DNA from: an uncultured Draconibacterium sp.
Lineage (GTDB): Bacteria; Bacteroidota; Bacteroidia; Bacteroidales; Prolixibacteraceae
Assembly (NCBI RefSeq): GCF_963675585.1
Contig: NZ_OY776414.1
Span: forward strand, 2,521,001 to 2,585,000
Direction of reading: 5' to 3'
Length of the DNA stretch: 64,000 nt
The position numbers and the translations under genes were made by a program. Below, one piece after another: positions 1 through 64,000 of this stretch. How positions within the stretch are numbered: the first letter of the stretch is position 1; each line of letters opens with the position of its first letter. The notes beneath the pieces were generated by a model. It worked only from the letters and a program-made list of their open reading frames with translations. It had not been told where the DNA came from and searched no databases.

Positions 1-626
1 GGATTGATGGTCTGGCATCGGGTCTTTCAATGCTGGCTGCTACTGTTTTTGGCACCTGGTTTTATATCAGTGGCAACTATCAACTATCGATAATGTCTTT
101 TGCTCTTGTGGGCAGTGTATCCGCGTTTTTCCTTTACAATGTATTTGGCAATACCAATAAACTATTTATGGGAGATACAGGTTCATTGATTATTGGCACT
201 ATCATTTCAATATTAGTCATAAAATTTAATGAGCTTAATATTAGCCAACAAACATTATTTTACATTGGTGCTGCACCGTCTGTTTCGTTTGCTATCATTA
301 TTGTTCCGCTGATCGATACGCTACGGGTGATGTCGATCCGAATCAGACAAAAACGTTCACCGTTTTCTCCGGACAACAATCATATCCATCATCGGTTGCT
401 GACTCTGATCCCCAATCACCTAAAAGTTACTTTAATAATCGTTACAGTAAATGTAATGTTAATTGCAGTAGCACTTCTTTTTAACCATATTGGACTTAAT
501 GTCAACATTCAAATGGTTTGTATTTTCTTATTGGGAGTCGCTTTATCGTTTGTTCCTTCCATACTGATTAAGCACAAATCAATTAAGAAAACGACCAAAG
601 CAAAGATCGAGTACTCGAAGTTGTAA
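1..626 (+). CDS. Undecaprenyl-phosphate sugar-1-phosphate transferase (WecA/MraY family), 3' part
   Basis: The reading frame is already open at base 3, so the N-terminus lies outside the window; about 207 residues are visible. The first residues read IDGLASGLS, matching the conserved Asp-Gly-Leu active-site segment of the polyprenyl-phosphate N-acetylhexosamine-1-phosphate transferases. Further on are FMGDTGS and NNHIHHRLL, the MGDxGS and HxHHR motifs of the WecA subgroup. Several hydrophobic segments fit an integral inner-membrane enzyme. The family moves a sugar-1-phosphate onto undecaprenyl phosphate to start O-antigen, capsule or teichoic-type glycans. The HIHHR motif favours a WecA-like enzyme over MraY. 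The exact sugar cannot be read from the sequence. Confidence 0.88.
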   Translation, partial: IDGLASGLSMLAATVFGTWFYISGNYQLSIMSFALVGSVSAFFLYNVFGNTNKLFMGDTGSLIIGTIISILVIKFNELNISQQTLFYIGAAPSVSFAIIIVPLIDTLRVMSIRIRQKRSPFSPDNNHIHHRLLTLIPNHLKVTLIIVTVNVMLIAVALLFNHIGLNVNIQMVCIFLLGVALSFVPSILIKHKSIKKTTKAKIEYSKL

Positions 627-700
627 AGCATTCACATGGGGTAACATTCATTTGTCGATTCAGATTTCTTTCATAAAATCTTACTTCAGGCAATAACGTC

Positions 701-745
701 CGGATTTTAAAAGGACGGTGAATTAGGGATTACCCTTAAAATCCG
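701..745. repeat. Inverted repeat, 10-bp arms
   Basis: CGGATTTTAA at 701-710 is the exact reverse complement of TTAAAATCCG at 736-745. A second small hairpin, GGG-ATTA-CCC, lies inside at 726-735. There is no T-run after it, so it is not an obvious intrinsic terminator of the upstream gene. Confidence 0.6.
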
Positions 746-854
746 ATGGATTTCAATTTTTTATGCAATTATTTTCGCTACTATTCTGGCCCGAAATATA
801 AATTAATCATCGAATAGATTGTTTAAAAGTGGTGCTTTCTTTCCTGCCGGAGGC

Positions 855-906
855 CATACTATTTGGCTTCCTGCCCGTTCGGTCAGACGGGGATCCCAAT
901 AGTATG
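855..906. repeat. Long hairpin with nested stem
   Basis: CATACTATTTGG (855-866) pairs with CCCAATAGTATG (895-906) over 11 base pairs with a single bulged T at 864. CCCGT (874-878) pairs with ACGGG (887-891) inside it. Two stacked stems on one axis look like a folded RNA or a repeat unit rather than chance. Confidence 0.6.
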
Positions 907-1140
907 CACAAAGATCAAGGCTTCTTTTGTCCTTCACACATCATCTTTACAAAACCTAACTTCGGACGGGTGATCTTCTCACACGTTCGAAGCTTCCCGC
1001 TCTCAGTAAGGCTTTGTTTTGATTCAGCGCTTGATCAAAAGAGGCCAACTCACGACCGGATGTTATAAAATATTGCATGGTTTGTAGCCCGCAAGTCCGC
1101 CTTCAGGAAAATGCGTTAAGAAATTTTGGGAATGCAGCGT

Positions 1141-1205
1141 TAAAAAAGAAAAGCTGTTTGACACTGACCGGAAGAATGGAGTGTCAGTGGAGTTCTTTTC
1201 TTTTA
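1141..1205. repeat. Extended stem-loop
   Basis: CACTGAC at 1162-1168 pairs exactly with GTCAGTG at 1183-1189. The A-rich arm at 1141-1153 and CTTTTCTTTTA at 1195-1205 can extend the stem with small internal loops. It is followed directly by further short palindromes (for example around 1207-1232). Confidence 0.5.
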
Positions 1206-1390
1206 GCGGAGTTCGCTAAATTTTAGCAATTTTCATGTCAGCGGTGGCATTTTTGCTGACTTTTTTTGCTGAAGAAAAAAGTTAGTCGCAGCGTAGCGAG
1301 AAAAATGTTTTATCCAGGTGAATTAATAATTCCTCCACCGGCGTTTAAATGTGATCCTGAATTAGAAGGAGAATTCCGTATAAAATAAAA

Positions 1391-1426
1391 TAAAAAAAAA
1401 GCCCTTCATCATTTGATGAAAGGCTT
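1391..1426 (-). terminator. Rho-independent terminator of the tRNA-Thr/Tyr unit
   Basis: On the minus strand AAGCCTTTCATCA and TGATGAAGGGCTT form a stem around a three-base loop and run straight into a stretch of T residues. It lies about 10 bases beyond the 3' end of tRNA-Tyr. Confidence 0.85.
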
Positions 1427-1435
1427 TCGGGATTG

Positions 1436-1517
1436 TGGGAAGAGCAGGATTCGAACCTACGAAGGCTGAGCCAACAGATTTACAGTCTGCCCCGTTTGAC
1501 CGCTTCGGTATCTTCCC
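1436..1517 (-). tRNA. tRNA-Tyr (anticodon GTA)
   Basis: Reading the minus strand, the acceptor arm GGGAAGA pairs with TCTTCCC, followed by discriminator A. The anticodon loop reads CTGTAAA, giving GTA. The T-arm contains GGTTCGAATCC. The 82-base length with an enlarged variable region fits a class II tRNA-Tyr. No CCA is encoded. It is the second tRNA of a two-gene unit. Confidence 0.93.
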
Positions 1518-1530
1518 AATATTTTTATAG

Positions 1531-1604
1531 AGCCGAATCCCAGATTCGAACTGGGGACCCCGAGATTACAAATCACGTGCTCTGGCCAACTGAGCTAATT
1601 CGGC
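1531..1604 (-). tRNA. tRNA-Thr (anticodon TGT)
   Basis: On the minus strand the acceptor GCCGAAT pairs with ATTCGGC, the D-arm is GCTC/GAGC, and the anticodon loop TTTGTAA gives TGT. The T-arm is CCCAG-TTCGAAT-CTGGG. Length is 74 bases and no CCA is encoded. The anticodon stem CGTGA/TCTCG has a U-U pair at its middle position. It lies 13 bases upstream of tRNA-Tyr and is probably co-transcribed with it. Confidence 0.92.
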
Positions 1605-1660
1605 TTAATATTGTTATCAGTTTTTTTTTAGAACGTTTGCTTTTTTCATTTCAGCGGCTG

Positions 1661-1692
1661 CAAAGGAAATAATTATTTCTAATTCTGCAAAA
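1661..1692 (-). promoter_or_regulatory. Promoter of the tRNA-Thr/Tyr unit
   Basis: On the minus strand TTTTG (1692-1688) is followed after exactly 19 bases by TTCCTTTG (1668-1661). This is one base away from the Bacteroidota primary-sigma consensus TTTG-N19-TAnnTTTG. It sits 56 bases upstream of tRNA-Thr. Confidence 0.6.
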
Positions 1693-1747
1693 CTTTTATT
1701 CAACTTTTTTACCACTTTTTTTTAGAACGTTTTCTTTTCGAAAAAAG

Positions 1748-1846
1748 TGGGTAAGCTACCTGTGTCGCACCGCTCAACCACCTACCCTTGCTGCCTTCCG
1801 ACCCTGGGGGGATTCAGCAGGAGCTGGTCGCACAGGACTTACCCGG
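1748..1846 (-). ncRNA. ffs: Bacterial small signal recognition particle RNA (4.5S RNA)
   Basis: On the minus strand the transcript begins with GGGTAAG, which pairs with CTTACCC at its other end, giving the closed rod typical of 4.5S RNA. The apical region carries the conserved SRP54 (Ffh)-binding segment GGTCGGAAGGCAGCAAGGG. Length is about 100 bases. It works with Ffh in co-translational targeting of membrane proteins. The terminal stem runs directly into six T residues on the minus strand (1746-1741), so the RNA seems to act as its own terminator. Exact ends are inferred from this stem and the promoter. Confidence 0.92.
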
Positions 1847-1849
1847 CGA

Positions 1850-1880
1850 CAAAAGTAGATATTTTTTCTTTCCCTCCAAA
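1850..1880 (-). promoter_or_regulatory. Consensus promoter of SRP RNA
   Basis: On the minus strand TTTG (1880-1877), a 19-base spacer, then TACTTTTG (1857-1850) match the Bacteroidota consensus TTTG-N19-TAnnTTTG exactly. The predicted start of transcription falls at the first paired bases of the SRP RNA. Confidence 0.8.
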
Positions 1881-2113
1881 TAAAAAATTCAGATCGCGTA
1901 ATTTTAATACATCCATCCCTACTTATAAGTCTGAAAATGTGAATCTAATATGTGGTATTTTTTTTTATATTTTTATAATATTGTACTCGTTCAACAACAC
2001 CAATTATGAATTTTGAGAAAAAGCAAATACGTACTTTAGTATTCATATTATTCGCATACAAGAAAGCATTCAGAACTAAGCGCCAAAAGAGGCACGCAAT
2101 AAAAAAATAGAAT

Positions 2114-2121
2114 TATATTTG
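2114..2121 (+). promoter_or_regulatory. Candidate -7 element upstream of the DUF4199 gene
   Basis: TATATTTG matches TAnnTTTG and lies 30 bases before the ATG at 2151. No TTTG is found at the expected 19-20 base distance upstream, so support is partial. Confidence 0.35.
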
Positions 2122-2150
2122 TCCAACCTTTTTCTAAAAAACAAACTATT

Positions 2151-2678
2151 ATGGAAGAAAAACCTGTTTCATTAATGAAATCATCCCTTATGTACGGGAT
2201 TTATTTAGGTATTGTATCAATATTACTATCTGTTATACTCTATGTATTCGGATTTACTTTTGAAAAATGGGTTCAATACACCTCATATCCTATTCTTATC
2301 GGAGGTATCGTTTTGGCTCAGCTTGCATACCGAAAACTACTGGGTGGAGAAATGACCTATGGTCAGGCAATTGGCGTAGGTACTATGACTGTTATTTTCT
2401 CCGGAGTATTATCTGCTGTTTATACTTTCCTTTTATATACTGTTATCGATCCTTCCTTGCTGGATCAAATGAAGTTGTTCACAGAGCAACAAATAGTTGA
2501 GCAGGGTAAAGTTCCTGAAGAACAACTTGATATGGTGGTTGAAATGATGACAAAATTTCAAAAACCATGGATTCTAACCGTCTCTGTAATATTTATGAGT
2601 GGGTTAATGGGATTGATATTTAGTTTGATTACCGGCATTTTTACAAAAAAGAACCCAAGTGACGAAGTACCTGCATAG
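2151..2678 (+). CDS. DUF4199-family integral membrane protein
   Basis: A 175-residue protein with four predicted membrane helices near residues 12-32, 45-62, 72-97 and 142-165, and a charged, Gln/Glu-rich loop between helices 3 and 4. The loop and helix pattern resembles the Bacteroidota DUF4199 family, whose function is unknown. The gene ends 29 bases before a DPM-like glycosyltransferase on the same strand. From what I know of the phylum this pairing recurs, which suggests a link to lipid-linked glycan work at the inner membrane; that link is inference. Confidence 0.75.
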   Translation: MEEKPVSLMKSSLMYGIYLGIVSILLSVILYVFGFTFEKWVQYTSYPILIGGIVLAQLAYRKLLGGEMTYGQAIGVGTMTVIFSGVLSAVYTFLLYTVIDPSLLDQMKLFTEQQIVEQGKVPEEQLDMVVEMMTKFQKPWILTVSVIFMSGLMGLIFSLITGIFTKKNPSDEVPA

Positions 2679-2707
2679 GCGCTTCACAAAATATTTTAAA
2701 CACGTTT

Positions 2708-3664
2708 ATGGATATTTCCGTAGTTGTACCTCTATTTAACGAGGAGGAGTCGATTCCTGAATTGACTGCCTGGATAAAAAAAGTAATGGAGAAAAATAAT
2801 TTCAGCTATGAAATTATGATGATCGATGATGGAAGTCGCGATAGTTCGTGGGAAATCATCGAAAAATTACAAAACGACAATCCACTAATAAAAGGAATAA
2901 AATTCAGGCGCAATTACGGAAAATCAGCTGCTCTTTTTTGTGGTTTCGAAGCCGCCAAAGGTGATGTTGTAATTACCATGGATGCCGACCTGCAGGACAG
3001 TCCCGATGAAATTCCGGAATTGTACAGAATGATTAAAGAGGATGGTTTCGACCTGGTTTCGGGGTGGAAGAAAAAACGATTCGATCCTGTTTTCACGAAA
3101 AACATACCCAGTAAACTTTACAACTGGACTGTTCGCCGGATGACGGGCATTAAACTGCACGATATGAACTGCGGGTTAAAAGCCTATCGGAAAAATGTGA
3201 TAAAAAGCATTGAAGTTTATGGCGAAATGCACCGCTATATTCCGGTGCTTGCCAAATGGGCCGGTTACAAAAACATTGGAGAAAAAGTAGTTGTACATGC
3301 CGAGCGTAAATACGGTGTTACCAAATTTGGCCTCGAACGTTTTGTGCGCGGCCCGCTCGATTTAATGTCGGTTACTTTTATTTCGCGCTTTGTAAAACGC
3401 CCAATGCACTTTTTTGGAATTTTAGGTGCCCTCATCTTTTTTGTAGGGCTTTTGGCTGCAGCTTATCTGGGAGTACAAAAAATAATTCAGCTTAATCATG
3501 GAATTACAGGGCATCTGATTACAGACAGTCCCTACTTTTACATTGCGCTCACTTCAATGATTATTGGAGCACAATTTTTTATGGGAGGCTTCCTTGGAGA
3601 ATTGGTTTCGCGCAGTTCGAGCGAACGTAACAAATACCAAATTGAAGTAAAAACTTTCAAATAG
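2708..3664 (+). CDS. Family 2 glycosyltransferase, polyprenol-phosphate (DPM1/GtrB-like) type
   Basis: The 318-residue protein opens with the GT-A fold signature VVVPLFNEEESIPEL and has the nucleotide-sugar aspartates in MMIDDGSRD (near 38-45) and MDADLQD (91-97). SGWKKKRFDP and KYGVTKFGLERF follow, as in dolichol/undecaprenyl-phosphate mannosyl- or glucosyltransferases. Two C-terminal membrane helices (about 232-258 and 276-299) are like those of GtrB and YkcC. The expected reaction moves a hexose from an NDP-sugar to undecaprenyl phosphate at the cytoplasmic face. The sugar is unknown. It lies between DUF4199 and another membrane protein with short gaps, so an operon is likely. Confidence 0.88.
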   Translation: MDISVVVPLFNEEESIPELTAWIKKVMEKNNFSYEIMMIDDGSRDSSWEIIEKLQNDNPLIKGIKFRRNYGKSAALFCGFEAAKGDVVITMDADLQDSPDEIPELYRMIKEDGFDLVSGWKKKRFDPVFTKNIPSKLYNWTVRRMTGIKLHDMNCGLKAYRKNVIKSIEVYGEMHRYIPVLAKWAGYKNIGEKVVVHAERKYGVTKFGLERFVRGPLDLMSVTFISRFVKRPMHFFGILGALIFFVGLLAAAYLGVQKIIQLNHGITGHLITDSPYFYIALTSMIIGAQFFMGGFLGELVSRSSSERNKYQIEVKTFK

Positions 3665-3677
3665 TACCAGAACTTCC

Positions 3678-4529
3678 ATGGAGCAAAAGGAAATCCATTT
3701 TCGTAAAAAAAGAGAACTAGGCGTAATTATCTCAGATTCTTTTCAATTTTTAAAACAGGAAATCAAACCCATATCAAAACTGATTTTGGTTTACGTTTTA
3801 CCATTTGTAATTCTTTACGCTTTCGGACAAGTCTATTTTCAAAAAAATGTGCTGAGTGCAATTGACCTTACAAATCAGGAAAAACTAATGGAAAATATTG
3901 GGCCTTTTTACCGCAATGTTTTTTTGTTTTTGTTTTTCGGACTATTTATCCAATCCTTACTGGCAGGTACATTTTACACGTATATTGAAGCTTATGTAAA
4001 AAATGGAAAACAAAATATCGTTTTAACCGATATCAGTTCTAAATTTTTCTCAAATAGCTTACTCGCGCTTGGAGCCAACTTTGTTTTTTTTACAATTGGT
4101 TTTTTGGGAGTTATGATGTGTGTTCTACCTGGAATTTATTTTGCAAATACTTTTTCGCTTCTGCTCTTTATTTTCATTTTCGAGAAAAAAGGGCTGGGCG
4201 ATGCTTTGTCAAAATCGTGGAAACTGGTAAACACACAATGGTGGAACACTTTTGTATTAAATCTTTTAGCCATTATTTTACTTTGGGTTGTAAGTATGGT
4301 TATGTCTGTTCCGACAATGATTCTGGGCATTTCGAACAGTATGTTTTCAAGCAATCCATTGTCACCGGCAAACTATCCCGATTGGTACTGGATTTTAACC
4401 GGCGTTTCGGCTATTATCAGCACTTTGCTAATGATTGTTCCCTTTACATTTCAGGCTTTCCAGTATTTCAATCTCGAAGAACGCGAAAATCCTTCCATTG
4501 ATTTCAGTAATCCAAACAGCATAGAATAA
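3678..4529 (+). CDS. Polytopic membrane protein of unknown function
   Basis: The protein has 283 residues and about six hydrophobic segments: near 33-50, 80-100, 128-150, 152-172, 188-215 and 245-268. The N-terminal tail is basic and the C-terminal tail polar. The overall pattern, with an amphipathic segment IISDSFQFLKQE before the first helix, recalls the YciC/DUF975-type membrane proteins, but I do not see a decisive motif. It starts 13 bases after the glycosyltransferase stop and probably belongs to the same operon. Confidence 0.7.
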   Translation: MEQKEIHFRKKRELGVIISDSFQFLKQEIKPISKLILVYVLPFVILYAFGQVYFQKNVLSAIDLTNQEKLMENIGPFYRNVFLFLFFGLFIQSLLAGTFYTYIEAYVKNGKQNIVLTDISSKFFSNSLLALGANFVFFTIGFLGVMMCVLPGIYFANTFSLLLFIFIFEKKGLGDALSKSWKLVNTQWWNTFVLNLLAIILLWVVSMVMSVPTMILGISNSMFSSNPLSPANYPDWYWILTGVSAIISTLLMIVPFTFQAFQYFNLEERENPSIDFSNPNSIE

Positions 4530-4560
4530 ACGCTGTATTTATTGTTCTCATCAGGTGCAG

Positions 4561-5199
4561 ATGAACAAATTTGATATATCCATACAAAAGTTTGATCAGT
4601 TTGCCTCTGAATATGCCACAAGATTCAAGAACATTGACGCTTATTCTAAACATTTCGAAAAGTTTTGTGAATTAACAAACCAACAAAACCCGGCTGTCCT
4701 GGAACTGGCTTGCGGGCCGGGAAATGTAACTAGGTATTTAAAACAGACATTCCATTCTCCACAAATTATTGCGATCGACCTGGCCCCTGCCATGATTAAA
4801 ATTGCACGAGAAAATGTAGAAGATGTGGATTTCAGAATAATGGATGTCAGGAATATACTGACTCTCGACCAACAATTTGATTGTATAATGTGTTCGTTTT
4901 GTTTGCCCTTTTTATCAAAGAACGATTCATTTAAATTAATTGCTGACTGTTCAAAAAAGCTAAAAAGTAACGGCGTTTTGTACATCAGTACAATGGAGGG
5001 AGACGAATCGAAAGCAGGTTTTGAATCAACCCGTTTTTCAGGTAACTCAAAAGTGTATTTCAATTACCACAAAAAAACAGATTTACAAAATGCACTTTTG
5101 CAAAATGGTTTTAAAACTGAATATACGATTGAGCAGGATTACGCAGAACAGGATGGCAGACTTACCACCGATTTGATTTTTATCGCAAAAAAAGTTTAA
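4561..5199 (+). CDS. Class I SAM-dependent methyltransferase
   Basis: From the ATG at 4561 the protein has 212 residues; a GTG two codons upstream is also in frame, but ATG is preferred. Motif I is VLELACGPGNVTRYL (about 46-60), the glycine-rich SAM loop. An acidic residue ends strand 2 (IIAIDLAPAMI) and FRIMDVRN follows as motif II. The sequence resembles the small Methyltransf_25/11-type enzymes that modify lipids, quinones or other small molecules. The substrate cannot be told. The next gene is about 150 bases away. Confidence 0.82.
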   Translation: MNKFDISIQKFDQFASEYATRFKNIDAYSKHFEKFCELTNQQNPAVLELACGPGNVTRYLKQTFHSPQIIAIDLAPAMIKIARENVEDVDFRIMDVRNILTLDQQFDCIMCSFCLPFLSKNDSFKLIADCSKKLKSNGVLYISTMEGDESKAGFESTRFSGNSKVYFNYHKKTDLQNALLQNGFKTEYTIEQDYAEQDGRLTTDLIFIAKKV

Positions 5200-5200
5200 G

Positions 5201-5249
5201 CCTTTCCTTCCCTCATCTCCTTCTTCCTGCTGTCTTCTTTCTCACTCAT
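5201..5249. repeat. Degenerate 7-base-period array
   Basis: Directly after the methyltransferase stop codon the sequence divides into seven heptads: CCTTTCC, TTCCCTC, ATCTCCT, TCTTCCT, GCTGTCT, TCTTTCT, CACTCAT. It is pyrimidine-rich and resembles the arrays at 6060-6150 and 18778-18847. Confidence 0.5.
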
Positions 5250-5350
5250 TTCGTCGTTACTTTTAAATTATTCTTTTCAAACTGTAACGAACGAAAGTTT
5301 CTTACGTCTTTACTTCAAACAATCGAATAATCATTTTTAGAGCCAGAAAC

Positions 5351-6049
5351 ATGATAAAAACAACCGACCTCACAAAAGTATTCCGTACCGATGAAATTGA
5401 AACCAGTGCTTTAAACAAGGTAAACCTGCATGTAAAAAAAGGTGAATTTGTGGCAATCATGGGTCCCTCGGGATGCGGAAAATCAACTCTTCTAAACATT
5501 ATCGGGCTTCTTGACAATCCATCGGGAGGAGAATATTATTTCGACGGGAAAAAAGTTGGGCAGCTAAAAGAGCGCAACCGCACAATATTGCGAAAAGGAA
5601 ACATTGGTTTTGTTTTCCAGAGTTTTAACCTGATTGATGAACTTAGTGTTTATGAAAACGTGGAACTCCCCTTAATTTATTTAAAGCTGAAAGCCCGCGA
5701 ACGGAAGGAAATGGTTGAAAAAGTGCTGGACCGAATGAAAATCGGGCACCGCAAAAAACATTTCCCGCAGCAACTTTCAGGAGGACAGCAACAACGTGTA
5801 GCCATTGCACGCGCAGTTGTGGCAAATCCAAAACTAATTTTAGCCGATGAGCCAACCGGAAATCTCGATTCAAAAAATGGCCTGGAGGTAATGAACCTTT
5901 TAACCGAACTTAACCAGGAAGGAACAACCATAGTAATGGTAACGCACTCCTTACGCGATTCGGAATATGCACACCGCATAATCAACCTTTTCGACGGAAT
6001 GGTGATTACCCAGGAAGTTAAAAAAGAACTCCGGGAAATACTTTTATAG
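5351..6049 (+). CDS. ABC transporter ATPase, LolD/MacB-type
   Basis: A 232-residue ATPase with Walker A GPSGCGKST (38-46), a Q-loop in VFQSFNLIDELSVYENV, signature LSGGQQQRVAIARA, Walker B LILADEPTGNLDS and an H-loop in VTHS. The short D-loop region and the DEPTGNLDS form are typical of the LolD/MacB/FtsE subgroup, which powers mechanotransmission rather than classical transport. It is followed after 103 bases by an FtsX-type permease, so the two probably form one complex acting on envelope lipoproteins, peptides or drugs. Confidence 0.92.
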   Translation: MIKTTDLTKVFRTDEIETSALNKVNLHVKKGEFVAIMGPSGCGKSTLLNIIGLLDNPSGGEYYFDGKKVGQLKERNRTILRKGNIGFVFQSFNLIDELSVYENVELPLIYLKLKARERKEMVEKVLDRMKIGHRKKHFPQQLSGGQQQRVAIARAVVANPKLILADEPTGNLDSKNGLEVMNLLTELNQEGTTIVMVTHSLRDSEYAHRIINLFDGMVITQEVKKELREILL

Positions 6050-6059
6050 TAAAACAAAA

Positions 6060-6150
6060 CTCAGAATTCAGCACTTTCCTCACTGAGCTCTGAACTTTAA
6101 ACGCTGAACTCTATACTCTGAACTCTATACTTTAAACTCATAACATTCAG
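6060..6150. repeat. Tandem 7-base-period array abutting the permease start codon
   Basis: The gap between the ABC ATPase and its permease is filled by 13 consecutive heptads of consensus CTCTGAA, including CTCAGAA, CTCTGAA, CTTTAAA, CGCTGAA, CTCTATA, CTCTGAA, CTCTATA, CTTTAAA and CTCATAA. A perfect 14-base duplication is at 6104-6131. The array ends two bases before the ATG at 6153. Confidence 0.85.
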
Positions 6151-6152
6151 TC

Positions 6153-8525
6153 ATGTCAACATTTAAACGGAACCTAAAACTGGGTTGGAGAAATATTCTC
6201 AAAAATAAATTCTTTTCCTTTCTGAATATTGGAGGAGTTGCAATTGGAATGGCAGTCACCACGCTAATTCTGTTTTGGGTAGTCGACGAACTCAACTACG
6301 ACAAATACCACAAAAACCTGAGCCAGATTTACCAGGTGTACGAACACCAGATTTATTCCGACGGTCAGGATCTGCATACCGGCTGTACTCCATTTCCTTT
6401 GTCATCCGAATTAAAATCGACGTATCCCGAAATTTTGAATGCGAGTACTTATACAAATTTAGGTGGTCAGCCGGTTAAATACGAAAACAAGGAGTACAAG
6501 GATATTGGTTTAATGCTTGCCGACAAGGAATTTACAAACCTGTTTTCGTTCGAAATTACCGAAGGAGATGCAAATACACTTGAATCACCCGATCAAATAA
6601 TGATAACCCAAAAAGTTGTCGACCTTTTTTTTGACGGGAAATCACCAATTGGGAAAGTGTTAACCGTTTATGGCAATTATAAATTTACAGTAGGTGCTGT
6701 AATTAACTGCCCCGAAAAAAACTCGTCGATTAATTTCGACATACTTGCGTCGATTAAAGTAGCCGAAGCTTTGGGAGCCGATCTTACACGCTGGGGCAAC
6801 AACTGGCCTTTCACAAGTTTGCTGCTTGCCGAAGGTACAAATACCGACAATCTGGAAAGCAAAATAACCGGTCTATTAAAAGAAAAAGGACAGGAAAATA
6901 CATCACTTTATCTTTTCCCCTACTCCAAAATGCATTTGTATAACTTCTCCGATAAAAACAATCGGATTCAATACATCTACCAGTTTTTAGCCATTGCATT
7001 AATCATTGTATTAATTGCTTCCATCAACTTTGTAAACTCCTCTACAGCAAGTTCCGAAACACGGCGTCCCGAAGTTGGAATACGAAAGGTTTTGGGTGCA
7101 ACAAAAGCCAATCTCACCAATCAATTTTTTTACGAGAAGGGACTGATGATTGCAATAAGTCTTGTGCTTGGTATAATTCTGGTTCTTGCCTTTACACCGT
7201 TGTTCAGTCAACTGGCCGATAAAAAAATTAGTCTGAGTTTACTCGGGAACAAATACCTGTTACTAATGCTATTTGTAATGGTAGCAAGCATTTTAGTATT
7301 ATCGGTGGCTTATCCGTCTATTTATATTTCGTCGTTTGCACCGGCACGTGTCTTAAAAAAGGCACCAAAAGGAAACGGAAGTCGCCTGAGTTTTCGAAGC
7401 ATGTTGGTTGTTCTTCAATTTACTCTTTCAATTGTTTTGGTAATTTGCACCATTGCCGTTACCACACAACTCAATTTTATAAACAATTACGACCTTGGCT
7501 ACAACCAGGACAATCTGATATACATCAACCTGGACGAAGCAACGCAAACCAAACACGAAGCACTTTCAGCTGAATTTAAAAACATAAGTGGAGTAGTAAA
7601 TTTAACCAAAGCCGACAAACTTCCGTTTTATGGAGGGAACTCATCGTGGGGTTACGACTGGCAAGGCAAAGATCCGGAAAACAAAGTGTTGATTTGTATT
7701 ATGCGAGTGGATCGGAATTATTTTGAAACACTGGGAATTCAATTGGCCGAAGGAAGAAGCTTTTCATCGATTTATGATAACATGAAAACCGAAAACGGCA
7801 ATATGACCGGCGAAGTAATTTTAAATCAGGAAGCACTGAGACGAATGAAAATGCTGGAACCGATAGGAAAAACGTTTGGAAGAAACGGACAGGAGAAACT
7901 ACCTATTGTTGGAGTTGCAAAAGACTTTCATTTCGAAAGCCTTAAAAATGGCATCGAACCAATGTTAATGGTGCCTTTAACTCAGGATCCCGACGTACTG
8001 ATTTTACGAGTACAACCTGAGAATTTCACAAAAACACTGGCTTCCATAACTTCAAAATGGAATGAAATAATACCAGATACCAATTGTGAAATTGGCTTTT
8101 TCGACCAACGACTGGAAAGAATGTACAATTCTGAAAAGCGGATATCCGGACTGTTTAGCTACTTTTCGTTTGTGGCTATTTTTATTGCCTGTATTGGTTT
8201 GTTCGGGCTATCGGTTTTTGCCATCGAACGCAAACGCAAAGAAATTGGAATACGGAAAGTAAATGGATCGAAGGTAACCCAGATTTTAGCCATGCTTAAC
8301 AAAGACTTTATTAAATGGGTAGTAATATCGTTTGTTTTGGCAACTCCAATTGCCTGGTATACCATGAACCGCTGGCTTCAGAATTTTGCCTACAAAACCA
8401 CACTCGACTGGTGGATTTTTGCACTGGCCGGAGTGCTTGCCACACTTATTGCCATACTTACGGTTTCATTTCAATCGTACAAAGCAGCTGTTCGCAATCC
8501 TGTCGAAGCACTTCGATACGAGTAG
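6153..8525 (+). CDS. ABC transporter permease, duplicated FtsX/MacB type
   Basis: This 790-residue permease has an N-terminal helix (about 20-42), a MacB-like periplasmic domain (about 45-265), an FtsX core with three helices (about 270-395), then a second membrane anchor at 425-445, a second periplasmic domain and a second FtsX core (about 675-785). The motifs RRPEVGIRKVLGA and RKRKEIGIRKVNG before each core's helices are the duplicated coupling segments. This layout is very common in Bacteroidota and pairs with a LolD-like ATPase, here immediately upstream. The substrate is unknown; LolCE-like, antimicrobial-peptide and macrolide export are all possible. Confidence 0.9.
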   Translation: MSTFKRNLKLGWRNILKNKFFSFLNIGGVAIGMAVTTLILFWVVDELNYDKYHKNLSQIYQVYEHQIYSDGQDLHTGCTPFPLSSELKSTYPEILNASTYTNLGGQPVKYENKEYKDIGLMLADKEFTNLFSFEITEGDANTLESPDQIMITQKVVDLFFDGKSPIGKVLTVYGNYKFTVGAVINCPEKNSSINFDILASIKVAEALGADLTRWGNNWPFTSLLLAEGTNTDNLESKITGLLKEKGQENTSLYLFPYSKMHLYNFSDKNNRIQYIYQFLAIALIIVLIASINFVNSSTASSETRRPEVGIRKVLGATKANLTNQFFYEKGLMIAISLVLGIILVLAFTPLFSQLADKKISLSLLGNKYLLLMLFVMVASILVLSVAYPSIYISSFAPARVLKKAPKGNGSRLSFRSMLVVLQFTLSIVLVICTIAVTTQLNFINNYDLGYNQDNLIYINLDEATQTKHEALSAEFKNISGVVNLTKADKLPFYGGNSSWGYDWQGKDPENKVLICIMRVDRNYFETLGIQLAEGRSFSSIYDNMKTENGNMTGEVILNQEALRRMKMLEPIGKTFGRNGQEKLPIVGVAKDFHFESLKNGIEPMLMVPLTQDPDVLILRVQPENFTKTLASITSKWNEIIPDTNCEIGFFDQRLERMYNSEKRISGLFSYFSFVAIFIACIGLFGLSVFAIERKRKEIGIRKVNGSKVTQILAMLNKDFIKWVVISFVLATPIAWYTMNRWLQNFAYKTTLDWWIFALAGVLATLIAILTVSFQSYKAAVRNPVEALRYE

Positions 8526-8567
8526 TGAGAAATCTGTTTAACAAATACCGGACACCAATTTTCCAAA

Positions 8568-8610
8568 ACAGAGAAATACAGTAATCCTGTAATTCTCTGT
8601 TCTTTTATTC
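8568..8610 (+). terminator. Rho-independent terminator after the ABC permease
   Basis: ACAGAGAA-A-TACAG (8568-8581) pairs with CTGTA-A-TTCTCTGT (8587-8600) with one internal mismatch, and is followed by TTCTTTTATT. Confidence 0.8.
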
Positions 8611-8705
8611 ACCGATTGAAACCAGCACCTGTTTTTCATTTTCAGATTTAAATAAGCATATAATTTCTTTTATATTTACTCAGGAAAAACTCTTATCAAC
8701 TTATT

Positions 8706-9539
8706 ATGAAAATAATCCTGAGAATACTATTTTTTAGCATCTGCACTGTACTTCTGTGGAGTTGCGGATCAAAACAAAAACCTCAGATAGCCCAAGCTGA
8801 AAAGCGTACCGTTATTGAGATGCTGACTAATTTTGGTCCCATTTATCTGGAACTTTACAACGAAACACCGCAACACCGTGACAACTTTATTAAAATTATT
8901 GAAGATGGTGTTTTAGACAGCGTTTTATTTCACCGTGTTATTCAGGATTTTATGATACAGGGTGGCGATCCGGACAGCAAACAAGCACCCGACAGCGTTT
9001 CACTTGGAGAAGGTGGTTTAAACTACCGCGTATTCCCTGAATTTCATCCCAACCTTTTTCATAAAAAAGGGGCTTTGGCAGCTGCTCGCGATAACAATCC
9101 GGACCGGGCTTCAAGCAGTACGCAGTTTTACATTGTACAAGGAAAGGTATTTACCGACAGCATGTTAACACTTGCCGAACAAAGAATTAATGATTGGCTG
9201 GCACAGGATTTGGTTAAAAAAGATTCGGTAAATCATGAACTTTCAGAGGCTTTTTATCTCGCCATGAGAAACAATGACATTGAAAATTACACACGCTTAA
9301 ACGATAGTATTGTTGCTTTGGCAAAAAACTACGAATTCGAACATTATACCATTCCTGACGAACAACGGCAAGTATATAAAACGCTGGGAGGCACTCCTCA
9401 TCTCGATCAAAATTATACCGTTTTTGGCGAAGTAATTCAAGGATTAAATGTGGTTGATTCGATTGCTGCTGTTGAAACGGGGGATTTTGACCGGCCTGTA
9501 AAAAATGTCAGGATTTTACACATTCGGGTTTTGGAATAA
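8706..9539 (+). CDS. Cyclophilin-type peptidyl-prolyl isomerase, predicted lipoprotein
   Basis: The 277-residue protein begins with a lipoprotein signal ending LLWSC (Cys20), so it is likely anchored in the periplasm. The cyclophilin fold is marked by VLFHRVIQDFMIQGGDP (catalytic Arg77, in the FHR of the active site) and SSTQFYIVQG. A helical insertion of about 60-70 residues (roughly 150-220) precedes the last strand block, GGTPHLDQNYTVFGEV. Such insertions are seen in Bacteroidota cyclophilins. The role is folding of exported proteins. Bounded by terminators and gaps, it is probably monocistronic. Confidence 0.9.
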   Translation: MKIILRILFFSICTVLLWSCGSKQKPQIAQAEKRTVIEMLTNFGPIYLELYNETPQHRDNFIKIIEDGVLDSVLFHRVIQDFMIQGGDPDSKQAPDSVSLGEGGLNYRVFPEFHPNLFHKKGALAAARDNNPDRASSSTQFYIVQGKVFTDSMLTLAEQRINDWLAQDLVKKDSVNHELSEAFYLAMRNNDIENYTRLNDSIVALAKNYEFEHYTIPDEQRQVYKTLGGTPHLDQNYTVFGEVIQGLNVVDSIAAVETGDFDRPVKNVRILHIRVLE

Positions 9540-9585
9540 TACAAATCAAATGCAACCTGCCAGCCATACTAAATAGCCGATCACT

Positions 9586-9617
9586 TTTGTATTTCAAAAA
9601 CCGGATATCTATTTTTG
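9586..9617 (+). promoter_or_regulatory. Promoter of the tandem Crp/Fnr genes
   Basis: TTTG (9586-9589), 20 bases, then TATTTTTG (9610-9617) matches the Bacteroidota consensus with a one-base longer spacer. It lies 83 bases before the start at 9701. Confidence 0.55.
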
Positions 9618-9700
9618 TTAAAAAAAATCCTGCCGGCAAAATAAGCGCGAAAAACTTAAACAAATTTCCGGCAACAGCTTTGCACTTATTCCAGTAAAAT

Positions 9701-10258
9701 ATGAAACAACTGGCTGATTATATTGAGCAAATAATTAAACTTGACGACAAAGCTGTTCAGGCTTTGTACCAATTGGCTGAAACGGAACATTATTCAAAAA
9801 ACCAGCACATTCTGGAACAAGGCGAACGCTGCACTAAAATCTGGTTTCTGAAAACAGGTATGGTACGTAAATATTATCTCAGCGACGGTAAAGAAATAAC
9901 CTCCTGGATTCATACTGAAAATGAAACCTTTACCTCTTTGCAAAGCTATGCTCTATCACTTCCGTCAACCGAATATTTGCAGGCGTGCGAAGACACCGTT
10001 GCCATAAGTATCACCCGCCAAAACAGCGAGAAACTCATTCAGTTTCCACAATTTGTAACATTCACCAACACTTTAATGGAACGCGAATTTGTAAATATTG
10101 ATGTGCATACCAAAGCATTGCACGCTGCCGATGCCAAAGGAAAATACGAGTATTTAAGAAAAATTGCACCTGAAACTGTGAAACGGGCAAAACTCGGGCA
10201 CATTGCCTCCTTGCTTGGCATTTCGCAGGAAACATTAAGCCGGATAAGAAAAGGATAA
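9701..10258 (+). CDS. Crp/Fnr-family transcriptional regulator (first of a tandem pair)
   Basis: The 185-residue protein has a cyclic-nucleotide-binding-type beta-roll (about 20-120), with ILEQGERCTKIWFLKTGMVRKYY in the usual place. A dimer helix follows, then a C-terminal helix-turn-helix in LGHIASLLGISQETLSRIRKG. No Fnr-type N-terminal cysteine cluster is seen, so oxygen sensing by an Fe-S cluster is unlikely. The effector is unknown. The gene is 12 bases from a second family member, suggesting duplication. Confidence 0.88.
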   Translation: MKQLADYIEQIIKLDDKAVQALYQLAETEHYSKNQHILEQGERCTKIWFLKTGMVRKYYLSDGKEITSWIHTENETFTSLQSYALSLPSTEYLQACEDTVAISITRQNSEKLIQFPQFVTFTNTLMEREFVNIDVHTKALHAADAKGKYEYLRKIAPETVKRAKLGHIASLLGISQETLSRIRKG

Positions 10259-10270
10259 ATACTATTTTTT

Positions 10271-10855
10271 ATGCCTGAACAACTGAAATACCTGATACAA
10301 AAACACACCGAGCTTCCTGACAAAGATTGGGATGCAATAAAATCGGAGTTCGTTCAACAGAATTTCAGAAAAGAAGAGGCAATTCTGGAAGAAGGAAAAA
10401 CTTGCAGGTACTTCTATTTTTTTGAAAGCGGACTTATTCGTTTTTATTGCAACATTGACGGTGCTGATATTACCAAAACATTTGCAATTGCCCCTTACTG
10501 TTTTACCTCACGAGTAAGCTTTCGGGATCAAACACCTGCCAATGAAGCCATTAAGGCACTGGAAGACACCGTGGTATGGAAAATCACCTTCGAGCAATAC
10601 AAAAAACTTGAGCAAGTGGAATCGTGGAATCGTTTTATGCGAAAATTAATCGCTGAAATACAGGACTTCACAGAGAATCGTATGCTTGTATCAAAAATAT
10701 ATACTGCAGAAGAAAACTACCAACAGCTTTTAAAAGACTACCCTGCAGAATTAATGCAAAAAATTCCGCTCAAACACATGGCTTCGTTTTTGGGTGTTGC
10801 GCCTCAATCGCTTAGCCGCATTCGAAAAAAATTACACAACAACGGCAGAAGTTAA
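10271..10855 (+). CDS. Crp/Fnr-family transcriptional regulator (second of a tandem pair)
   Basis: This 194-residue paralogue has the same order: beta-roll (EAILEEGKTCRYFYFFESGLIRFY), dimer helix (about 120-145) and C-terminal HTH in LKHMASFLGVAPQSLSRIRKKL. It differs from its neighbour across most of the effector domain, so the two probably sense different signals or have specialised. It is co-directional with the neighbour and separated by 12 bases, so they are likely one transcript. No conserved cAMP-contact Arg-Ser pair is evident. Confidence 0.88.
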   Translation: MPEQLKYLIQKHTELPDKDWDAIKSEFVQQNFRKEEAILEEGKTCRYFYFFESGLIRFYCNIDGADITKTFAIAPYCFTSRVSFRDQTPANEAIKALEDTVVWKITFEQYKKLEQVESWNRFMRKLIAEIQDFTENRMLVSKIYTAEENYQQLLKDYPAELMQKIPLKHMASFLGVAPQSLSRIRKKLHNNGRS

Positions 10856-10911
10856 CATAGGTGAATTCAGGAAAGCACAGAAATGGCAATTTTTGTGCGC
10901 GAATTAAATAA

Positions 10912-11844
10912 ATGGTTATGGCAAGTATTAAAAGCAGAGTTTTAATTGGGTTAATGCGCAACCGACACCTTTTTAAAGGCCGGCTCAGAAAAGAAACAAT
11001 GGGGCCCGATGTAGCGTCTGTTTTAAAGTTTAGAGAAGAATGTGAAAAAGGAGCAAAACGTTTTGGGAAAGTACCAAACACAGTAAGGCTAAAACAAGAG
11101 CGAATTAATCACATCTTATCGGAATGGATTATTCCCGAAAATGCGCCGGAAGATAAACTGTTGTTTTATGTTCATGGCGGTGGATATGTTTCCGGATCGT
11201 GTAACGATCATCGGGCAATAGTTGCAAAAATTACAGTAAAAACCGGGCTCACTACTTTGTTATACGAATACGGACTGGCTCCCGAAAATCCCTTTCCGGC
11301 TGCCATAAACGACTCGGTAACCGTGTATCAGGCAGTTCTAGCAAAAGGCTACAAACCCGAAAATACAATCATGATGGGCGAATCAGCCGGAGGAGGCCTT
11401 TGTCTGGCTTTGCTTCTCGCACTCAAAGACAAAAACATACCGTTGCCAAAAGCTGCCGTTGCCATTTCTCCCTGGACCGACCTGAGTTGCTCCGGCGAAT
11501 CGTACCACAGCAAAAACAAAGTTTCGTTGGCGCCATTAAACAGCTGGACGGTTTTTAGCCGGTATTACGCCGGAAACGAGGATGTTAAAAACCCATACAT
11601 CTCTCCTTTATTTGGCGACCTGGCAGGTTTACCTCCTATTTTCATCGATGCAGGCGAAGACGATGAGCTTTTTGACGATGCAAAAATGTACTACGAAAAA
11701 GCCAATTCAAGCGGTGTTGACATTACTTTTCAGAAAGGGAAAAAGATGATTCACTGTTATCCTCTGCTCGCTCCATTGTTTCCCGAAGCAACCGGGGCTT
11801 TGAACAACATCCTGTATTTTATTCAATCAAAACTTGCGGAATGA
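10912..11844 (+). CDS. Alpha/beta hydrolase, hormone-sensitive-lipase-type esterase
   Basis: The 310-residue protein has the oxyanion-hole motif HGGGYVSGS (88-96) and the nucleophile elbow GESAGG (Ser158), the hallmark pair of family IV (HSL-like) esterases. The later segments DAGEDDELFDDA and IHCYPLL supply the acidic residue and histidine. The expected role is hydrolysis of short acyl esters. The stop codon overlaps the next start in ATGA, so the two are translationally coupled. Confidence 0.85.
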   Translation: MVMASIKSRVLIGLMRNRHLFKGRLRKETMGPDVASVLKFREECEKGAKRFGKVPNTVRLKQERINHILSEWIIPENAPEDKLLFYVHGGGYVSGSCNDHRAIVAKITVKTGLTTLLYEYGLAPENPFPAAINDSVTVYQAVLAKGYKPENTIMMGESAGGGLCLALLLALKDKNIPLPKAAVAISPWTDLSCSGESYHSKNKVSLAPLNSWTVFSRYYAGNEDVKNPYISPLFGDLAGLPPIFIDAGEDDELFDDAKMYYEKANSSGVDITFQKGKKMIHCYPLLAPLFPEATGALNNILYFIQSKLAE

Positions 11845-12746
11845 CAATTGGCGAATTATACAATAAACTATGCGCTTCTTATTCGCCCGAGAATTTAAAT
11901 GAAATTTCCGGCAAACTGATTCTACTTTACAAAACCAAAAATTACACAGCAATTCGGGGACTGGTCAATAAAATTTCGAAATACGTTAACATCGACGAAG
12001 AAAACGATGCAAAATGTTTCTCGAAACTCATAATGCTGTATCATCCCGATAAAGGCAGCTCCATTCACAACCAGTTGCAGAAACTATTTGAGCTTAACGA
12101 TTATGAAAAGCTTCAAAACTATTCTCACATTTTTTTACTGGCAGACTTTGATGTAAGAGCAGCGAGCATTACCATCCAATCAATGGAGTTTGATGCTGAA
12201 TACATTTGGGATACCGACACCGAAGAGGGTTATTCTTTTACAGATGAATACGGAGAAGAATCGTTTGAAGAACCCGAAGACAATGCATTTGAACGCTCAT
12301 TTTTTAACCTTCTGAAAATAAGAGAATACGGGCGAACCAATATTGAACTGCCCACTTATTACCTACAAGATTTTGAGGACTTTGAAATGGCCGAATCGGG
12401 TCTTGAATCGCTGGATGGAATTGAATATTGTATTCACACAAAGATTCTCGATGTATCGAATAATTTACTCACCGACATCAGCAATTTATGGGAACTGCAG
12501 CTACTGGAAGAATTATATCTGGCAAACAACCAGATCGGATACATCGATACGCTAAGCAATCTTTCAAATCTTAGAATCATCGATTTATCGGGAAACCAAA
12601 TTGATGACATTAGTGCCTTATACGAATTAGAACAACTGGAATATGTTAACCTACTTGGCAACCCGGTGCCTTTAAATCAAATTCGCATGTTGGAAAAAAA
12701 AGCTTGTGTCGTGTGTTTTGAATCGAAAGCCAGATACCATTTTTAG
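11841..12746 (+). CDS. Leucine-rich-repeat protein with unrecognised N-terminal region
   Basis: The 301-residue protein overlaps the esterase gene by four bases (ATGA). The first 190 residues are helical and acidic, with HPDKGSSIHNQ near 72 resembling nothing I can name firmly. Residues about 195-290 hold internalin-type repeats of 21-22 residues: HTKILDVSNNLLTDISNL, LEELYLANNQIGYIDTL, LRIIDLSGNQIDDISAL, LEYVNLLGNPV. No signal peptide is seen, so it is probably cytoplasmic and binds a protein partner. Coupling to an esterase is unusual and may point to a shared task. Confidence 0.72.
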   Translation: MTIGELYNKLCASYSPENLNEISGKLILLYKTKNYTAIRGLVNKISKYVNIDEENDAKCFSKLIMLYHPDKGSSIHNQLQKLFELNDYEKLQNYSHIFLLADFDVRAASITIQSMEFDAEYIWDTDTEEGYSFTDEYGEESFEEPEDNAFERSFFNLLKIREYGRTNIELPTYYLQDFEDFEMAESGLESLDGIEYCIHTKILDVSNNLLTDISNLWELQLLEELYLANNQIGYIDTLSNLSNLRIIDLSGNQIDDISALYELEQLEYVNLLGNPVPLNQIRMLEKKACVVCFESKARYHF

Positions 12747-12843
12747 CCAAAATTTCCTTTTTGATTTATGTCAAAAAAATACCCTCATCAATTGCTGTTC
12801 TTTACAGAAAAATTGAAAAACACAATAGGAATATTTTACCCGG

Positions 12844-13689
12844 ATGAAGACGAACAACACAATTTATAAATCGGCCAATGGAAAAATCAAAGTACTTGAG
12901 TTTTACAATTCTATTCTGAAAGACTGGACTACTCCATGTCGTGAACACCAGATCATTACAACTTATGGCAGTACTTTTGTATTGGAAAGCGGAAATAAAT
13001 CGCTTCCGAAAATTGTCTTGCTTCATGGTTCTGGTTCGAACTCAGCAATGTGGAAAGCCGATGTGGCAGAATATTCCAAAAACTTTCATGTATTTGCGGT
13101 TGATGTTATTGGTGAATGCGGGAACAGTGCTGAAAACCGCCCCCATTTTAAAGACAAACATTATTCCGATTGGCTAAATGAAGTTTTTGAAAAGTTGAAA
13201 ATTAATCAAGCATCCATCATTGGTTGTTCGTTGGGAGCCTGGATAGCCACAGAATTTGCCGTGTATTTTCCTCAAAAAACAGAAAAACTGGTATTGATTG
13301 CTGCGGCCGGAATTACACAGCTTAAACTTCCAAGTGTGCTGCTAATTACCGTCACATCAGCATTTGGAGAATGGGGATTTAATAAAATAAACAAAATGAT
13401 CTACGGAGATCTGGATATTGACAAAACAGCACTACAATTTGTTTCATTGGTGCAAAAGCATTTTATTCCCAGAACTGAACTACTCCCCCTGTTCAGTGCA
13501 ACTGAGCTGGAGAATATCGCTTGTCCTGTTTTATTTATTGGTGGCGAAACAGATTGTTTTTACAATACGACAAAAACAGCAAAACGACTTAAAAAAACAG
13601 TTGCTAATGTTCAGAATATGATTTTAAAAAACACCGGTCACGTTGTGGTTAATCAATCCAAAACCATCCAACAATTTATCAAGCAATAA
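12844..13689 (+). CDS. Alpha/beta hydrolase (MhpC-like)
   Basis: The 281-residue protein has the oxyanion segment LLHGSGSNSAMW (60-71), the nucleophile elbow GCSLGA (Ser129), an acidic residue in FIGGETDCFYN and a histidine in KNTGHVV. The order and spacing are those of a small alpha/beta hydrolase with a cap domain at about 145-215. The substrate is unknown. Its stop is one base from the start of the next small gene, so they are co-transcribed. Confidence 0.85.
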   Translation: MKTNNTIYKSANGKIKVLEFYNSILKDWTTPCREHQIITTYGSTFVLESGNKSLPKIVLLHGSGSNSAMWKADVAEYSKNFHVFAVDVIGECGNSAENRPHFKDKHYSDWLNEVFEKLKINQASIIGCSLGAWIATEFAVYFPQKTEKLVLIAAAGITQLKLPSVLLITVTSAFGEWGFNKINKMIYGDLDIDKTALQFVSLVQKHFIPRTELLPLFSATELENIACPVLFIGGETDCFYNTTKTAKRLKKTVANVQNMILKNTGHVVVNQSKTIQQFIKQ

Positions 13690-13690
13690 A

Positions 13691-14017
13691 ATGGAGAAAA
13701 AGGAGATTCAACATTTTTCAGGGATTCTGGGAGGACTTATTGCCAAGGCACAAAACGGAGAAAGCAAGGACATCGATTTTATTATGAGCAATTTAAGCAG
13801 CGATTCTAATCTTGCCATGACCCGCTTTGTAGATTTTGTCTTAAGTTTGGTGAACACCCCGGCAGGTTTTAAACGTATTTTTTATTATCTTTTTTCAGGT
13901 ACAAGTATCCAGCGTAATTACGCCAGTCTTTACCTGAACCGGTTGGGAGAATTGGAATACGTTAAACAAGCATACGAAAAAGGACTGATTGACGAAATAC
14001 AGGCATTTGCCAGATAA
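13691..14017 (+). CDS. Small alpha-helical protein of unknown function
   Basis: Start is placed at the ATG at 13691, one base after the hydrolase stop, giving 108 residues; a longer frame from 13643 would overlap the hydrolase by 47 bases. The protein looks all-helical with two or three HEAT-like helix pairs (DIDFIMSNLSSDSNLAMTR..., IQRNYASLYLNRLGEL). It has no membrane segment and no recognisable catalytic motif. Its position after the hydrolase suggests joint regulation only. Confidence 0.68.
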   Translation: MEKKEIQHFSGILGGLIAKAQNGESKDIDFIMSNLSSDSNLAMTRFVDFVLSLVNTPAGFKRIFYYLFSGTSIQRNYASLYLNRLGELEYVKQAYEKGLIDEIQAFAR

Positions 14018-14034
14018 TTTTAAAGACGCTAATT

Positions 14035-14078
14035 CTCAAAACCAATTTTCAGAAAATTCAAAATAGATTTTGAGTTTT
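14035..14078. terminator. Candidate bidirectional terminator
   Basis: CTCAAAA (14035-14041) can pair with TTTTGAG (14068-14074), and AATTTTC/GAAAATT forms a competing inner hairpin. It lies between convergent genes. The low GC content makes this weak. Confidence 0.35.
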
Positions 14079-14109
14079 ACCGCCTGCTTTCAAAAGGTAA
14101 ATAGTAGAA

Positions 14110-15060
14110 TTAAAAAGTAAATTTATCTTTCTGAACCTTTAGTTTAGCTGCCTGATATTCAGAAAGAAGTTCACTCATAATTTCTTTTACCGGCCTGATA
14201 TTTTTGATCTGTGCCGACACTTGTCCGATCTCAAGTTCACCTTCGTTTAAGTCACCTTCAAACATCCCTTTTTTTGCACGTCCCCGCCCCAAAAGTTCAC
14301 GCATCTCATCCGGTGATTTACCTGCCTTTTCAGTTTCATCTACCTGTTCGAAAAAACTATTTTTTACCAAACGTGTGGGAGCCAGTTTCTTTAAAGCCAG
14401 CTTTGTACCGCCTTCTCCCAACGCAATAACCAGCTTTTTAAATTCAGGATGTGCTGAAGATTCTTCGGCAACAGCAAAAGCCGAACCGATTTGAACGCCA
14501 TCGGCTCCAAGTACCATGGCTGCCAGCATGGCATCGCCCGAGCCAATTCCGCCCGCTGCCAATAAAGGTAAAGTAGTGGCTTTGCGCACCGAAGGAATTA
14601 ACGACATTGTTGTGGTTTCCTCTCTCCCATTGTGACCGCCTGCTTCAAAACCTTCAGCAACAATAGCATCCACTCCGGCTTCTTCGCACTTGGCTGCAAA
14701 AATCGAACTTGAAACCACATGTGCCACAGTAATTCCTTTTTCTTTTAACCAGGCGGTCCATTTTTTGGGGCTGCCCGCCGAAGTAAAAACAACCGGTACT
14801 TTGTGTTTGGCAATAATATCCATAATACGTTCGGTTTCGGGATAAAGCAAGGGCACATTTACACCAAAAGGTTTATCGGTGGCAGCTTTGCACTTAATTA
14901 TGTGCTCTTCCAGCGTTTCCGGATGCATCGATCCGGCACCGATTAAACCCAGTCCGCCACAATTGCTAACCGCCGAAGCCAGTTTCCAACCGGAGCACCA
15001 AACCATCCCTCCCTGAATTATTGGATATTTTATATTGAATACTTCACAAATTCTGTTCAT
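14110..15060 (-). CDS. NAD(P)H-dependent flavin oxidoreductase (FabK / nitronate monooxygenase family)
   Basis: The 316-residue TIM-barrel protein starts with FNIKYPIIQGGMVW, the N-terminal strand of the nitronate monooxygenase/2-nitropropane dioxygenase superfamily. It has AEGFEAGGHNG with the active-site histidine and LAAGGIGSGDAMLAAMVLGADGVQIGSAF, the FMN phosphate-binding strand. Length and AxGxEAGGH fit FabK-type enoyl-ACP reductase II as well as nitronate monooxygenase; sequence alone does not separate them. It is transcribed apart from folP-cdaA, which lies 100 bases upstream of its start. Confidence 0.85.
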   Translation of the reverse strand: MNRICEVFNIKYPIIQGGMVWCSGWKLASAVSNCGGLGLIGAGSMHPETLEEHIIKCKAATDKPFGVNVPLLYPETERIMDIIAKHKVPVVFTSAGSPKKWTAWLKEKGITVAHVVSSSIFAAKCEEAGVDAIVAEGFEAGGHNGREETTTMSLIPSVRKATTLPLLAAGGIGSGDAMLAAMVLGADGVQIGSAFAVAEESSAHPEFKKLVIALGEGGTKLALKKLAPTRLVKNSFFEQVDETEKAGKSPDEMRELLGRGRAKKGMFEGDLNEGELEIGQVSAQIKNIRPVKEIMSELLSEYQAAKLKVQKDKFTF

Positions 15061-15160
15061 ACTACGAATTTTTAGAATCGTTAAAATTTTACGACTACAA
15101 AGTAGTTAATTCTAAGTTTTGGATTTGAGAAACAGAGTGATCAGAAATGACAGTTAACTA

Positions 15161-15961
15161 TTATTTCTCGCCTGCCTCGTTTTCTTCATACAGGTTCTTT
15201 TCAAGAATCTCAGTGAGCGTTTCTTTTGAAATGCGTCGTTTAATTTCACCATGTTGCGACACCGAAATAGAACCACGCTCTTCGGAAACTACAATACACA
15301 ACGAATCTGAATTTTCAGTCATTCCAACTGCAGCCCTGTGGCGCAATCCCAAAGCCTGATCGAGTGCTTTTTTGGTAAGTGGTAAAATACATCCGGCGGC
15401 AATAATTTTATTTCCTTTTACAATTATTGCACCGTCGTGAAGGGGGGAGTTTTTAAAAAAAATGGTGCGAATTAACGCTGATGAAATTCGTGCATTTATT
15501 TTTTCTCCAGAGCTTATCTGCTCATTCAAATCCGATTCTCCTGCAATCACAATCAGAGCTCCCGTTTTTGTTTTTCCCATTGCAACGCAAGAATCTACAA
15601 GACTATCGATTTGTTGCTGATTTATGGTTTTAACTTTATTGGTACCAAACAATTTATCGAGCGACAACACCTTGTTGACATTGTAATTTGTTCCGATAAA
15701 TACCAAAAACTTCCGTATTTCGGGATGAAAAACAACAATAAGCGCCAAAACTCCAACACCAATAAACTGCCCCATAATTGAGCCCAGCAGTTCCATATTT
15801 AAAGCCCTAACGACCAGCCAAAACAAGTACAAAGAGAATAAGCCGATTACAATATTAAAAGCTACGGTTCCTTTTATAAGACGATACAACTGAAAGAGCA
15901 AAAATGCCACCAGCAATATGTCTAGAATATCAAGAAAACGTATGGTAATAAATGTAAGCAT
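15161..15961 (-). CDS. cdaA: Diadenylate cyclase (c-di-AMP synthase), CdaA type
   Basis: The 266-residue protein has three N-terminal membrane helices (about 12-30, 36-52, 62-78) and a DAC catalytic domain with the signature LHDGA (Asp176-Gly177-Ala178) and RHR (207-209). Both are needed for joining two ATP molecules into c-di-AMP. Length and membrane topology fit CdaA rather than DisA. Its start codon overlaps the folP stop by one base (TAATG), so translation is coupled. Folate and c-di-AMP genes sit together in this way in other Bacteroidota. c-di-AMP usually controls potassium balance and cell-wall state. Confidence 0.95.
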   Translation of the reverse strand: MLTFITIRFLDILDILLVAFLLFQLYRLIKGTVAFNIVIGLFSLYLFWLVVRALNMELLGSIMGQFIGVGVLALIVVFHPEIRKFLVFIGTNYNVNKVLSLDKLFGTNKVKTINQQQIDSLVDSCVAMGKTKTGALIVIAGESDLNEQISSGEKINARISSALIRTIFFKNSPLHDGAIIVKGNKIIAAGCILPLTKKALDQALGLRHRAAVGMTENSDSLCIVVSEERGSISVSQHGEIKRRISKETLTEILEKNLYEENEAGEK

Positions 15962-16839
15962 TAGATTAAAGTAGCTTTTATTTCACAAAAAATCTTTACG
16001 GCCTCAACCGCTTCTTTTACATCGTGTACGCGCAATATATCAGCTCCGCCCATTAATGCAAGCGTGTTGGCAACCGTAGTTCCGTTCAATGCCGTTTCTG
16101 GTTCTATATCCAAAGCTTTCCAAATCATCGATTTACGGCTTAATCCAACCATTACAGGCAATTGAAAAACTTTAAACGAATCCAACCGGTTGAGCAAATC
16201 ATAATTATGATCGAGATTCTTCCCAAATCCAAATCCCGGATCAAGGATAACATCTTTTACTCCCAGTTTTGTAAGGCGTTTCACTTTTTCGGCAAAATAC
16301 GATGAAATATCTTTGATCAGATCATCGTATTGCGGATCGTCCTGCATGTCGCGTGGAGTACCCTGAATATGCGATAGAATGTAAGGCATTTGTAATTTGC
16401 CAATGGTTTCAAACATTTTCGAATCGAGTGCACCCCCCGAAATATCATTCACGATAACCGGTCCAATTTCATCAATTACACGTACCGCAACCCACGACCG
16501 AAACGTGTCAATTGATATCGGAATTTCAGGAAACTCTTTCCGAATGGACTGAACTGCAGGCAACAAGCGCCCCAGCTCCATTTTAGTTGATATCGGATCA
16601 GCTCCTGGCCGTGTGGAAACCGCTCCCACATCGATTACTGAAACGCCCGCTGAAATCATTTGTTCAACAGCTGTTAACATGGTTTTTTCGTCTTCCATTT
16701 TTCCTCCATCGTAGAAGGAATCGGGCGTAATATTTACAATTCCCATAACAATTGGAATGGATAGATCTATTGTACTGTCCCCCAAATGAATCGTACTATT
16801 ACGTTTTAGGAATTTGCCCGCCGACTGTGTAATCAACAT
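15961..16839 (-). CDS. folP: Dihydropteroate synthase
   Basis: The 292-residue protein has the family signatures VMGIVNITPDSFYDGGK (31-47), DVGAVSTRPGA, DPGFGFGKN and GLSRKS. These bind the pterin pyrophosphate and p-aminobenzoate in a TIM barrel. The reaction makes 7,8-dihydropteroate in folate synthesis and is the sulfonamide target. It is the first gene of a two-gene unit with cdaA. The start at 16839 leaves a 20-residue leader before the barrel, normal for the phylum. Confidence 0.95.
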   Translation of the reverse strand: MLITQSAGKFLKRNSTIHLGDSTIDLSIPIVMGIVNITPDSFYDGGKMEDEKTMLTAVEQMISAGVSVIDVGAVSTRPGADPISTKMELGRLLPAVQSIRKEFPEIPISIDTFRSWVAVRVIDEIGPVIVNDISGGALDSKMFETIGKLQMPYILSHIQGTPRDMQDDPQYDDLIKDISSYFAEKVKRLTKLGVKDVILDPGFGFGKNLDHNYDLLNRLDSFKVFQLPVMVGLSRKSMIWKALDIEPETALNGTTVANTLALMGGADILRVHDVKEAVEAVKIFCEIKATLI

Positions 16840-16963
16840 CAGGTCAAAGCTTTTATGTTTAACAATTTATTTACAACTCGTAACAAGTCGTTAACTACAA
16901 ATGTAAAATAAAACAGCTCAATTTTCTCATTTTTTAATACTTTTATCCGGCATTTTAAACAGT

Positions 16964-17509
16964 ATGGAAAAGACAAACAAACAATACGACCAGGTAATTT
17001 CTATTTGCCGAAATATATTCTCAAAAAAAATGACCGATTACGGAACAGCGTGGAGAATACTGCGCCCGAAATCCTTAACCGATCAGATTTACATTAAGGC
17101 ACAACGCATTAGAAGCATCGAAGAAAAGGGTGTTACCAAAGTAGATGAAGGTGTAAAACCCGAATTTATCGGAATTATTAATTACTGCATTATGGGTTTA
17201 ATTCAGTTGGAATTGGGCCCGGCCGATGAAGAATTACCCAACGACAAAACCCAGGCACTTTACGATACTTATTTTGATCAGGCTAAAAAGTTGATGATGG
17301 ACAAAAACCACGACTATGGCGAAGCCTGGAGAAATATGCGCATTAGTTCGTACACCGATTTAATTTTAATGAAAATTAAGCGCACCAAACAAATTGAAGA
17401 CAATCAGGGTAAAACAATTATTTCGGAAGGAATTGATGCCAATTATATGGACATGATCAATTACGCCGTTTTTGCCCTAATTAAAATTGAATTTGAAAAC
17501 GAAGATTAA
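16964..17509 (+). CDS. DUF1599 protein with two tandem repeats
   Basis: The 181-residue protein contains two copies of the same module: MTDYGTAWRILRPKSLTDQIYIKAQRIRSIEEKG near residue 24 and NHDYGEAWRNMRISSYTDLILMKIKRTKQIEDNQ near residue 110. Each ends in a helix with NYCIMGLIQLEL or NYAVFALIKIEF. This is the DUF1599 domain (also called a nucleotide-modification-associated domain). It looks like an all-helical, possibly nucleotide-binding fold. Function is unknown. It is nine bases upstream of the DoxX-like gene and divergent from folP. Confidence 0.85.
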   Translation: MEKTNKQYDQVISICRNIFSKKMTDYGTAWRILRPKSLTDQIYIKAQRIRSIEEKGVTKVDEGVKPEFIGIINYCIMGLIQLELGPADEELPNDKTQALYDTYFDQAKKLMMDKNHDYGEAWRNMRISSYTDLILMKIKRTKQIEDNQGKTIISEGIDANYMDMINYAVFALIKIEFENED

Positions 17510-17518
17510 TTCTTTAAT

Positions 17519-18649
17519 ATGAAAATAGTCAAGCACATTGCCCGTATACTTTTTGGTATCATTTTTATTTTCTCCGGATTTGTAAAAGGAATCGATCCGC
17601 TGGGATCGACTTACAAGTTCACCGATTATTTTAATGCATTGGGAATGGAATGGTTGATTTGGGCTGCTTTCCCACTTGGAATTCTGCTTGCCTTTGGCGA
17701 ATTTGCCATTGGTATTGCTTTCCTATTTAACTGGTGGATGCGCTTATTTTCGTGGCTGGGACTTTTATTCATGGCCTTTTTTACCCCGTTAACCTTATGG
17801 ATTGCACTTAAAAATCCGGTTACCGACTGCGGTTGTTTTGGCGATGCGCTGGTAATTTCAAACTGGGAGACCTTTTATAAAAACCTGGTAATAATAGTTA
17901 TTGCAATAGTTGCAGTAGTTAACCGCGACTGGTTTGCCAAACAGGTAAAAACCAAGGCTCCGGCCATTTTAAGCCTTTTATCGTTTATCGTTTATTTTGG
18001 AATCGTATTTTACTCGTACAACCACTTGCCCGTTTTTGATTTCAGACCTTATAAAACAGGAACAAATATTCCGGAAGCGATGAGCACACCGGAAGGAGCG
18101 CCGCAAGAGGTATACGAAAACATCTTTTATTACAAGAACAAAAATACGGGTGAGGTAAAAAAATTCACTGAACAAAATTATCCGTGGAAGGACACCCTAA
18201 ACTGGGAATATGATAACCTGGAATCGAAACTGATACAGGAAGGTTACGAACCTCCTATTCACGATTTCAGAATTGAAACACCGGATGGAGAGAACATAAT
18301 CGACTTTTTTATTTACGACGAAAATTATGTTTTTATGCTGGTGGCTTACGATTTATCCAAAACATCAACCAAGTCGCAGGATGAAATAAATACATTGGCA
18401 AACTGGGCAATGGCGCAAGACTTATCATTTATTTGCCTTACATCGAGTGTATACGAAGAGTCAATGGCTTTTGCTGAAGCGAACAATGCACCCTATGAAT
18501 TTTTCAATTGCGACGAAGTTACCTTAAAAACAATCATCCGTTCGAATCCGGGATTAGTGGTCCTAAAAGATGGGAATGTAGTTGGGAAATGGCATTACAA
18601 CGATATTCCTACACCCGAAGAATTTCAGAAAAAGTTTATGACGGAATAG
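17519..18649 (+). CDS. DoxX/MauE-like membrane protein with C-terminal thioredoxin-like domain
   Basis: The 376-residue protein has four N-terminal helices with the DoxX-type pattern IFSGFVKGIDPLGS, then TDCGCFGDAL (Cys104, Cys106) at the membrane edge as in MauE-like proteins. A fifth helix lies near 148-168. The C-terminal part (about 245-376) has a thioredoxin-like outline, NPGLVVLKDGNVVGKW, without a CxxC. It matches a conserved Bacteroidota family (BT_3928-like) of unknown role. The Cys-x-Cys pair and thioredoxin fold suggest redox exchange across the membrane; this is inference. Confidence 0.8.
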   Translation: MKIVKHIARILFGIIFIFSGFVKGIDPLGSTYKFTDYFNALGMEWLIWAAFPLGILLAFGEFAIGIAFLFNWWMRLFSWLGLLFMAFFTPLTLWIALKNPVTDCGCFGDALVISNWETFYKNLVIIVIAIVAVVNRDWFAKQVKTKAPAILSLLSFIVYFGIVFYSYNHLPVFDFRPYKTGTNIPEAMSTPEGAPQEVYENIFYYKNKNTGEVKKFTEQNYPWKDTLNWEYDNLESKLIQEGYEPPIHDFRIETPDGENIIDFFIYDENYVFMLVAYDLSKTSTKSQDEINTLANWAMAQDLSFICLTSSVYEESMAFAEANNAPYEFFNCDEVTLKTIIRSNPGLVVLKDGNVVGKWHYNDIPTPEEFQKKFMTE

Positions 18650-18659
18650 AAGAACCGGG

Positions 18660-18723
18660 AATTGACAAATTATAAACCTGTCAAATTGTGAAATTGATAA
18701 ATTGTGAATTTATTAAATGGAAA
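18660..18723. repeat. Tandem 8-base-period array
   Basis: Eight consecutive octads: AATTGACA, AATTATAA, ACCTGTCA, AATTGTGA, AATTGATA, AATTGTGA, ATTTATTA, AATGGAAA. The consensus is AATTGTGA. It begins about 10 bases after the preceding stop codon. Confidence 0.8.
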
Positions 18724-18777
18724 AATGCCATTTTATATTGGGTAATGGTTGTTGGTTATTCACACCTTTACTTTTAT

Positions 18778-18847
18778 CTTCTGACTTTGAGCTTTTGATT
18801 TTTGACTTTTGACTTCTAACTTCAGGCTTCTGACTCCCGGTTTTTGA
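18778..18847. repeat. Tandem 7-base-period array
   Basis: Ten heptads in perfect phase: CTTCTGA, CTTTGAG, CTTTTGA, TTTTTGA, CTTTTGA, CTTCTAA, CTTCAGG, CTTCTGA, CTCCCGG, TTTTTGA. Consensus CTTYTGA. It lies in the 311-base gap before tpiA. The rest of that gap, 18848-18960, holds a candidate promoter and nothing else visible. Confidence 0.85.
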
Positions 18848-18911
18848 ATGAACAAATAGTTAATTGTAAAAAAACTTGATTTTATGGTACCCTAAAATTC
18901 AACAATTCGGC

Positions 18912-18919
18912 TAATTTTG
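18912..18919 (+). promoter_or_regulatory. Candidate -7 element of tpiA
   Basis: TAATTTTG matches TAnnTTTG and lies 41 bases before the ATG at 18961. No clear TTTG occurs at the expected upstream position. Confidence 0.4.
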
Positions 18920-18960
18920 TGTGCGATTTTGAAATATCTAATAAACTAAAATTCAATAAT

Positions 18961-19719
18961 ATGAGACAAAAGATAGTTGCAGGAAACTGGAAACTAAACA
19001 CCACAGTTCAGGAAGGTGTTGAATTGGCAAAAGCAGTTGATACAATTGTTGCAGAACAAGGTGCTGAAGATGTAGTTGTAGTATTAGGAGTTCCTTTTAC
19101 TCACCTTACAAAAGTTGCAGAAACTGTTAACACTGAACGTATTGGTGTTGCATCTCAAAACTGTGCTGCTGAAGCAAAAGGTGCTTACACCGGTGAAGTA
19201 TCAGTAAGCATGATCAAATCTACAGGTGCTAAATATGTGATTTTAGGTCACTCAGAGCGTCGTGAATATTATGGTGAAACAAGCGAGACTTTAAACAAAA
19301 AATTAGCATTGGCACTGGAAGCCGGATTGACTCCAATTTACTGTTGTGGTGAAGCGTTAGATATTCGCGAAGCCGGTACTCACAACGAATTTGTAGTAAA
19401 TCAATTGGAAGAAACAGTATTCCAACTGTCTGCCGAAGATTTCAAAAAAATCGTTATTGCTTACGAACCAATCTGGGCAATCGGTACAGGAGTAACTGCA
19501 AGTTCGGCTCAGGCTCAAGACATGCATGCAAATCTTCGTGCTGCAATTACTGCTAAATTTGGTGAAGAAGTTGCTGAAGGAACTTCAATCCTTTACGGAG
19601 GAAGCTGTAATCCCAAAAATGCTAACGAACTATTTTCGAACAAAGATGTTGATGGTGGTTTAATTGGAGGCGCATCACTTAAAGCTGAAGATTTTATCGG
19701 AATCATTAATGCCTACTAA
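18961..19719 (+). CDS. tpiA: Triose-phosphate isomerase
   Basis: Start is the ATG at 18961 because the protein then opens [13 protein letters not shown], the universal N-terminus. An upstream in-frame GTG at 18919 falls on the promoter element. The 252-residue enzyme has Lys11, His97 in GHSERR and Glu169 in [10 protein letters not shown], the catalytic set that interconverts dihydroxyacetone phosphate and glyceraldehyde 3-phosphate. The phosphate loop is LYGGS and LIGGASL. It is monocistronic with its own promoter and strong terminator. Codon choice looks more biased than in neighbours, as for a highly expressed gene. Confidence 0.97.
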
Positions 19720-19750
19720 GAAGTAAGCAACACGCTTAAAGACATACTTT

Positions 19751-19800
19751 TAAAGCCACCTTTTTGTCGAACGACAAAAAGGTGGCTTTATTTTTTATTT
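19751..19800 (+). terminator. Strong Rho-independent terminator of tpiA
   Basis: TAAAGCCACCTTTTTGTCG and its exact reverse complement (19751-19790) form a near-perfect hairpin followed by a T-rich tract. It separates tpiA from the next gene cluster. Confidence 0.92.
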
Positions 19801-19887
19801 AAACATTTTGCTCTTAACCGAATATATTTTGAAGTAATTATTACTTTTATACCCATAATTTCTGACAATTTAACGCAATCGACAAAA

Positions 19888-19902
19888 ACCGGATCATCCG
19901 GT
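19888..19902. promoter_or_regulatory. 15-base palindrome upstream of the sigma-factor cluster
   Basis: ACCGGAT-C-ATCCGGT is a perfect palindrome with seven-base arms, 50 bases before the first gene of the cluster. It is GC-rich in an AT-rich gap and has the form of an operator for a dimeric regulator. No T-run follows, so it is not a terminator. Confidence 0.45.
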
Positions 19903-19952
19903 AAGCGCTAATTTACAGAGATTTATTAACCAACTTCAAAAAAAACTGTACA

Positions 19953-20402
19953 ATGAAAAACCAATTTTTAATAGTATCATTTGTTTTAGCCCTCTTTATC
20001 TCAAGTTGTAATTCTTCTAAAAAGTCGGATGAAGTTGCATCCTATTCCTACCAGGAAGAAAAAGTTGAAATGAGTGCGGAATTAAAGGCCAAAATGCCGG
20101 AATGGGTAGAAGAAGGCAAAATTTGTTACGGTTTGGTAGTTCAGATAACGGAAGATAATGTTCCGGTAAAAGGGAAAGCCATTAAAGCCAAAGTGGTACA
20201 AATAGGTAAAGATGCCGTAAAAATGAAAGCTTTGGAAACGGTAAGTCTTGCTGAAGTAGAAGGATGCAGCAAAATGGGAATTTCGAAAGGTGAAACCTGG
20301 GATGAAAATGACGGAGACTTCTATCTAACCCGGGAAGAAGCTATTAACCGCTTAAAAGAAATGAAAGTGTATAAAAATTCGGGGAAAGTTACCGTTGACT
20401 AA
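19953..20402 (+). CDS. Small predicted lipoprotein of unknown function
   Basis: The 149-residue protein starts with a lipoprotein signal ending ISSC (Cys19). The mature part is rich in Lys and Glu, with a beta-rich segment NVPVKGKAIKAKVVQIGKD and two further cysteines (in KICYG and EGCSKM). It is the first gene after the palindrome and 18 bases before the sigma factor. The position suggests it belongs to the sigma-controlled envelope cluster. I do not recognise the family. Confidence 0.72.
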   Translation: MKNQFLIVSFVLALFISSCNSSKKSDEVASYSYQEEKVEMSAELKAKMPEWVEEGKICYGLVVQITEDNVPVKGKAIKAKVVQIGKDAVKMKALETVSLAEVEGCSKMGISKGETWDENDGDFYLTREEAINRLKEMKVYKNSGKVTVD

Positions 20403-20420
20403 TTATCTATTCCATTTCCA

Positions 20421-20990
20421 ATGACTGACAGTCAGATAATAAAGGAAATACAAAAAGACAATAACCTCGCTTTTCGGACATTAATTGAAAAATACAAAAA
20501 ACTTGTTTTTAATACGGCATTCCGACTTGTAAAAAACACGTCGGATGCCGAAGATATTTTTCAGGATGTGTTCCTGGAAATTTATAAATCGTGTGCGTAT
20601 ATTCAAAACGACGACGATCTTACCATGTGGATTTATAAAATTTCGTACAATAAATCCATTAGCTTTTTACGGAAAAAAAATCCGGCAAAAGCCAACAATT
20701 CCCCCGACGAAAAAAACACGACAGAACCAAGCAATAAACGATTCATTGAAAATGCCACTCCGGTAAAAAAGCTGGAAGAAAAAGAAAACATTGCCCACTT
20801 ATATCGTTTAATCGATCAACTTCCCGACAAACAGAAAACTGTTTTACTCTTACATAAATTTGAAGGATTCACACAAAAAGAGATTTGTGAAAAACTAGAC
20901 ATGTCCATCGACTCGGTTGAATCGCTTATTTACAGAGCTAAAAAGAACCTACGACAGAAGCTTACAGAATATTTAAAACTTAATTCCTGA
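20421..20990 (+). CDS. RNA polymerase sigma factor, ECF subfamily
   Basis: The 189-residue protein has region 2 (AFRTLIEKYKKLVFNTAFRLVKNTSDAEDIFQDVFLEIYKS) with the DAEDIFQDVF motif, and region 4 (LPDKQKTVLLLHKFEGFTQKEICEKLDMSIDSVESLIYRAKKNLR), a helix-turn-helix for -35 binding. The linker is Asn/Lys/Pro-rich. Two proteins with single N-terminal membrane anchors follow within 575 bases and are candidate regulators of it. It probably directs transcription of part or all of the downstream cluster. Confidence 0.92.
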   Translation: MTDSQIIKEIQKDNNLAFRTLIEKYKKLVFNTAFRLVKNTSDAEDIFQDVFLEIYKSCAYIQNDDDLTMWIYKISYNKSISFLRKKNPAKANNSPDEKNTTEPSNKRFIENATPVKKLEEKENIAHLYRLIDQLPDKQKTVLLLHKFEGFTQKEICEKLDMSIDSVESLIYRAKKNLRQKLTEYLKLNS

Positions 20991-20994
20991 AAAA

Positions 20995-21501
20995 ATGGAA
21001 AAGAAACAACAAACCATAAAATGGCTGAATATTTTTTTGCTGATAATCAACATATCGGCATTCGCCACTTTTTTGTATATGAACCAAATCCAAAAATCAG
21101 AAACTTCCGATGCTTTTAACTCGGATGAATATTTAAAAGAAGTTTTACAATTAACCGATAAACAATTCGAGGAGATTATGGAACTAGATCAAAAAGTATT
21201 TCGCAACTACCAGGTACTCATCGATATTCAATGCGAAACAAACTTTGAATTGGTTAAAGAGCTTTCGTCCGAAAATCCTTCCGAAGATGAATTAAAAAGA
21301 CTGACTGATAAAATTGGAAAATACCATACTGCGGTAAAACGACAAACTGTAACTCATTTTCAAAACATAAAAAGTGTTTGCGATGAAGATCAAAAACTTT
21401 TACTCGATAAACTATTGCTTGAAATGATGGAGGCGGGAGACCAGTGTGAATACTGCAACAAAGCGTCTTGCTCTCGAAGAAATCAGCTGGATAAAAAATA
21501 A
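20995..21501 (+). CDS. Membrane-anchored CnrX/Spy-like (LTxxQ) periplasmic protein, candidate metal or thiol sensor
   Basis: The 168-residue protein has one N-terminal helix (about 10-28) and a helical periplasmic domain. LQLTDKQFEEIMELDQ fits the LTxxQ-type repeat of Spy/CpxP and CnrX-like sensors. It has cysteines at 80, 129, 151, 154 and 159 and histidines at 111 and 121; the C-terminal QCEYCNKASC looks like a metal or redox site. It starts four bases after the sigma factor, the place where CnrX-like proteins sit in cnr-type loci. Sensing role and ligand are inference. Confidence 0.75.
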   Translation: MEKKQQTIKWLNIFLLIINISAFATFLYMNQIQKSETSDAFNSDEYLKEVLQLTDKQFEEIMELDQKVFRNYQVLIDIQCETNFELVKELSSENPSEDELKRLTDKIGKYHTAVKRQTVTHFQNIKSVCDEDQKLLLDKLLLEMMEAGDQCEYCNKASCSRRNQLDKK

Positions 21502-21563
21502 TTTTTAAAATAGTTTCTTTTTCGCGCCGGATTTAAATTTCATTTTCGTCTTATAAAATAAGA

Positions 21564-21935
21564 ATGAATTACAATAAGTTAGAAAATAATAGCTCGTCAC
21601 AACAATCTGACAACTTATCAGATAATAACATTTCAATGCAGGTTGAAGAAATTATGGATGTTTTGGATGTTGATTCTGTTATTCCTGATGGATTAGTTGA
21701 CCGGGTTATTGATCGCAAAGAGTCCTTTGCTGTAAAAAACCATTTCAATTTCGATTTTTCCAAGTACCTTCAAATTGCTGTTGTATTTGCAGCTGCAATT
21801 TCTATTGGAATTCTGATGGGAAAGAATGCCGATATCGCGTCATTTCGCAAAAATCAGGATAAAAAAGAGAAGGCTTTGATCGAATTACGGGAAAGGTATC
21901 ATCTAACTAATAACGACTCATTCGGAAGATTATAA
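21564..21935 (+). CDS. Single-pass membrane protein, possible anti-sigma-like partner
   Basis: The 123-residue protein has a polar Ser/Asn-rich N-terminus, a helical segment (MQVEEIMDVLDVDSVIPDGLVDRVIDR), one membrane helix (about 69-86) and a short charged C-terminal tail. The layout of a cytoplasmic helical region followed by one helix resembles small anti-sigma factors, and the gene is two genes after an ECF sigma factor. There is no zinc-finger HxxxCxxC. The assignment is a guess from position and topology. Confidence 0.65.
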   Translation: MNYNKLENNSSSQQSDNLSDNNISMQVEEIMDVLDVDSVIPDGLVDRVIDRKESFAVKNHFNFDFSKYLQIAVVFAAAISIGILMGKNADIASFRKNQDKKEKALIELRERYHLTNNDSFGRL

Positions 21936-21985
21936 TATACAAACCGATTGAACTCAACGTTCGATCCTATATTATTAAATACAAA

Positions 21986-23926
21986 ATGAAATTAAAAACC
22001 AAAGGTACCAACTGGCCGCGCCTTACTGTGCAGTGGGGAGTTATTCTGTTTATTCTGATTTTGGCTTTTATGCCGCAATTAACCAAAATTACTGCTCCCG
22101 ATTTCGAGGCATATTGTCCTTTCGGGGGATTGCAGGCCCTGGGAAGTTATCTTTTAAGTCAGGCACTTTCGTGCACCATGACAAGTGCACAAATAGTAAT
22201 GGGCATTTTACTTTTTGCAGGAGTGCTTTTGTTTAGCAAATTGTTCTGTTCATACATCTGTCCGATCGGAACTGTTAGTGAGTGGCTTGGACGATTAGGT
22301 GACAAATTAAAAATCAGGTTTACAATCTCAGGTATTTTCGATAAAATTTTACGTTCGTTAAAATACATTTTACTGTTTATAACGCTTTTTTACACGCTGC
22401 AATCAAACGAATTGTTTTGTAAAAAATTCGACCCGTATTTTGCTCTTGCATCGGGTTTTAATTCCGATGTTGTTGTGCTTTATGCCATTATTACAATTGT
22501 TCTGGTAGTTTTTGGATCGGTATTTATTCGCTTGTTCTGGTGTAAATATCTTTGCCCGCTTGGAGCTATCTCAAATATTTTCAAGTTCTCGCTGTTTTTT
22601 GTTGCAACACTTGCCATTTACCTCATTTTATTAAAATTTGGTGTTGAAATAAGTTATGTATGGCCTTTGGCTATTGCTTGTGCCGGAGGATATGCCATCG
22701 AACTGTTTGGACAAAAAAGTAAGTTTTTTCCACTGGCTAAAATTACCCGAAACACATCAAGTTGTATCGACTGCCAGTTGTGTTCAAAAAAATGCCCTCA
22801 GGCAATTGACGTAGCTTCGTTAAAAGTAGTAAAACACGTTGATTGTAATTTATGCGGCGATTGTTTGTTGGTTTGTCCTGAAAAAAATACGCTTACCATT
22901 AATAAACGTAAAGAATTGAAATGGCTTCCGATTGTTGCAACAGTTGTATTGGTTACCTTGGGTGTATTTGTAGGAAAATTGTGGGAAGTACCAACCATCG
23001 ACCTGAAATGGGGAGAACCGGAAGAAATTGAAAGCGCTGAAATTTTCACCCAGTCGGGACTAAAAAACATAAAATGTTACGGCAGCTCAATGGCTTTTGC
23101 CAATAAGATGAAAACCGTTGATGGCGTTTATGGAGTTGCAACCTATGTAAAACATAATCGCGTAAAAATGTATTACGATTCGGACCGGTTGAATGAAGAA
23201 AAGATACAGGAATTACTTTTTACACCTCAAAAGAAAGCTCTTAAAGTATTAGATAAGAATGTTGAAACGGTATACGGTATAAGTTTAAAGCTCAACAACT
23301 TTTTTGACAGTTACGATTTTAACTACTTAAGCGCAATGATCGCTTCCGAAACCAATGCGGTAGGGTTGATTTCTGAATTTGATTGTCCGGTTGTGGTAAA
23401 AATATATTTCCCTGAACCAATTGAAAATACCGAAGAATTATTCAACATAATCGAATCGAAGGAATATACATTTGAAACAACTCAGGGTCCACGCACACTG
23501 GAACTGGAATATGAAATATCGGGCAAACCGGAACTCTTTACCATTCCAAAAGCCGAATATGTAAACTCGTTGTTTACCGCTTTCGAACGAACTTTTAATT
23601 ACCGCGATGATTATACCGACGATGTGGTAAAAAGCTACACCCTACCATTGGGGAACAACAGTAAATTAAGAAACCGGCTTTCTTATCTGGTGAGTCACCT
23701 TTCGAATGACGATGGGGTGGTTGAGTTTAAAACAGAACTTGATTCAACTTATGAGGAAGTGGCTGATATTGTATATGTGGATACAATGACCAGTGTTTCT
23801 AAAATTGAAGAGGCTTTATTAAGCGATACGCTTGTGATTTCGTATTCGAACGGTAGAAAGGGAAAAGTGGAGAACATGTTCGATTTTTCGGAAGAAATAA
23901 AAACGAAGAACTCAAAAGAAAACTAA
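21986..23926 (+). CDS. Polyferredoxin membrane protein (NapH/NosR/CcoG-like) with degenerate HMA domain
   Basis: The 646-residue protein has about five or six helices with membrane-facing cysteine motifs CSYICP (Cys88, Cys92) and WCKYLCP (Cys186, Cys190). Two 4Fe-4S clusters follow at Cys260/263/266/270 and Cys287/290/293/297. This core is that of NapH, NosR and CcoG proteins, which pass electrons across the inner membrane. Residues about 353-415 resemble a heavy-metal-associated domain, but only the second Cys of CxxC remains (Cys364, with Asn361 in place of the first). A further 230 residues are unrecognised. The link to metal handling is strengthened by the sigma factor and sensor just upstream. 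Confidence 0.85.
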   Translation: MKLKTKGTNWPRLTVQWGVILFILILAFMPQLTKITAPDFEAYCPFGGLQALGSYLLSQALSCTMTSAQIVMGILLFAGVLLFSKLFCSYICPIGTVSEWLGRLGDKLKIRFTISGIFDKILRSLKYILLFITLFYTLQSNELFCKKFDPYFALASGFNSDVVVLYAIITIVLVVFGSVFIRLFWCKYLCPLGAISNIFKFSLFFVATLAIYLILLKFGVEISYVWPLAIACAGGYAIELFGQKSKFFPLAKITRNTSSCIDCQLCSKKCPQAIDVASLKVVKHVDCNLCGDCLLVCPEKNTLTINKRKELKWLPIVATVVLVTLGVFVGKLWEVPTIDLKWGEPEEIESAEIFTQSGLKNIKCYGSSMAFANKMKTVDGVYGVATYVKHNRVKMYYDSDRLNEEKIQELLFTPQKKALKVLDKNVETVYGISLKLNNFFDSYDFNYLSAMIASETNAVGLISEFDCPVVVKIYFPEPIENTEELFNIIESKEYTFETTQGPRTLELEYEISGKPELFTIPKAEYVNSLFTAFERTFNYRDDYTDDVVKSYTLPLGNNSKLRNRLSYLVSHLSNDDGVVEFKTELDSTYEEVADIVYVDTMTSVSKIEEALLSDTLVISYSNGRKGKVENMFDFSEEIKTKNSKEN

Positions 23927-23960
23927 AAATTGAAGTTTAAATAACCTATAAAAAGTGCGT

Positions 23961-26321
23961 ATGAAAAATTTTACTTTATTACTTATTCTATGCTTAATGG
24001 CGTTTCTGGGGAACGCTCAAGAAGCTACATTTAACTGGGAACAAAAAACTTTATGCGATGGAAACAAGCTCCAAAAGATGACAATCAACGAAGACTATGC
24101 TGCCATTGCAGGAAATGGAAATACATTTGTTACTTCGAGTAACGGAGGTGAAACATGGAACAGCCTAAACCTGATGAAGCCTTATTATAGTTTAACCGAC
24201 ATTAGCATAAAAAACAGCGTTGGTTATGTTGTTACTACCAGGGAAAAGCTTTATGATGCAGACCAAGATCCGCTGGTTAACGGAGTTTTATTAAAAACTA
24301 CCAACGAAGGTGCAACATGGTCGGTTATCGATACAATTGTTTTTGAACCATCTGGCGATCCAAGCCTTAGTCCAAGTGCTGAAAAATGTTTCGGTCTCGA
24401 TTACACCGCTGTTGCAACCGTTAACGATACTGTTGCCTACTGTGCTGCCCGCTGGTACGAATACGAACAGGGAGGGAAAGAAGATTACTCCGGTATTTTT
24501 AAAACATCGGATGGTGGTTCAACCTGGAATAACATTAGTGGCGACTTAGGTGGCACATCGATGAGTTGTATTGTTTTTAATGGAGAAACAGGTTTTACCG
24601 GTGGGAGTAAACAACTTTACAGAATTTCAACCGCCACCGATTCATTAGTAGATATTTATTCCCAACTTCCGTATACAACATCCTCAACATTTATATACGA
24701 TATTGATTTTGTAAGTGAATCTGAAGTTCTATTTACTACAACCAGAGATAGTATATTCACATCAAGTGATCTTGGTGAATCTTTCGATATAATAAAAGGA
24801 GCGAAAGGAGCAACCGATATTGCAAAAATCAATGATTCTACCATTGTATTAACTAGTTCAAAATACCTATATGTTTCAACCGATAACGGAAATAATTGGA
24901 ATAGTACATCATTACCTCTTACTCTTTGGGAAATTGGATGTGTAGCTAATGATTCTCTTTTTCTACTTGCAAAAGCCGCAATATATAAATTTGCAGTTTC
25001 TGATGTATTGAGTGGAAACTACGTTTACTCCACACAAAATGTGGGTGACAACAATCTTCAAAAAACATATGTTAACGGAGATAAAATAATAATTATTGGT
25101 AACGATTTAAATTTTCTTGCCAGTGATGATGCAGGAATATCGTGGAATCCACTATCAATCCCTGAAATTCCGTCATTGAATGAAATATATGATAACATAG
25201 ATTTTTATGGATTAAGCTCAGTAGGAGATGAAGCCTATGCCAGTGTTAATCGTCATTATCTCGTTGATTATCCATCTAGTTCAGACAAGAACGATATCTA
25301 TTGGTCAGGAGGAGTCTTTTATACGGATGATAATTGGGCGACTTATAAATCAGTTGATATTGCAAAACTTGGAAAGGCAAATGAAGACGATCCCTCTGCG
25401 AATCCTTATCATGAATTTTGTAACGGAGTAAATACCTCCGTTATTCATTACGTAGGGAATAACGTAGTGTTATTATGGGTAGATTGGTTCGACTATACCA
25501 CTGCCCCCAAAACGGAACACTCGAGGGTTTTTAAATCAGTTGACGCGGGTAAAAACTGGACACCTGTTACCGATGATTTAGGGACAAAATATGTAAAAGA
25601 AATTCAATCAAAAGGCGATACTGTTTACATAGTTGGCAAAGAAACATTATTGGTCTCCTACACTGCGGGAGTAGATAGTATTGAAAACACAACAGAATTT
25701 ACAAATCTTTATCCTAATCTGGATAAAGATGATAATGAAATGTACCTCTATACAATTACATTAGGTTCCGACAATGAGTTTTTCATTACAACATCTAATG
25801 ACAGCTGTTGGGTTACAAAAGATGGTGGTATAACTTTCGAAACGATTGGAAATATGGTTGGTGCTTATGATTTTTATAAATTCGATCATAATTCTTATAT
25901 AATGATGGGCACAAAAGGTTCAATTTTCACAAATGACGGTGGCGAAACATGGACCAGTTGCGATCCAGGAAAAGTAATATATGAAATTGGAGGAGTATAT
26001 AATGATAAATTTTATGCTCTTGCAACTGGTGATATCTTCACTAACGACATAGATAATTTTGAGCTAACAACAGCAATACCAACACTTTTATCCAAGGCCG
26101 AATTAAATGTTTTTTACGAGCCAACTGCTGTAAAACTTGTTTCAACTGAAGGTGACATTGAGCGCTGTGCAATGTATTCCATTACAGGAAAACTGGTTTC
26201 TTTAACAGAGCCAAATAGCCAAACTAAAAAGTTTAACACCAGCGAATTTCCAACCGGAATTTATATTGTAAACACCATTGTAAAAGGCAAACGTTATATA
26301 AACAAAATATCAATCAAATAA
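23961..26321 (+). CDS. Secreted Ycf48/BNR-type beta-propeller protein with T9SS type A sorting domain
   Basis: Start is the ATG at 23961, which gives a clean signal peptide ending GNAQ; an upstream GTG is disregarded. The 786-residue protein carries about ten sialidase/Ycf48-type repeats of form SxDGGxTW (SSNGGETWN, TSDGGSTWN, STDNGNNWN, KSVDAGKNWT, TNDGGETWT). The last 80 residues end in an Ig-like strand set with ITGKLVS, FPTGIYIVN and KRYINKISIK, the type A type IX secretion signal. It is expected on the cell surface or released. It lies 34 bases after the polyferredoxin gene. It may be an assembly or binding factor; enzymatic sialidase activity is not supported. Confidence 0.85.
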   Translation: MKNFTLLLILCLMAFLGNAQEATFNWEQKTLCDGNKLQKMTINEDYAAIAGNGNTFVTSSNGGETWNSLNLMKPYYSLTDISIKNSVGYVVTTREKLYDADQDPLVNGVLLKTTNEGATWSVIDTIVFEPSGDPSLSPSAEKCFGLDYTAVATVNDTVAYCAARWYEYEQGGKEDYSGIFKTSDGGSTWNNISGDLGGTSMSCIVFNGETGFTGGSKQLYRISTATDSLVDIYSQLPYTTSSTFIYDIDFVSESEVLFTTTRDSIFTSSDLGESFDIIKGAKGATDIAKINDSTIVLTSSKYLYVSTDNGNNWNSTSLPLTLWEIGCVANDSLFLLAKAAIYKFAVSDVLSGNYVYSTQNVGDNNLQKTYVNGDKIIIIGNDLNFLASDDAGISWNPLSIPEIPSLNEIYDNIDFYGLSSVGDEAYASVNRHYLVDYPSSSDKNDIYWSGGVFYTDDNWATYKSVDIAKLGKANEDDPSANPYHEFCNGVNTSVIHYVGNNVVLLWVDWFDYTTAPKTEHSRVFKSVDAGKNWTPVTDDLGTKYVKEIQSKGDTVYIVGKETLLVSYTAGVDSIENTTEFTNLYPNLDKDDNEMYLYTITLGSDNEFFITTSNDSCWVTKDGGITFETIGNMVGAYDFYKFDHNSYIMMGTKGSIFTNDGGETWTSCDPGKVIYEIGGVYNDKFYALATGDIFTNDIDNFELTTAIPTLLSKAELNVFYEPTAVKLVSTEGDIERCAMYSITGKLVSLTEPNSQTKKFNTSEFPTGIYIVNTIVKGKRYINKISIK

Positions 26322-26696
26322 TTTGGGTATCTTAAATGCGTCATCCCGGTCGTTGAAAAACCATTAGGGATGACGCATTAAAAATCAAAACAGAAGTTTA
26401 CCTAAAAATCTCAGGTTGGAGTAGCCAACACCCTATTTTCTTTTTTTAGTGAAGTGAATCGACACACTTGTGTAACCATTTAACTGATTAAATCGAGTCG
26501 ATATTTTTTCAGTACACAAGAGACGTGTAAAAACTTAACGATAATAACAGTCCAAAATCGATTTACTGAATATGAAAATTGGTGTACGATTTTTATTGGT
26601 TGTAACAAAATGGGAAAAGGGAATACACAAATAAATACTACTACAACTAAGTGAACTATTTTTGCTTTACACATAGGAATAAATTTGATAAACACT
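26322..26696. other. 375-base gap with hairpin and candidate promoter
   Basis: This gap splits the sigma/polyferredoxin half of the cluster from the ABC/TonB half. It contains the inverted repeat at 26335-26379 and a TATTTTTG (26657-26664) that fits the -7 consensus, 33 bases before the ABC ATPase start. Apparent small frames on the minus strand are hydrophobic by chance and are not supported. Confidence 0.5.
26335..26379. repeat. Perfect 13-bp inverted repeat
   Basis: AATGCGTCATCCC (26335-26347) is the exact reverse complement of GGGATGACGCATT (26367-26379), with a 19-base loop. A-rich rather than T-rich sequence follows on both exits, so it is an unusual terminator if it is one. Confidence 0.7.
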
Positions 26697-27587
26697 ATGA
26701 CTAACAATGCAATAGAATGCAACAACCTCACCCATTACTATGGGAAAAAGCTGGTGTACGAAAACCTTAACATTCACGTTAAGGAAGGTAGTATACTGGG
26801 TTTGCTGGGAAAAAACGGAGCCGGTAAAACAACTACCATAAACATCCTGAACGGATTTTTGCAACCACGCAGTGGCGAGTGTTTAATTTATGGCGAAAAT
26901 ACCCAGCATTTAACACCTCAAAATAAAGCGCGTATTGGATTTCTTATTGAAGGCCACGTTCAATATGCTTTTATGAATATTCACCAAATCGAGAAGTTTT
27001 ACTCTGGCTTTTACGAAAGGTGGAACAATGAACCCTACTGGGAACTCATGTCGAAATTAAAAGTAACACCCACACAAAAAATATCAACCATGTCGTGCGG
27101 TCAGCGATCGCAAGTGGCGCTTGGTTTAATACTGGCCCAGGATCCTGACTTGCTGATCCTCGACGATTTTTCGATGGGACTCGACCCTGGTTACCGCCGC
27201 TTGTTTATCGACTATTTGCGCGAATATGCCAAGGCTAAAAATAAAACCATTTTTACCACGTCCCATATCATCCAGGATATGGAACGCCTGATAGACGATG
27301 TACTGATTATGGATTACAACCGGGTGCTTACTCAACGCAATGTGCACGAGTTTATGCGCGAGTTCAAACAATTTTATCTCGAGGTTGAAAATCCAGCCAT
27401 TGATCTGTCGAAAGAAGACTTTGTTGCCAACTTCGAAAAAGTAAACAACAAAGTTGAAATCTATACCTACGAATCAGACGAGATGGTTTTAAGTTTTCTC
27501 AACAATAATGGAATTGCTTTTAAAAATTTCCAAAAAGTTGAGATGGGATTAGAAGATGCTTTTATTGGCTTAACAGGAAAATATTAA
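26697..27587 (+). CDS. ABC transporter ATPase (ABC-2 type exporter)
   Basis: Start is placed at the ATG at 26697; a TTG 12 bases upstream is possible. The 296-residue protein has Walker A LGKNGAGKTTT (37-47), a Walker B in LLILDDFSMGLD and an H-loop in TTSHI. The signature loop reads MSCGQRSQVALGLI instead of LSGGQ, a noticeable change (Cys for Gly) that keeps the central Gly-Gln. The C-terminal 80 residues resemble the regulatory tail of CcmA/NosF-type ATPases. It works with the ABC-2 permease downstream. Confidence 0.88.
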   Translation: MTNNAIECNNLTHYYGKKLVYENLNIHVKEGSILGLLGKNGAGKTTTINILNGFLQPRSGECLIYGENTQHLTPQNKARIGFLIEGHVQYAFMNIHQIEKFYSGFYERWNNEPYWELMSKLKVTPTQKISTMSCGQRSQVALGLILAQDPDLLILDDFSMGLDPGYRRLFIDYLREYAKAKNKTIFTTSHIIQDMERLIDDVLIMDYNRVLTQRNVHEFMREFKQFYLEVENPAIDLSKEDFVANFEKVNNKVEIYTYESDEMVLSFLNNNGIAFKNFQKVEMGLEDAFIGLTGKY

Positions 27588-27591
27588 AAAA

Positions 27592-27657
27592 GTCGGAAGT
27601 CGTGAGACGGAAAACAGAAGCAAAACTTCTTTCTCCCATCTTCGGGCTTCGGTCTTA
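27592..27657. repeat. 7-base-period array that reverses orientation
   Basis: Between the ATPase and permease genes the heptads read GTCGGAA, GTCGTGA, GACGGAA, AACAGAA, GCAAAAC and then TTCTTTC, TCCCATC, TTCGGGC, TTCGGTC. The first half is the complement of the second, so the array can fold on itself around GAAGCAAAACTTC. It keeps one 7-base phase throughout. Confidence 0.75.
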
Positions 27658-27672
27658 CAACAATAAAAAATT

Positions 27673-28341
27673 ATGTGGAAATCAGTTATATACAAAGAAT
27701 GGATAAAAACCAGATGGTTTATTATTCTTTATGCCGTTTTAGGATTGGCTGTTGTTGGTTATATATTTTTAAATGTGCAACGCGATTTTAAATTTAACGA
27801 AGCCAACAATTATTGGTACACCATACTATTTATGGGTGTACGGTATTTTGGATCACTTAAATTTGTTCCCTTATTTGGAGCTCTGGCAATTTCGGTTGCA
27901 CAGTATTTTCCCGAAACTGTGAGCAAAAGAATAAAATTAACATTTCATCTACCGTTAAACGAAAACCGTGTTTTGTTGATGATGATGTTGTATGGAACAG
28001 TTGGTCTTGTGGTCAGTTATTTTATTCAGTTGGCCCTGTTTTATGCTTTGAGTGTCGTTTTCTTTCCAGCGGACATTATTTTTCCCGCGCTGGCATCAAT
28101 AACTCCCTGGTTTTTATCGGGTTTAGCGTGTTATTACCTGGCTGCGTTAATCGTTTTAGAACCCGTTTGGAAATATCGTGTGGCCTACCTTGTGGTGGCA
28201 AGTACATTCGTGCCGCTCTACCTTGAATCGGCCCCAACAGGAGCTTATGCTCCGGCTAATTTAGCTCTGGCTTTATTGGTCATCATCATCAGTATTTCAT
28301 TGTTATTTTCAGGATATCGATTTAGAAAAGGAGAAATGTAA
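27673..28341 (+). CDS. ABC-2 type transporter permease
   Basis: The 222-residue protein has six predicted helices: about 16-34, 52-75, 98-122, 128-150, 155-172 and 195-215. It starts with the amphipathic MWKSVIYKEWIKTRWF that precedes helix 1 in ABC-2 permeases such as NosY and CcmB-like proteins. It is small for the family, so a homodimer is expected with the upstream ATPase. The gene ends one base before the next start. Substrate unknown. Confidence 0.8.
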   Translation: MWKSVIYKEWIKTRWFIILYAVLGLAVVGYIFLNVQRDFKFNEANNYWYTILFMGVRYFGSLKFVPLFGALAISVAQYFPETVSKRIKLTFHLPLNENRVLLMMMLYGTVGLVVSYFIQLALFYALSVVFFPADIIFPALASITPWFLSGLACYYLAALIVLEPVWKYRVAYLVVASTFVPLYLESAPTGAYAPANLALALLVIIISISLLFSGYRFRKGEM

Positions 28342-28342
28342 A

Positions 28343-29578
28343 ATGGTAAAACTTAGCAGATATTTTTTAGTAATTATAGCGATCATTGGATTTGGTATTG
28401 CACTTCCGAAAATCTATTGGGTAGCTTTTGCAGAACCTATTCGTGCTCCTTATGTTCAATACAGTTGTGTCGACCACGATTTTATGTTAATACGTTCAGG
28501 GGATGAAGTAATTCGTACCAATCCAAAAGGCGATACTTTTACACGCGAAGAGTACGAAAACAAACTTCCGTTGATGTTCACCCGCCAGTTACTTATGAAC
28601 AACACAATGCCCGATTCAATCGATGGCGTAGAAATGGACATGCACGATATTAGCAACAACCGGTCAACTTTCAGAGTTCGGCCGAGAGAGATTCATGCAC
28701 CACTGCCTACCCTATATCCTCTATTCGAATCGCAATCGGGACGCGCTAACCTGGAAATGCCAAAAGACTTTTTCAGAATCACGTGGCGCATGGAATTCAT
28801 CGATGCCGAATCAAATAAAGTGGATGAAGAAAAAAGCCGGATGTTTTCGGCCGTACTTTACAAACGAGGATTTAAATTTCCTGCCAAATCGATAAACGGG
28901 CTACCAACTACCCGCAAATCATGCGACGAAGGTTATTTGGTGGTTGACTCAGCAGATCAGTTGTTTCACATAAAACTTGTAAAAGGCTTACCTTATGTCG
29001 AAAAAACAGAACTTCCTGAAGGGTTAAAATTCAGAAGCATCAATTGTGTCGACTTTAAAGATAAATTTTACTATGCTTATTTATTTTCGACCGATAATAA
29101 TGTGTATGTTTTAACACAATACGATTATCAATTGGTGAAGTTAGATGTGGAAAATATCAATCCAGAAGAAAACGAAATAAAAATCTATGGCGATCTTTTT
29201 AACTATCTAATAACCAGCACAGGTGACGGTGAAATTACTTCCCAGGTTCTGGACAAGGATTACAATAAGGTAAATGAATACAAAGAAACCTGGCCGGTTC
29301 GCGACGAACGCACCGAAGGAAAAGTGGCGCAGTTTCTGTTTCCCGCACAACTAAAAATGACAAATTCCAATTCCAGTTTTATTCGTTTCTTTTTTGAAGG
29401 CAATAAATCGTATAACTGGATTGTTTTGAGCCTGCTACTAATGGCTATTCAGTTTTTAATCATAAGAAAAAGAAAAGAAAATATTAAAAATCAACTTGTT
29501 GATTTAGGGATTATAGCAATAACAGGTATATTTGGGTTTATTGCGGTCAATTTTTTCCCCAATAAATTCTTTAAATAA
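28343..29578 (+). CDS. DUF4857-like membrane-anchored protein
   Basis: The 411-residue protein has one N-terminal helix (about 7-25), a large predicted periplasmic domain (about 30-350) and two C-terminal helices (about 352-370 and 383-403). It matches the general layout of the DUF4857 family found next to ABC-2 permeases in Bacteroidota. It follows the permease by one base, so it is very likely a third component of the exporter complex. The periplasmic region has few cysteines (three visible). Function unknown. Confidence 0.7.
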   Translation: MVKLSRYFLVIIAIIGFGIALPKIYWVAFAEPIRAPYVQYSCVDHDFMLIRSGDEVIRTNPKGDTFTREEYENKLPLMFTRQLLMNNTMPDSIDGVEMDMHDISNNRSTFRVRPREIHAPLPTLYPLFESQSGRANLEMPKDFFRITWRMEFIDAESNKVDEEKSRMFSAVLYKRGFKFPAKSINGLPTTRKSCDEGYLVVDSADQLFHIKLVKGLPYVEKTELPEGLKFRSINCVDFKDKFYYAYLFSTDNNVYVLTQYDYQLVKLDVENINPEENEIKIYGDLFNYLITSTGDGEITSQVLDKDYNKVNEYKETWPVRDERTEGKVAQFLFPAQLKMTNSNSSFIRFFFEGNKSYNWIVLSLLLMAIQFLIIRKRKENIKNQLVDLGIIAITGIFGFIAVNFFPNKFFK

Positions 29579-29605
29579 ACGAACAAAGGTCAAATCAACT
29601 GCCCA

Positions 29606-32563
29606 ATGGTAAAAACAGTACTATTATTTTTTGTATTGCTCTCAACTTTTAGTGCGGCTTACAGTCAATATTCTGTAACAGGAAAAGTGCTGAATGCCGA
29701 TAAAAAAACTCCGGTTGAATTCGCAACCATTGTAACTTCGGATAATAACACCTGGGCAATAACCGATTATAACGGCGATTTTACCATTAAGTTGCCGGCA
29801 GGCGAAAATTCTATGTTTATTTCGTGCTTGGGCTATGTTAAAACACCCATTACCGTAAACATTAAAAACCAATCTCTGTCGAACCAGATTTTTTACATTA
29901 AAGAAAATAACTTGTCGTTGGATGAAGTGGTGGTTACCGCACAGAAAAAAGATGAAATGGCCACCTCCTACTCCATCGATAGAAATGCTTTAACGCATGC
30001 TCAAACAAAAGACATTTCTGATTTAATGTCGCAGCTGCCGGGTGGACAAACAAGCTACGAATCGAGTGCGACACAAGAAAAATACATTGTTTTGCGTTCA
30101 GACTCCAGATCGGAAATGGATAATCCATCTTTTGGAACTGCCATTGAGGTGGATGGAGTTCGTTTAACTTCCAATTCGAATTTTAGCAGTTCTGCAATAG
30201 ATGGAATTGATGGCGTTGATATCCGTAACATTGCGGTAAATAATATCGAGTCGGTTGAAATTGTAACCGGTTTGCCTTCGGTTGAAAATGGCGACCTTAC
30301 AGCAGGTTTGATGAAAATCCACACCCGCAAAGGAAAGTCTCCTCTCGAAATTGAAGTGAGTACCAAACCCAATACAAAAAGTTATTCGGCTACCAAAGGT
30401 TTTGACTTAGGTGGCAAAAAAGGACTAATTAACACCAGTCTGGAACACACCCAATCGATTAAAGACCGTGTTTCGCCTTACACAACTTACACCCGAAATA
30501 ATTTGTCGTTAACCTACCGGAATACCTTTGGGCCTAAAAGCAAACCCATCGATTTAACCTATGGAATAACCGGCAACCTGGGAGGTTTTAATTCTGAAAA
30601 TGATCCCGACAGATTTGTTGGAACTTATGAAAAACAGAAAGATTACGCTGTACGTTCCAATCTGAATATAAAATGGCTACTAAATGAACCTTATTTAAAC
30701 GGACTCGATTTTACCGCATCGGTAAATTATGCCGATAAAAAAAGCGAAGAAAAAAAGAACGAAGACAGTTCTGCCTCATTATCAGCCAAACATTCAACCG
30801 ATGAAGGGTACTTTATTGCCCAGGATTACGACGAAAATCCGGATGCTGAAATTATTCTCATTCCTCCCGGAAAGTGGTATGAAATTATGTACGATGATGA
30901 TAAACCGGTGACCTACTCGGCCAACCTAAAAGCCAACTGGATGCAGAAAAAGGGAGAATTCATAAACCGAATCAAGGCTGGTGGCGAAGTTTCATTCGCT
31001 GGAAACTATGGTAAAGGGATTTACTATGACGACATGAGATATGCTCCCGACTGGAGAGAATACCGCTACGACGAACAACCTTTTATTAATACCTACTCGT
31101 TTTATGCCGAAGATAAAGTAATATTTCCGGTGTTTGGGAACCAGATGGATATACAGGCCGGTATTCGATCTGATATCACCTCGATTAAAGGCAACGAATA
31201 CGGAGTTGTTCAGGGCTGGTCGCCGCGTATTAATGCGCAATACATGTTATACGCCAACAAAAGCACATTGCTAAAATATGCCAAAGTTCATGCCGGTTGG
31301 GGCGATGCGGTTAAACTTCCTTCTGCTAATATTTTATATCCGCGTCCGAGATACAGTGACCAGTTAGCTTTTGCTTCAGTGTCGGATGACGCAGGTAAAG
31401 CTTTTTATGCTTATTACACTGTGCCGATTACAACTGTTTACAATACCGATTTAATGTGGCAACGAAGAAGGAAACTGGAAGTAGGTACTGATTTCAGGAT
31501 TGGTAACACACGGGTTTCTTTAACGGCATTCAGAGATAAAACCTTCCATCCTTATCGTCAAGCAGGAAATTATGTTCCAATAGAATACAAATTAACGAAT
31601 CAAAGCGATTTGGAAGAGTGTCAAATTCCATTGGAAAACCAGGTTTATGCAATTGACCAGACAACAGGTATTGTAACTGTTTCAGATGCCACAGGAAGCT
31701 ATGAAAGTGAGTCACTGAGTTATACGGATAAAAATAAATTTCACCAAAACTATTATTACGCGAATGGCTCATCTGTAACGAGAAAAGGTTTGGAGTGGAT
31801 TGTTGATTTCGGAAAAATAAAAGCTCTAAAAACATCGGTAAGATTCGACGGGAGCTATTATTCTTACAAAGGAATAAATGAAGTTATTGAAGAGGGAATG
31901 TCTACTTCTGCAAATTCGTCAGACGGCACCCCATATAAATATGTTGGATTTTACGTTGGTAACGATGCGGTAAGTAACGGTTCCGAAACCCAGAAGCTAC
32001 GGGCAAATGTAATGGTTACTACGCACATTCCGGCAATACGTATGATTGTATCCTGCCGTTTCGAAAGTTGTTTGTATGATTATTCGCGTCAGTTAAGTGA
32101 ATATTCAAATGGAATCCGGAGCTATGTACTGGATGACAAAGATTCCTATATTCCATCTTCATCGGGCCAAGGTATTTACGATGGGAATAATTATGTAGCA
32201 ACCTATCCAGAATATTATAAGTCCATACACGATATGGAAACTGAAATTCCGTTTTTAGAGAAATTTTTATGGGCCAAAGAGAATGATCCGGAATTATATA
32301 ACGACCTTTCGAAACTGGTAAAAAAGTCGAATCGAGATTATTATTTTCAACCTGAAAAATACAGCCCCTATTTCGCGGCAAACTTAAATGTCACCAAAGA
32401 AATTGGCGATCGACTATCCCTTACTTTTAAAGCTACAAATTTCTTTAACAACACCGGAATAATAACGAACAGTAAAACCGGTAACGAGGAATCGTTGTAT
32501 ATGAATGGCTCAGGTAAAATTGCTAAGTTTTACTATGGACTATCGATGCGGGTTAAATTATAA
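29606..32563 (+). CDS. TonB-dependent outer-membrane receptor with N-terminal carboxypeptidase-like domain
   Basis: The 985-residue protein has a signal peptide (1-20), a carboxypeptidase-regulatory-like domain (about 22-105, VTGKVLNADKKTPVEFATIV), then DEVVVTAQKKDE (106-117) leading into the plug, with a PGG in SQLPGGQTSYE. The plug contains NNIESVEIVTGLPSVENGDLTAGLMKI. The rest is a beta-barrel ending in aromatic/basic MRVKL. No SusD partner follows; instead there is a DUF4876 lipoprotein, so a glycan system is unlikely. It probably imports a metal complex or cofactor. Confidence 0.9.
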   Translation: MVKTVLLFFVLLSTFSAAYSQYSVTGKVLNADKKTPVEFATIVTSDNNTWAITDYNGDFTIKLPAGENSMFISCLGYVKTPITVNIKNQSLSNQIFYIKENNLSLDEVVVTAQKKDEMATSYSIDRNALTHAQTKDISDLMSQLPGGQTSYESSATQEKYIVLRSDSRSEMDNPSFGTAIEVDGVRLTSNSNFSSSAIDGIDGVDIRNIAVNNIESVEIVTGLPSVENGDLTAGLMKIHTRKGKSPLEIEVSTKPNTKSYSATKGFDLGGKKGLINTSLEHTQSIKDRVSPYTTYTRNNLSLTYRNTFGPKSKPIDLTYGITGNLGGFNSENDPDRFVGTYEKQKDYAVRSNLNIKWLLNEPYLNGLDFTASVNYADKKSEEKKNEDSSASLSAKHSTDEGYFIAQDYDENPDAEIILIPPGKWYEIMYDDDKPVTYSANLKANWMQKKGEFINRIKAGGEVSFAGNYGKGIYYDDMRYAPDWREYRYDEQPFINTYSFYAEDKVIFPVFGNQMDIQAGIRSDITSIKGNEYGVVQGWSPRINAQYMLYANKSTLLKYAKVHAGWGDAVKLPSANILYPRPRYSDQLAFASVSDDAGKAFYAYYTVPITTVYNTDLMWQRRRKLEVGTDFRIGNTRVSLTAFRDKTFHPYRQAGNYVPIEYKLTNQSDLEECQIPLENQVYAIDQTTGIVTVSDATGSYESESLSYTDKNKFHQNYYYANGSSVTRKGLEWIVDFGKIKALKTSVRFDGSYYSYKGINEVIEEGMSTSANSSDGTPYKYVGFYVGNDAVSNGSETQKLRANVMVTTHIPAIRMIVSCRFESCLYDYSRQLSEYSNGIRSYVLDDKDSYIPSSSGQGIYDGNNYVATYPEYYKSIHDMETEIPFLEKFLWAKENDPELYNDLSKLVKKSNRDYYFQPEKYSPYFAANLNVTKEIGDRLSLTFKATNFFNNTGIITNSKTGNEESLYMNGSGKIAKFYYGLSMRVKL

Positions 32564-32574
32564 AAAATTAGGCT

Positions 32575-33909
32575 ATGAGTATAAAAATTAAATTTTACCT
32601 GTTAGTGTTAATCGGATTTGTGATTGTGGGATTACAATCATGCAAAAACGACTTTGATAATTTATACCAAACACATACAGTCACCATCCAATTAAACTAT
32701 CCTGATGATTTTGAGGTAGCAGAAAATGCAACCATTACTCTGATTAACTATAACAGCAACATTACATATACAGACATTACCAATGCCAACGGAATAGCTA
32801 CTTTTGAAATTCCTTATGGCATTTACAATGCAGCCGTTTCTGAGCTACGAACAGTATCGGGAACTGCCTATATTTTTACTGGAAATACAAGCCTTACAGT
32901 AACTGAGACTGATAAAAATTCGGATGTTACAATAATAAATCTATCTGCTTCAAAAGCCAACAATATTATTATTAAAGAATTGTACAATGGAGGTTGTCAA
33001 AAGGACGATGGCTCAGGAACTTTTTATCGCGGACAATATGTTATACTTTATAATAATTCAGTAGTAACTACCTCTTTAGATAATTTCTGCTTTGGGGCAG
33101 CATATCCTTATAATTCGCAAGGATCCAATTATTTTTATTCAAATGGTTCTCTTTCATACGAAACAGAGGGCTGGATTCCGGCAGCACAGGGAATTTGGTA
33201 TTTTCCGGAAGGCATAAGTTTAGAGCCTGGCGAACAGATTGTTATAGCTTTAAACTGCGCAATTAACAACACGTTAACGTATAGCCAGTCCATCAACTTT
33301 GCCAATGCCAATTATTATACGCTTTACGATATTGATGTATATTCTAACGAAAGTCACTACCCAGCACCATCATCCTTAATACCAACATCTCACTATCTTT
33401 CAGCTGTAAAATACGGAATTGGTAATGCATGGTCTTGTAGTTATACATCACCGGCATTCTACATTTTTGCGACACAAGAAGTAACTCCTTCTGAGTTTGC
33501 CACTAATGTTGAAAACTATGGGAATTATGGTGGATCTGCAACGCAGGTTTACGCTAAGGTTCCCATCGACTGGGTTATTGACGGTATTGAAGTCTTTAAG
33601 CAAGGAGATGATAATCAACAAAGATTGACCTCAGCCATTGACGCTGGATATGTTTATTTAAACAATAAAAATGGTTATACATTGTACAGGAACGTAAACC
33701 AGGAAGCCACCGAAGCACTGGCTGAAAATGCAGGAAAATTGATTTACAATTATTCAGGCGGCACAACTGATTTAGTTGATGGCAGCACCGATCCTTCGGG
33801 CATTGATGCAGAAGCTTCAATTGTCAACGGAGCACGAATTATTTACAGCGACACCAACAGTTCGACAAACGATTTCCACCAACGAAAAAAAGCTTCTTTA
33901 CGCGATTAA
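32575..33909 (+). CDS. DUF4876-like surface lipoprotein
   Basis: The 444-residue protein has a lipoprotein signal ending LQSC (Cys23). Residues about 33-115 form a beta-sandwich like the carboxypeptidase regulatory domain (YDTDITNANGIATFEIPYG region). The larger C-terminal part (about 125-440) starts IIIKELYNGGCQKDDGSGTFYRGQYVILYNN, resembling a lamin-tail-like fold in DUF4876 proteins. It starts 11 bases after the TonB receptor and probably acts as its surface-exposed substrate-binding partner, as SusD or HmuY-type lipoproteins do; that is inference. Confidence 0.75.
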   Translation: MSIKIKFYLLVLIGFVIVGLQSCKNDFDNLYQTHTVTIQLNYPDDFEVAENATITLINYNSNITYTDITNANGIATFEIPYGIYNAAVSELRTVSGTAYIFTGNTSLTVTETDKNSDVTIINLSASKANNIIIKELYNGGCQKDDGSGTFYRGQYVILYNNSVVTTSLDNFCFGAAYPYNSQGSNYFYSNGSLSYETEGWIPAAQGIWYFPEGISLEPGEQIVIALNCAINNTLTYSQSINFANANYYTLYDIDVYSNESHYPAPSSLIPTSHYLSAVKYGIGNAWSCSYTSPAFYIFATQEVTPSEFATNVENYGNYGGSATQVYAKVPIDWVIDGIEVFKQGDDNQQRLTSAIDAGYVYLNNKNGYTLYRNVNQEATEALAENAGKLIYNYSGGTTDLVDGSTDPSGIDAEASIVNGARIIYSDTNSSTNDFHQRKKASLRD

Positions 33910-33929
33910 ACTGTAAGCACTACGAAACT

Positions 33930-35525
33930 ATGATTAGAAAGATATATATAACGTGGGTTTTATTAATTGGAGGAGTTTTATTCGCGCCCGGACTGATGGC
34001 TCAGGAACAAATTAACTGGACTGATTTCGACTATGTAAAAAACTCAAACAATTGGCTAAGCAGTGAAAATGCCGCCGGACTCGATAAATTAAGTACCGAA
34101 AAAATTTCGTTTATTTCGGCATATTTCAACAAAGAAAATGGTGATTTTATTAACTACTACCAGTCGGATAACAGCTACTCTTTTGGTGGATTAACTGAAT
34201 CGTTTTATCGCTTAAATAAAGTTGTTTTTTACGGCAAAATGGAATACTCCAATTTCTCGGGTGAAAACATGGGCGGATCAACTGTTCTCGATCCTTATTT
34301 TACTCCCTTCGACATAGTAGAATTTGCCGATAGTACTGCCGGAAAGAAAAAAATGGAAACCTATCATTTAACGGGTGCATTGAGTTTTCCATTGTCGGAG
34401 AAACTAATAATGGGTATAAAAACAAACTACAAAACCATTAGCTATTACAAAATAAAAGACCTCAGGCATACAAACGATATTATGAACCTGGAAACCACTG
34501 CAGGTTTAACTTATTCTCTTAACAGGATTGCCGATTTTGGAGTAAACTATTATTTCAGAAAAAGTACTGAAAATACCAGATACCAGGCAGAAGGAAATAC
34601 CGATCAGCAATTCAATTCTCTAATTAGCTATGGTTCGTTTTTCGGCACACAGGAAAATTTTGGAACGGAAGGGATTACCGGAGATGAAGGGAATAATCCT
34701 TTTGTTGATTTTATACACGGAGCAACGTTGCAAATTGATTTATTCCCTGAAAGTAACTTTCACTTTTTTAACGAACTGGGGATAAAATGGAGAAACGGGT
34801 ATTTCGGGCAAAAATCGTCGGTTGATATTCAGTACACCGAACACGAAGCAAAAAGTTTTCACTACAAAGGAACTTTGTCCATAGAAAGGCTTCAATCCGT
34901 GCATCAATTTTCAGTTTGTTTCGACAGGGAAGATTTACTCAACTACGAGAATGCATATAAAGAATCGACCACTGAAGGAGGAAATACCACCGTGGTTTAT
35001 TATGGCAAAAACCAGGTATTAGACCGCGTTTTATCCAAAGCCTCATTCCAATATACAGGATACATTAATGTTACCGATAACAATCCGGAATGGGTGGCTA
35101 ATGCCGGCGTATCTGTTTGGCGTAGAGATCAAATGGCTACATTTTATCCCTATTACCGGAAACAGGATGTAAAACAGGTACTGGCAACTGCCTCGATCAA
35201 AAAAAATATAATACGAAAAAATAATATGTACAGCCTTTCTTTTGGAGGCTCGTATGGCTCAGGTAGCGGAATTGAGAAAGAAGATGGCCAGTTTGCTTCG
35301 ACATCAGAAAACTTTGCAACACTTGACCAATATTTATTTCGGGAATATGAATTCTTAACTGCGGCCCGTGCCAGCGGAAATATACAATTCCGTTATACCA
35401 AGGCATTTGCGGGAAACTACAGAATTTATGGTGGAGTACGGTACAGTTATACCAAAGCTTTTGATGTTTCGTACAACGGCGACTCTTTAGGGAATATCGC
35501 ACTAAATGTGGGATATATCTTCTAA
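33930..35525 (+). CDS. Outer-membrane beta-barrel protein, DUF6850-like
   Basis: The 531-residue protein has a signal peptide ending LMAQ (about 1-24). Its body is a run of alternating aromatic strands (FFNKENGDFINYYQ, YRLNKVVFYGKMEYS, LTYSLNRIADFGVNYYF) ending IALNVGYIF, a typical barrel C-terminus. It resembles the DUF6850 barrel family. It is last in the TonB/DUF4876 set, 20 bases after the lipoprotein gene, followed by a terminator. It may be an efflux or uptake channel or a receptor accessory. Confidence 0.78.
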   Translation: MIRKIYITWVLLIGGVLFAPGLMAQEQINWTDFDYVKNSNNWLSSENAAGLDKLSTEKISFISAYFNKENGDFINYYQSDNSYSFGGLTESFYRLNKVVFYGKMEYSNFSGENMGGSTVLDPYFTPFDIVEFADSTAGKKKMETYHLTGALSFPLSEKLIMGIKTNYKTISYYKIKDLRHTNDIMNLETTAGLTYSLNRIADFGVNYYFRKSTENTRYQAEGNTDQQFNSLISYGSFFGTQENFGTEGITGDEGNNPFVDFIHGATLQIDLFPESNFHFFNELGIKWRNGYFGQKSSVDIQYTEHEAKSFHYKGTLSIERLQSVHQFSVCFDREDLLNYENAYKESTTEGGNTTVVYYGKNQVLDRVLSKASFQYTGYINVTDNNPEWVANAGVSVWRRDQMATFYPYYRKQDVKQVLATASIKKNIIRKNNMYSLSFGGSYGSGSGIEKEDGQFASTSENFATLDQYLFREYEFLTAARASGNIQFRYTKAFAGNYRIYGGVRYSYTKAFDVSYNGDSLGNIALNVGYIF

Positions 35526-35572
35526 TCTTTTCCCAAAGAAATTTTTTAAGTAATTAAGAAGTAACACTGCAC

Positions 35573-35610
35573 AAACAGCTGCTCATCAATTTGGGTGGCT
35601 GTTTTTTTTT
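35573..35610 (+). terminator. Rho-independent terminator at the end of the TonB cluster
   Basis: AAACAGC (35573-35579) pairs with GCTGTTT (35598-35604) and is followed by a run of nine T residues. The T-run merges with the next promoter. Confidence 0.75.
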
Positions 35611-35617
35611 ACCTTCG
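35610..35617 (+). promoter_or_regulatory. Candidate -7 element of prmA
   Basis: TACCTTCG is one base from TAnnTTTG and lies 16 bases before the ATG at 35633. TTTG at 35590-35593 is 16 bases upstream, a short spacer. Confidence 0.4.
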
Positions 35618-35632
35618 CACAAAAATTCACAA

Positions 35633-36469
35633 ATGGAATACCGCAAAATTAGCATACAAATCGATCCTTTTCAAGAATGGTTCCGCGATGTACTGACTTC
35701 GCAACTGGCAGAAATTGGCTTCGATAGTTTTGTTGAAATCGAAGAGGGATTTGAAGCATATATTCCTTCGCAACAATTTAGCTTACGCGATTTTGACAAA
35801 GTTGTGAGTGCCTACGATGATGATTACGACTTTCTGATAAATTCGGAAATTATTGAAGACCAGAACTGGAACGAAGAGTGGGAAAAGAACTACTTTAAAC
35901 CGCTTGTGATTGGTGGTGAGTGTATGATTCGGGCACCATTCCATACGGAATATCCAAATGCCAAATACGAAATTATTATTGAGCCAAACATGGCATTTGG
36001 AACCGGAAACCACGAAACTACGGCAACCATTGTAGAATCTATTTTGCAAAACGACCTGAGTGATAAAACGATTCTCGACATGGGCTGCGGAACCGGAATT
36101 CTTAGCATTCTGGCATCAATGAAAGGAGCAAAACACATAACTGCCATCGATATTGATAATTGGTCGTACGAGGGAACCCTTGAAAATGCAAGCTTAAATA
36201 ACATTCAGAATATCACAGTAAAATTGGGTGACGCTGCTCTGCTTGGCGATGAAAAATTTGATTTGATTTTTGCCAACATTCATAAAAATGTTTTACTGAA
36301 TGACATGGAAGCATACTACAATGTACTAAACGCCGGCGGCACTTTAATAATGAGCGGATTTTACACCGAAGACATTCCTGATATTAAAAATAAGGCCGAA
36401 AGTTTGGGAATGCAAGATGCCGGTTTTGTGGAAAAAAATAACTGGACAGCGCATTCGTTTACAAAATAG
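35633..36469 (+). CDS. prmA: Ribosomal protein L11 methyltransferase
   Basis: Start is the ATG at 35633, downstream of the terminator and promoter; a longer in-frame extension would run into the hairpin. The 278-residue protein has an N-terminal ferredoxin-like substrate domain (about 1-60) containing FQEWFRDVLTSQLAEIGFDSF. A linker follows, then the SAM domain with MAFGTGNHETT, ILDMGCGTGILSILA and FANIHKNVLL. This order is specific for PrmA, which methylates ribosomal protein L11. Length is near the family norm. Confidence 0.93.
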   Translation: MEYRKISIQIDPFQEWFRDVLTSQLAEIGFDSFVEIEEGFEAYIPSQQFSLRDFDKVVSAYDDDYDFLINSEIIEDQNWNEEWEKNYFKPLVIGGECMIRAPFHTEYPNAKYEIIIEPNMAFGTGNHETTATIVESILQNDLSDKTILDMGCGTGILSILASMKGAKHITAIDIDNWSYEGTLENASLNNIQNITVKLGDAALLGDEKFDLIFANIHKNVLLNDMEAYYNVLNAGGTLIMSGFYTEDIPDIKNKAESLGMQDAGFVEKNNWTAHSFTK

Positions 36470-36566
36470 ATTGATGAAGATTGAAAACAGCTTTATTTAA
36501 GATTGACAGATTCATCTTTACGATCTTTAATCAATCCGCTCAATCTCTTTCAATCTAATATCAATC
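36469..36566. repeat. Gap-filling imperfect inverted repeat
   Basis: GATTGATgaaGATTGAAAA at 36469-36487 is nearly the reverse complement of TTTCAATCTaatATCAATC at 36548-36566. Between them are further GATTGA and TCAATC copies pointing towards each other. It occupies almost the entire gap between prmA and the next gene. Confidence 0.65.
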
Positions 36567-36581
36567 AAAAAAAACTAAACC

Positions 36582-37244
36582 ATGAAGGATATTCTCAATT
36601 ATTTTGTAAATCACCGTCATAATCTGAATGAAAAATTTGTTCCGAAGTCGGTTACAGGAAGAATTCACAAACTAAACCGAAACGATCGCGATAAACTTAA
36701 ATCGGCACTTTTTACAAAAGCAAAAGAGTTTGAAGCCAATACTGACTTCTCTGCAATTGATTGGATACAAACCTGTTTAACGGTAATCGATAAAAATGCA
36801 TTCCACTTTAACCAGGTATTTTTTAGCCCGGGCCACGAAATTAAAGATGAAATACGAAACCTGCTGAGAAGAGCCGAATCGAGTGTTGATTTGTGCATAT
36901 TTACAATTACCGACAACGAATTAGCCGGTGAAATTATCTCGTGCTACAAACGCGGTGTAAACGTGCGAATAATCACCGACGATGAAAAAACGGAAGACAA
37001 TGGCTCTGAAATTTACCGTTTAAGCACAACCGGAATTCCGGTTAAAATTGATCATTCGCATTATCACATGCACAATAAGTTTGGGATAATTGATAACAAA
37101 TTTGCCATTACCGGAAGTTTTAACTGGACCTATACAGCCACCAAACACAACCAGGAAAATTTGCTGGCCACCTCGAAATTTGAAATTGTAAAACAGTACA
37201 GCGAAGAATTTGAACAGCTATGGCAAAAACTATTTGATCTGTAA
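36582..37244 (+). CDS. Phospholipase D-like nuclease with a single HKD motif
   Basis: The 220-residue protein has an N-terminal helical region (about 1-75) and one PLD domain. Its HxKx4D motif is H164-N-K166-FGII-D171, followed by GSFNWT with Asn181. FFSPGHEIKDEIRNLL starts the domain. Single-HKD proteins such as Nuc dimerise to build an active site and usually cut DNA or RNA. There is no signal peptide, so it is probably intracellular. It converges with the YfcE-like gene and overlaps it by 15 bases at the 3' ends. Confidence 0.85.
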   Translation: MKDILNYFVNHRHNLNEKFVPKSVTGRIHKLNRNDRDKLKSALFTKAKEFEANTDFSAIDWIQTCLTVIDKNAFHFNQVFFSPGHEIKDEIRNLLRRAESSVDLCIFTITDNELAGEIISCYKRGVNVRIITDDEKTEDNGSEIYRLSTTGIPVKIDHSHYHMHNKFGIIDNKFAITGSFNWTYTATKHNQENLLATSKFEIVKQYSEEFEQLWQKLFDL

Positions 37245-37745
37245 AATTGACTCCGATCTCGGAATTTCCCAGATTTCCAAATCACGAATGTCTTTCCCAT
37301 CTATCACAAAACGAAGGGCAGTGCATACTTTATGAAATCCGTGTATACCGGCAGCTCCCGGATTCATATGTAAAAAATCCAGCTTTTTATCGTAAATCAC
37401 TTTTAAAATGTGCGAGTGCCCGCTTATAAATAAATTCGGCGAATTTGAATAGATATCGGGTTTTACATAGCGCTCGTATCGTCCGGGATAACCACCGATA
37501 TGCGTCATCCAAACATCAACCTCCTCACATTTAAACCGTTGATGCATGGGATGCACAACACGAACATCTTGTCCGTCAATGTTTCCGTACACTCCTCTAA
37601 GTGCTTTGAATTCAGCTAGCTTGTCGGCTGTTTCAATGTTTCCAAAATCGCCGGCATGCCATATCTCATCAACGTTCTCAAAAAATGAAAACAAACGCTC
37701 GTGCAAAAAACCGTGTGTATCCGATAAAAGTCCTATTCGTTTCAT
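37230..37745 (-). CDS. YfcE/MJ0936-family metallophosphoesterase
   Basis: Start is the ATG at 37745 so that the protein opens MKRIGLLSDTHG, the canonical N-terminus; a frame eight codons longer exists. The 171-residue protein has the metal-binding blocks SDTHG (Asp9, His11), HAGDFGN, GNIDGQ, MTHIGG and SGHSH. This fits the small phosphodiesterases active on cyclic or artificial phosphodiesters. Natural substrate unknown. A heptad array lies just upstream of its start. Confidence 0.88.
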   Translation of the reverse strand: MKRIGLLSDTHGFLHERLFSFFENVDEIWHAGDFGNIETADKLAEFKALRGVYGNIDGQDVRVVHPMHQRFKCEEVDVWMTHIGGYPGRYERYVKPDIYSNSPNLFISGHSHILKVIYDKKLDFLHMNPGAAGIHGFHKVCTALRFVIDGKDIRDLEIWEIPRSESILQIK

Positions 37746-37756
37746 TAACAAAGAAA

Positions 37757-37791
37757 GTCGGAAGAACAAAGTCGGAAGACGGAAGATTATA
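37757..37791. repeat. Short 7-base-period array
   Basis: GTCGGAA, GAACAAA, GTCGGAA, GACGGAA, GATTATA run in phase directly upstream of the YfcE-like start codon. The first unit is identical to the first heptad at 27592. Confidence 0.65.
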
Positions 37792-37932
37792 ACTTGCCAT
37801 CACAGTCGAAGTTGCATTCCGGATTATTTAAACGACCAATAATATTCCCAATTATGGAATCATGAATTACAATTGTAAGAACAAATTAAGTTAAATTTGT
37901 TTGTAGATAAAACATAAAATTCAAAATAAAAG

Positions 37933-38211
37933 ATGATTTCGATAATAGCAAAATTTACAGTAAACGAAGGCGAAGAGCAAAATTTTCTGGCACTTACCAA
38001 AGATCTGATTCAGGCATCGCAAGCCGAAGCCGGTTGTATTGAATACGACCTTCATAAAAATATAAAAGAAGCAAGAACTTACTGTATGATTGAAAAATGG
38101 AAAGACCAGGATGCTGTTGATTTCCACAACAACACCCCGCATTTTACAAGTGCAGTTCCTAAAATTGTAGAAATTGCGCAAGCTGAAATCGACGTTTACG
38201 AAACACTATAA
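37933..38211 (+). CDS. Antibiotic-biosynthesis-monooxygenase-fold protein (YgiN-like)
   Basis: The 92-residue protein has the ABM ferredoxin-like fold: IIAKFTVNEGEEQNFLALTKDLIQASQAEAGCIEYDLHKN, then YCMIEKWKDQDAVDFHNNTPHF. The EAGCIEYDL and EKW-DxxA-HxxxPHF segments are typical of quinol monooxygenase-like YgiN proteins. It usually acts as a homodimer without a cofactor. It is 50 bases from the phosphohistidine phosphatase gene and may be co-transcribed. Confidence 0.85.
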   Translation: MISIIAKFTVNEGEEQNFLALTKDLIQASQAEAGCIEYDLHKNIKEARTYCMIEKWKDQDAVDFHNNTPHFTSAVPKIVEIAQAEIDVYETL

Positions 38212-38261
38212 AAACAATATAGGCCGTTGTCTCAGAACTTCGGTCTTTAAACTTTTTTAAA

Positions 38262-38756
38262 ATGAAAAGAGTAGTTATAGTTCGCCACGGCAAAGCAGTT
38301 CCCTACGGTTACGAAAACGATTTTAAACGCGACCTTCGCGAAAGAGGTGAAGACGATGCAAACCGGATTGGACAGGAATTAAAAACGCGCGAAGTTTTTC
38401 CCGACGTAATTATTTCGAGTCCTGCAAAACGAGCATTAAAAACGGCCCAGATTTTTGCTGAAAACCTCGATTATAATCCCAAAAAGATTAAAAAAGTAAA
38501 GGAAATATACGACGGGCTTACTACCAGCGAATTTGCAGAAATGATCAGACAATTGCCGGCTGAGTCGAATACAGCTTTCTTCTTTGGGCACAATCCGGGG
38601 TTCTATTATTACGTCAGCAATCTCTTAAAAGAGTTTCATGGCGATATGCCAACGTCATCAACAGTGGTAATCGATTTTGATGTAAATACCTGGCCCGAAG
38701 TAGATACACGATCGGGTGATCTGGTTTTTCAGCTCGTCCCGCGCATGTTTAAATAG
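38262..38756 (+). CDS. Histidine phosphatase family protein (SixA-like)
   Basis: The 164-residue protein begins VVIVRHGKAVPYG with the catalytic RHG, has SSPAKRALKTAQIFAE as the second phosphate-binding arginine segment, and FFFGHNPGFYYY supplying the second histidine. The short length without an insertion fits SixA-type phosphohistidine phosphatases rather than phosphoglycerate mutases. It may dephosphorylate phosphotransfer proteins; the target is unknown. Confidence 0.87.
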   Translation: MKRVVIVRHGKAVPYGYENDFKRDLRERGEDDANRIGQELKTREVFPDVIISSPAKRALKTAQIFAENLDYNPKKIKKVKEIYDGLTTSEFAEMIRQLPAESNTAFFFGHNPGFYYYVSNLLKEFHGDMPTSSTVVIDFDVNTWPEVDTRSGDLVFQLVPRMFK

Positions 38757-38980
38757 TACTTTATTGATCCCCTCTCATTAGCACTATTTTAAACTTAAGA
38801 TTATTTAAAACATCCTTTTTTCTTATTATTCTTCATTTTCATTTTCTAAATTAGCAGGAAAATAAACCGCTACTTGTGTTCTATAAAGCAATCAATCAGA
38901 TGGTTCATACCATAAGCTTATATAGAATATCAGAATCTTAAAATTCTTTTAAAACCACATTGCGAAAATGTTGTTAAGAG

Positions 38981-38995
38981 ATTGTACAGAACAAT
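38981..38995. promoter_or_regulatory. Palindromic candidate operator upstream of cydAB
   Basis: ATTGT-ACAGA-ACAAT has perfect five-base arms with a five-base spacer and lies 28 bases before the cydA start. Oxidase operons are commonly under redox or oxygen control, but no match to a known Bacteroidota operator can be claimed. Confidence 0.35.
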
Positions 38996-39023
38996 GAAAA
39001 ACAGAATTAATTAGAAAGAAAAG

Positions 39024-40325
39024 ATGGATGAATTTATGGCTGCCCGAATGCAAATGGGCGTTTCATTAGGTTTTCATATTGTATTTGCATGTATTGGAAT
39101 GGTTATGCCCTGGTTTATGTTTGTGGCTGAATGGAAATGGCAACGTACTAATAACCCGGTATATCTTGAATTGGCAAAAGCCTGGTCGAAGGGGGTTGCA
39201 ATATTTTTTGCAGTTGGCGCTGTTTCGGGTACCGTTTTATCATTCGAGTTGGGTATGCTTTGGCCAACTTTTATGAAACACGCAGGCCCTATTTTCGGGA
39301 TGCCGTTTTCGTGGGAAGGAACTGCTTTTTTTGTTGAAGCGATTGCACTTGGACTCTTTCTTTACGGATGGAAACGCCTGAATAAAAAAGTGCATTTATA
39401 CATTGGAATGATCGTGGGAATTTCGGGTGTTTTGTCGGGTATTTTTGTGGTTTCGGCCAACGCTTGGATGAATGCGCCTGCAGGATTTGACTGGATAAAT
39501 GGTCAGGCCGAGAACATCGATCCTGTTGCGGCAATGTTTAACAAAGCCTGGTTTTCGCAAGCCCACCACATGACCATTGCTGCATTTTCGGCAACCGGTT
39601 TTGCCGTCGCCGGTGTGCATGCATTTTTATACCTCCGTAACAAACTCGAAATTCATTTTAAAGCAATAACAATTGCACTTGCATTTGCTTCAGTAGCTGC
39701 CATTTTACAGCCCATTAGTGGCGATTTGGCTGCCAAAAATGTTGCGAAACTGCAACCTGCCAAACTCGCCGCTTTCGAATCGCATTTCGAGACGCAGGAA
39801 AAAGCGCCACTTGTAATTGGCGGAATTCCTGACGTTGAGAACAGGGATATTAAATATGCCATTAAAATCCCTGGGATGTTAAGTTTTCTGGCGCATGGCA
39901 ATTTTAATGCTGAAGTAAAGGGACTTGAAGAATTTCCGAAAGAAGAATGGCCACCGGTGCCCATTACACACTATTCTTTTCAGTTGATGGTGGCACTGGG
40001 TTCGTTTTTAATGCTGCTGGCGGTAATTTTTTGGGCAGGTACTTTTAAATGGAAAAACTGGCTCACTAAAAAATGGTGGTTAAAATTATTAATACTTGCC
40101 ACTCCGCTTGGATTTATTGCCATTGAAGCCGGCTGGATTGTAACTGAAGTGGGACGTCAACCCTGGATTATTTATGGGATTATGAAAACCAAAGATTCGC
40201 TGACACCTATGCCGGGAATTCAATATACTTTTTATACCATTTCGGCAGTTTACCTGCTGCTTACTTTTGTTGTTACCTGGTTATTGAGCCGTCAGATTAA
40301 AGTTTTACACAAAAAATATTTATAA
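39024..40325 (+). CDS. cydA: Cytochrome bd-type ubiquinol/menaquinol oxidase subunit I
   Basis: The 433-residue protein has about nine helices, with His18 in GFHIVFA and His181/His182 in QAHHMT as haem ligands, Glu98 and Glu105 in the helix-3 region, and GRQPW near residue 375. The loop between about 240 and 305 is short and lacks the long E. coli-type Q-loop insertion. That is typical of the CIO (short-loop) subclass. It oxidises quinol and reduces oxygen to water. It is one base from cydB and forms a two-gene operon. CydX is not visible. Confidence 0.95.
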   Translation: MDEFMAARMQMGVSLGFHIVFACIGMVMPWFMFVAEWKWQRTNNPVYLELAKAWSKGVAIFFAVGAVSGTVLSFELGMLWPTFMKHAGPIFGMPFSWEGTAFFVEAIALGLFLYGWKRLNKKVHLYIGMIVGISGVLSGIFVVSANAWMNAPAGFDWINGQAENIDPVAAMFNKAWFSQAHHMTIAAFSATGFAVAGVHAFLYLRNKLEIHFKAITIALAFASVAAILQPISGDLAAKNVAKLQPAKLAAFESHFETQEKAPLVIGGIPDVENRDIKYAIKIPGMLSFLAHGNFNAEVKGLEEFPKEEWPPVPITHYSFQLMVALGSFLMLLAVIFWAGTFKWKNWLTKKWWLKLLILATPLGFIAIEAGWIVTEVGRQPWIIYGIMKTKDSLTPMPGIQYTFYTISAVYLLLTFVVTWLLSRQIKVLHKKYL

Positions 40326-40326
40326 A

Positions 40327-41337
40327 ATGGCTGAAGCAAATTTATTAATTCTGGTTGTTTGCCTCTTACTTTATGTTGTTTTAGGAGGGGCCGACTTTGG
40401 AGGTGGTATTCTCGAATTACTCACAAAAGGGAAAGCTTCAGGCGTTGTATCGCGTGCCATAGCTCCTGTTTGGGAAGCAAATCATGTTTGGTTGATTCTG
40501 GTTGTTGTAATTTTGTTTGTTGGATTTCCATCGGTGTATTCTACCGTTCTAACCACATTGCATATTCCTGTATTACTGGTTCTTATCGGCATTATCTTCC
40601 GGGGATCGGCATTTACGTTCAGGCATTACGACATTGATGAAGTTCGCCCCAAAGCCATTTACTCGGCTATCTTTCAGTATTCAAGTTTATTTACCACTTT
40701 CTTTTTGGGAGTAACACTCGGTGGTATTATTCTTGGAGAAATTTCGACCAATTACCAGCTTGGTTTTTATCAGATTTACATTCACCCCTGGTTTAATTGG
40801 TTTTCGTTTACCATGGGAATATTTATGGTTTTACTGTTTGCTTTTTTAGCAGCCATTTTTTCAATTGGAGAACTAAAAGACGACAAACAGGTGGCCTACT
40901 TTTCGCGCATTTCGAAACGATTAATAATCGCTTTGGTTTTACTTGGATCACTTGTGTTCTTGTCGGCACAGATTAGCGGACATTCTTTGTTTTCCGATTT
41001 TCTACATTCGCCGGCAAGTAACGTAAGTATTGTTTTGGCAACATTGGCATTACCCATACTTTGGGTACTTCTGAATAAAAACAAAGGAAACTTACTGCGA
41101 CTGGTGGCCGGTTTCCAAACCACAATGATTGTAAGCGGCTGGTTTGCCATTCAATCTCCAATTTTGGTGAAAATAAAAGACGATGCAGACATTACCGTAC
41201 AAAATTCGAGTGCTCCTCATCAAACGCAGTTTTACTTACTTATTGCACTTGTGGTTGGCGTGCTTATTATATTACCATCGATGGTGTATTTATACAAAAC
41301 GTTCCATTTTGAAAATAAGGATACTGAACCGTATTAA
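40327..41337 (+). CDS. cydB: Cytochrome bd-type oxidase subunit II
   Basis: The 336-residue protein has eight or nine helices and the N-terminal GGADFGGGILELL plus WEANHVWLILVVVILFVGFPSVYS, both characteristic of CydB. It pairs with cydA, whose stop is one base upstream. It stabilises the haem-containing subunit and gives a proton-motive oxidase of high oxygen affinity. The gene is followed by about 130 bases holding a promoter-like element for rsmE. Confidence 0.94.
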   Translation: MAEANLLILVVCLLLYVVLGGADFGGGILELLTKGKASGVVSRAIAPVWEANHVWLILVVVILFVGFPSVYSTVLTTLHIPVLLVLIGIIFRGSAFTFRHYDIDEVRPKAIYSAIFQYSSLFTTFFLGVTLGGIILGEISTNYQLGFYQIYIHPWFNWFSFTMGIFMVLLFAFLAAIFSIGELKDDKQVAYFSRISKRLIIALVLLGSLVFLSAQISGHSLFSDFLHSPASNVSIVLATLALPILWVLLNKNKGNLLRLVAGFQTTMIVSGWFAIQSPILVKIKDDADITVQNSSAPHQTQFYLLIALVVGVLIILPSMVYLYKTFHFENKDTEPY

Positions 41338-41440
41338 ACATAAAAGCTTACTCACTTCCTGTTGATTGGAAGCCTGATAATTAACAATCTGGTTTGTATT
41401 AGATAATTTGCTATCTCAAAAATCAGAATAACATTTTTTA

Positions 41441-41448
41441 TAACTTTG
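41441..41448 (+). promoter_or_regulatory. Candidate -7 element of rsmE
   Basis: TAACTTTG matches TAnnTTTG and lies 24 bases before the ATG at 41473. A TTTG is present further upstream but not at the expected distance. Confidence 0.35.
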
Positions 41449-41472
41449 GCACCTGATCAATAATTTGTGAAT

Positions 41473-42174
41473 ATGCAATTGTTTTATGTCCCAAATATTT
41501 CGGGTACCGAAGTTTTTTTAGATGAAATTGAATCGAAACACGCCATAAAAGTTTTGCGCCTTTCGGAGGGTAGCACCGTGCAGTTAATTGATGGTGCAGG
41601 TGGTTTTTATGAAGCAGAAATAACAGCTGCCAATCCGAAAAAGTGCAAGCTGAAAATTAACAAAACAATAGCCGGTTTTGGGAAAAAAGACTTTTACCTG
41701 CACATGGCCATTGCCCCCACAAAAAACATCGATCGCATGGAATGGTTTCTTGAAAAATGCACCGAAATTGGAGTTGATGAGATAACTCCAATTGTTTCGG
41801 AGCACTCCGAAAGAAAAGTAATTAAACCCGAACGACTGGAACGGATCCTGGTTTCGGCCATGAAACAATCGGTTAAAGCCTATTTGCCAAAGCTAAATGA
41901 ACTCACCACTTTTAAAAATCTGGTTGCCAATTCCGAAGCTAAAAACAAATACATTGCCCATTGTAACGATGGCGAAAAAGAACACCTGAAAAATCGGGTT
42001 CCAGAAAACAAAGATGTACTTATTTTAATTGGCCCCGAAGGGGATTTTAGCCCCGAAGAAGTGGAGCTTGCAAAAGAGCACCGATTTACAGAAATTTCTT
42101 TGGGAACAGCTCGTTTACGCACTGAAACAGCCGGAATTGTAGCCTGTCATATTGTAAATCTTGCAAACGACTAG
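41473..42174 (+). CDS. rsmE: 16S rRNA (uracil-1498-N3)-methyltransferase
   Basis: Start is the ATG at 41473 (MQLFYVPNIS); a GTG two codons upstream is less likely. The 233-residue protein has an N-terminal PUA-like domain (HAIKVLRLSEGSTVQLIDGAGGFYEAEI) and a SPOUT-fold methyltransferase domain. The knot motifs are IGPEGDFSPEEVELAKEH and ISLGTARLRTETAGI. These are diagnostic for RsmE, which methylates U1498 in the decoding centre. Confidence 0.93.
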   Translation: MQLFYVPNISGTEVFLDEIESKHAIKVLRLSEGSTVQLIDGAGGFYEAEITAANPKKCKLKINKTIAGFGKKDFYLHMAIAPTKNIDRMEWFLEKCTEIGVDEITPIVSEHSERKVIKPERLERILVSAMKQSVKAYLPKLNELTTFKNLVANSEAKNKYIAHCNDGEKEHLKNRVPENKDVLILIGPEGDFSPEEVELAKEHRFTEISLGTARLRTETAGIVACHIVNLAND

Positions 42175-42245
42175 CAAATTTATAGTTTAACACTACAGAT
42201 TTTTTCTTTACAATCGTTAATCGTATTTTTCGGAAAATTTAAAAC

Positions 42246-42899
42246 ATGCGCATTCGCCTTCTATTTTTATTGCTTTTTATAGCTTTTGCCGGAATTGCTC
42301 AAAACAATGGAGTTAAAATTGCCCTGTTAAAATACAACGGTGGCGGCGACTGGTATTCCGATCCAACTGCCCTGCCCAACCTCATCGAATTTTGCAACCA
42401 GAATTTAAAAACCAATATTTACGAAGAACCATCAACCATAGAAGTTGGCAGTCCTGAAATTTTCAATTTCCCATTTGTACATTTAACAGGCCATGGCAAC
42501 ATAATTTTTTCGGAGAGCGATGCCATGAACCTGCGTGCATATTTGGAAGGAGGTGGCTTTTTACACGTCGACGATAATTATGGTTTAGATGAATACATTC
42601 GCCGCGAAATGAAAAAAGTATTTCCGAATAAGGAAATGATTGAGTTACCACCTTCCCACCCCATTTTTCATCAGAAATACGAATTTAAGGAAGGTATTCC
42701 GAAAATACACGAGCACGATAACAAGCCACCACAGGCCTTTGGTATTTTTATCGACAACAGAATGGTTTTTCTTTATACTTACGAAACCGATTTGGGTGAT
42801 GGTTGGGAAGATACTGATGTGCACAACGATCCGGAAGATCTTCGTGAAAAAGCATTAAAAATGGGCGCCAATATTATCTCGTTCGTTTTTAACCAATAG
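42246..42899 (+). CDS. DUF4159 domain protein, exported
   Basis: The 217-residue protein has a signal peptide ending GIAQ. The remainder is a GATase1-like Rossmann-type domain of DUF4159: VKIALLKYNGGGDWYSDP, FVHLTGHGNIIFSESDAMNLRAYLEGGGFLHVDDNYGLDEYIRREMKKVFP, then LPPSHPIFH and a C-terminal DTDVHNDPEDLREKALKMGANII. The family is often next to MoxR/von Willebrand-type genes, which are absent here. Its function is unknown; it is probably periplasmic. Confidence 0.85.
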   Translation: MRIRLLFLLLFIAFAGIAQNNGVKIALLKYNGGGDWYSDPTALPNLIEFCNQNLKTNIYEEPSTIEVGSPEIFNFPFVHLTGHGNIIFSESDAMNLRAYLEGGGFLHVDDNYGLDEYIRREMKKVFPNKEMIELPPSHPIFHQKYEFKEGIPKIHEHDNKPPQAFGIFIDNRMVFLYTYETDLGDGWEDTDVHNDPEDLREKALKMGANIISFVFNQ

Positions 42900-42934
42900 A
42901 TGGAAGAATCAAGAAAGTGTTCAGTCTCTGTCTA

Positions 42935-42982
42935 CAGTTTGGCAATCTGACAATATTTTAATTTAACAATTTTCCAATTTAC
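42935..42982. repeat. Tandem 8-base-period array abutting a start codon
   Basis: Six consecutive octads, CAGTTTGG, CAATCTGA, CAATATTT, TAATTTAA, CAATTTTC, CAATTTAC, lead up to the ATG at 42986 with only three bases in between. Consensus CAATTTRA, similar in period and composition to 18660-18723. Confidence 0.75.
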
Positions 42983-42985
42983 ACC

Positions 42986-43558
42986 ATGAAAGTAGTAGCA
43001 TTTAACGGAAGTCCCCGCAGAGAAGGAAACACAGCCATTTTAATTGACGAAATGTTTAAAATTCTAAATGCCAAAGGAATTGAAACAGAAAAAATACAAC
43101 TGGGAAACAAGCCGGTTCATGGGTGCACGGCATGCGGAAAATGCCGGGAAATTCAGGATGGTAAGTGCCACATTAAAAATGACCATCTGAATTATTGCAT
43201 TGAAAAAATGATAGAGGCTGATGGAATTATACTTGGATCGCCGGTGTATTTTGCCGATGTAACTTCTGAAATTAAAGCATTGATTGATGTTGCCGGATAC
43301 GTAACCCGCGGCAATGGTCATCTTCTAAAACGAAAAGTGGGTGTTGGTATAATGGCTATCCGCAGAGGAGGAGCTTTACACACTTTTGAAACAATGAATA
43401 ACTTTTTTCTGATTAACCAAATGATTGTGCCCGGTTCGAGTTACTGGAACTTTGCTGTTGGTGGTAAACCCGGAGATGTGCGGAATGACGAAGAAGGCAT
43501 ACAAACAATCAGAACGCTGGCTGAAAACATGGCGTGGACAATGAAAAAATTGTATTAA
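42986..43558 (+). CDS. Flavodoxin-fold NAD(P)H-dependent oxidoreductase (iron-sulfur flavoprotein-like)
   Basis: The 190-residue protein begins MKVVAFNGSPRREGNTA, the FMN phosphate loop of the NADPH-dependent FMN reductase family. A HGCTACGKCREIQDGKC segment follows (cysteines near 46, 49, 52, 60). That Cys pattern is like the 4Fe-4S site of iron-sulfur flavoproteins. ILGSPVYFADVTSEIKALID supplies the isoalloxazine loop. Its electron donor and acceptor are unknown. Expression may be read through the octad array. Confidence 0.85.
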   Translation: MKVVAFNGSPRREGNTAILIDEMFKILNAKGIETEKIQLGNKPVHGCTACGKCREIQDGKCHIKNDHLNYCIEKMIEADGIILGSPVYFADVTSEIKALIDVAGYVTRGNGHLLKRKVGVGIMAIRRGGALHTFETMNNFFLINQMIVPGSSYWNFAVGGKPGDVRNDEEGIQTIRTLAENMAWTMKKLY

Positions 43559-43636
43559 CCAATATTATAAGCTTCAGGTAGAAGTTTCTCCGGAGATAGA
43601 TTACTCCACATTCTGCATCGGAATTAACGAGTAACA

Positions 43637-43669
43637 AAAAGCCTCTCCAAAAAATATGAAGAGGCTTTT
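43637..43669. terminator. Bidirectional Rho-independent terminator
   Basis: AAAAGCCTCT (43637-43646) and AGAGGCTTTT (43660-43669) form a perfect 10-bp stem with A/T tracts on both sides, between convergent genes. Confidence 0.85.
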
Positions 43670-43693
43670 AAACCTAATCAAAACACCCATTAG

Positions 43694-44572
43694 TTACTTA
43701 GTTACAATAACCAGAAACTTAGATGCTTTCCAAAATTCTGTTTTGTTATCGATAAACAAAGTATCGGCAGTTTTTTCGCCCGAAATATGAAATGAACCGG
43801 CGGAGTGTACCGAAACAACATCGGCCTTTTTTACCATCAGCGGAATTAAATCGAACTCGCGGATATCCACTTCAGTGAAATAATCGCGGTTAAAATCTTC
43901 TTTCATTGTTACCGATTTACCAATTCCCAAAACTCCACCTTTTCGTTCTATTACATTGTTTTCGCTTAATTCGGCAAACGAACCATACGCGTAATAGGCT
44001 TTATTTAGTTCCAAAGTTTGTTTTTGAATTGTACTTGTTTTTTCGGCACTTTCAGTTTCAATAACCGTAATTTTCTCATTCAAAACAGTAATGTTTTTGG
44101 TTAACTTTTCAACTTGTTTCGATAGCGCAATGATTTCTGTATCCTTGTCTTCTACTTGCTTTTCAAGGTTTTGCACCATACGTTCCAGCTCAACAATGGT
44201 TGAATTTAAGGTGCCTATTTTGTAATTGGCCTGATTTAATTTTTTCTGAAGCGCAGTAATTTGTGCTTTATTATCCTGAATTAGTTTGTTTAACAAATCA
44301 ATATCTTCCAAAATCATTTTCTTTTGCCGGTAATTCATTTCCCGGCCACGGGCCGATTGAACAGTTACAAGTTTTTCGACTTTTTTAATGGAATCAAGTG
44401 TTACAAGAATTTCGTTAAAGTCGTTTAAATATTCAACAATGGAAGAATCTTTGATTACTGCTTCGTTGGCAAGACTGTCTCTGACAACCGTTAAACGCTC
44501 GGCATCTTTTTTATAATTATGACACGAAGTTAAAAACAGCAAAGCAAAACAAAATATAACTATGCGTTTCAT
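43694..44572 (-). CDS. Coiled-coil lipoprotein (possibly Cbp1-like)
   Basis: The 292-residue protein has a lipoprotein signal ending LTSC (Cys17). A long heptad-repeat coiled coil (about 80-195) follows, with many Lys/Glu/Leu (QITALQKKLNQANYKIGTL, VELERMVQNLEKQVEDKDTEI). The C-terminal domain (about 200-292) contains YYAYGSFAELSENNVIERKGGVLGIGKS and a beta-rich tail ending FLVIVTK. This order resembles Bacteroidota proteins named after the collagen-binding Cbp1; the binding function should not be assumed. It is monocistronic between two terminators. Confidence 0.7.
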   Translation of the reverse strand: MKRIVIFCFALLFLTSCHNYKKDAERLTVVRDSLANEAVIKDSSIVEYLNDFNEILVTLDSIKKVEKLVTVQSARGREMNYRQKKMILEDIDLLNKLIQDNKAQITALQKKLNQANYKIGTLNSTIVELERMVQNLEKQVEDKDTEIIALSKQVEKLTKNITVLNEKITVIETESAEKTSTIQKQTLELNKAYYAYGSFAELSENNVIERKGGVLGIGKSVTMKEDFNRDYFTEVDIREFDLIPLMVKKADVVSVHSAGSFHISGEKTADTLFIDNKTEFWKASKFLVIVTK

Positions 44573-44682
44573 ACCAAAAAAATTTAGGATTTATATAAAG
44601 GTACAACACATGAATTAAAAATACACAACAATATTTATCAAAACATTCTGATAATTAAATTATTGCAAGTGTTGACCACCAA

Positions 44683-44720
44683 AAAAGCCTTTCCGAAAAA
44701 ATCAGAAAGGCTTTTACTAT
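44683..44720 (-). terminator. Rho-independent terminator of pfp
   Basis: AAAAGCCTTTC (44683-44693) pairs with GAAAGGCTTTT (44705-44715). On the minus strand it is followed by T residues, 18 bases beyond the pfp stop. Confidence 0.85.
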
Positions 44721-44737
44721 TTTGATATTGGAGAGCT

Positions 44738-46393
44738 CTATTTCGCTTGCTCCAATTTTAATGTTTCAGTAGTAACATCACACACTTCAGTTGGTCCGAA
44801 ATACTGAATAGGACCAGGATAAATAAAGCAGGTATTGAATGCCCACTCTCCTCTTTTCGAGATAAAGTATTTGTAAGGTGCACCATCCAATTCAACCAAT
44901 GCTTTTTGAATAACAGGTTTCATATGACCGTGACGTTTTTCCATGTTCATCATCATGGTTACCGGAACACCACCTGCAATCCACTCATCAGCAGGAGCAG
45001 TTGTGTTACGTACCGATGACATGTAACCGGTTAAACCGTCAGAAATTAAAACTGATGCAGTGTAACCTAACGAATAACAGTAATCAGCATCGAAATTTGA
45101 TGGAGCTGCACAACGTCCTTCGTAACCAAAGAAGTGATACTGAGTTCCGAATTTACCAACGTACTGACCTGCTTCTTTCATTTCAGCTAATTTGGTATCA
45201 ACCATTTCGCCCAATAATTTTTCAGTTTCAATTAACGAAACCTGAACGTTTCCGTGAGGATCGCGGTCTAACATCAATTGGTTTGCAATTCCACTTGGCA
45301 ACGACAAAAGAACTTTTGAAGAGTCAGCAGTAATGTGTTCTGATACCCACTCTACACGGTGACTTTTTTTCAGGTGCTTGAATTCTTTTTCAGAATCAGT
45401 TCCTTCTGCCAACAGGTCGTTCAATTCAGAAATCAAAATTTTCATTTCAGGAATAAACTCGATCAATCCTTCAGGAATCAGAGCTACTCCGAAGTTGTCG
45501 CCGTTCTCGGCACGTTTTGCAACAATGTCAGCCATGTATGTTACTACCTCGTCTAAGGTTTGTTGTTTTTCTTCAACCTCTTCCGAAATTAAAGTAATAT
45601 TTGGCTGCGTTTTTAGCGCACATTCCAAACCAATGTGTGACGCCGAACGTCCCATTAATTTAATAAAGTGCCAGTATTTTTTTGCTGAATTGGCATCACG
45701 CTGAATGTTACCAATCAACTCTGAATAAACTTTAGTTGCCGTATCGAAACCAAATGAAGTTTCAATCATTTCGTTTTTCAGGTCACCATCAATTGTTTTA
45801 GGACAACCAATTACCTGAAGTTTTTCACCTTTAGCTGCATAATATTCGGCCAATACACAAGCGTTTGTATTTGAATCGTCGCCACCAATAATTACCAGCG
45901 AATTCAGGTCAAGGTCTTTTGCAATCTCCAAACCTTTATCGTACTGCCAATCTTCTTCCAGTTTTGTACGACCAGAACCAATAATATCGAAACCACCAGT
46001 ATTGCGGTAATCATCAATAATTTCGGCAGTTAATTCAATGTATTTATGATCAACCAATCCACCTGGTCCACCAAGGAAACCATATAATTTACTTTCTGGG
46101 TTTAGTTTTTTAATACCATCAAAAATACCTGAGATAACATTGTGCCCACCGGGAGCCTGACCTCCGGAAAGGATTACACCAACGTTAAGCGGTTGTCTGT
46201 CTTTTTTAACTTCACCTGCTTCAAACGAAATTAAAGGCATTCCGTAAGTATTCGGAAATAATTTTGCAATTTCTGCCTGGTCTGCAACTGATTCGGTTTT
46301 TGCACCTTCAACCAGTCTAACCGCACCGGTTAACGACTTGGGTACTTTTGGCTGGTATTTAGCCCTTTCTTTTTGTAATGCGCTAATATTCAT
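44738..46393 (-). CDS. pfp: Diphosphate-dependent fructose-6-phosphate 1-phosphotransferase
   Basis: Start is the ATG at 46393 (MNISALQKERAKYQPKVP); upstream codons lack a standard start. The 551-residue protein has GVILSGGQAPGGHNVISGIFDG, GGDDSNTNACVLAEYY and PKTIDGDL. GGDD in place of GGDG and the Lys in PKTIDGD are the hallmarks of pyrophosphate rather than ATP use. The length fits the long plant-like/Bacteroidota group. The reversible enzyme serves glycolysis and gluconeogenesis. A CAAAAATA at 46433-46440 reads TATTTTTG on the minus strand and may be its -7 element. Confidence 0.94.
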   Translation of the reverse strand: MNISALQKERAKYQPKVPKSLTGAVRLVEGAKTESVADQAEIAKLFPNTYGMPLISFEAGEVKKDRQPLNVGVILSGGQAPGGHNVISGIFDGIKKLNPESKLYGFLGGPGGLVDHKYIELTAEIIDDYRNTGGFDIIGSGRTKLEEDWQYDKGLEIAKDLDLNSLVIIGGDDSNTNACVLAEYYAAKGEKLQVIGCPKTIDGDLKNEMIETSFGFDTATKVYSELIGNIQRDANSAKKYWHFIKLMGRSASHIGLECALKTQPNITLISEEVEEKQQTLDEVVTYMADIVAKRAENGDNFGVALIPEGLIEFIPEMKILISELNDLLAEGTDSEKEFKHLKKSHRVEWVSEHITADSSKVLLSLPSGIANQLMLDRDPHGNVQVSLIETEKLLGEMVDTKLAEMKEAGQYVGKFGTQYHFFGYEGRCAAPSNFDADYCYSLGYTASVLISDGLTGYMSSVRNTTAPADEWIAGGVPVTMMMNMEKRHGHMKPVIQKALVELDGAPYKYFISKRGEWAFNTCFIYPGPIQYFGPTEVCDVTTETLKLEQAK

Positions 46394-46627
46394 TTGTCTG
46401 TTTATTTGTTGAAATTCGATTTTTAAAACAATCAAAAATAGTGCATTTTACAAGGTAAACCTACTCCAGCATTTTTTACCGAAACAATTTAAAGTAAAGT
46501 TAAAAGGCGATTTGGCATATTTCAACCTTGTAAAGAGAAAAAATTGGCTTCACTTTAAAACTGTGGAAAAACAAATCAAAAGATCTGCAACCTGAAGTAT
46601 CGGTCAACAGATTTCTACTAAGTAAAC

Positions 46628-46671
46628 AGAACGCAATCCTAGAATAAAAATAACAGTTACAACCGCGTTCT
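46628..46671 (-). terminator. Candidate terminator after the zinc-ribbon gene
   Basis: AGAACGC (46628-46634) pairs with GCGTTCT (46665-46671) across a long loop, overlapping the end of the zinc-ribbon gene. The following T content on the minus strand is modest, so support is limited. Confidence 0.35.
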
Positions 46672-46879
46672 AGTTTGTCAGAAAATCAAGTATATTACTA
46701 GCTCCTCCTGATCTGCCACTTCTGTAGAATTCAGAATAACCACAACGTTTACACGAAACCACAGTAAATCTTCTGTTTTGAATATTAAAATATTTGGTAA
46801 ATCCCGCTCCAGTAGTTCTTATTTCATCCGTTTCGTATTCCCAACTACCGCATTTGGCGCAGCTAAAATGTTTGTTCAT
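46670..46879 (-). CDS. Small zinc-ribbon nucleic-acid-binding protein
   Basis: The 69-residue protein has two CxxC pairs, FSCAKCGSWE (Cys7, Cys10) and VSCKRCGYSEFY (Cys43, Cys46). They are separated by a beta segment and followed by a Gly/Ser/Arg-rich tail ending ASNILDFLTN. This matches the single zinc-ribbon DUF2082-like family. It binds one zinc and probably RNA or DNA. It lies 80 bases after a membrane-protein gene on the same strand and may be the last gene of that operon. Confidence 0.8.
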   Translation of the reverse strand: MNKHFSCAKCGSWEYETDEIRTTGAGFTKYFNIQNRRFTVVSCKRCGYSEFYRSGRSGGASNILDFLTN

Positions 46880-46959
46880 TGTTTTCTGTTTAAAATTGTT
46901 TTCAGTTGATTAGTATAAGCAGATAACTTTTATTACAAGTTTTACTTTAAGAAGACCAA

Positions 46960-47445
46960 TTATTTACTTTTTTCAATATTTAGTAAGTATTTGCTTTTCG
47001 GTGCGTAACTGAAGATTAATTTATCTCCTTCTTCACTACTTTTGTATAACTCCTCATCCACTCTGAACTTTATGTTGTCCACAATAAATTCAAACCTGTT
47101 AATATAGCCCTTTGAAAAATTGGCTCCTTTAAGACTCACGGGATCAATCGACTTTGATTTGTCTGCTAAGATTTTTGTTTGGAGTACTTTTTCATTGTTT
47201 CGTAAATCGCTGTAATACTTATAATTTATTAAAAATTGCAACAGTACTGCAAATAACAAAACACCTACTGCGATCAAAATGTCCATTTTTGAATTCAGGG
47301 CTGTACGGTCTACATCGAACAGCATTTCGTATACAGTTACTCCAATAAGGGTAACGAACATGAATGCCATTATGGATATACTTATCCCCATTTTGCATTG
47401 ATTTTTTAAGTCCGATCTGTTTTGTTCAGAAAGTTGTCTGCGCAT
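46960..47445 (-). CDS. Two-helix membrane protein of unknown function
   Basis: The 161-residue protein has two helices, about 22-42 and 53-71, an N-terminal cytoplasmic tail rich in Arg/Gln, and a C-terminal domain (about 80-161). The latter holds beta-like stretches INRFEFIVDNIKFRVDEELYKSSEEGDKLIFSYAPKSKYLLNIEK. I do not recognise the family. It starts 12 bases after a 47-residue membrane protein gene and belongs to the SPFH operon by position. Confidence 0.65.
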   Translation of the reverse strand: MRRQLSEQNRSDLKNQCKMGISISIMAFMFVTLIGVTVYEMLFDVDRTALNSKMDILIAVGVLLFAVLLQFLINYKYYSDLRNNEKVLQTKILADKSKSIDPVSLKGANFSKGYINRFEFIVDNIKFRVDEELYKSSEEGDKLIFSYAPKSKYLLNIEKSK

Positions 47446-47457
47446 TTTATTTTCTAT

Positions 47458-47601
47458 CTACTTTTTTAAATATATTACCAATTGTATTGAAAAAAGTATA
47501 ACTGCTATAACTACTACCATCAAAAATCGCTTTTGGGTAGAAGTCAGTTTTGAACCAAACCTCTTTTTATCCTTCTTTTTTAAATAGTCGTATCTACTCA
47601 T
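47458..47601 (-). CDS. 47-residue single-pass membrane protein
   Basis: The ATG at 47601 overlaps the last codons of the ribbon-helix-helix gene by eight bases (AATGAGTAG). The protein has a basic N-terminus (SRYDYLKKKDKKRFGSK) and one strong membrane helix (about 27-44) ending IYLKK. Tight overlap on the left and a 12-base gap to the next gene support real coding. It is too short for most automatic gene callers. Function unknown. Confidence 0.55.
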   Translation of the reverse strand: MSRYDYLKKKDKKRFGSKLTSTQKRFLMVVVIAVILFSIQLVIYLKK

Positions 47602-47761
47602 TTTCACTTCCTTTTTTTAAACGTTTTGCATTTTTTAATGCATTATGAATAATCCATTCCAATTGCCCGTTTATGCTCCTGAAATCGTCAGCAGCCCATC
47701 GTTCCACAGCTTCCATCATTTCAGGATTTACTCGTAATACAAATGTTTTTTTCTTCGCCAT
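47594..47761 (-). CDS. Arc-type ribbon-helix-helix DNA-binding protein, 55 residues
   Basis: Translation from the ATG at 47761 gives a basic strand KKKTFVLRVNPEMMEAVERW, then ADDFRSINGQLEWIIHNALKNAKRLKKGSENE. The strand with alternating basic/hydrophobic residues, the helix starting at PEMMEAVE and the NGQLEWII second helix are the MetJ/Arc fold. It usually acts as a dimer that inserts the strand in the DNA major groove. It lies 25 bases after the PH-like membrane gene in the SPFH operon, so it may autoregulate it. Confidence 0.78.
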   Translation of the reverse strand: MAKKKTFVLRVNPEMMEAVERWAADDFRSINGQLEWIIHNALKNAKRLKKGSENE

Positions 47762-47786
47762 TTCCACTCCCTTCCTTCTTTACCAG

Positions 47787-48440
47787 TTATTTTTTCAACT
47801 GGATTATACCAAGTACAAGAATTGCGATAACAACCTCAATCGCCAGAATAATTAGAACTTTTTTGGCTTTGCCACCAAAAAATGACCATTGTGTTTCCGG
47901 TTTTTTCTTTTCTCCCTGCAGCACTTTTTTTGATGGCTCCATTATTTTATCCATGGCATATTCCAGGGCTTGTTTCTTTTGTGTTCCGATCAATAATTTC
48001 TTCCCGTTTTTCAAATAAAGCTGCAAACCAAAATTCCCGCTTATAATATATGCCTGCCCAATCCTTCTTTTACTCCGAAATCCATAACCTCCATATTCGC
48101 GAATTGCTCTATACTTTCGTATTTCAAAACGCTCAATTTCGTCTGCAGTAATTTTGAGCCATTTGCGTTTAAATGGTGGATATGCAACTAAAATTTCGTT
48201 GTTTCTGATTTTTGTTTTTAACCGGGTTAATAGCAATACAATTAACACTGCAACAATAAATAACAGGCTCATAACTCCAATCAAAACAAGTCGCAAAACA
48301 CCTTCCGGACTTGTGTCCAAAGACTGTGTTAAAAGTTCGTTGACAAGTGGGAATATTATGGCTAACAGGGTAGAACCCAAGATAAGCCACAGCCACCATT
48401 GCGTAAAACGCTGTTCTTCTTTAAAAAGAACTTTTTCCAT
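47787..48440 (-). CDS. Membrane protein with PH-like cytoplasmic segment
   Basis: The 217-residue protein has helices at about 15-35, 50-72 and 193-213. Between the second and third is a domain (about 75-170) with IRNNEILVAYPPFKRKWLKITADEIERFEIRKY and SGNFGLQLYLKNGKKLLIGTQK. This outline resembles bacterial PH-type domains. It starts seven bases after the SPFH gene and is part of the same operon. Function unknown; it may be a partner of the SPFH protein in membrane microdomains. Confidence 0.72.
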   Translation of the reverse strand: MEKVLFKEEQRFTQWWLWLILGSTLLAIIFPLVNELLTQSLDTSPEGVLRLVLIGVMSLLFIVAVLIVLLLTRLKTKIRNNEILVAYPPFKRKWLKITADEIERFEIRKYRAIREYGGYGFRSKRRIGQAYIISGNFGLQLYLKNGKKLLIGTQKKQALEYAMDKIMEPSKKVLQGEKKKPETQWSFFGGKAKKVLIILAIEVVIAILVLGIIQLKK

Positions 48441-48447
48441 GTTTTGA

Positions 48448-49293
48448 CTAATAAAGTGAACCGGTATTTACAATCGGAGTTGCATCTTTATCTCCACATA
48501 GTACAACCATCAAGTTGCTCACCATTGTAGCTTTTTTCTCTTCATCTAAATCTACTATCTGCTTTTGGCTCAATTCTTCAAGGGCCATTTCAACCATACT
48601 TACAGCACCTTCAACAATTTTGTAACGGGCTGCAACAATCGCCGTAGCTTGCTGACGCTTTAACATGGCCTGTGCAATTTCCTGCGCATAGGCAATGTGG
48701 TTAATGCGCGCTTCAATCACTTCGATTCCTGCAATGTCTAATCGTTCAATAATTTCACGTTCCAACTCATCGTTTACTTCCTCGGTACCATCGCGTAAGG
48801 TAACTTTTGCCGATTCATCTTCAATGTTGTCGTAAGGATAAAGACCAGCCAGTTTCCGCAGAGCTGCCTCACTTTGTACAACAACAAAATGTTCATACTC
48901 GTCGACACCAAAAGCAGCTTTATACGTTTCAGATACTTTCCAAACCAGCACAAGCCCGATCATAATCGGATTACCAAGCTTATCGTTAACTTTTATGGTT
49001 TCGCTATCGAAATTGCGCGCCCTTAACGAAATTTTCTTTTTTGCAAAAAACGGATTCACCCAGTAAAATCCATTTGATTTAATGGTGCCTTTGTAGGCTC
49101 CAAAAAGAACAAGCACACAACTTTGATTCGGATCTACAACTGTAAATCCAATGGCAATTAAAATAAAAAATGGAATGAGCACTACGGCCGGAACTATCAT
49201 TCCCCGCATAATTCCCAAAACGATTAAAACCAAAAGAAGTAGTTCCACAAATAGAACCATGTAACCTGACATTCCTGAATATTGTTTTTCCAT
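48448..49293 (-). CDS. SPFH (stomatin/flotillin/slipin) domain protein
   Basis: The 281-residue protein has two N-terminal helices (about 10-30 and 35-52), then an SPFH/band-7 domain: GFTVVDPNQSCVLVLFGAYKGTIKSNGFYWVNPFFAKKKISLRARNFDSE through ALRKLAGLYPYDN and IERLDIAGIEVIEARINHIAYAQEIAQAMLKRQQATAIVAARYKIVEGAVSMVEMAL. The C-terminal coiled region mediates oligomers. These proteins organise membrane patches. It leads the operon with a recognisable promoter upstream. Confidence 0.92.
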   Translation of the reverse strand: MEKQYSGMSGYMVLFVELLLLVLIVLGIMRGMIVPAVVLIPFFILIAIGFTVVDPNQSCVLVLFGAYKGTIKSNGFYWVNPFFAKKKISLRARNFDSETIKVNDKLGNPIMIGLVLVWKVSETYKAAFGVDEYEHFVVVQSEAALRKLAGLYPYDNIEDESAKVTLRDGTEEVNDELEREIIERLDIAGIEVIEARINHIAYAQEIAQAMLKRQQATAIVAARYKIVEGAVSMVEMALEELSQKQIVDLDEEKKATMVSNLMVVLCGDKDATPIVNTGSLY

Positions 49294-49333
49294 GACATTA
49301 ATTATTTAGTGTTTTGATATCATTTTAATATCA

Positions 49334-49364
49334 CAAATTTAAAATTAAATTTTGACATAAACAA
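49334..49364 (-). promoter_or_regulatory. Promoter of the SPFH operon
   Basis: On the minus strand TTG (49364-49362), 20 bases, then TAAATTTG (49341-49334) fit the Bacteroidota consensus. It lies 41 bases before the ATG at 49293. Confidence 0.6.
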
Positions 49365-49531
49365 TATGATTCAAACTAATTTTTATTCATAAATTTGAAA
49401 GAAAGATTGTAAACAAAACCAGAACAGCCGTGTTTCCCTATTATCAATAAAATGAATGTATCTTTAAATCCACTGTTTCAGAACTAACACTTAAAAAATT
49501 GCCTATCCGAAGGATTGACATTAATTTACGC

Positions 49532-50857
49532 ATGGAAAATAATTTAAAATCTATGAAATTTATAAAAGACCCAATCAACCAATTTATTAAACTTGAAACG
49601 TCGAGTAGTATCATTCTATTTGGTGCCACCATTGCAGCACTTATTCTGGCAAACAGCCCTTTAAGTGAACAATTCCTCGATTTTTGGAAAAATTACATCA
49701 CCTTTAGTTTGCCCGGGTTTGAACTTTCTAAACCGATTTACAAGTGGATAAACGATGGCTTGATGGCAGTTTTTTTCTTTTTAATCGGACTTGAGATAAA
49801 ACGTGAATTACTTACCGGCGAGCTTAGTCATGTCAAAAAAGCGTCGTTGCCCTTTTTTGCGGCAATTGGCGGCATGGTAATACCGGCAGCCTTATTTGCT
49901 GTATTAAATGCCGGTAATGCCGGAAGCGAAGGTTGGGGTATACCAATGGCAGCCGACATTGCTTTTTCACTTGGCATTTTAATGCTTTTAGGAAACCGTG
50001 TTCCTTCGGGTATAAAAATCTTTTTAATGGCTTTTGCTATTATCGACGATTTGGGTGCAGTTTTGGTAATTGCCTTTTTCTACAGCTCGAATCTTATTTG
50101 GATGAATATTTTTGTTGGCCTCGCCATTGTCGTTGTTTTGGCAATGCTGGCAAAATACAATTATTACTCAAAATATATATTTTTTATAGGTGGAGTTGTC
50201 GTTTGGGTTCTTTTCCTGAAATCCGGAATTCATGCTACAATTGCGGGAGTTTTAATGGCACTTACCATTCCGTTAAGAAGAAAAACAGATACCCGATCGT
50301 TTTACAGAAGAGGGAAAGATATTTTAGATGAGTTTTTGAGTGAGTGCAACACCCAGGACGAAAAAACAGTGCTCACAAAAAAACAACTACATGCAATCGA
50401 CGAGCTTGAAGAATTAACAGAAACAACCACATCTCCACTTCAACACAACGAACACCAGCTTCATGGTTGGGTTTCCTATTTAATAATGCCGGTTTTTGCC
50501 TTTGCCAATGCCGGTGTAGCATTCAAATTCTCAGGAGATACCAACATTTCACTTTCCATAAACCTTGTAATTAGTATGATACTTGGAAACTTTATTGGAA
50601 TATTCTCTTTCTCTTGGTTGGCAATAAAATTGAAGATTGCCGAACTTCCTGAGAATGTAAATTTTAAACAACTTGCAGGCGTTTCGTTTCTGGGAGGACT
50701 TGGTTTTACCATGTCGTTGTTTATCACCGGACTCGCCTACAACGATGCAGCTCTTATTGATTCGGCTAAAATGGGAATTTTGTTTGGATCGTTGATTGCA
50801 GGAATTCTGGGTTATGCAACTATCCGGTTAACTTCAAAAGAAAGCGGAGAAGTGTAA
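49532..50857 (+). CDS. nhaA: Na+/H+ antiporter NhaA
   Basis: Start is placed at the ATG at 49532 (MENNLKSMKFIKDP); the open frame upstream begins with TTG and is unlikely. The 441-residue protein has GLMAVFFFLIGLEIKRELLTGEL, PMAADIAFSLGILML and AFAIIDDLGAVLVIAFFYS. The Asp-Asp pair in IIDDLG is the Na+/H+ binding site of the family. About 11-12 helices are predicted. It exports Na+ in exchange for H+, in keeping with a marine lifestyle. A terminator follows within 15 bases. Confidence 0.95.
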   Translation: MENNLKSMKFIKDPINQFIKLETSSSIILFGATIAALILANSPLSEQFLDFWKNYITFSLPGFELSKPIYKWINDGLMAVFFFLIGLEIKRELLTGELSHVKKASLPFFAAIGGMVIPAALFAVLNAGNAGSEGWGIPMAADIAFSLGILMLLGNRVPSGIKIFLMAFAIIDDLGAVLVIAFFYSSNLIWMNIFVGLAIVVVLAMLAKYNYYSKYIFFIGGVVVWVLFLKSGIHATIAGVLMALTIPLRRKTDTRSFYRRGKDILDEFLSECNTQDEKTVLTKKQLHAIDELEELTETTTSPLQHNEHQLHGWVSYLIMPVFAFANAGVAFKFSGDTNISLSINLVISMILGNFIGIFSFSWLAIKLKIAELPENVNFKQLAGVSFLGGLGFTMSLFITGLAYNDAALIDSAKMGILFGSLIAGILGYATIRLTSKESGEV

Positions 50858-50864
50858 AAATAAA

Positions 50865-50889
50865 AAAAGGCACCTTAAAGGTGCCTTTT
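50865..50889. terminator. Bidirectional Rho-independent terminator
   Basis: AAAAGGCACC (50865-50874) pairs with GGTGCCTTTT (50880-50889) around TTAAA. It separates nhaA from the convergent small gene. Confidence 0.9.
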
Positions 50890-50892
50890 ATC

Positions 50893-51105
50893 TTAATTTA
50901 AAATCATTTCTACGTAGCCCGTTTCTTCTGTCTCAACAACATCGTAAACCCGGGCAAAATCCAAAATATTTTTTATTGTACGTTCTGATGGTTCAAAGTC
51001 CATCTTTGCCACCGATTCTTCTAAATTTATATCAACTTCTGTAGTTTCGATAGATTGAAAATCAGTAACAAAATAAAGTAAAGTAGAGTAATCTTGCATA
51101 GGCAT
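50893..51105 (-). CDS. Small acidic protein of unknown function
   Basis: The 70-residue protein (ATG at 51105, second Met at 51099) is acidic, with EVDINLEESVAKMDFEPSERTIKNILDFARVYDVVETEETGYVEMILN. The TIKNILDFARVY part is likely a helix, the last strand hydrophobic. There is no signal peptide. It lies 59 bases after an ECF sigma factor gene on the same strand, an arrangement I have the impression is conserved in the phylum, so it may be a real regulator or partner. Confidence 0.65.
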   Translation of the reverse strand: MPMQDYSTLLYFVTDFQSIETTEVDINLEESVAKMDFEPSERTIKNILDFARVYDVVETEETGYVEMILN

Positions 51106-51164
51106 TTTATAATTTATTTTTCCATTAAAACGCCATCTGCCAGATATTATTGTGTTAACAATAG

Positions 51165-51758
51165 TTAAAACTGAGTAAGCATCAGGTTCTTTTCATCGAT
51201 CAGTTTTCGCAGGTTTATTAATGCATACCGCATTCGCCCCAAGGCTGTGTTAATACTCACGTCGGTTTGCTCTGCAATTTCTTTAAAGCTAAGCCCCATG
51301 TAATGACGCATGTGGATGACCTGCTGCTGATCTTCGGGTAATTCTTTTACCAGATGTTTTACTTCGAATAATATTTGGGCTTTTACCATCTGATCTTCAA
51401 TGGTATCTTCCGAATATTTTTGCGAATTAAAAATATCAACATCGGAACTGTCGTTTGAAACTGTGCCTTTCAGCTTTTCCTTTCTAAAATGATCAATAAT
51501 CAGATTATGGGAAATGCGAAGAACCCAGGATACAAATTTTCCGTTTTCAATGTACTTCCCTCTTTTTAACGAGCGAATTACTTTGATAAAAGTCTCCTGG
51601 AATATATCCTCTGCTAATTCCTGATTTTTCACAATAAGCAAAATGTATGAAAATACTCTGCTTTTGTGTCTGACTATTAATGTTTCAAGTGCTTCTTGAT
51701 CGCCTTTGATAAATCGTTGAACGAGTTCATTATCGTTCAGTGAATTGAGTCTGAACAT
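51165..51758 (-). CDS. RNA polymerase sigma factor, ECF subfamily
   Basis: The 197-residue protein has region 2 (ALETLIVRHKSRVFSYILLIVKNQELAEDIFQETFIKVIRSLK) with AEDIFQETF, and WVLRISHNLIIDHFRKEK. Region 4 is VKELPEDQQQVIHMRHYMGLSFKEIAEQTDVSINTALGRMRYALINLRK. No membrane-anchored anti-sigma gene is next to it, only a 70-residue acidic protein. It is divergent from uvrA across about 160 bases. Its target genes are unknown. Confidence 0.92.
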   Translation of the reverse strand: MFRLNSLNDNELVQRFIKGDQEALETLIVRHKSRVFSYILLIVKNQELAEDIFQETFIKVIRSLKRGKYIENGKFVSWVLRISHNLIIDHFRKEKLKGTVSNDSSDVDIFNSQKYSEDTIEDQMVKAQILFEVKHLVKELPEDQQQVIHMRHYMGLSFKEIAEQTDVSINTALGRMRYALINLRKLIDEKNLMLTQF

Positions 51759-51834
51759 TACCTTCTATTTTTTTATAACAAAAAGTAAATTTTCTCTATA
51801 GGCGTTATTTTTTAGTGAAGTAAAACTATTATTC

Positions 51835-51842
51835 TAATTTTG
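51835..51842 (+). promoter_or_regulatory. Candidate -7 element of uvrA
   Basis: TAATTTTG matches TAnnTTTG, 74 bases before the uvrA ATG. At 19 bases upstream is TTAG, a weak match to TTTG. Confidence 0.4.
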
Positions 51843-51916
51843 TACCTGTCAAAAATGAAACATTTTACCGACAATTACAAGTTTTTTTAACATTTTATTG
51901 CATTTCTTAAATAATT

Positions 51917-54715
51917 ATGTCTAACAGTAAAATCGAGAAATATATAGAAATCCAGAACGCCAGAGTTCACAATCTCAAGAATATAAGTTTAAAAATTCCA
52001 AGAAATAAATTTATTGTGGTTACCGGAGTTTCGGGTTCCGGAAAATCGTCGCTGGCCTTCGATACCCTTTTTGCTGAAGGACAACGGAGGTATGTTGAAA
52101 GCCTGTCGTCGTACGCCCGGCAGTTCCTTGGAAGGATAAATAAACCAGAAGTTGATTTCATAAACGGAATTCCTCCGGCCATAGCCATTGAACAAAAAGT
52201 GAATACGCGAAATCCCCGTTCTACGGTTGGTACTTCCACTGAAATTTATGATTACCTGAAATTACTTTATGCCAGAATAGGAAAGACTATTTCGCCTGTT
52301 TCGGGGCAGGAAGTATCGAGAAACAGTGTGAGCGACGTTGTTGATTATATTAATTCTTTCGACGAAAATACACGGCTAATAATTGCTGCGCCACTAAAAG
52401 CAAAAAACGGAAGAACCATACTCGAAGAAGCTGAACTATTAATGCAACAGGGATTCTCGCGACTGGAAAACAACAATGAGATAAAACGGATTGATGAAAT
52501 ACTAAAGGATAAAAGTGACAGTGTATGCGATGGAGATTGTAATCTGGTAATCGACCGTGTTTCGGTTCAAAACGATGAAGATACACAAAGCAGGCTGGCC
52601 GACTCTGTTCAAACTGCGTTTTATGAAGGACATGGCGAATGTGTGATTAAAATTTACCAGGAAGAAAAAACCATAACACAGAGTTTTTCAAATCTTTTTG
52701 AAGCTGATGGAATTGAATTTGAGGAACCAACAGTTCACATGTTTAGTTTCAACAATCCGGTTGGTGCTTGTCCAACATGCGAGGGATATGGCAAAGTAAT
52801 CGGAATCGACGAAGATCTTGTTATTCCCAATAAATCGCTTTCGGTTTATCAGGATGCCATTGCCTGTTGGAAAGGTGAAAAAATGAGCGAGTGGAAAAAG
52901 GAACTAATTTATTCTGCCGAGAAATTCAACTTTCCCATTCATAAACCTTTTTATGAACTTACTGAAGAACAAAAATTCCTGATTTGGACCGGAAACAAAT
53001 ATTTTAATGGATTAAACCAGTTCTTCAAATTTTTAGAAGAAAGCAGTTATAAAATACAATACAGGGTAATGTTATCTCGCTACCGCGGAAAAACCACTTG
53101 CCCCGAATGTAAAGGAAGCCGGTTAAAAAAGGAAGCTGGATATGTAAAAGTTGCCAACAAATCTTTACAGGAATTGGTATTAATGCCAGTTTCGGACTTA
53201 AGTCGTTTTTTTGAAAACATCAGCTTAAGCAAACACGACACGGAAATAGCCAAGCGCATATTAATTGAGATCACAAGCCGTTTGGAGTTTTTGTGCGACG
53301 TTGGGTTGGGCTACTTAACCTTAAACCGTTTGTCATCAACACTGTCGGGCGGTGAATCGCAACGTATTAACCTGGCAACTTCGCTCGGAAGCAGCTTGGT
53401 TGGTTCTTTATATATTTTGGATGAACCCAGTATTGGACTTCATTCGCGCGATACCGATAAACTGATTAAAGTTTTGCGTCGTCTACAAAAGGTTGGAAAT
53501 ACTGTACTGGTAGTAGAACATGACGAAGAAATAATTCGTGCTGCTGATGAGGTAATAGATATTGGTCCGCTTGCAGGCCAACATGGAGGCGAAGTTGTTT
53601 TTCAGGGCAATCATCAGGAACTTGCAAAAAAGCCAGAAAGTTTAACAACCAAGTACTTGAGCGGCGTTGAAGAAATTCCGATACCAAAACAACGACGAAA
53701 ATGGATGAATTCCATCGAAATTGTTGGAGCACGCGAAAATAACCTTAAAAATATAAGAGTTAAATTTCCACTGAATGCGATGACAGTAGTTACAGGAGTC
53801 AGCGGATCAGGAAAATCGTCATTGGTTTCGAAAATATTAACTCCTGCTTTAACAAAAATTCTGGGTGGTTACGGCGAAAAAACAGGCCATCATGATGCGC
53901 TGCTTGGCGACTATAAAATGCTTGAAGCAATTGAATTTATCGATCAGAATCCAATTGGTAAATCTTCCCGTTCAAATCCGGTAACTTATTTAAAAGCCTA
54001 CGACGAAATACGCAAACTATTTTCGGAGCAACAGGCAGCCAAAATACAAGGTTTAAAACCGTCTCACTTTTCGTTTAACGTAGATGGTGGTCGGTGCGAC
54101 GAGTGTCAGGGAGAAGGAACAATTAAGGTTGAAATGCAGTTCTTGGCCGATGTATTTTTGCTTTGCGAAAGCTGTAACGGCAAACGTTTTAAAGAAGACA
54201 TTCTGGATGTACGTTATCACGAATTGAATATCGACGACATACTTAACCTTACTGTAAATCAGGCCATCGAACTGTTTAAAGCAGGCAAAAGTTCTACCGA
54301 AAAAAAAATCACAAAACGTTTAATCCCGCTTCAGGATGTTGGGTTGGGATACATAAAACTGGGACAATCATCGAGTACACTTTCAGGAGGTGAAAGTCAA
54401 CGTGTAAAACTGGCTTCGTTTCTGGCGAAAGAAAAAGACTCTCCTACCCTGTTTATTTTCGATGAACCAACAACCGGTCTCCATTTCCATGACATTAAGA
54501 AACTTTTGGATTCGTTTAACGCACTTATTTCGCGTGGTCATTCCATACTCATAATCGAGCACAATATGGAGGTAATTAAATCAGCCGACTGGATTATTGA
54601 TTTAGGACCTGAAGGTGGTACAAAAGGTGGCGAGCTACTTTTTGAGGGAACACCGGAAGATCTGATTAAGCTTAAAAATTCGTACACAGGAGAGGCCTTA
54701 AAAGAAAAATTATAA
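51917..54715 (+). CDS. uvrA: Excinuclease ABC subunit A
   Basis: The 932-residue protein has two ABC ATPase modules: [36 protein letters not shown] and [15 protein letters not shown], with signatures [12 protein letters not shown] and [12 protein letters not shown]. Zinc sites lie at CPTCEGYGK and CPECKGSRL, and at [17 protein letters not shown]...CESCNGKRF. The protein recognises DNA lesions with UvrB in nucleotide excision repair. The length is typical. Neither uvrB nor uvrC is nearby. Confidence 0.97.
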
Positions 54716-54719
54716 TTTG

Positions 54720-54761
54720 AACTGGTCAGGGATAAACGAGCGCGTAAATTCCTGACCAGTT
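54720..54761. terminator. Hairpin between convergent uvrA and OsmC genes
   Basis: AACTGGTCAGG (54720-54730) is the exact reverse complement of CCTGACCAGTT (54751-54761), with a 20-base loop. T-runs are short on both sides, but the position between convergent stops supports a terminator. Confidence 0.6.
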
Positions 54762-54799
54762 AAAAGTTTCTTCGGGCGAAACAGTAAAACTTTACAATT

Positions 54800-55246
54800 T
54801 TACACCGCAGCTTCTTCAACAACAACAGGTGTAACCACCGACTGATGAATCATATTATCAGCAACAGGACAACGCTTTGCAATATCTTGTAAAAAGCTTT
54901 CCTTTTCTTCCTTTGTCATATCCGCATCGATTGAAACATAACTTCTGATTTCAGTAAAACCAGAACGTCCCTCAGTTGTTTTTCCCAACAGAAAATCTTT
55001 GTCAATATCACCCTCGATATCTACCCGAATACCACGCAAGTCGATTCTGCGTTGATTCGCAATTATTCTACCTATTGCACAAATGCATGCCGGTAGTGAT
55101 GAAAGGAATATTTCCAGCGGATTTGGCCCCTCATCGTTTCCTCCGGCCATTTTTGGCTGGTCGATTGTAAACGAGTGTGAACAGTTAATTTTGGTAGTGA
55201 AAGTTTTACCCATATCGGCGCTTACTTTCATGGTTGAAATAGCCAT
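54800..55246 (-). CDS. OsmC/Ohr family protein
   Basis: The 148-residue protein has GPNPLEIFLSSLPACICAIG, with a redox Cys near 54-56, and AKRCPVADNM, with the second Cys near 125. These are the two active-site cysteines of the family. The fold typically detoxifies organic hydroperoxides with a thiol donor. The C-terminal tail is acidic. No OhrR-type regulator is adjacent. Length is within the family range. Confidence 0.88.
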   Translation of the reverse strand: MAISTMKVSADMGKTFTTKINCSHSFTIDQPKMAGGNDEGPNPLEIFLSSLPACICAIGRIIANQRRIDLRGIRVDIEGDIDKDFLLGKTTEGRSGFTEIRSYVSIDADMTKEEKESFLQDIAKRCPVADNMIHQSVVTPVVVEEAAV

Positions 55247-55367
55247 AGTTGAATTTTAATTTATTGAGATTATTTAATCAATCAATACTATCAAATTTTT
55301 ATTCTGCACAATATGACATCCGTCAAATATCGAACATAATTTCACAATAAATTAAAATTAAAAAGAA

Positions 55368-55784
55368 TTAAAAACGAGAGAACACTTTTTTAAGTCCCAA
55401 TAATAGGTATGAAAGTAGCGGTAACACTAAAATAAATACAGTAAAAATAATCCAGACAAAAAATACATTCTTATCACTATAATTAAATGCCCAGTTTCCT
55501 GCTAAGGCTGCTGAAATAATTCCCCATAACGAAGCTGCAATAAGATTTACCAACAAAACTTTCTGAACGCTTTTCTCAAAAAAAGTTCTTTTACCCGAAG
55601 GAAGTAGATTATAAAAAAGTAAAGTATAGGCAAACAATCCCATCCACGACACCAATGTTCCGATGGGTACTTCAATTCCAACATTTAGAGAACGGGTAAG
55701 ACTTGCGGGTTTGAAAAAAACCAGGTAAACTGCAACGACAAGAAACAATATGGGAACAATATGTTTAAGCTTCTTCCAATTCAT
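55368..55784 (-). CDS. Four-helix membrane protein of unknown function
   Basis: Start is taken as the ATG at 55784 (MNWKKLKHIV); a TTG start three codons earlier also exists. The 138-residue protein has four helices: about 9-26, 42-58, 73-95 and 105-130, with a short basic loop SGKRTFFEKSVQK. It overlaps the MATE gene 3' end by 20 bases, so the two are translationally coupled. It has no known-family motif. It may assist the MATE protein, but there is no direct evidence. Confidence 0.62.
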   Translation of the reverse strand: MNWKKLKHIVPILFLVVAVYLVFFKPASLTRSLNVGIEVPIGTLVSWMGLFAYTLLFYNLLPSGKRTFFEKSVQKVLLVNLIAASLWGIISAALAGNWAFNYSDKNVFFVWIIFTVFILVLPLLSYLLLGLKKVFSRF

Positions 55785-57135
55785 GATTTTCAACTATTTG
55801 AGGAAGACGCTGCCACTCGCGATACAATAAAAATCCAACAACCATTGCCGATAGGGTGTCGGCAATCGGGTAACTCATCCAGATACCGTCGATTTTAAAG
55901 TAAAGTGGTAAAATATAAAGCAAAGGAATTAGTCCCAGCACCTGTCGGAAAAGTGTGGCAAACATCGATAATCCAGCTTTTCCGATGGCCTGAAAGAAAT
56001 TAGAAGCTACCACCTGAAAACCAACCACAGGGAAAGCTAAAATAACCAAACGTAATCCACGCGATGCAATTTCATACAATACCTGACTATCGCTGTTAAA
56101 CACCTTAATTATGGCTCCCGGAAAAGCTTCCAGTAATCCAAACGATACGATTGCTATGGCAGTTGCAGCAATCAGCGAAATTCGTAAAGTTTGTTTTATC
56201 CGTTCAACCGATTTTGCGCCGTAATTAAAACCAATAATCGGCTGCGAGGCCATGTTCAGAGCGACAATAGCCATAATAAACAAAGTCATCACCGAGTTAA
56301 TAATTCCCATGGCACCAACCGCCAGGTCGCCACCAAAAATTATGAGTTTTTTATTGAGCAATCCCTGAACAAAACTACCTGCAATCTGCATCGAAAAAGG
56401 CGCCATTCCAATGGCCACTATCTCCATAACAATTCCCCAGTCGAGCCGGATAAATTTTTTGCGTAATTTTATAACCGCCCGTTTGCTTTTCAGGAAATGA
56501 TACAATACCCACACCATTAAAACAACCATTGAAATAACAGTTGCATACGCAGCTCCTTTTACACCCATATCGAGCCAAAAAATAAAAACAGGATCGAGAA
56601 TAATGTTAACCACCGAACTTAATATCATCGAGATCATAGCTACACGTGCATTCCCTTCGGAACGAATTACATTGTTTAGCGAGAATCCAATAATCATAAA
56701 AGGAATTCCTGTGATAATTATATTCAGGTAATCGTTGGCATACTGAAAAGTCTCCTCAGTTGAACCAAACGAGCGTAATATGGGGACTTTAAGCACATAA
56801 ATAACAAGCATTACTATAAACGACACAACCAGCATGAGAGCAAATCCGGTACCCAAGGTTTGTTCGGCACGCTCCATTTTTGTCTTCCCCAGATTTATGG
56901 ATACATACACCCCGGTACCAATACCAATCAGCATTCCAAATGCCATCATGATAAGCATTATGGGGAATATTACAGAAATACCTGACAGTGCTTCGGCACT
57001 TACTCCCTGCCCAATAAAAATACGATCGACAATGTTATACAGCGCATTTACAAAGACTCCGATAAACGCAGGAATAAAGTATTTCAGCATTAATCGGCCA
57101 ACATGAGCTTCTCTTAGTTCTTCGGTATTTTTCAT
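55765..57135 (-). CDS. MATE family efflux transporter
   Basis: Start is the ATG at 57135 (MKNTEELREAHVGRL); an extension of ten codons begins with a less likely start. The 456-residue protein has twelve predicted helices in two related halves. FIPAFIGVFVNALYNIVDRIFIGQGVSAEALSGISVIFP forms helices 1-2, and the second half has PIIGFNYGA. This fits the MepA/DinF-like MATE group, coupled to H+ or Na+ and exporting cationic compounds. Substrate unknown. Confidence 0.9.
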   Translation of the reverse strand: MKNTEELREAHVGRLMLKYFIPAFIGVFVNALYNIVDRIFIGQGVSAEALSGISVIFPIMLIMMAFGMLIGIGTGVYVSINLGKTKMERAEQTLGTGFALMLVVSFIVMLVIYVLKVPILRSFGSTEETFQYANDYLNIIITGIPFMIIGFSLNNVIRSEGNARVAMISMILSSVVNIILDPVFIFWLDMGVKGAAYATVISMVVLMVWVLYHFLKSKRAVIKLRKKFIRLDWGIVMEIVAIGMAPFSMQIAGSFVQGLLNKKLIIFGGDLAVGAMGIINSVMTLFIMAIVALNMASQPIIGFNYGAKSVERIKQTLRISLIAATAIAIVSFGLLEAFPGAIIKVFNSDSQVLYEIASRGLRLVILAFPVVGFQVVASNFFQAIGKAGLSMFATLFRQVLGLIPLLYILPLYFKIDGIWMSYPIADTLSAMVVGFLLYREWQRLPQIVENHELEEA

Positions 57136-57232
57136 GAATCTTCCAAAGGTACTTATTCTTCTCAAACATTTGCCATTGCCCTTTGTTTAAGCTCATTTAA
57201 TAACGTAAATTTGTGAACTGAAAATTAAAATT

Positions 57233-57739
57233 ATGACACAAAATAAAATCAATCAGGATACAAAAAACAAATTGTTTTCGGCTGACAAAAACAGTGTACT
57301 TGCAGCAATAAATACTTTAAAGGAAAAAGGGAACAAAGAATATCTTCCGCTCTTGTTTGAACTTCTGCTAACTGAATCGGAATTGGAAGTCAGGAGTGAA
57401 ATATTGAAACTCCTTGGCACAATTAAAGATGCTGACACAATTCCGATGTACATGGACGCGTTAAAAGAAGAAAGACTTTTAACAATCAGAAAAGAAATAC
57501 TTACCTGCTGCTGGCAAAATGGATTGGATTTTAGTAATTATTTTGATGATTTTGTTGATTTAATTATAGATGGAGAATGGGAAATTGCTTTTGAAGCGTT
57601 TACTGTGATTGAAAACCTGGAACATTTTCCGCCGGAAGAAAAGATGAAAGAATCGAAATTACGAATTGCAGGAGCCTTAAAATTGGCCAACGAACAAAAA
57701 AGTTATTTTCTGGAAGAACTATTAAAAATGGCTCCGTAA
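57233..57739 (+). CDS. HEAT-repeat-like protein
   Basis: The 168-residue protein is all-helical with repeated helix pairs: DKNSVLAAINTLKEKGNKEYLPLLFELLLTESELEVRSEILKLLGTIKDADTIPMYMDALKEERLLTIRKEILTCC. This is the outline of HEAT/armadillo repeats, so it probably binds a protein. It has no signal peptide or membrane segment. It lies 15 bases before the first PorP/SprF gene and may be co-expressed with it. Confidence 0.68.
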   Translation: MTQNKINQDTKNKLFSADKNSVLAAINTLKEKGNKEYLPLLFELLLTESELEVRSEILKLLGTIKDADTIPMYMDALKEERLLTIRKEILTCCWQNGLDFSNYFDDFVDLIIDGEWEIAFEAFTVIENLEHFPPEEKMKESKLRIAGALKLANEQKSYFLEELLKMAP

Positions 57740-57754
57740 ATTCCCGTTTTAAGT

Positions 57755-58747
57755 TTGAATTTCAAAAGAAAAATACTGCTTGCCTCACTCATCCTTTTCT
57801 GTGCGTCTAGTGCCGATGCGCAACCTGAAACGTATTTACAACCTTTTTCTGATCGACTAATTATAAATCCATCGTTCGCAGGTTTTAATAAAAATACCAA
57901 CTTTCATTCCGGGAACCAGTACTACAGTGTTTCAAACGAAAAAGCCTACAATCTGTTTTATGCCAGCTTCGATACCTATTCCGACAAACTTAAGGGCGGA
58001 TACGGTTTTTCCTTTCAGCATGGATTAATAGCAGAACAAAATACCAACTTGACTAAATTGGGCATGTCGTTCGCCGGATTTGAAATTAAAACGGCAAATG
58101 GACGTATCGTTCCTTCCTTTTCAACCAAGGTTGCTTTAGCCGGCAAACAGTGGTTCACGTATTCTCTTGATATGCTCTTTGCTCGTAATCACAGCGAATC
58201 AAGTCCTCCGGGCAAAAAGTTCATTCGATATTTTATGCTGGAACCCGGAACAGGTTTTATATGGGATACAAAAAATGCAACCTGGGGATTATCGGCGAAT
58301 TTGCCGCTTGTTTACAGTTTGGCCACTGACAATGATGAAAACATTAAAAACCCGGGACAATTGCCCTTGAGTCTGACTTTCTATTGGGCAAAAAAGTTAA
58401 GTGGAAATCGAAATGGTTTGGAATCAAGTCCGTTTAAAGCTTTTCCTGAAATAATTTTATTTTACAACGAAGCATTTATTTTGAGCCGGGTAAGTTTCAA
58501 CATTGAACAGATAGACAAAATTTATGGTTTTTTTCTTCAAAACGATTTTACCAATAACATACATTGTGTTGGCGGAACCATTGGTTACCATCTTAATCAG
58601 TACTATTTAAAGTTAAATGCAGGAGTCGGAATTCCCGGCATTTCAGACAACATGGGAGCCACGTGCGAACTCTCTCTTAATATTTCAATACCTCCGGTAC
58701 ATTATTCTAAAATAAAACCCTGGGCTCCTAAGAATAAGTTAGATTGA
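57755..58747 (+). CDS. PorP/SprF-family type IX secretion membrane protein (first)
   Basis: Only a TTG (57755) is available in frame upstream of the signal peptide (FKRKILLASLILFCASSADAQ), so this gene probably uses a TTG start. The 330-residue protein has the family opening QPFSDRLIINPSFAGFNKN, matching the NPA(Y/F)AG motif, followed by beta-barrel strands. PorP/SprF proteins work with the type IX machinery and with specific gliding or adhesin cargo. It sits directly before a paralogue. Confidence 0.85.
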   Translation: MNFKRKILLASLILFCASSADAQPETYLQPFSDRLIINPSFAGFNKNTNFHSGNQYYSVSNEKAYNLFYASFDTYSDKLKGGYGFSFQHGLIAEQNTNLTKLGMSFAGFEIKTANGRIVPSFSTKVALAGKQWFTYSLDMLFARNHSESSPPGKKFIRYFMLEPGTGFIWDTKNATWGLSANLPLVYSLATDNDENIKNPGQLPLSLTFYWAKKLSGNRNGLESSPFKAFPEIILFYNEAFILSRVSFNIEQIDKIYGFFLQNDFTNNIHCVGGTIGYHLNQYYLKLNAGVGIPGISDNMGATCELSLNISIPPVHYSKIKPWAPKNKLD

Positions 58748-58788
58748 TTTTGTATTTTGGCACGCCATTGAACGAGGGATCTTATTTT

Positions 58789-59769
58789 ATGAACTTAAAA
58801 CAACTAAGCTTATTATTACTTTTTATTCCGGGAATGTTATTTGCCCAGGATCCCGGTTATTCACAATTTTTTGCCAACCCGCTTTATCTGAACCCGGCCT
58901 TTGCCGGCACTACTGAGTTGCCAAGAACAGTGGTAAACTACCGTAACCAGTGGCCTCAAAAAGGGAACTCGTTTACGACTTACTCGCTTTCGTACGATTT
59001 TATTTTGAAACAACACAACGCGGGATTTGGTCTGCAAGTTTATCACGATCGCGAGCCGAATAACATAGTAAATACCAACTCCGCTTCGGTTGCTTATTCT
59101 TACCATCTACAACTTGGTATCGAAAGTTTTATGACACTTGGTATCAATGGAGGTTTTGTACTCAAACAGTTCGACACCAATGGTTTAATCTTTCCCTCCG
59201 AAATTGATCAGTTAACAGGGAATATCACTTATGGAGATCCAATTAGTTATACTGATGAAAGTCGGATTTATCCGGATTTTGCTGTCGGAGCTCTTGGACA
59301 GCACCGCAGTTTCTTTTGGGGAGCAAGTGTACATCACTTAAATCAGCCAAACGAGTCGATAACCGAAGGCGATCAAAAAAATAAACTCCCGATGAAAGTT
59401 ACTTTGCATGCAGGAGCAAGAACACATAAACTCCATCACGGCCTGTTATCGCGCGAATTTACTTTATCGCCCAATATTTTGTACCAACAACAGGGCAGCT
59501 TTAAGCAACTTAATGTTGGTATTTATATGATAGAAAGATCTTTTATGTTTGGAGGGTGGTTCAGAAACAACATCGACAGCCGACCGGATGCATTTATTGT
59601 TTTGCTGGGATTGGCACGCGAAAAATTTCAATTCGGATACAGCTTCGATTACACACTGTCCAAATTGTCAAATTACAGCTATGGTTCACACGAAATTTCG
59701 CTTACCTTTTTTATTGGAAACAAGACAAAAGTCCCCATCAGAAATAAGCTACTTGTCCCGATGATTTAA
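58789..59769 (+). CDS. PorP/SprF-family type IX secretion membrane protein (second)
   Basis: Start is the ATG at 58789, giving a signal peptide ending LFAQ; an earlier in-frame ATG overlaps the first paralogue. The 326-residue protein has QFFANPLYLNPAFAGTTELPRTVVNYRNQWP, the full PorP/SprF signature, and ends in a barrel strand pattern (EISLTFFIGNK). The tandem with the upstream gene suggests duplication. It converges with a T9SS adhesin gene, the usual client of such proteins. Confidence 0.9.
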   Translation: MNLKQLSLLLLFIPGMLFAQDPGYSQFFANPLYLNPAFAGTTELPRTVVNYRNQWPQKGNSFTTYSLSYDFILKQHNAGFGLQVYHDREPNNIVNTNSASVAYSYHLQLGIESFMTLGINGGFVLKQFDTNGLIFPSEIDQLTGNITYGDPISYTDESRIYPDFAVGALGQHRSFFWGASVHHLNQPNESITEGDQKNKLPMKVTLHAGARTHKLHHGLLSREFTLSPNILYQQQGSFKQLNVGIYMIERSFMFGGWFRNNIDSRPDAFIVLLGLAREKFQFGYSFDYTLSKLSNYSYGSHEISLTFFIGNKTKVPIRNKLLVPMI

Positions 59770-60124
59770 TGTCTTCTGTTTTTTTCTTCTCCACTTCAGT
59801 CATTTCCCAGGGGACAATATAATGTTGTTCTATTACTTCCCTTCTGCTTTGGCTGTTTCCAGGATAAGCCTCAAAAGTCTGGCGCCCTCTTTCCCAACCT
59901 GCTTTTCCTACTTTGTCTACTGTTCTCATCTCTGTCTTCATTTAACGGTTTCCCTTCTAACAATTCTATCATTCGTTCGTCTTCTTTAAACGTATTTTTT
60001 TGCTCTTTTGATGCAAAGAATCCGTTAAAAAAAGTGAACAAACAATCCATAATAAGATAAGATGTTTTCCAGCAAATGTCAAGTATAAAACAGAAAAAGA
60101 TAAAGGTAAATTTCACACTTTACG
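59770..60124. other. 355-base gap between the PorP/SprF and adhesin genes
   Basis: Two short overlapping minus-strand frames (59738-59941 and 59871-60050) are open here, with an ATG-type overlap. Much of the gap is polypurine/polypyrimidine with loose 7-base spacing (for example around 59891-59939), so coding is doubtful. Nothing else is recognised. No terminator is clear for either side. Confidence 0.4.
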
Positions 60125-63100
60125 TTAGAAAACAAGGCTTATATTTCCTTGCTGCTTATGTGCTTTCCCGGTAAAATCAGTGTATTGAAGCACCCATGTA
60201 TAAACACCGCCCGGAGCAAAATTATCGTTCTTCATTTTTCCGTCCCATCCTACTAACTGACTTGTGGATTCGAAGATTACTTCGCCCCAACGATTAAAAA
60301 TAAGTAACTGATATCCTTCATCAACTACACCTTCTGAATAGACCTGAAATACCCGATCTTCTTCTGCGAATGCATTGGGTGAAAATGCATTTGGAGGATA
60401 CAGGCGATCGAAAGTAACTGCTACCTTTTTGGCAATTGAATCGAGGCACCCTAAATCGTTATAGGACATTAGCAGGACATTATAAAATCCCATTCCGGTA
60501 AAACGATGCGTGGGTGAAAATTCGCCTGATGGAAAAGATCCATCATCAAAATCCCACTCATAATCAGTTGCACCAACCGTTTTATTCTCAAAGTAGATTT
60601 CCGGATCGCTGATAAGAACCTCGTCCGGCACCGGAGAAAAATTAGCCACAGGAACAGGAAAGGTCTCAATCTCCTTTTCGAAAGAAACGGTATCGCTGCA
60701 ACCTGTAATTAGAGATGTGCCTGTAAAACGAAGTTCGTTTGTTGTAGCAGCGGCAGTATAAATATGACTTACGGTATTCCCGTATCCTTCTGTTCCATCG
60801 CCCAAATCGTACGAAAATTCAACGTTGTCAACCATGTCGGAAACAATTGCCTGAGCCGCCACTTCCAAAGGAGGACAACCCTCTGTTGTATCTACCAAAA
60901 CCTCAAACAATGGCTTCCGCTTCCATATTTTCGAAATGCTATCTGATTGGCATCCAAATTCAGAAATAACTTTGATTCCAAGAGATACGGTGGGTTCCAA
61001 TAAGCGATTAAACTGAAGTGGTCCTGATGTTAAACCCGGATTTTGAATTATTTCATCGGGTTGCAGTGAATTTAAATCCCAGTGATACTTATCTCTGTTG
61101 TTCCCCGAGCCTTCGTACCAAACTTCGGCTAAGGATGAATTACAATCTTCTTCATTAAAAGATAAATCCACTGTAGGTTTCGGATGCGCAGTAATCATAT
61201 CTTTCATAACTCCTGTATTTTCGCATCCCTCTACAGAGATAACTGTCAAACTCACGTCAAAATTTACATCTCCTGTTTCCGGATTTACAAATGTGTTTGT
61301 TACCAAGCGCTGATCAGAATTGTTTCCATCGCCAAAGTCCCAGTAATTAGACAGAACTGCTTCGGTGGCTTTCGCCTCAAATTCAACCAACAGCGGAGTA
61401 CAACCTTCAGTAATATCAGCTACGATCTCCACATTTGGAGTAACAGTTACTCCCCGGAAACTGGAATCTACACACCCTTGTTCATTTACTTTTAATCCAA
61501 CCGAACGGTTAATTTGACCATATCCAAGTGGTATAATAAGATTCTGTAAGTTAACACCAGACTGAAAAACAGTATCGTTGTAATACCACGAAAAAAGAGC
61601 ATCTTCTTCTGTCATTCCTCCATAATTTAACTCCAGACTGTAGCCCTTGCATTTGTCTTCATCCATAAGAATCTTTGCTTCCGGCTGGTTATGAAACTCA
61701 ATATTCAGCGTATCTAAAAACTGGCAACCATACTCATCGTTTATTTGCATCTCAAATTGATACTTACCAAACGCTTTAACAGTGATTGTTGGAGTTAGAC
61801 TGGCCTCATCGGTAATTTCCACCATAAGTGGATCAAAAGAAATTAAATGTGTACTTGCCGTACCACCAACAAAAGAAAGCTGCAGCGTTTGTGTTTTCGA
61901 TCCGCATACCAAAGTGTCAACCGTACTGTAATCCAAAACCGGACGTACACTCCATTTTACTTCAACGGTATCCATTATTTCACACGGAACATCGTTGCTC
62001 AACCTTACCCAGTATATTTTCTCATCGGCAACAGTAATTGTGCGTGTTGCTTCTCCTGTAGACCATAAATACGCGGCATGTTCACCGGCATCGAGAGTTA
62101 CCGAATCGCCTTTACAAATGGTTGTATCAACCGGCAACAAACTAACAGGAACGGGATCAACCAGCACATGAAAGCTTGCAGTATCCTCACAAAATCCAAG
62201 AACACCCCTTGCTGTATATACGATGTCACTAAAGGGTTTTACCGTTGGGCTCGAAACATTTGGATTGTTAATTGCCTCATTCGGCGACCACGAATAAGAA
62301 TATGAATTATTGGCACCAATATCATTTAAACGAAGTGATTCACCTTCGCAAATCTCAAAATTACGCTGGTTGGCAAATGCAATTTTCCGAACCTCTACCT
62401 GTGCCGAAGCCGAAAGTTTTACCGGAGGATCTCCGGGCATCCCACCAAATTCAACAATAAATCCCTGCGGATAATAATATCCGGTTGGATTGTCTTTGTC
62501 GCCTTCATTCGATAAATCGTTCCACGACTTTGGAACCGAGCCCGGATCGGCATTTATATGCCCGTAATCCTCATCGTCGCCCCAGGTTTTATACACATTG
62601 TTTGGTTCTCCGGAATTCCAGTTGGAATAACGACCATTCACTCGATATCCACTGGGATATGCCCCTTGCCAAAAATGCGTTCCTTTTTCAGGGCCTGTTT
62701 CCCACTGCCATCGTCCTTCAACAGCGGCATCATTGGCTCCTATCCACCCAATTCCGTCAATTTTAGTCCATACAAAATCATTTTCAACGCTCGATGTAAT
62801 GGTAACCAAATACCCTTGCAAACCATAATATTTTGTGGTATCGGCCGCATCGCGGGCTTCGGTCCATTTAATACCCCGCTTACTCACATAACGGTAAAAA
62901 TGCTCAGTTTCCGGTAAATAATCGGCGTCTAACAAACTTATCGAAAACGATCTGATATTTAAAGTGGGTACTTCTGCCACATTTTTATAGTACACCTTTC
63001 GAATGGCTTCCTGATATTGTTCGGCTGTACCTATACCTCTTATTTCCACATGACCGTATGCATCGTTCCAATAATAAGTAAATCCGTAAACTGCGTCCCA

Positions 63101-63352
63101 CACCAGTTTATCTTCGCCTCGTTTGTAATTGGCAATCGACACTTTCATGCCTTCTGAAGCCTCGTTTATACTGATATTTTTTACCGTCATATACGGGGCC
63201 ACTGCCACCGAATCGGAACAGTAAGGAATAGCACTGCTAATTGGATTTTCAATTTGAGGGGGAGCTTCTTCGCTTCCTTTAGAAAATGCAAAACCGGCAT
63301 TTCCTAACAAAAAAACGAATAGAATAAGAAATGCCGGTTTAGTTAAAATCAT
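60125..63352 (-). CDS. Large secreted adhesin-like protein: C-type lectin, PKD domains, gliding-type C-terminal sorting domain
   Basis: The 1075-residue protein has a signal peptide (about 1-24). Residues about 155-305 form a C-type-lectin-like domain (WTEARDAADTTKYYGLQGYLVTI, GWIGANDA, NWNSGEPNN, IVEFGG). Ig-like segments with TICKGDSVTLDAG follow, then three PKD-type modules (ending YWDFGDG, FSYDLGDG and YEWDFDDG). The last 90 residues hold LYPPNAFSPN, LLIFNRWGEVIFES, GWDGK and PGGVYTWVLQY, the gliding-motility-associated type B T9SS signal. It is expected on the surface and converges with the PorP/SprF genes. Confidence 0.9.
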   Translation of the reverse strand: MILTKPAFLILFVFLLGNAGFAFSKGSEEAPPQIENPISSAIPYCSDSVAVAPYMTVKNISINEASEGMKVSIANYKRGEDKLVWDAVYGFTYYWNDAYGHVEIRGIGTAEQYQEAIRKVYYKNVAEVPTLNIRSFSISLLDADYLPETEHFYRYVSKRGIKWTEARDAADTTKYYGLQGYLVTITSSVENDFVWTKIDGIGWIGANDAAVEGRWQWETGPEKGTHFWQGAYPSGYRVNGRYSNWNSGEPNNVYKTWGDDEDYGHINADPGSVPKSWNDLSNEGDKDNPTGYYYPQGFIVEFGGMPGDPPVKLSASAQVEVRKIAFANQRNFEICEGESLRLNDIGANNSYSYSWSPNEAINNPNVSSPTVKPFSDIVYTARGVLGFCEDTASFHVLVDPVPVSLLPVDTTICKGDSVTLDAGEHAAYLWSTGEATRTITVADEKIYWVRLSNDVPCEIMDTVEVKWSVRPVLDYSTVDTLVCGSKTQTLQLSFVGGTASTHLISFDPLMVEITDEASLTPTITVKAFGKYQFEMQINDEYGCQFLDTLNIEFHNQPEAKILMDEDKCKGYSLELNYGGMTEEDALFSWYYNDTVFQSGVNLQNLIIPLGYGQINRSVGLKVNEQGCVDSSFRGVTVTPNVEIVADITEGCTPLLVEFEAKATEAVLSNYWDFGDGNNSDQRLVTNTFVNPETGDVNFDVSLTVISVEGCENTGVMKDMITAHPKPTVDLSFNEEDCNSSLAEVWYEGSGNNRDKYHWDLNSLQPDEIIQNPGLTSGPLQFNRLLEPTVSLGIKVISEFGCQSDSISKIWKRKPLFEVLVDTTEGCPPLEVAAQAIVSDMVDNVEFSYDLGDGTEGYGNTVSHIYTAAATTNELRFTGTSLITGCSDTVSFEKEIETFPVPVANFSPVPDEVLISDPEIYFENKTVGATDYEWDFDDGSFPSGEFSPTHRFTGMGFYNVLLMSYNDLGCLDSIAKKVAVTFDRLYPPNAFSPNAFAEEDRVFQVYSEGVVDEGYQLLIFNRWGEVIFESTSQLVGWDGKMKNDNFAPGGVYTWVLQYTDFTGKAHKQQGNISLVF

Positions 63353-63366
63353 ATTTTGATCTGAAA

Positions 63367-64000
63367 TTATTTTCGGTTCGAAAAATATTTCATAAACTGA
63401 GAACGCTCATAAACCATCGGATCAGGAATATTTTTGTAAGAAAGTCGTCCCCGGAAATCGTCAATGGTTTTAAAATTCCATTTTTTCATAAATGCATCCA
63501 AGTCGCTTAGCATGCTTGAAACCACACTTGCTCCGTTAACATATAATGTAGAACAAAGTTGTGCCACCTGCGCTCCTGCCAGCAGTTGTTTTATTACTGC
63601 ATCGCCATCGTGAATACCTGTTGAAGCAGCAATGTCAAGATTGGCTACTGAAGATGAAACAATTCCCACCCAACGCAACGACCTACGCAAATCGCTTGGC
63701 GAACTAAATACTTCGGAAGAAGTAAGTTCCAATTTGTCTAAATCGATATCGGGTTCGTAAAAACGATTAAACATTACAACACCGGCGGCACCGTTTGCTT
63801 TTAATTTATCTGCCATTCCGATAATATTGCTGTGGTGTACACCAAATTTTACCGATACCGGAATAGAAACTTCCAAACGCACTTTTTTAAGTACATCGAG
63901 ATACAATTGTTCTATAATCCCCGGCTTTTCGTTTCGGTCGGTTGGCATGTAGAAAATATTTAATTCAATGGCATCGGCGCCGGCTTCTTCAAAATCTTTC
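63367..64000 (-). CDS. Dihydroorotate dehydrogenase-like protein, 5' end outside the window
   Basis: The reading frame is open to the last base, so the N-terminus is missing; about 211 residues remain. Visible are EEAGADAIELNIF, PVSVKFGVHHSNII with the substrate/FMN lysine, and LRRSLRWVGIVSS. The tail GIHDGDAVIKQLLAGAQVAQLCSTLYVNG resembles the FMN phosphate-binding strand of class 1-like enzymes. In Bacteroidota a dihydroorotate dehydrogenase-like paralogue of uncertain substrate is common beside the true PyrD. It is 14 bases from the adhesin start on the same strand. Confidence 0.82.
   Translation of the reverse strand, partial: KDFEEAGADAIELNIFYMPTDRNEKPGIIEQLYLDVLKKVRLEVSIPVSVKFGVHHSNIIGMADKLKANGAAGVVMFNRFYEPDIDLDKLELTSSEVFSSPSDLRRSLRWVGIVSSSVANLDIAASTGIHDGDAVIKQLLAGAQVAQLCSTLYVNGASVVSSMLSDLDAFMKKWNFKTIDDFRGRLSYKNIPDPMVYERSQFMKYFSNRK

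Follow-up and report, generated by a model that had tools for sequence, protein, structure and literature searches.

A cluster of twelve genes from an uncultured Draconibacterium sp. encodes what we judge, at about even odds, to be a metal-piracy system that depends on TonB and probably serves iron; it would be Xus-like, with an electron module made of a polyferredoxin with an HMA-like tail. As read from the open reading frames of the window (the whole 64,000-nucleotide stretch analysed), the genes are all open and in order on the plus strand and span 19953-35525 (Table 1). An earlier note, made from the letters alone, had described eleven genes; its order and strand stand, but the count does not, as the ABC exporter is two genes. 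In the proposed mechanism, the T9SS-secreted propeller, the DUF4876 lipoprotein, the TonB receptor and the DUF6850 protein would capture and import a metal complex, as their families and places suggest. The metal would be released in the periplasm and then handled by the polyferredoxin, which would draw electrons from [4Fe-4S] clusters on the cytosolic side and pass them across the membrane to its triple-HMA-like tail, where the metal may be reduced, bound or both. The ABC/DUF4857 unit would return the stripped carrier or move a periplasmic component, and a CnrYXH-like sigma/sensor/anti-sigma module would control the cluster. Locus comparison shows that a conserved inner-membrane chassis bears differing receptor cassettes in close relatives, probably as a result of exchange.

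Table 1. Features of the cluster, in window positions, with the evidence for each.
Feature	Position	Strand	Basis
lip1, small lipoprotein	19953..20402	+	alignment of 16 sequences
ECF sigma factor	20421..20990	+	Sigma70_r2 5.8e-13, Sigma70_r4_2 4.2e-17 (Pfam)
CnrX/Spy-like putative sensor, membrane-anchored	20995..21501	+	alignment; one hydrophobic helix
Putative anti-sigma factor, one hydrophobic helix	21564..21935	+	alignment of 13
polyFd, NapH-like polyferredoxin	21986..23926	+	Fer4_5 repeats (Pfam), alignment, PDB profiles, model
T9SS-secreted Ycf48/sortilin-type beta-propeller	23955..26321	+	PSII_BNR 1.1e-13, Por_Secre_tail 1.7e-6 (Pfam); PDB Ycf48 2.7e-6
Hairpin 3' of propeller gene	26335..26379	+	z -4.4; kept in G154; single copy in genome
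Segment without counterpart in G154, where G154 has a receptor cassette	26389..26705		blastn vs 12 loci of relatives
ABC transporter ATP-binding protein	26697..27587 (frame from 26685; in-frame ATG at 26697)	+	ABC_tran 1.4e-21
ABC-2-like permease, assigned from location and size	27673..28341	+	5 hydrophobic stretches
DUF4857 protein	28343..29578	+	PF16149 2.5e-86; AlphaFold2 model pLDDT 90.9
TonB-dependent receptor	29606..32563	+	Plug 6.4e-9, CarbopepD_reg_2 1.9e-17 (Pfam)
DUF4876 lipoprotein	32575..33909	+	PF16215 3.6e-21; C23 invariant in 28 sequences
DUF6850 protein	33930..35525	+	PF21012 5.6e-43

Pfam matches back the identities proposed earlier for the ECF sigma factor, the Fer4_5 polyferredoxin, the T9SS propeller, the ABC transporter and the DUF4857 protein, as well as for the trio of TonB receptor (CarbopepD_reg/Plug), DUF4876 and DUF6850 proteins. 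The DUF6850 protein is a putative barrel in the reading of the earlier note. The DUF4857 protein is anchored by one N-terminal and two C-terminal hydrophobic helices, and the best Pfam match of the permease (E 0.037) lies below the cut-off. The tpiA terminator upstream (19751-19790) and the terminator closing the cluster (35573-35604) are both present, as is a 15-base palindrome at 19888-19902; an exact copy of the latter is absent from all 170 loci compared, and the palindrome is therefore not a conserved element.

Gene linkage across genomes supports a single cluster, which the cultured relative Maribellus maritimus also has (L070). In a 148-genome sample of the phylum, polyFd is present in the cluster at 6/6 DUF4857 loci, and the association extends to Ignavibacteriota and Calditrichota; because of this linkage the two halves of the cluster belong together, and conservation of gene order is not limited to close relatives. 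The TonB/DUF4876/DUF6850 trio occurs at 38 of 80 polyFd loci, and at least one of DUF4876, DUF6850 and DUF4857 at 49 of them. Among 247 genomes, 29 of 35 DUF4857 matches have DUF4876 within 20 kb; PepSY-TM accompanies 11 of the 35, polyFd 7, both none and neither 17. The single cluster of the earlier note is thus borne out by association across phyla, and its possible split into two units at 26322-26696 holds for the gap itself, which is real, but not for the halves as unrelated units. On sequence comparison, this gap looks like the place where a receptor cassette of the G154 type is missing, and the hairpin within it may be a signal for termination or processing.

The link to iron comes from related operons. 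In B. thetaiotaomicron, BT3625-33 (DUF4857, ABC, two PepSY-TM, DUF4876, TonB) is reported to rise 36.7-128-fold in iron depletion, and the DUF4876/TonB genes PG1019-22 of P. gingivalis 20.8-214.5-fold (PMC10434189); the DUF4876 gene stands at -5.42 in a haemin comparison, with the same sign as HmuY (PMC10470040). Compared by the published product list, BT3625-33 resembles the window in uniting DUF4857, an ABC ATPase and permease, DUF4876 and a TonB receptor, and its gene set is that of most of loci L151-L159 and L165-L166; unlike the window, the list includes a PepSY-TM pair and a fimbrillin-like protein and has neither polyferredoxin nor sigma/sensor module (PMC10434189). The PepSY-TM proteins FoxB and FpvG are described as periplasmic ferric-siderophore reductases (PMC10866019). 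As described, the Bacteroides xenosiderophore system XusABC (BT2063-65) likewise combines a TonB receptor, a propeller-fold surface protein and an inner-membrane electron-transfer protein, and iron piracy as a trait common to both is our proposal for the window (PMC13142918). Where XusABC uses a DUF4374 lipoprotein together with a PepSY protein, the window has a T9SS propeller, DUF4876, DUF6850, a polyferredoxin with an HMA-like tail, ABC/DUF4857 and a sigma module (PMC13142918). No PepSY match was found in the cluster's 12 proteins (Pfam), nor PF16357 in the genome at E 1e-5, and none of the Pfam matches of the 12 proteins at E 0.1 or better is to DUF4374. The iron-starvation data on the related operon, together with the HMA-like tail, support the metal uptake and redox function suggested earlier.

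The polyferredoxin is an unusual protein, probably an electron carrier of the membrane. In its model, seven helices span the membrane, the 2[4Fe-4S] motifs lie on the cytosolic side and a tail of ~310 residues, at 333-646, holds three HMA-like domains of beta-alpha-beta-beta-alpha-beta fold; model and charge pattern support this fold and topology, and the tail is predicted to be periplasmic. Fer4_5 CxxxCP and 2[4Fe-4S] motifs are shared with NapH/MauN/NosR-type ferredoxin membrane proteins, from which the seven modelled helices, the tail and sub-cut-off family scores set polyFd apart. The similarity to NapH/MauN (TIGR02163, E 4.7e-14) and the ABC-2-like pair in the cluster would fit redox maturation of the NosR/NosFY kind, in which the polyferredoxin gives electrons and ABC/DUF4857 a sulfur or metal unit to a periplasmic metal site for which the receptor imports metal. 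We consider this very improbable: scores fall far under the curated NCBIfam cut-offs (52.5 of 213.05 bits; NosR 35.5 of 1000), none of the 34 S46 loci has an ABC permease and none of the cluster's 12 proteins was recognisable as a client enzyme. NosF is likewise absent from the best 25 of 188 NCBIfam matches of the ABC ATPase, leaving the NosZ-style assembly of the earlier note without specific support. The peptidases or PepSY-TM proteins of relatives are better suited to a system that takes up a bound metal and sets it free.

Copper as the metal acquired is quite unlikely, although the first HMA-like domain matches metal-binding domains of copper ATPases in PDB profile searches (7xuk, E 4.6e-5; 1p6t, 9e-5). 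Here the receptor would import a copper chelate, the polyferredoxin would reduce Cu(II) to Cu(I), the HMA-like domains would pass Cu(I) on and the Cys-rich CnrX-like protein would sense copper; TonB receptor and PepSY_TM operons serving copper are on record (PMC12914433), and the sensor-like protein has five invariant cysteines. In the first HMA-like domain, however, CxxS replaces CxxC: C364 and S367 are invariant in 51 sequences, and the second Cys of the metal site is lacking in all 51. The strong iron regulation of the related operons in B. thetaiotaomicron and P. gingivalis also speaks against copper (PMC10434189).

Close relatives share the inner-membrane chassis and differ in their receptors, as in the pairs G150/G183 and G154/window, and sequence comparison suggests an exchange of receptor cassettes as the cause. 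The window receptor groups with receptors of M16/S46 peptidase clusters, in a set of 12 rows of which nine are peptidase-type and three ABC-type. This grouping brings in metalloprotein piracy of the Fus kind, whereby a protein or peptide carrying iron would be taken up and digested by M16 and S46 peptidases in the periplasm, and the polyferredoxin would handle the freed iron or cluster; for the window, peptidases encoded elsewhere in the genome would do this. M16 is found at 20 and S46 at 34 of 80 polyFd loci, and the genome holds elsewhere two S46 genes and, for M16, long frames of 998 and 941 aa and a short one of 438 aa. The Fus operon for ferredoxin uptake in Pectobacterium comprises a receptor, an M16 protease, a TonB homologue and a putative ABC transporter (PMC7593965); receptor and transporter recur in the window, and polyferredoxin, DUF4876 and DUF4857 genes, all present there, are not named for Fus in the portions of the literature drawn on here (PMC7593965, PMC6071955). 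Such piracy remains unlikely in our estimate, as neither M16, another peptidase nor TonB was matched in the cluster's 12 proteins (Pfam) and S46 and an ABC permease co-occur at none of the 80 polyFd loci. S46 and M16 peptidases are, moreover, common in the phylum.

Control of the proposed iron-piracy system would fall to the sigma, sensor and anti-sigma genes near its start. In lip1, which precedes them and for which the Pfam search gave no match, the lipobox cysteine C19 and C105 are invariant and C58 is kept in 15/16 aligned sequences. The putative sensor matches no Pfam family above cut-off and resembles one PDB profile weakly (5ihf, E 0.0013). It has five cysteines, as first noted from its sequence, and C80, C129, C151, C154 and C159 are invariant across an alignment of 13 sequences that contains the window's own. 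The neighbouring protein, earlier called a small one-helix protein, does have one hydrophobic helix and is probably a degenerate anti-sigma factor: homologues L049, L072, L074 and L079 contain HxxxCxxC, which the window's protein lacks (alignment of 13), and of these four, L072 and L079 give sub-threshold zf-HC2 matches (E 0.0063 and 0.1) and L049 and L074 none. The layout of the signalling genes is therefore CnrYXH-like, in keeping with the CnrX-type reading proposed before. As in the published cnrYXH of Cupriavidus metallidurans, an ECF sigma gene adjoins genes for a membrane-anchored periplasmic sensor-like and a one-helix anti-sigma-like protein; the window module differs in its Cys-based conservation and in its probable target, an uptake rather than an efflux operon (PMC4803752). 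Sequence comparison weakly supports homology of sensor and anti-sigma factor to their cnrYXH counterparts.

More tentatively, polyferredoxins with a triple-HMA-like periplasmic tail may form a new class of periplasmic metal reductase or acceptor, driving metal release in TonB-dependent piracy in Bacteroidota and neighbouring phyla alongside or instead of PepSY-TM reductases, on a chassis with exchanged receptor cassettes for small chelates or metalloproteins. The cluster links four little-characterised families (DUF4857, DUF4876, DUF6850 and polyferredoxin-HMA) in one proposed metal-uptake system of several phyla. Pairs of close relatives that share a chassis but not a receptor, such as G150/G183 and G154/window, offer natural experiments on what the receptor decides, and the cluster suggests a second route, besides PepSY-TM, for electrons into the periplasm to free bound metal.

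Twelve plus-strand genes make up the cluster in the window (G000:C4:2521001-2585000), rather than the eleven counted by the earlier note, whose flanking terminators and 15-base palindrome are both present; an exact copy of the palindrome occurs in 0 of 170 loci. Pfam recognises a sigma factor of the ECF type, a NapH-like polyferredoxin (polyFd) with Fer4_5 repeats, a Sortilin/Ycf48-type propeller protein bearing a T9SS sorting domain, an ABC ATPase and DUF4857, and in the distal genes a TonB receptor, DUF4876 and DUF6850 (the receptor trio); the permease and three small proteins match no Pfam family above cut-off. An HMA-like fold is supported for the polyFd tail. Upstream, all 12 other loci of the genus, which by computed kinship includes genome G157, have tpiA directly before the cluster. 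Two genes beyond tpiA, one putatively DoxX-like by sequence, are kept in 11 of the 12, the remaining locus being a contig end.

Coordinates of features in the window and in fetched loci of relatives (L-numbers)
Feature	Locus	Position	Strand
Twelve-gene cluster	window	19953-35525	+
polyFd	window	21986..23926	+
tpiA region upstream of the cluster	window	16964-19719	
Gap between halves	window	26322-26696	
End of DNA match to G154	window	26388	
Resumption of match to G154	window	26706	
polyFd remnant, G151	L066	10438-10737	
polyFd remnant, G179	L065	10141-10398	
CTHxCKHxGxKxFxMG protein	L154	3720-4316	
CTHxCKHxGxKxFxMG protein	L165	14520-15179	
RND pump gene upstream of lip1	L080	1939-5079	
RND pump gene upstream of polyFd	L095	6330-9491	
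TGGTTTTT-N10-GCGTC	L072	7134	
TGGTTTTT-N10-GCGTC	L074	192	
TGGTTTTT-N10-GCGTC	L079	7795	

Gene neighbourhoods indicate that both halves are one system. When 101 relatives were searched with polyFd, 19 genomes yielded 21 strong matches (E below 1e-100), and DUF4876 lies within 11 of the 20 stretches fetched around them (all but the window's own). L039, L040, L045, L047 and L050 have a contig border near polyFd or its partners and no DUF4876 in the stretch, with propeller and receptor still present in L040 and L045 despite the border; DUF4876 was likewise not found in the stretches of L052-L055, of which L054 and L055 are second polyFd copies in their genomes with only a partial TonB-receptor match. 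Of 148 genomes sampled from the phylum, 6 carry DUF4857, and all 6 have polyFd in the same cluster, a linkage that speaks against the split into two units considered in the earlier note. Among the best 80 of 513 polyFd loci in a named genome collection, 38 carry the trio and 49 at least one of DUF4876, DUF6850 and DUF4857, while the 31 with none comprise some short contigs, some loci with S46 or M16 peptidases and some of a separate polyFd group. The proposed check of gene order across Bacteroidota found that linkage holds, within a range including Bacteroidales, Rikenellaceae, Melioribacteraceae/Ignavibacteriota, Calditrichota and KSB1.

Across 247 genomes sampled from the order, DUF4876 lies within 20 kb of 29 of 35 DUF4857 matches, and DUF4876 or DUF4857 within 20 kb of 10 of 30 polyFd matches (20 without), indicating that DUF4857 nearly always accompanies the receptor trio and that polyFd also occurs elsewhere. 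All 20 fetched DUF4876 loci without nearby polyFd have an adjacent TonB-receptor gene, and 19 of them also an adjacent DUF6850; the remaining one stops at the edge of its contig. Homologues without a nearby trio (L078, L085, L088-L091, L102, L124) suggest a second role for the polyFd family.

Comparison of close relatives shows differing receptor cassettes on one conserved inner-membrane chassis. Proteins of the window and genome G154 share 90-95% identity from the small first-gene lipoprotein (lip1) to polyFd, and 99%, 94% and 92% for the ATPase, the permease and DUF4857, as against 42% for the propeller and 26-30% for the trio. For G183 and G150, identity is 98-100% across the proteins that run from the flank to polyFd inclusive and 98% for prmA, but only 45% for the propeller, 59% for the permease, 67% for DUF4857 and 25-30% for TonB/DUF4876/DUF6850. 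At the DNA level, window and G154 match at 95% on either side of a break, within which G154 has a receptor cassette and the window 317 bases without counterpart; the window's trio instead follows DUF4857, where G154 continues directly into prmA. The gap that the earlier note considered as a possible split between two units is thus the likely site of a cassette loss or exchange, in a direction that we infer. A hairpin just before the break is kept in G154. On a tree of 67 receptor rows, built by a quick method with SH-aLRT support only, the receptor of the window groups with those of G183 and L073 in a 12-row set (support 100), 9 rows of which come from peptidase-type clusters, and the six other rows of the window's genus fall in the ABC-type part. 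Same-genus genomes G151 and G179 have lost polyFd save a decaying C-terminal remnant and keep propeller, trio and ABC genes.

Three kinds of partner vary between loci: the ABC/DUF4857 unit, M16/S46 peptidases and PepSY-TM. Among the best 80 of 513 polyFd loci, 16 have the ABC permease, 13 DUF4857, 20 an M16 and 34 an S46 peptidase; the permease co-occurs with S46 in none and with M16 in three. Metalloprotein piracy of the Fus kind is an improbable reading of the cluster. PepSY-TM accompanies 9 of those 20 DUF4876 loci that lack polyFd (one member identified by Pfam as PF16357, E 4.9e-15), and the 35 DUF4857 matches of the order sample neighbour PepSY in 11 cases, polyFd in 7, both in 0 and neither in 17. 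Both polyFd and PepSY-TM are present in two independent Melioribacter-type loci (L058, whose contig is also that of L141, and L059). A 35-row DUF4857 tree has two sides, polyFd-linked versus PepSY-linked, with L058 and L059 counted as polyFd and L152, L161 and L162 given neither label. PepSY-type clusters are also accompanied, in L154 and L165, by small proteins that resemble lipoproteins and contain the sequence CTHxCKHxGxKxFxMG, weakly like DUF4920 in our own model. RND pump genes stand near two other clusters, scoring best with multidrug RND models, every one below cut-off; genes comparable in size and position stand in L076 and L081.

The protein after the five-cysteine sensor-like protein has one hydrophobic helix, as noted earlier, and is probably an anti-sigma factor: aligned homologues (L049, L072, L074, L079) keep an N-terminal HxxxCxxC, with sub-threshold zf-HC2 matches in L072 (E 0.0063) and L079 (0.1) and none found in L049 and L074. 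Together with the sigma factor and the five-cysteine protein, it makes up a layout like that of cnrYXH (PMC4803752), and this sigma module may control the cluster. CnrX-like and anti-sigma-like genes are accompanied by sigma factor and lip1 in 9 of 9 cases among those 80 best loci, and in other relatives (L097) sigma and FecR genes stand as a pair, together with a receptor that bears an STN domain. In three relatives a TGGTTTTT-N10-GCGTC motif lies 54-125 bases upstream of lip1, a possible ECF sigma promoter in relatives with the module; it has one further match in 21 loci against 0.05 expected from single-base shuffles, a count partly circular as the motif derives from those three loci, and no match in the window.

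By product lists rather than sequences, the window's operon family is a published iron-regulated one. PMC10434189 reports increases in iron depletion of 36.7-128-fold for B. thetaiotaomicron BT3625-33 (DUF4857, a hypothetical protein, ABC ATPase, two PepSY-TM, fimbrillin, two DUF4876 and a TonB receptor) and 20.8-214.5-fold for P. gingivalis PG1019-22. A haemin-availability table, excerpted without column heads, gives -5.42 for the P. gingivalis DUF4876 gene and -6.11 for HmuY (PMC10470040). PG_1019 is not a pure iron readout, since it also shifts along with HmuY when an RNA-binding protein is mutated (PMC12119571) and changes 4-5.5-fold in work on PG_0686 (PMC10101095).

FoxB/FpvG-type PepSY-TM proteins act in the periplasm as ferric-siderophore reductases (PMC10866019), and XusC is described as the reductase within Xus, a piracy system (PMC13142918). 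Copper is another metal that a TonB/PepSY_TM pair can handle (PMC12914433); copper as the metal here seems rather unlikely, and a redox assembly system more doubtful still. Iron piracy working like Xus has about even odds (roughly 0.5): the system would take up a metal complex, with iron as the transported metal, electrons would flow through polyFd, whose tail would lie in the periplasm, and the ABC/DUF4857 unit may have a role of its own.
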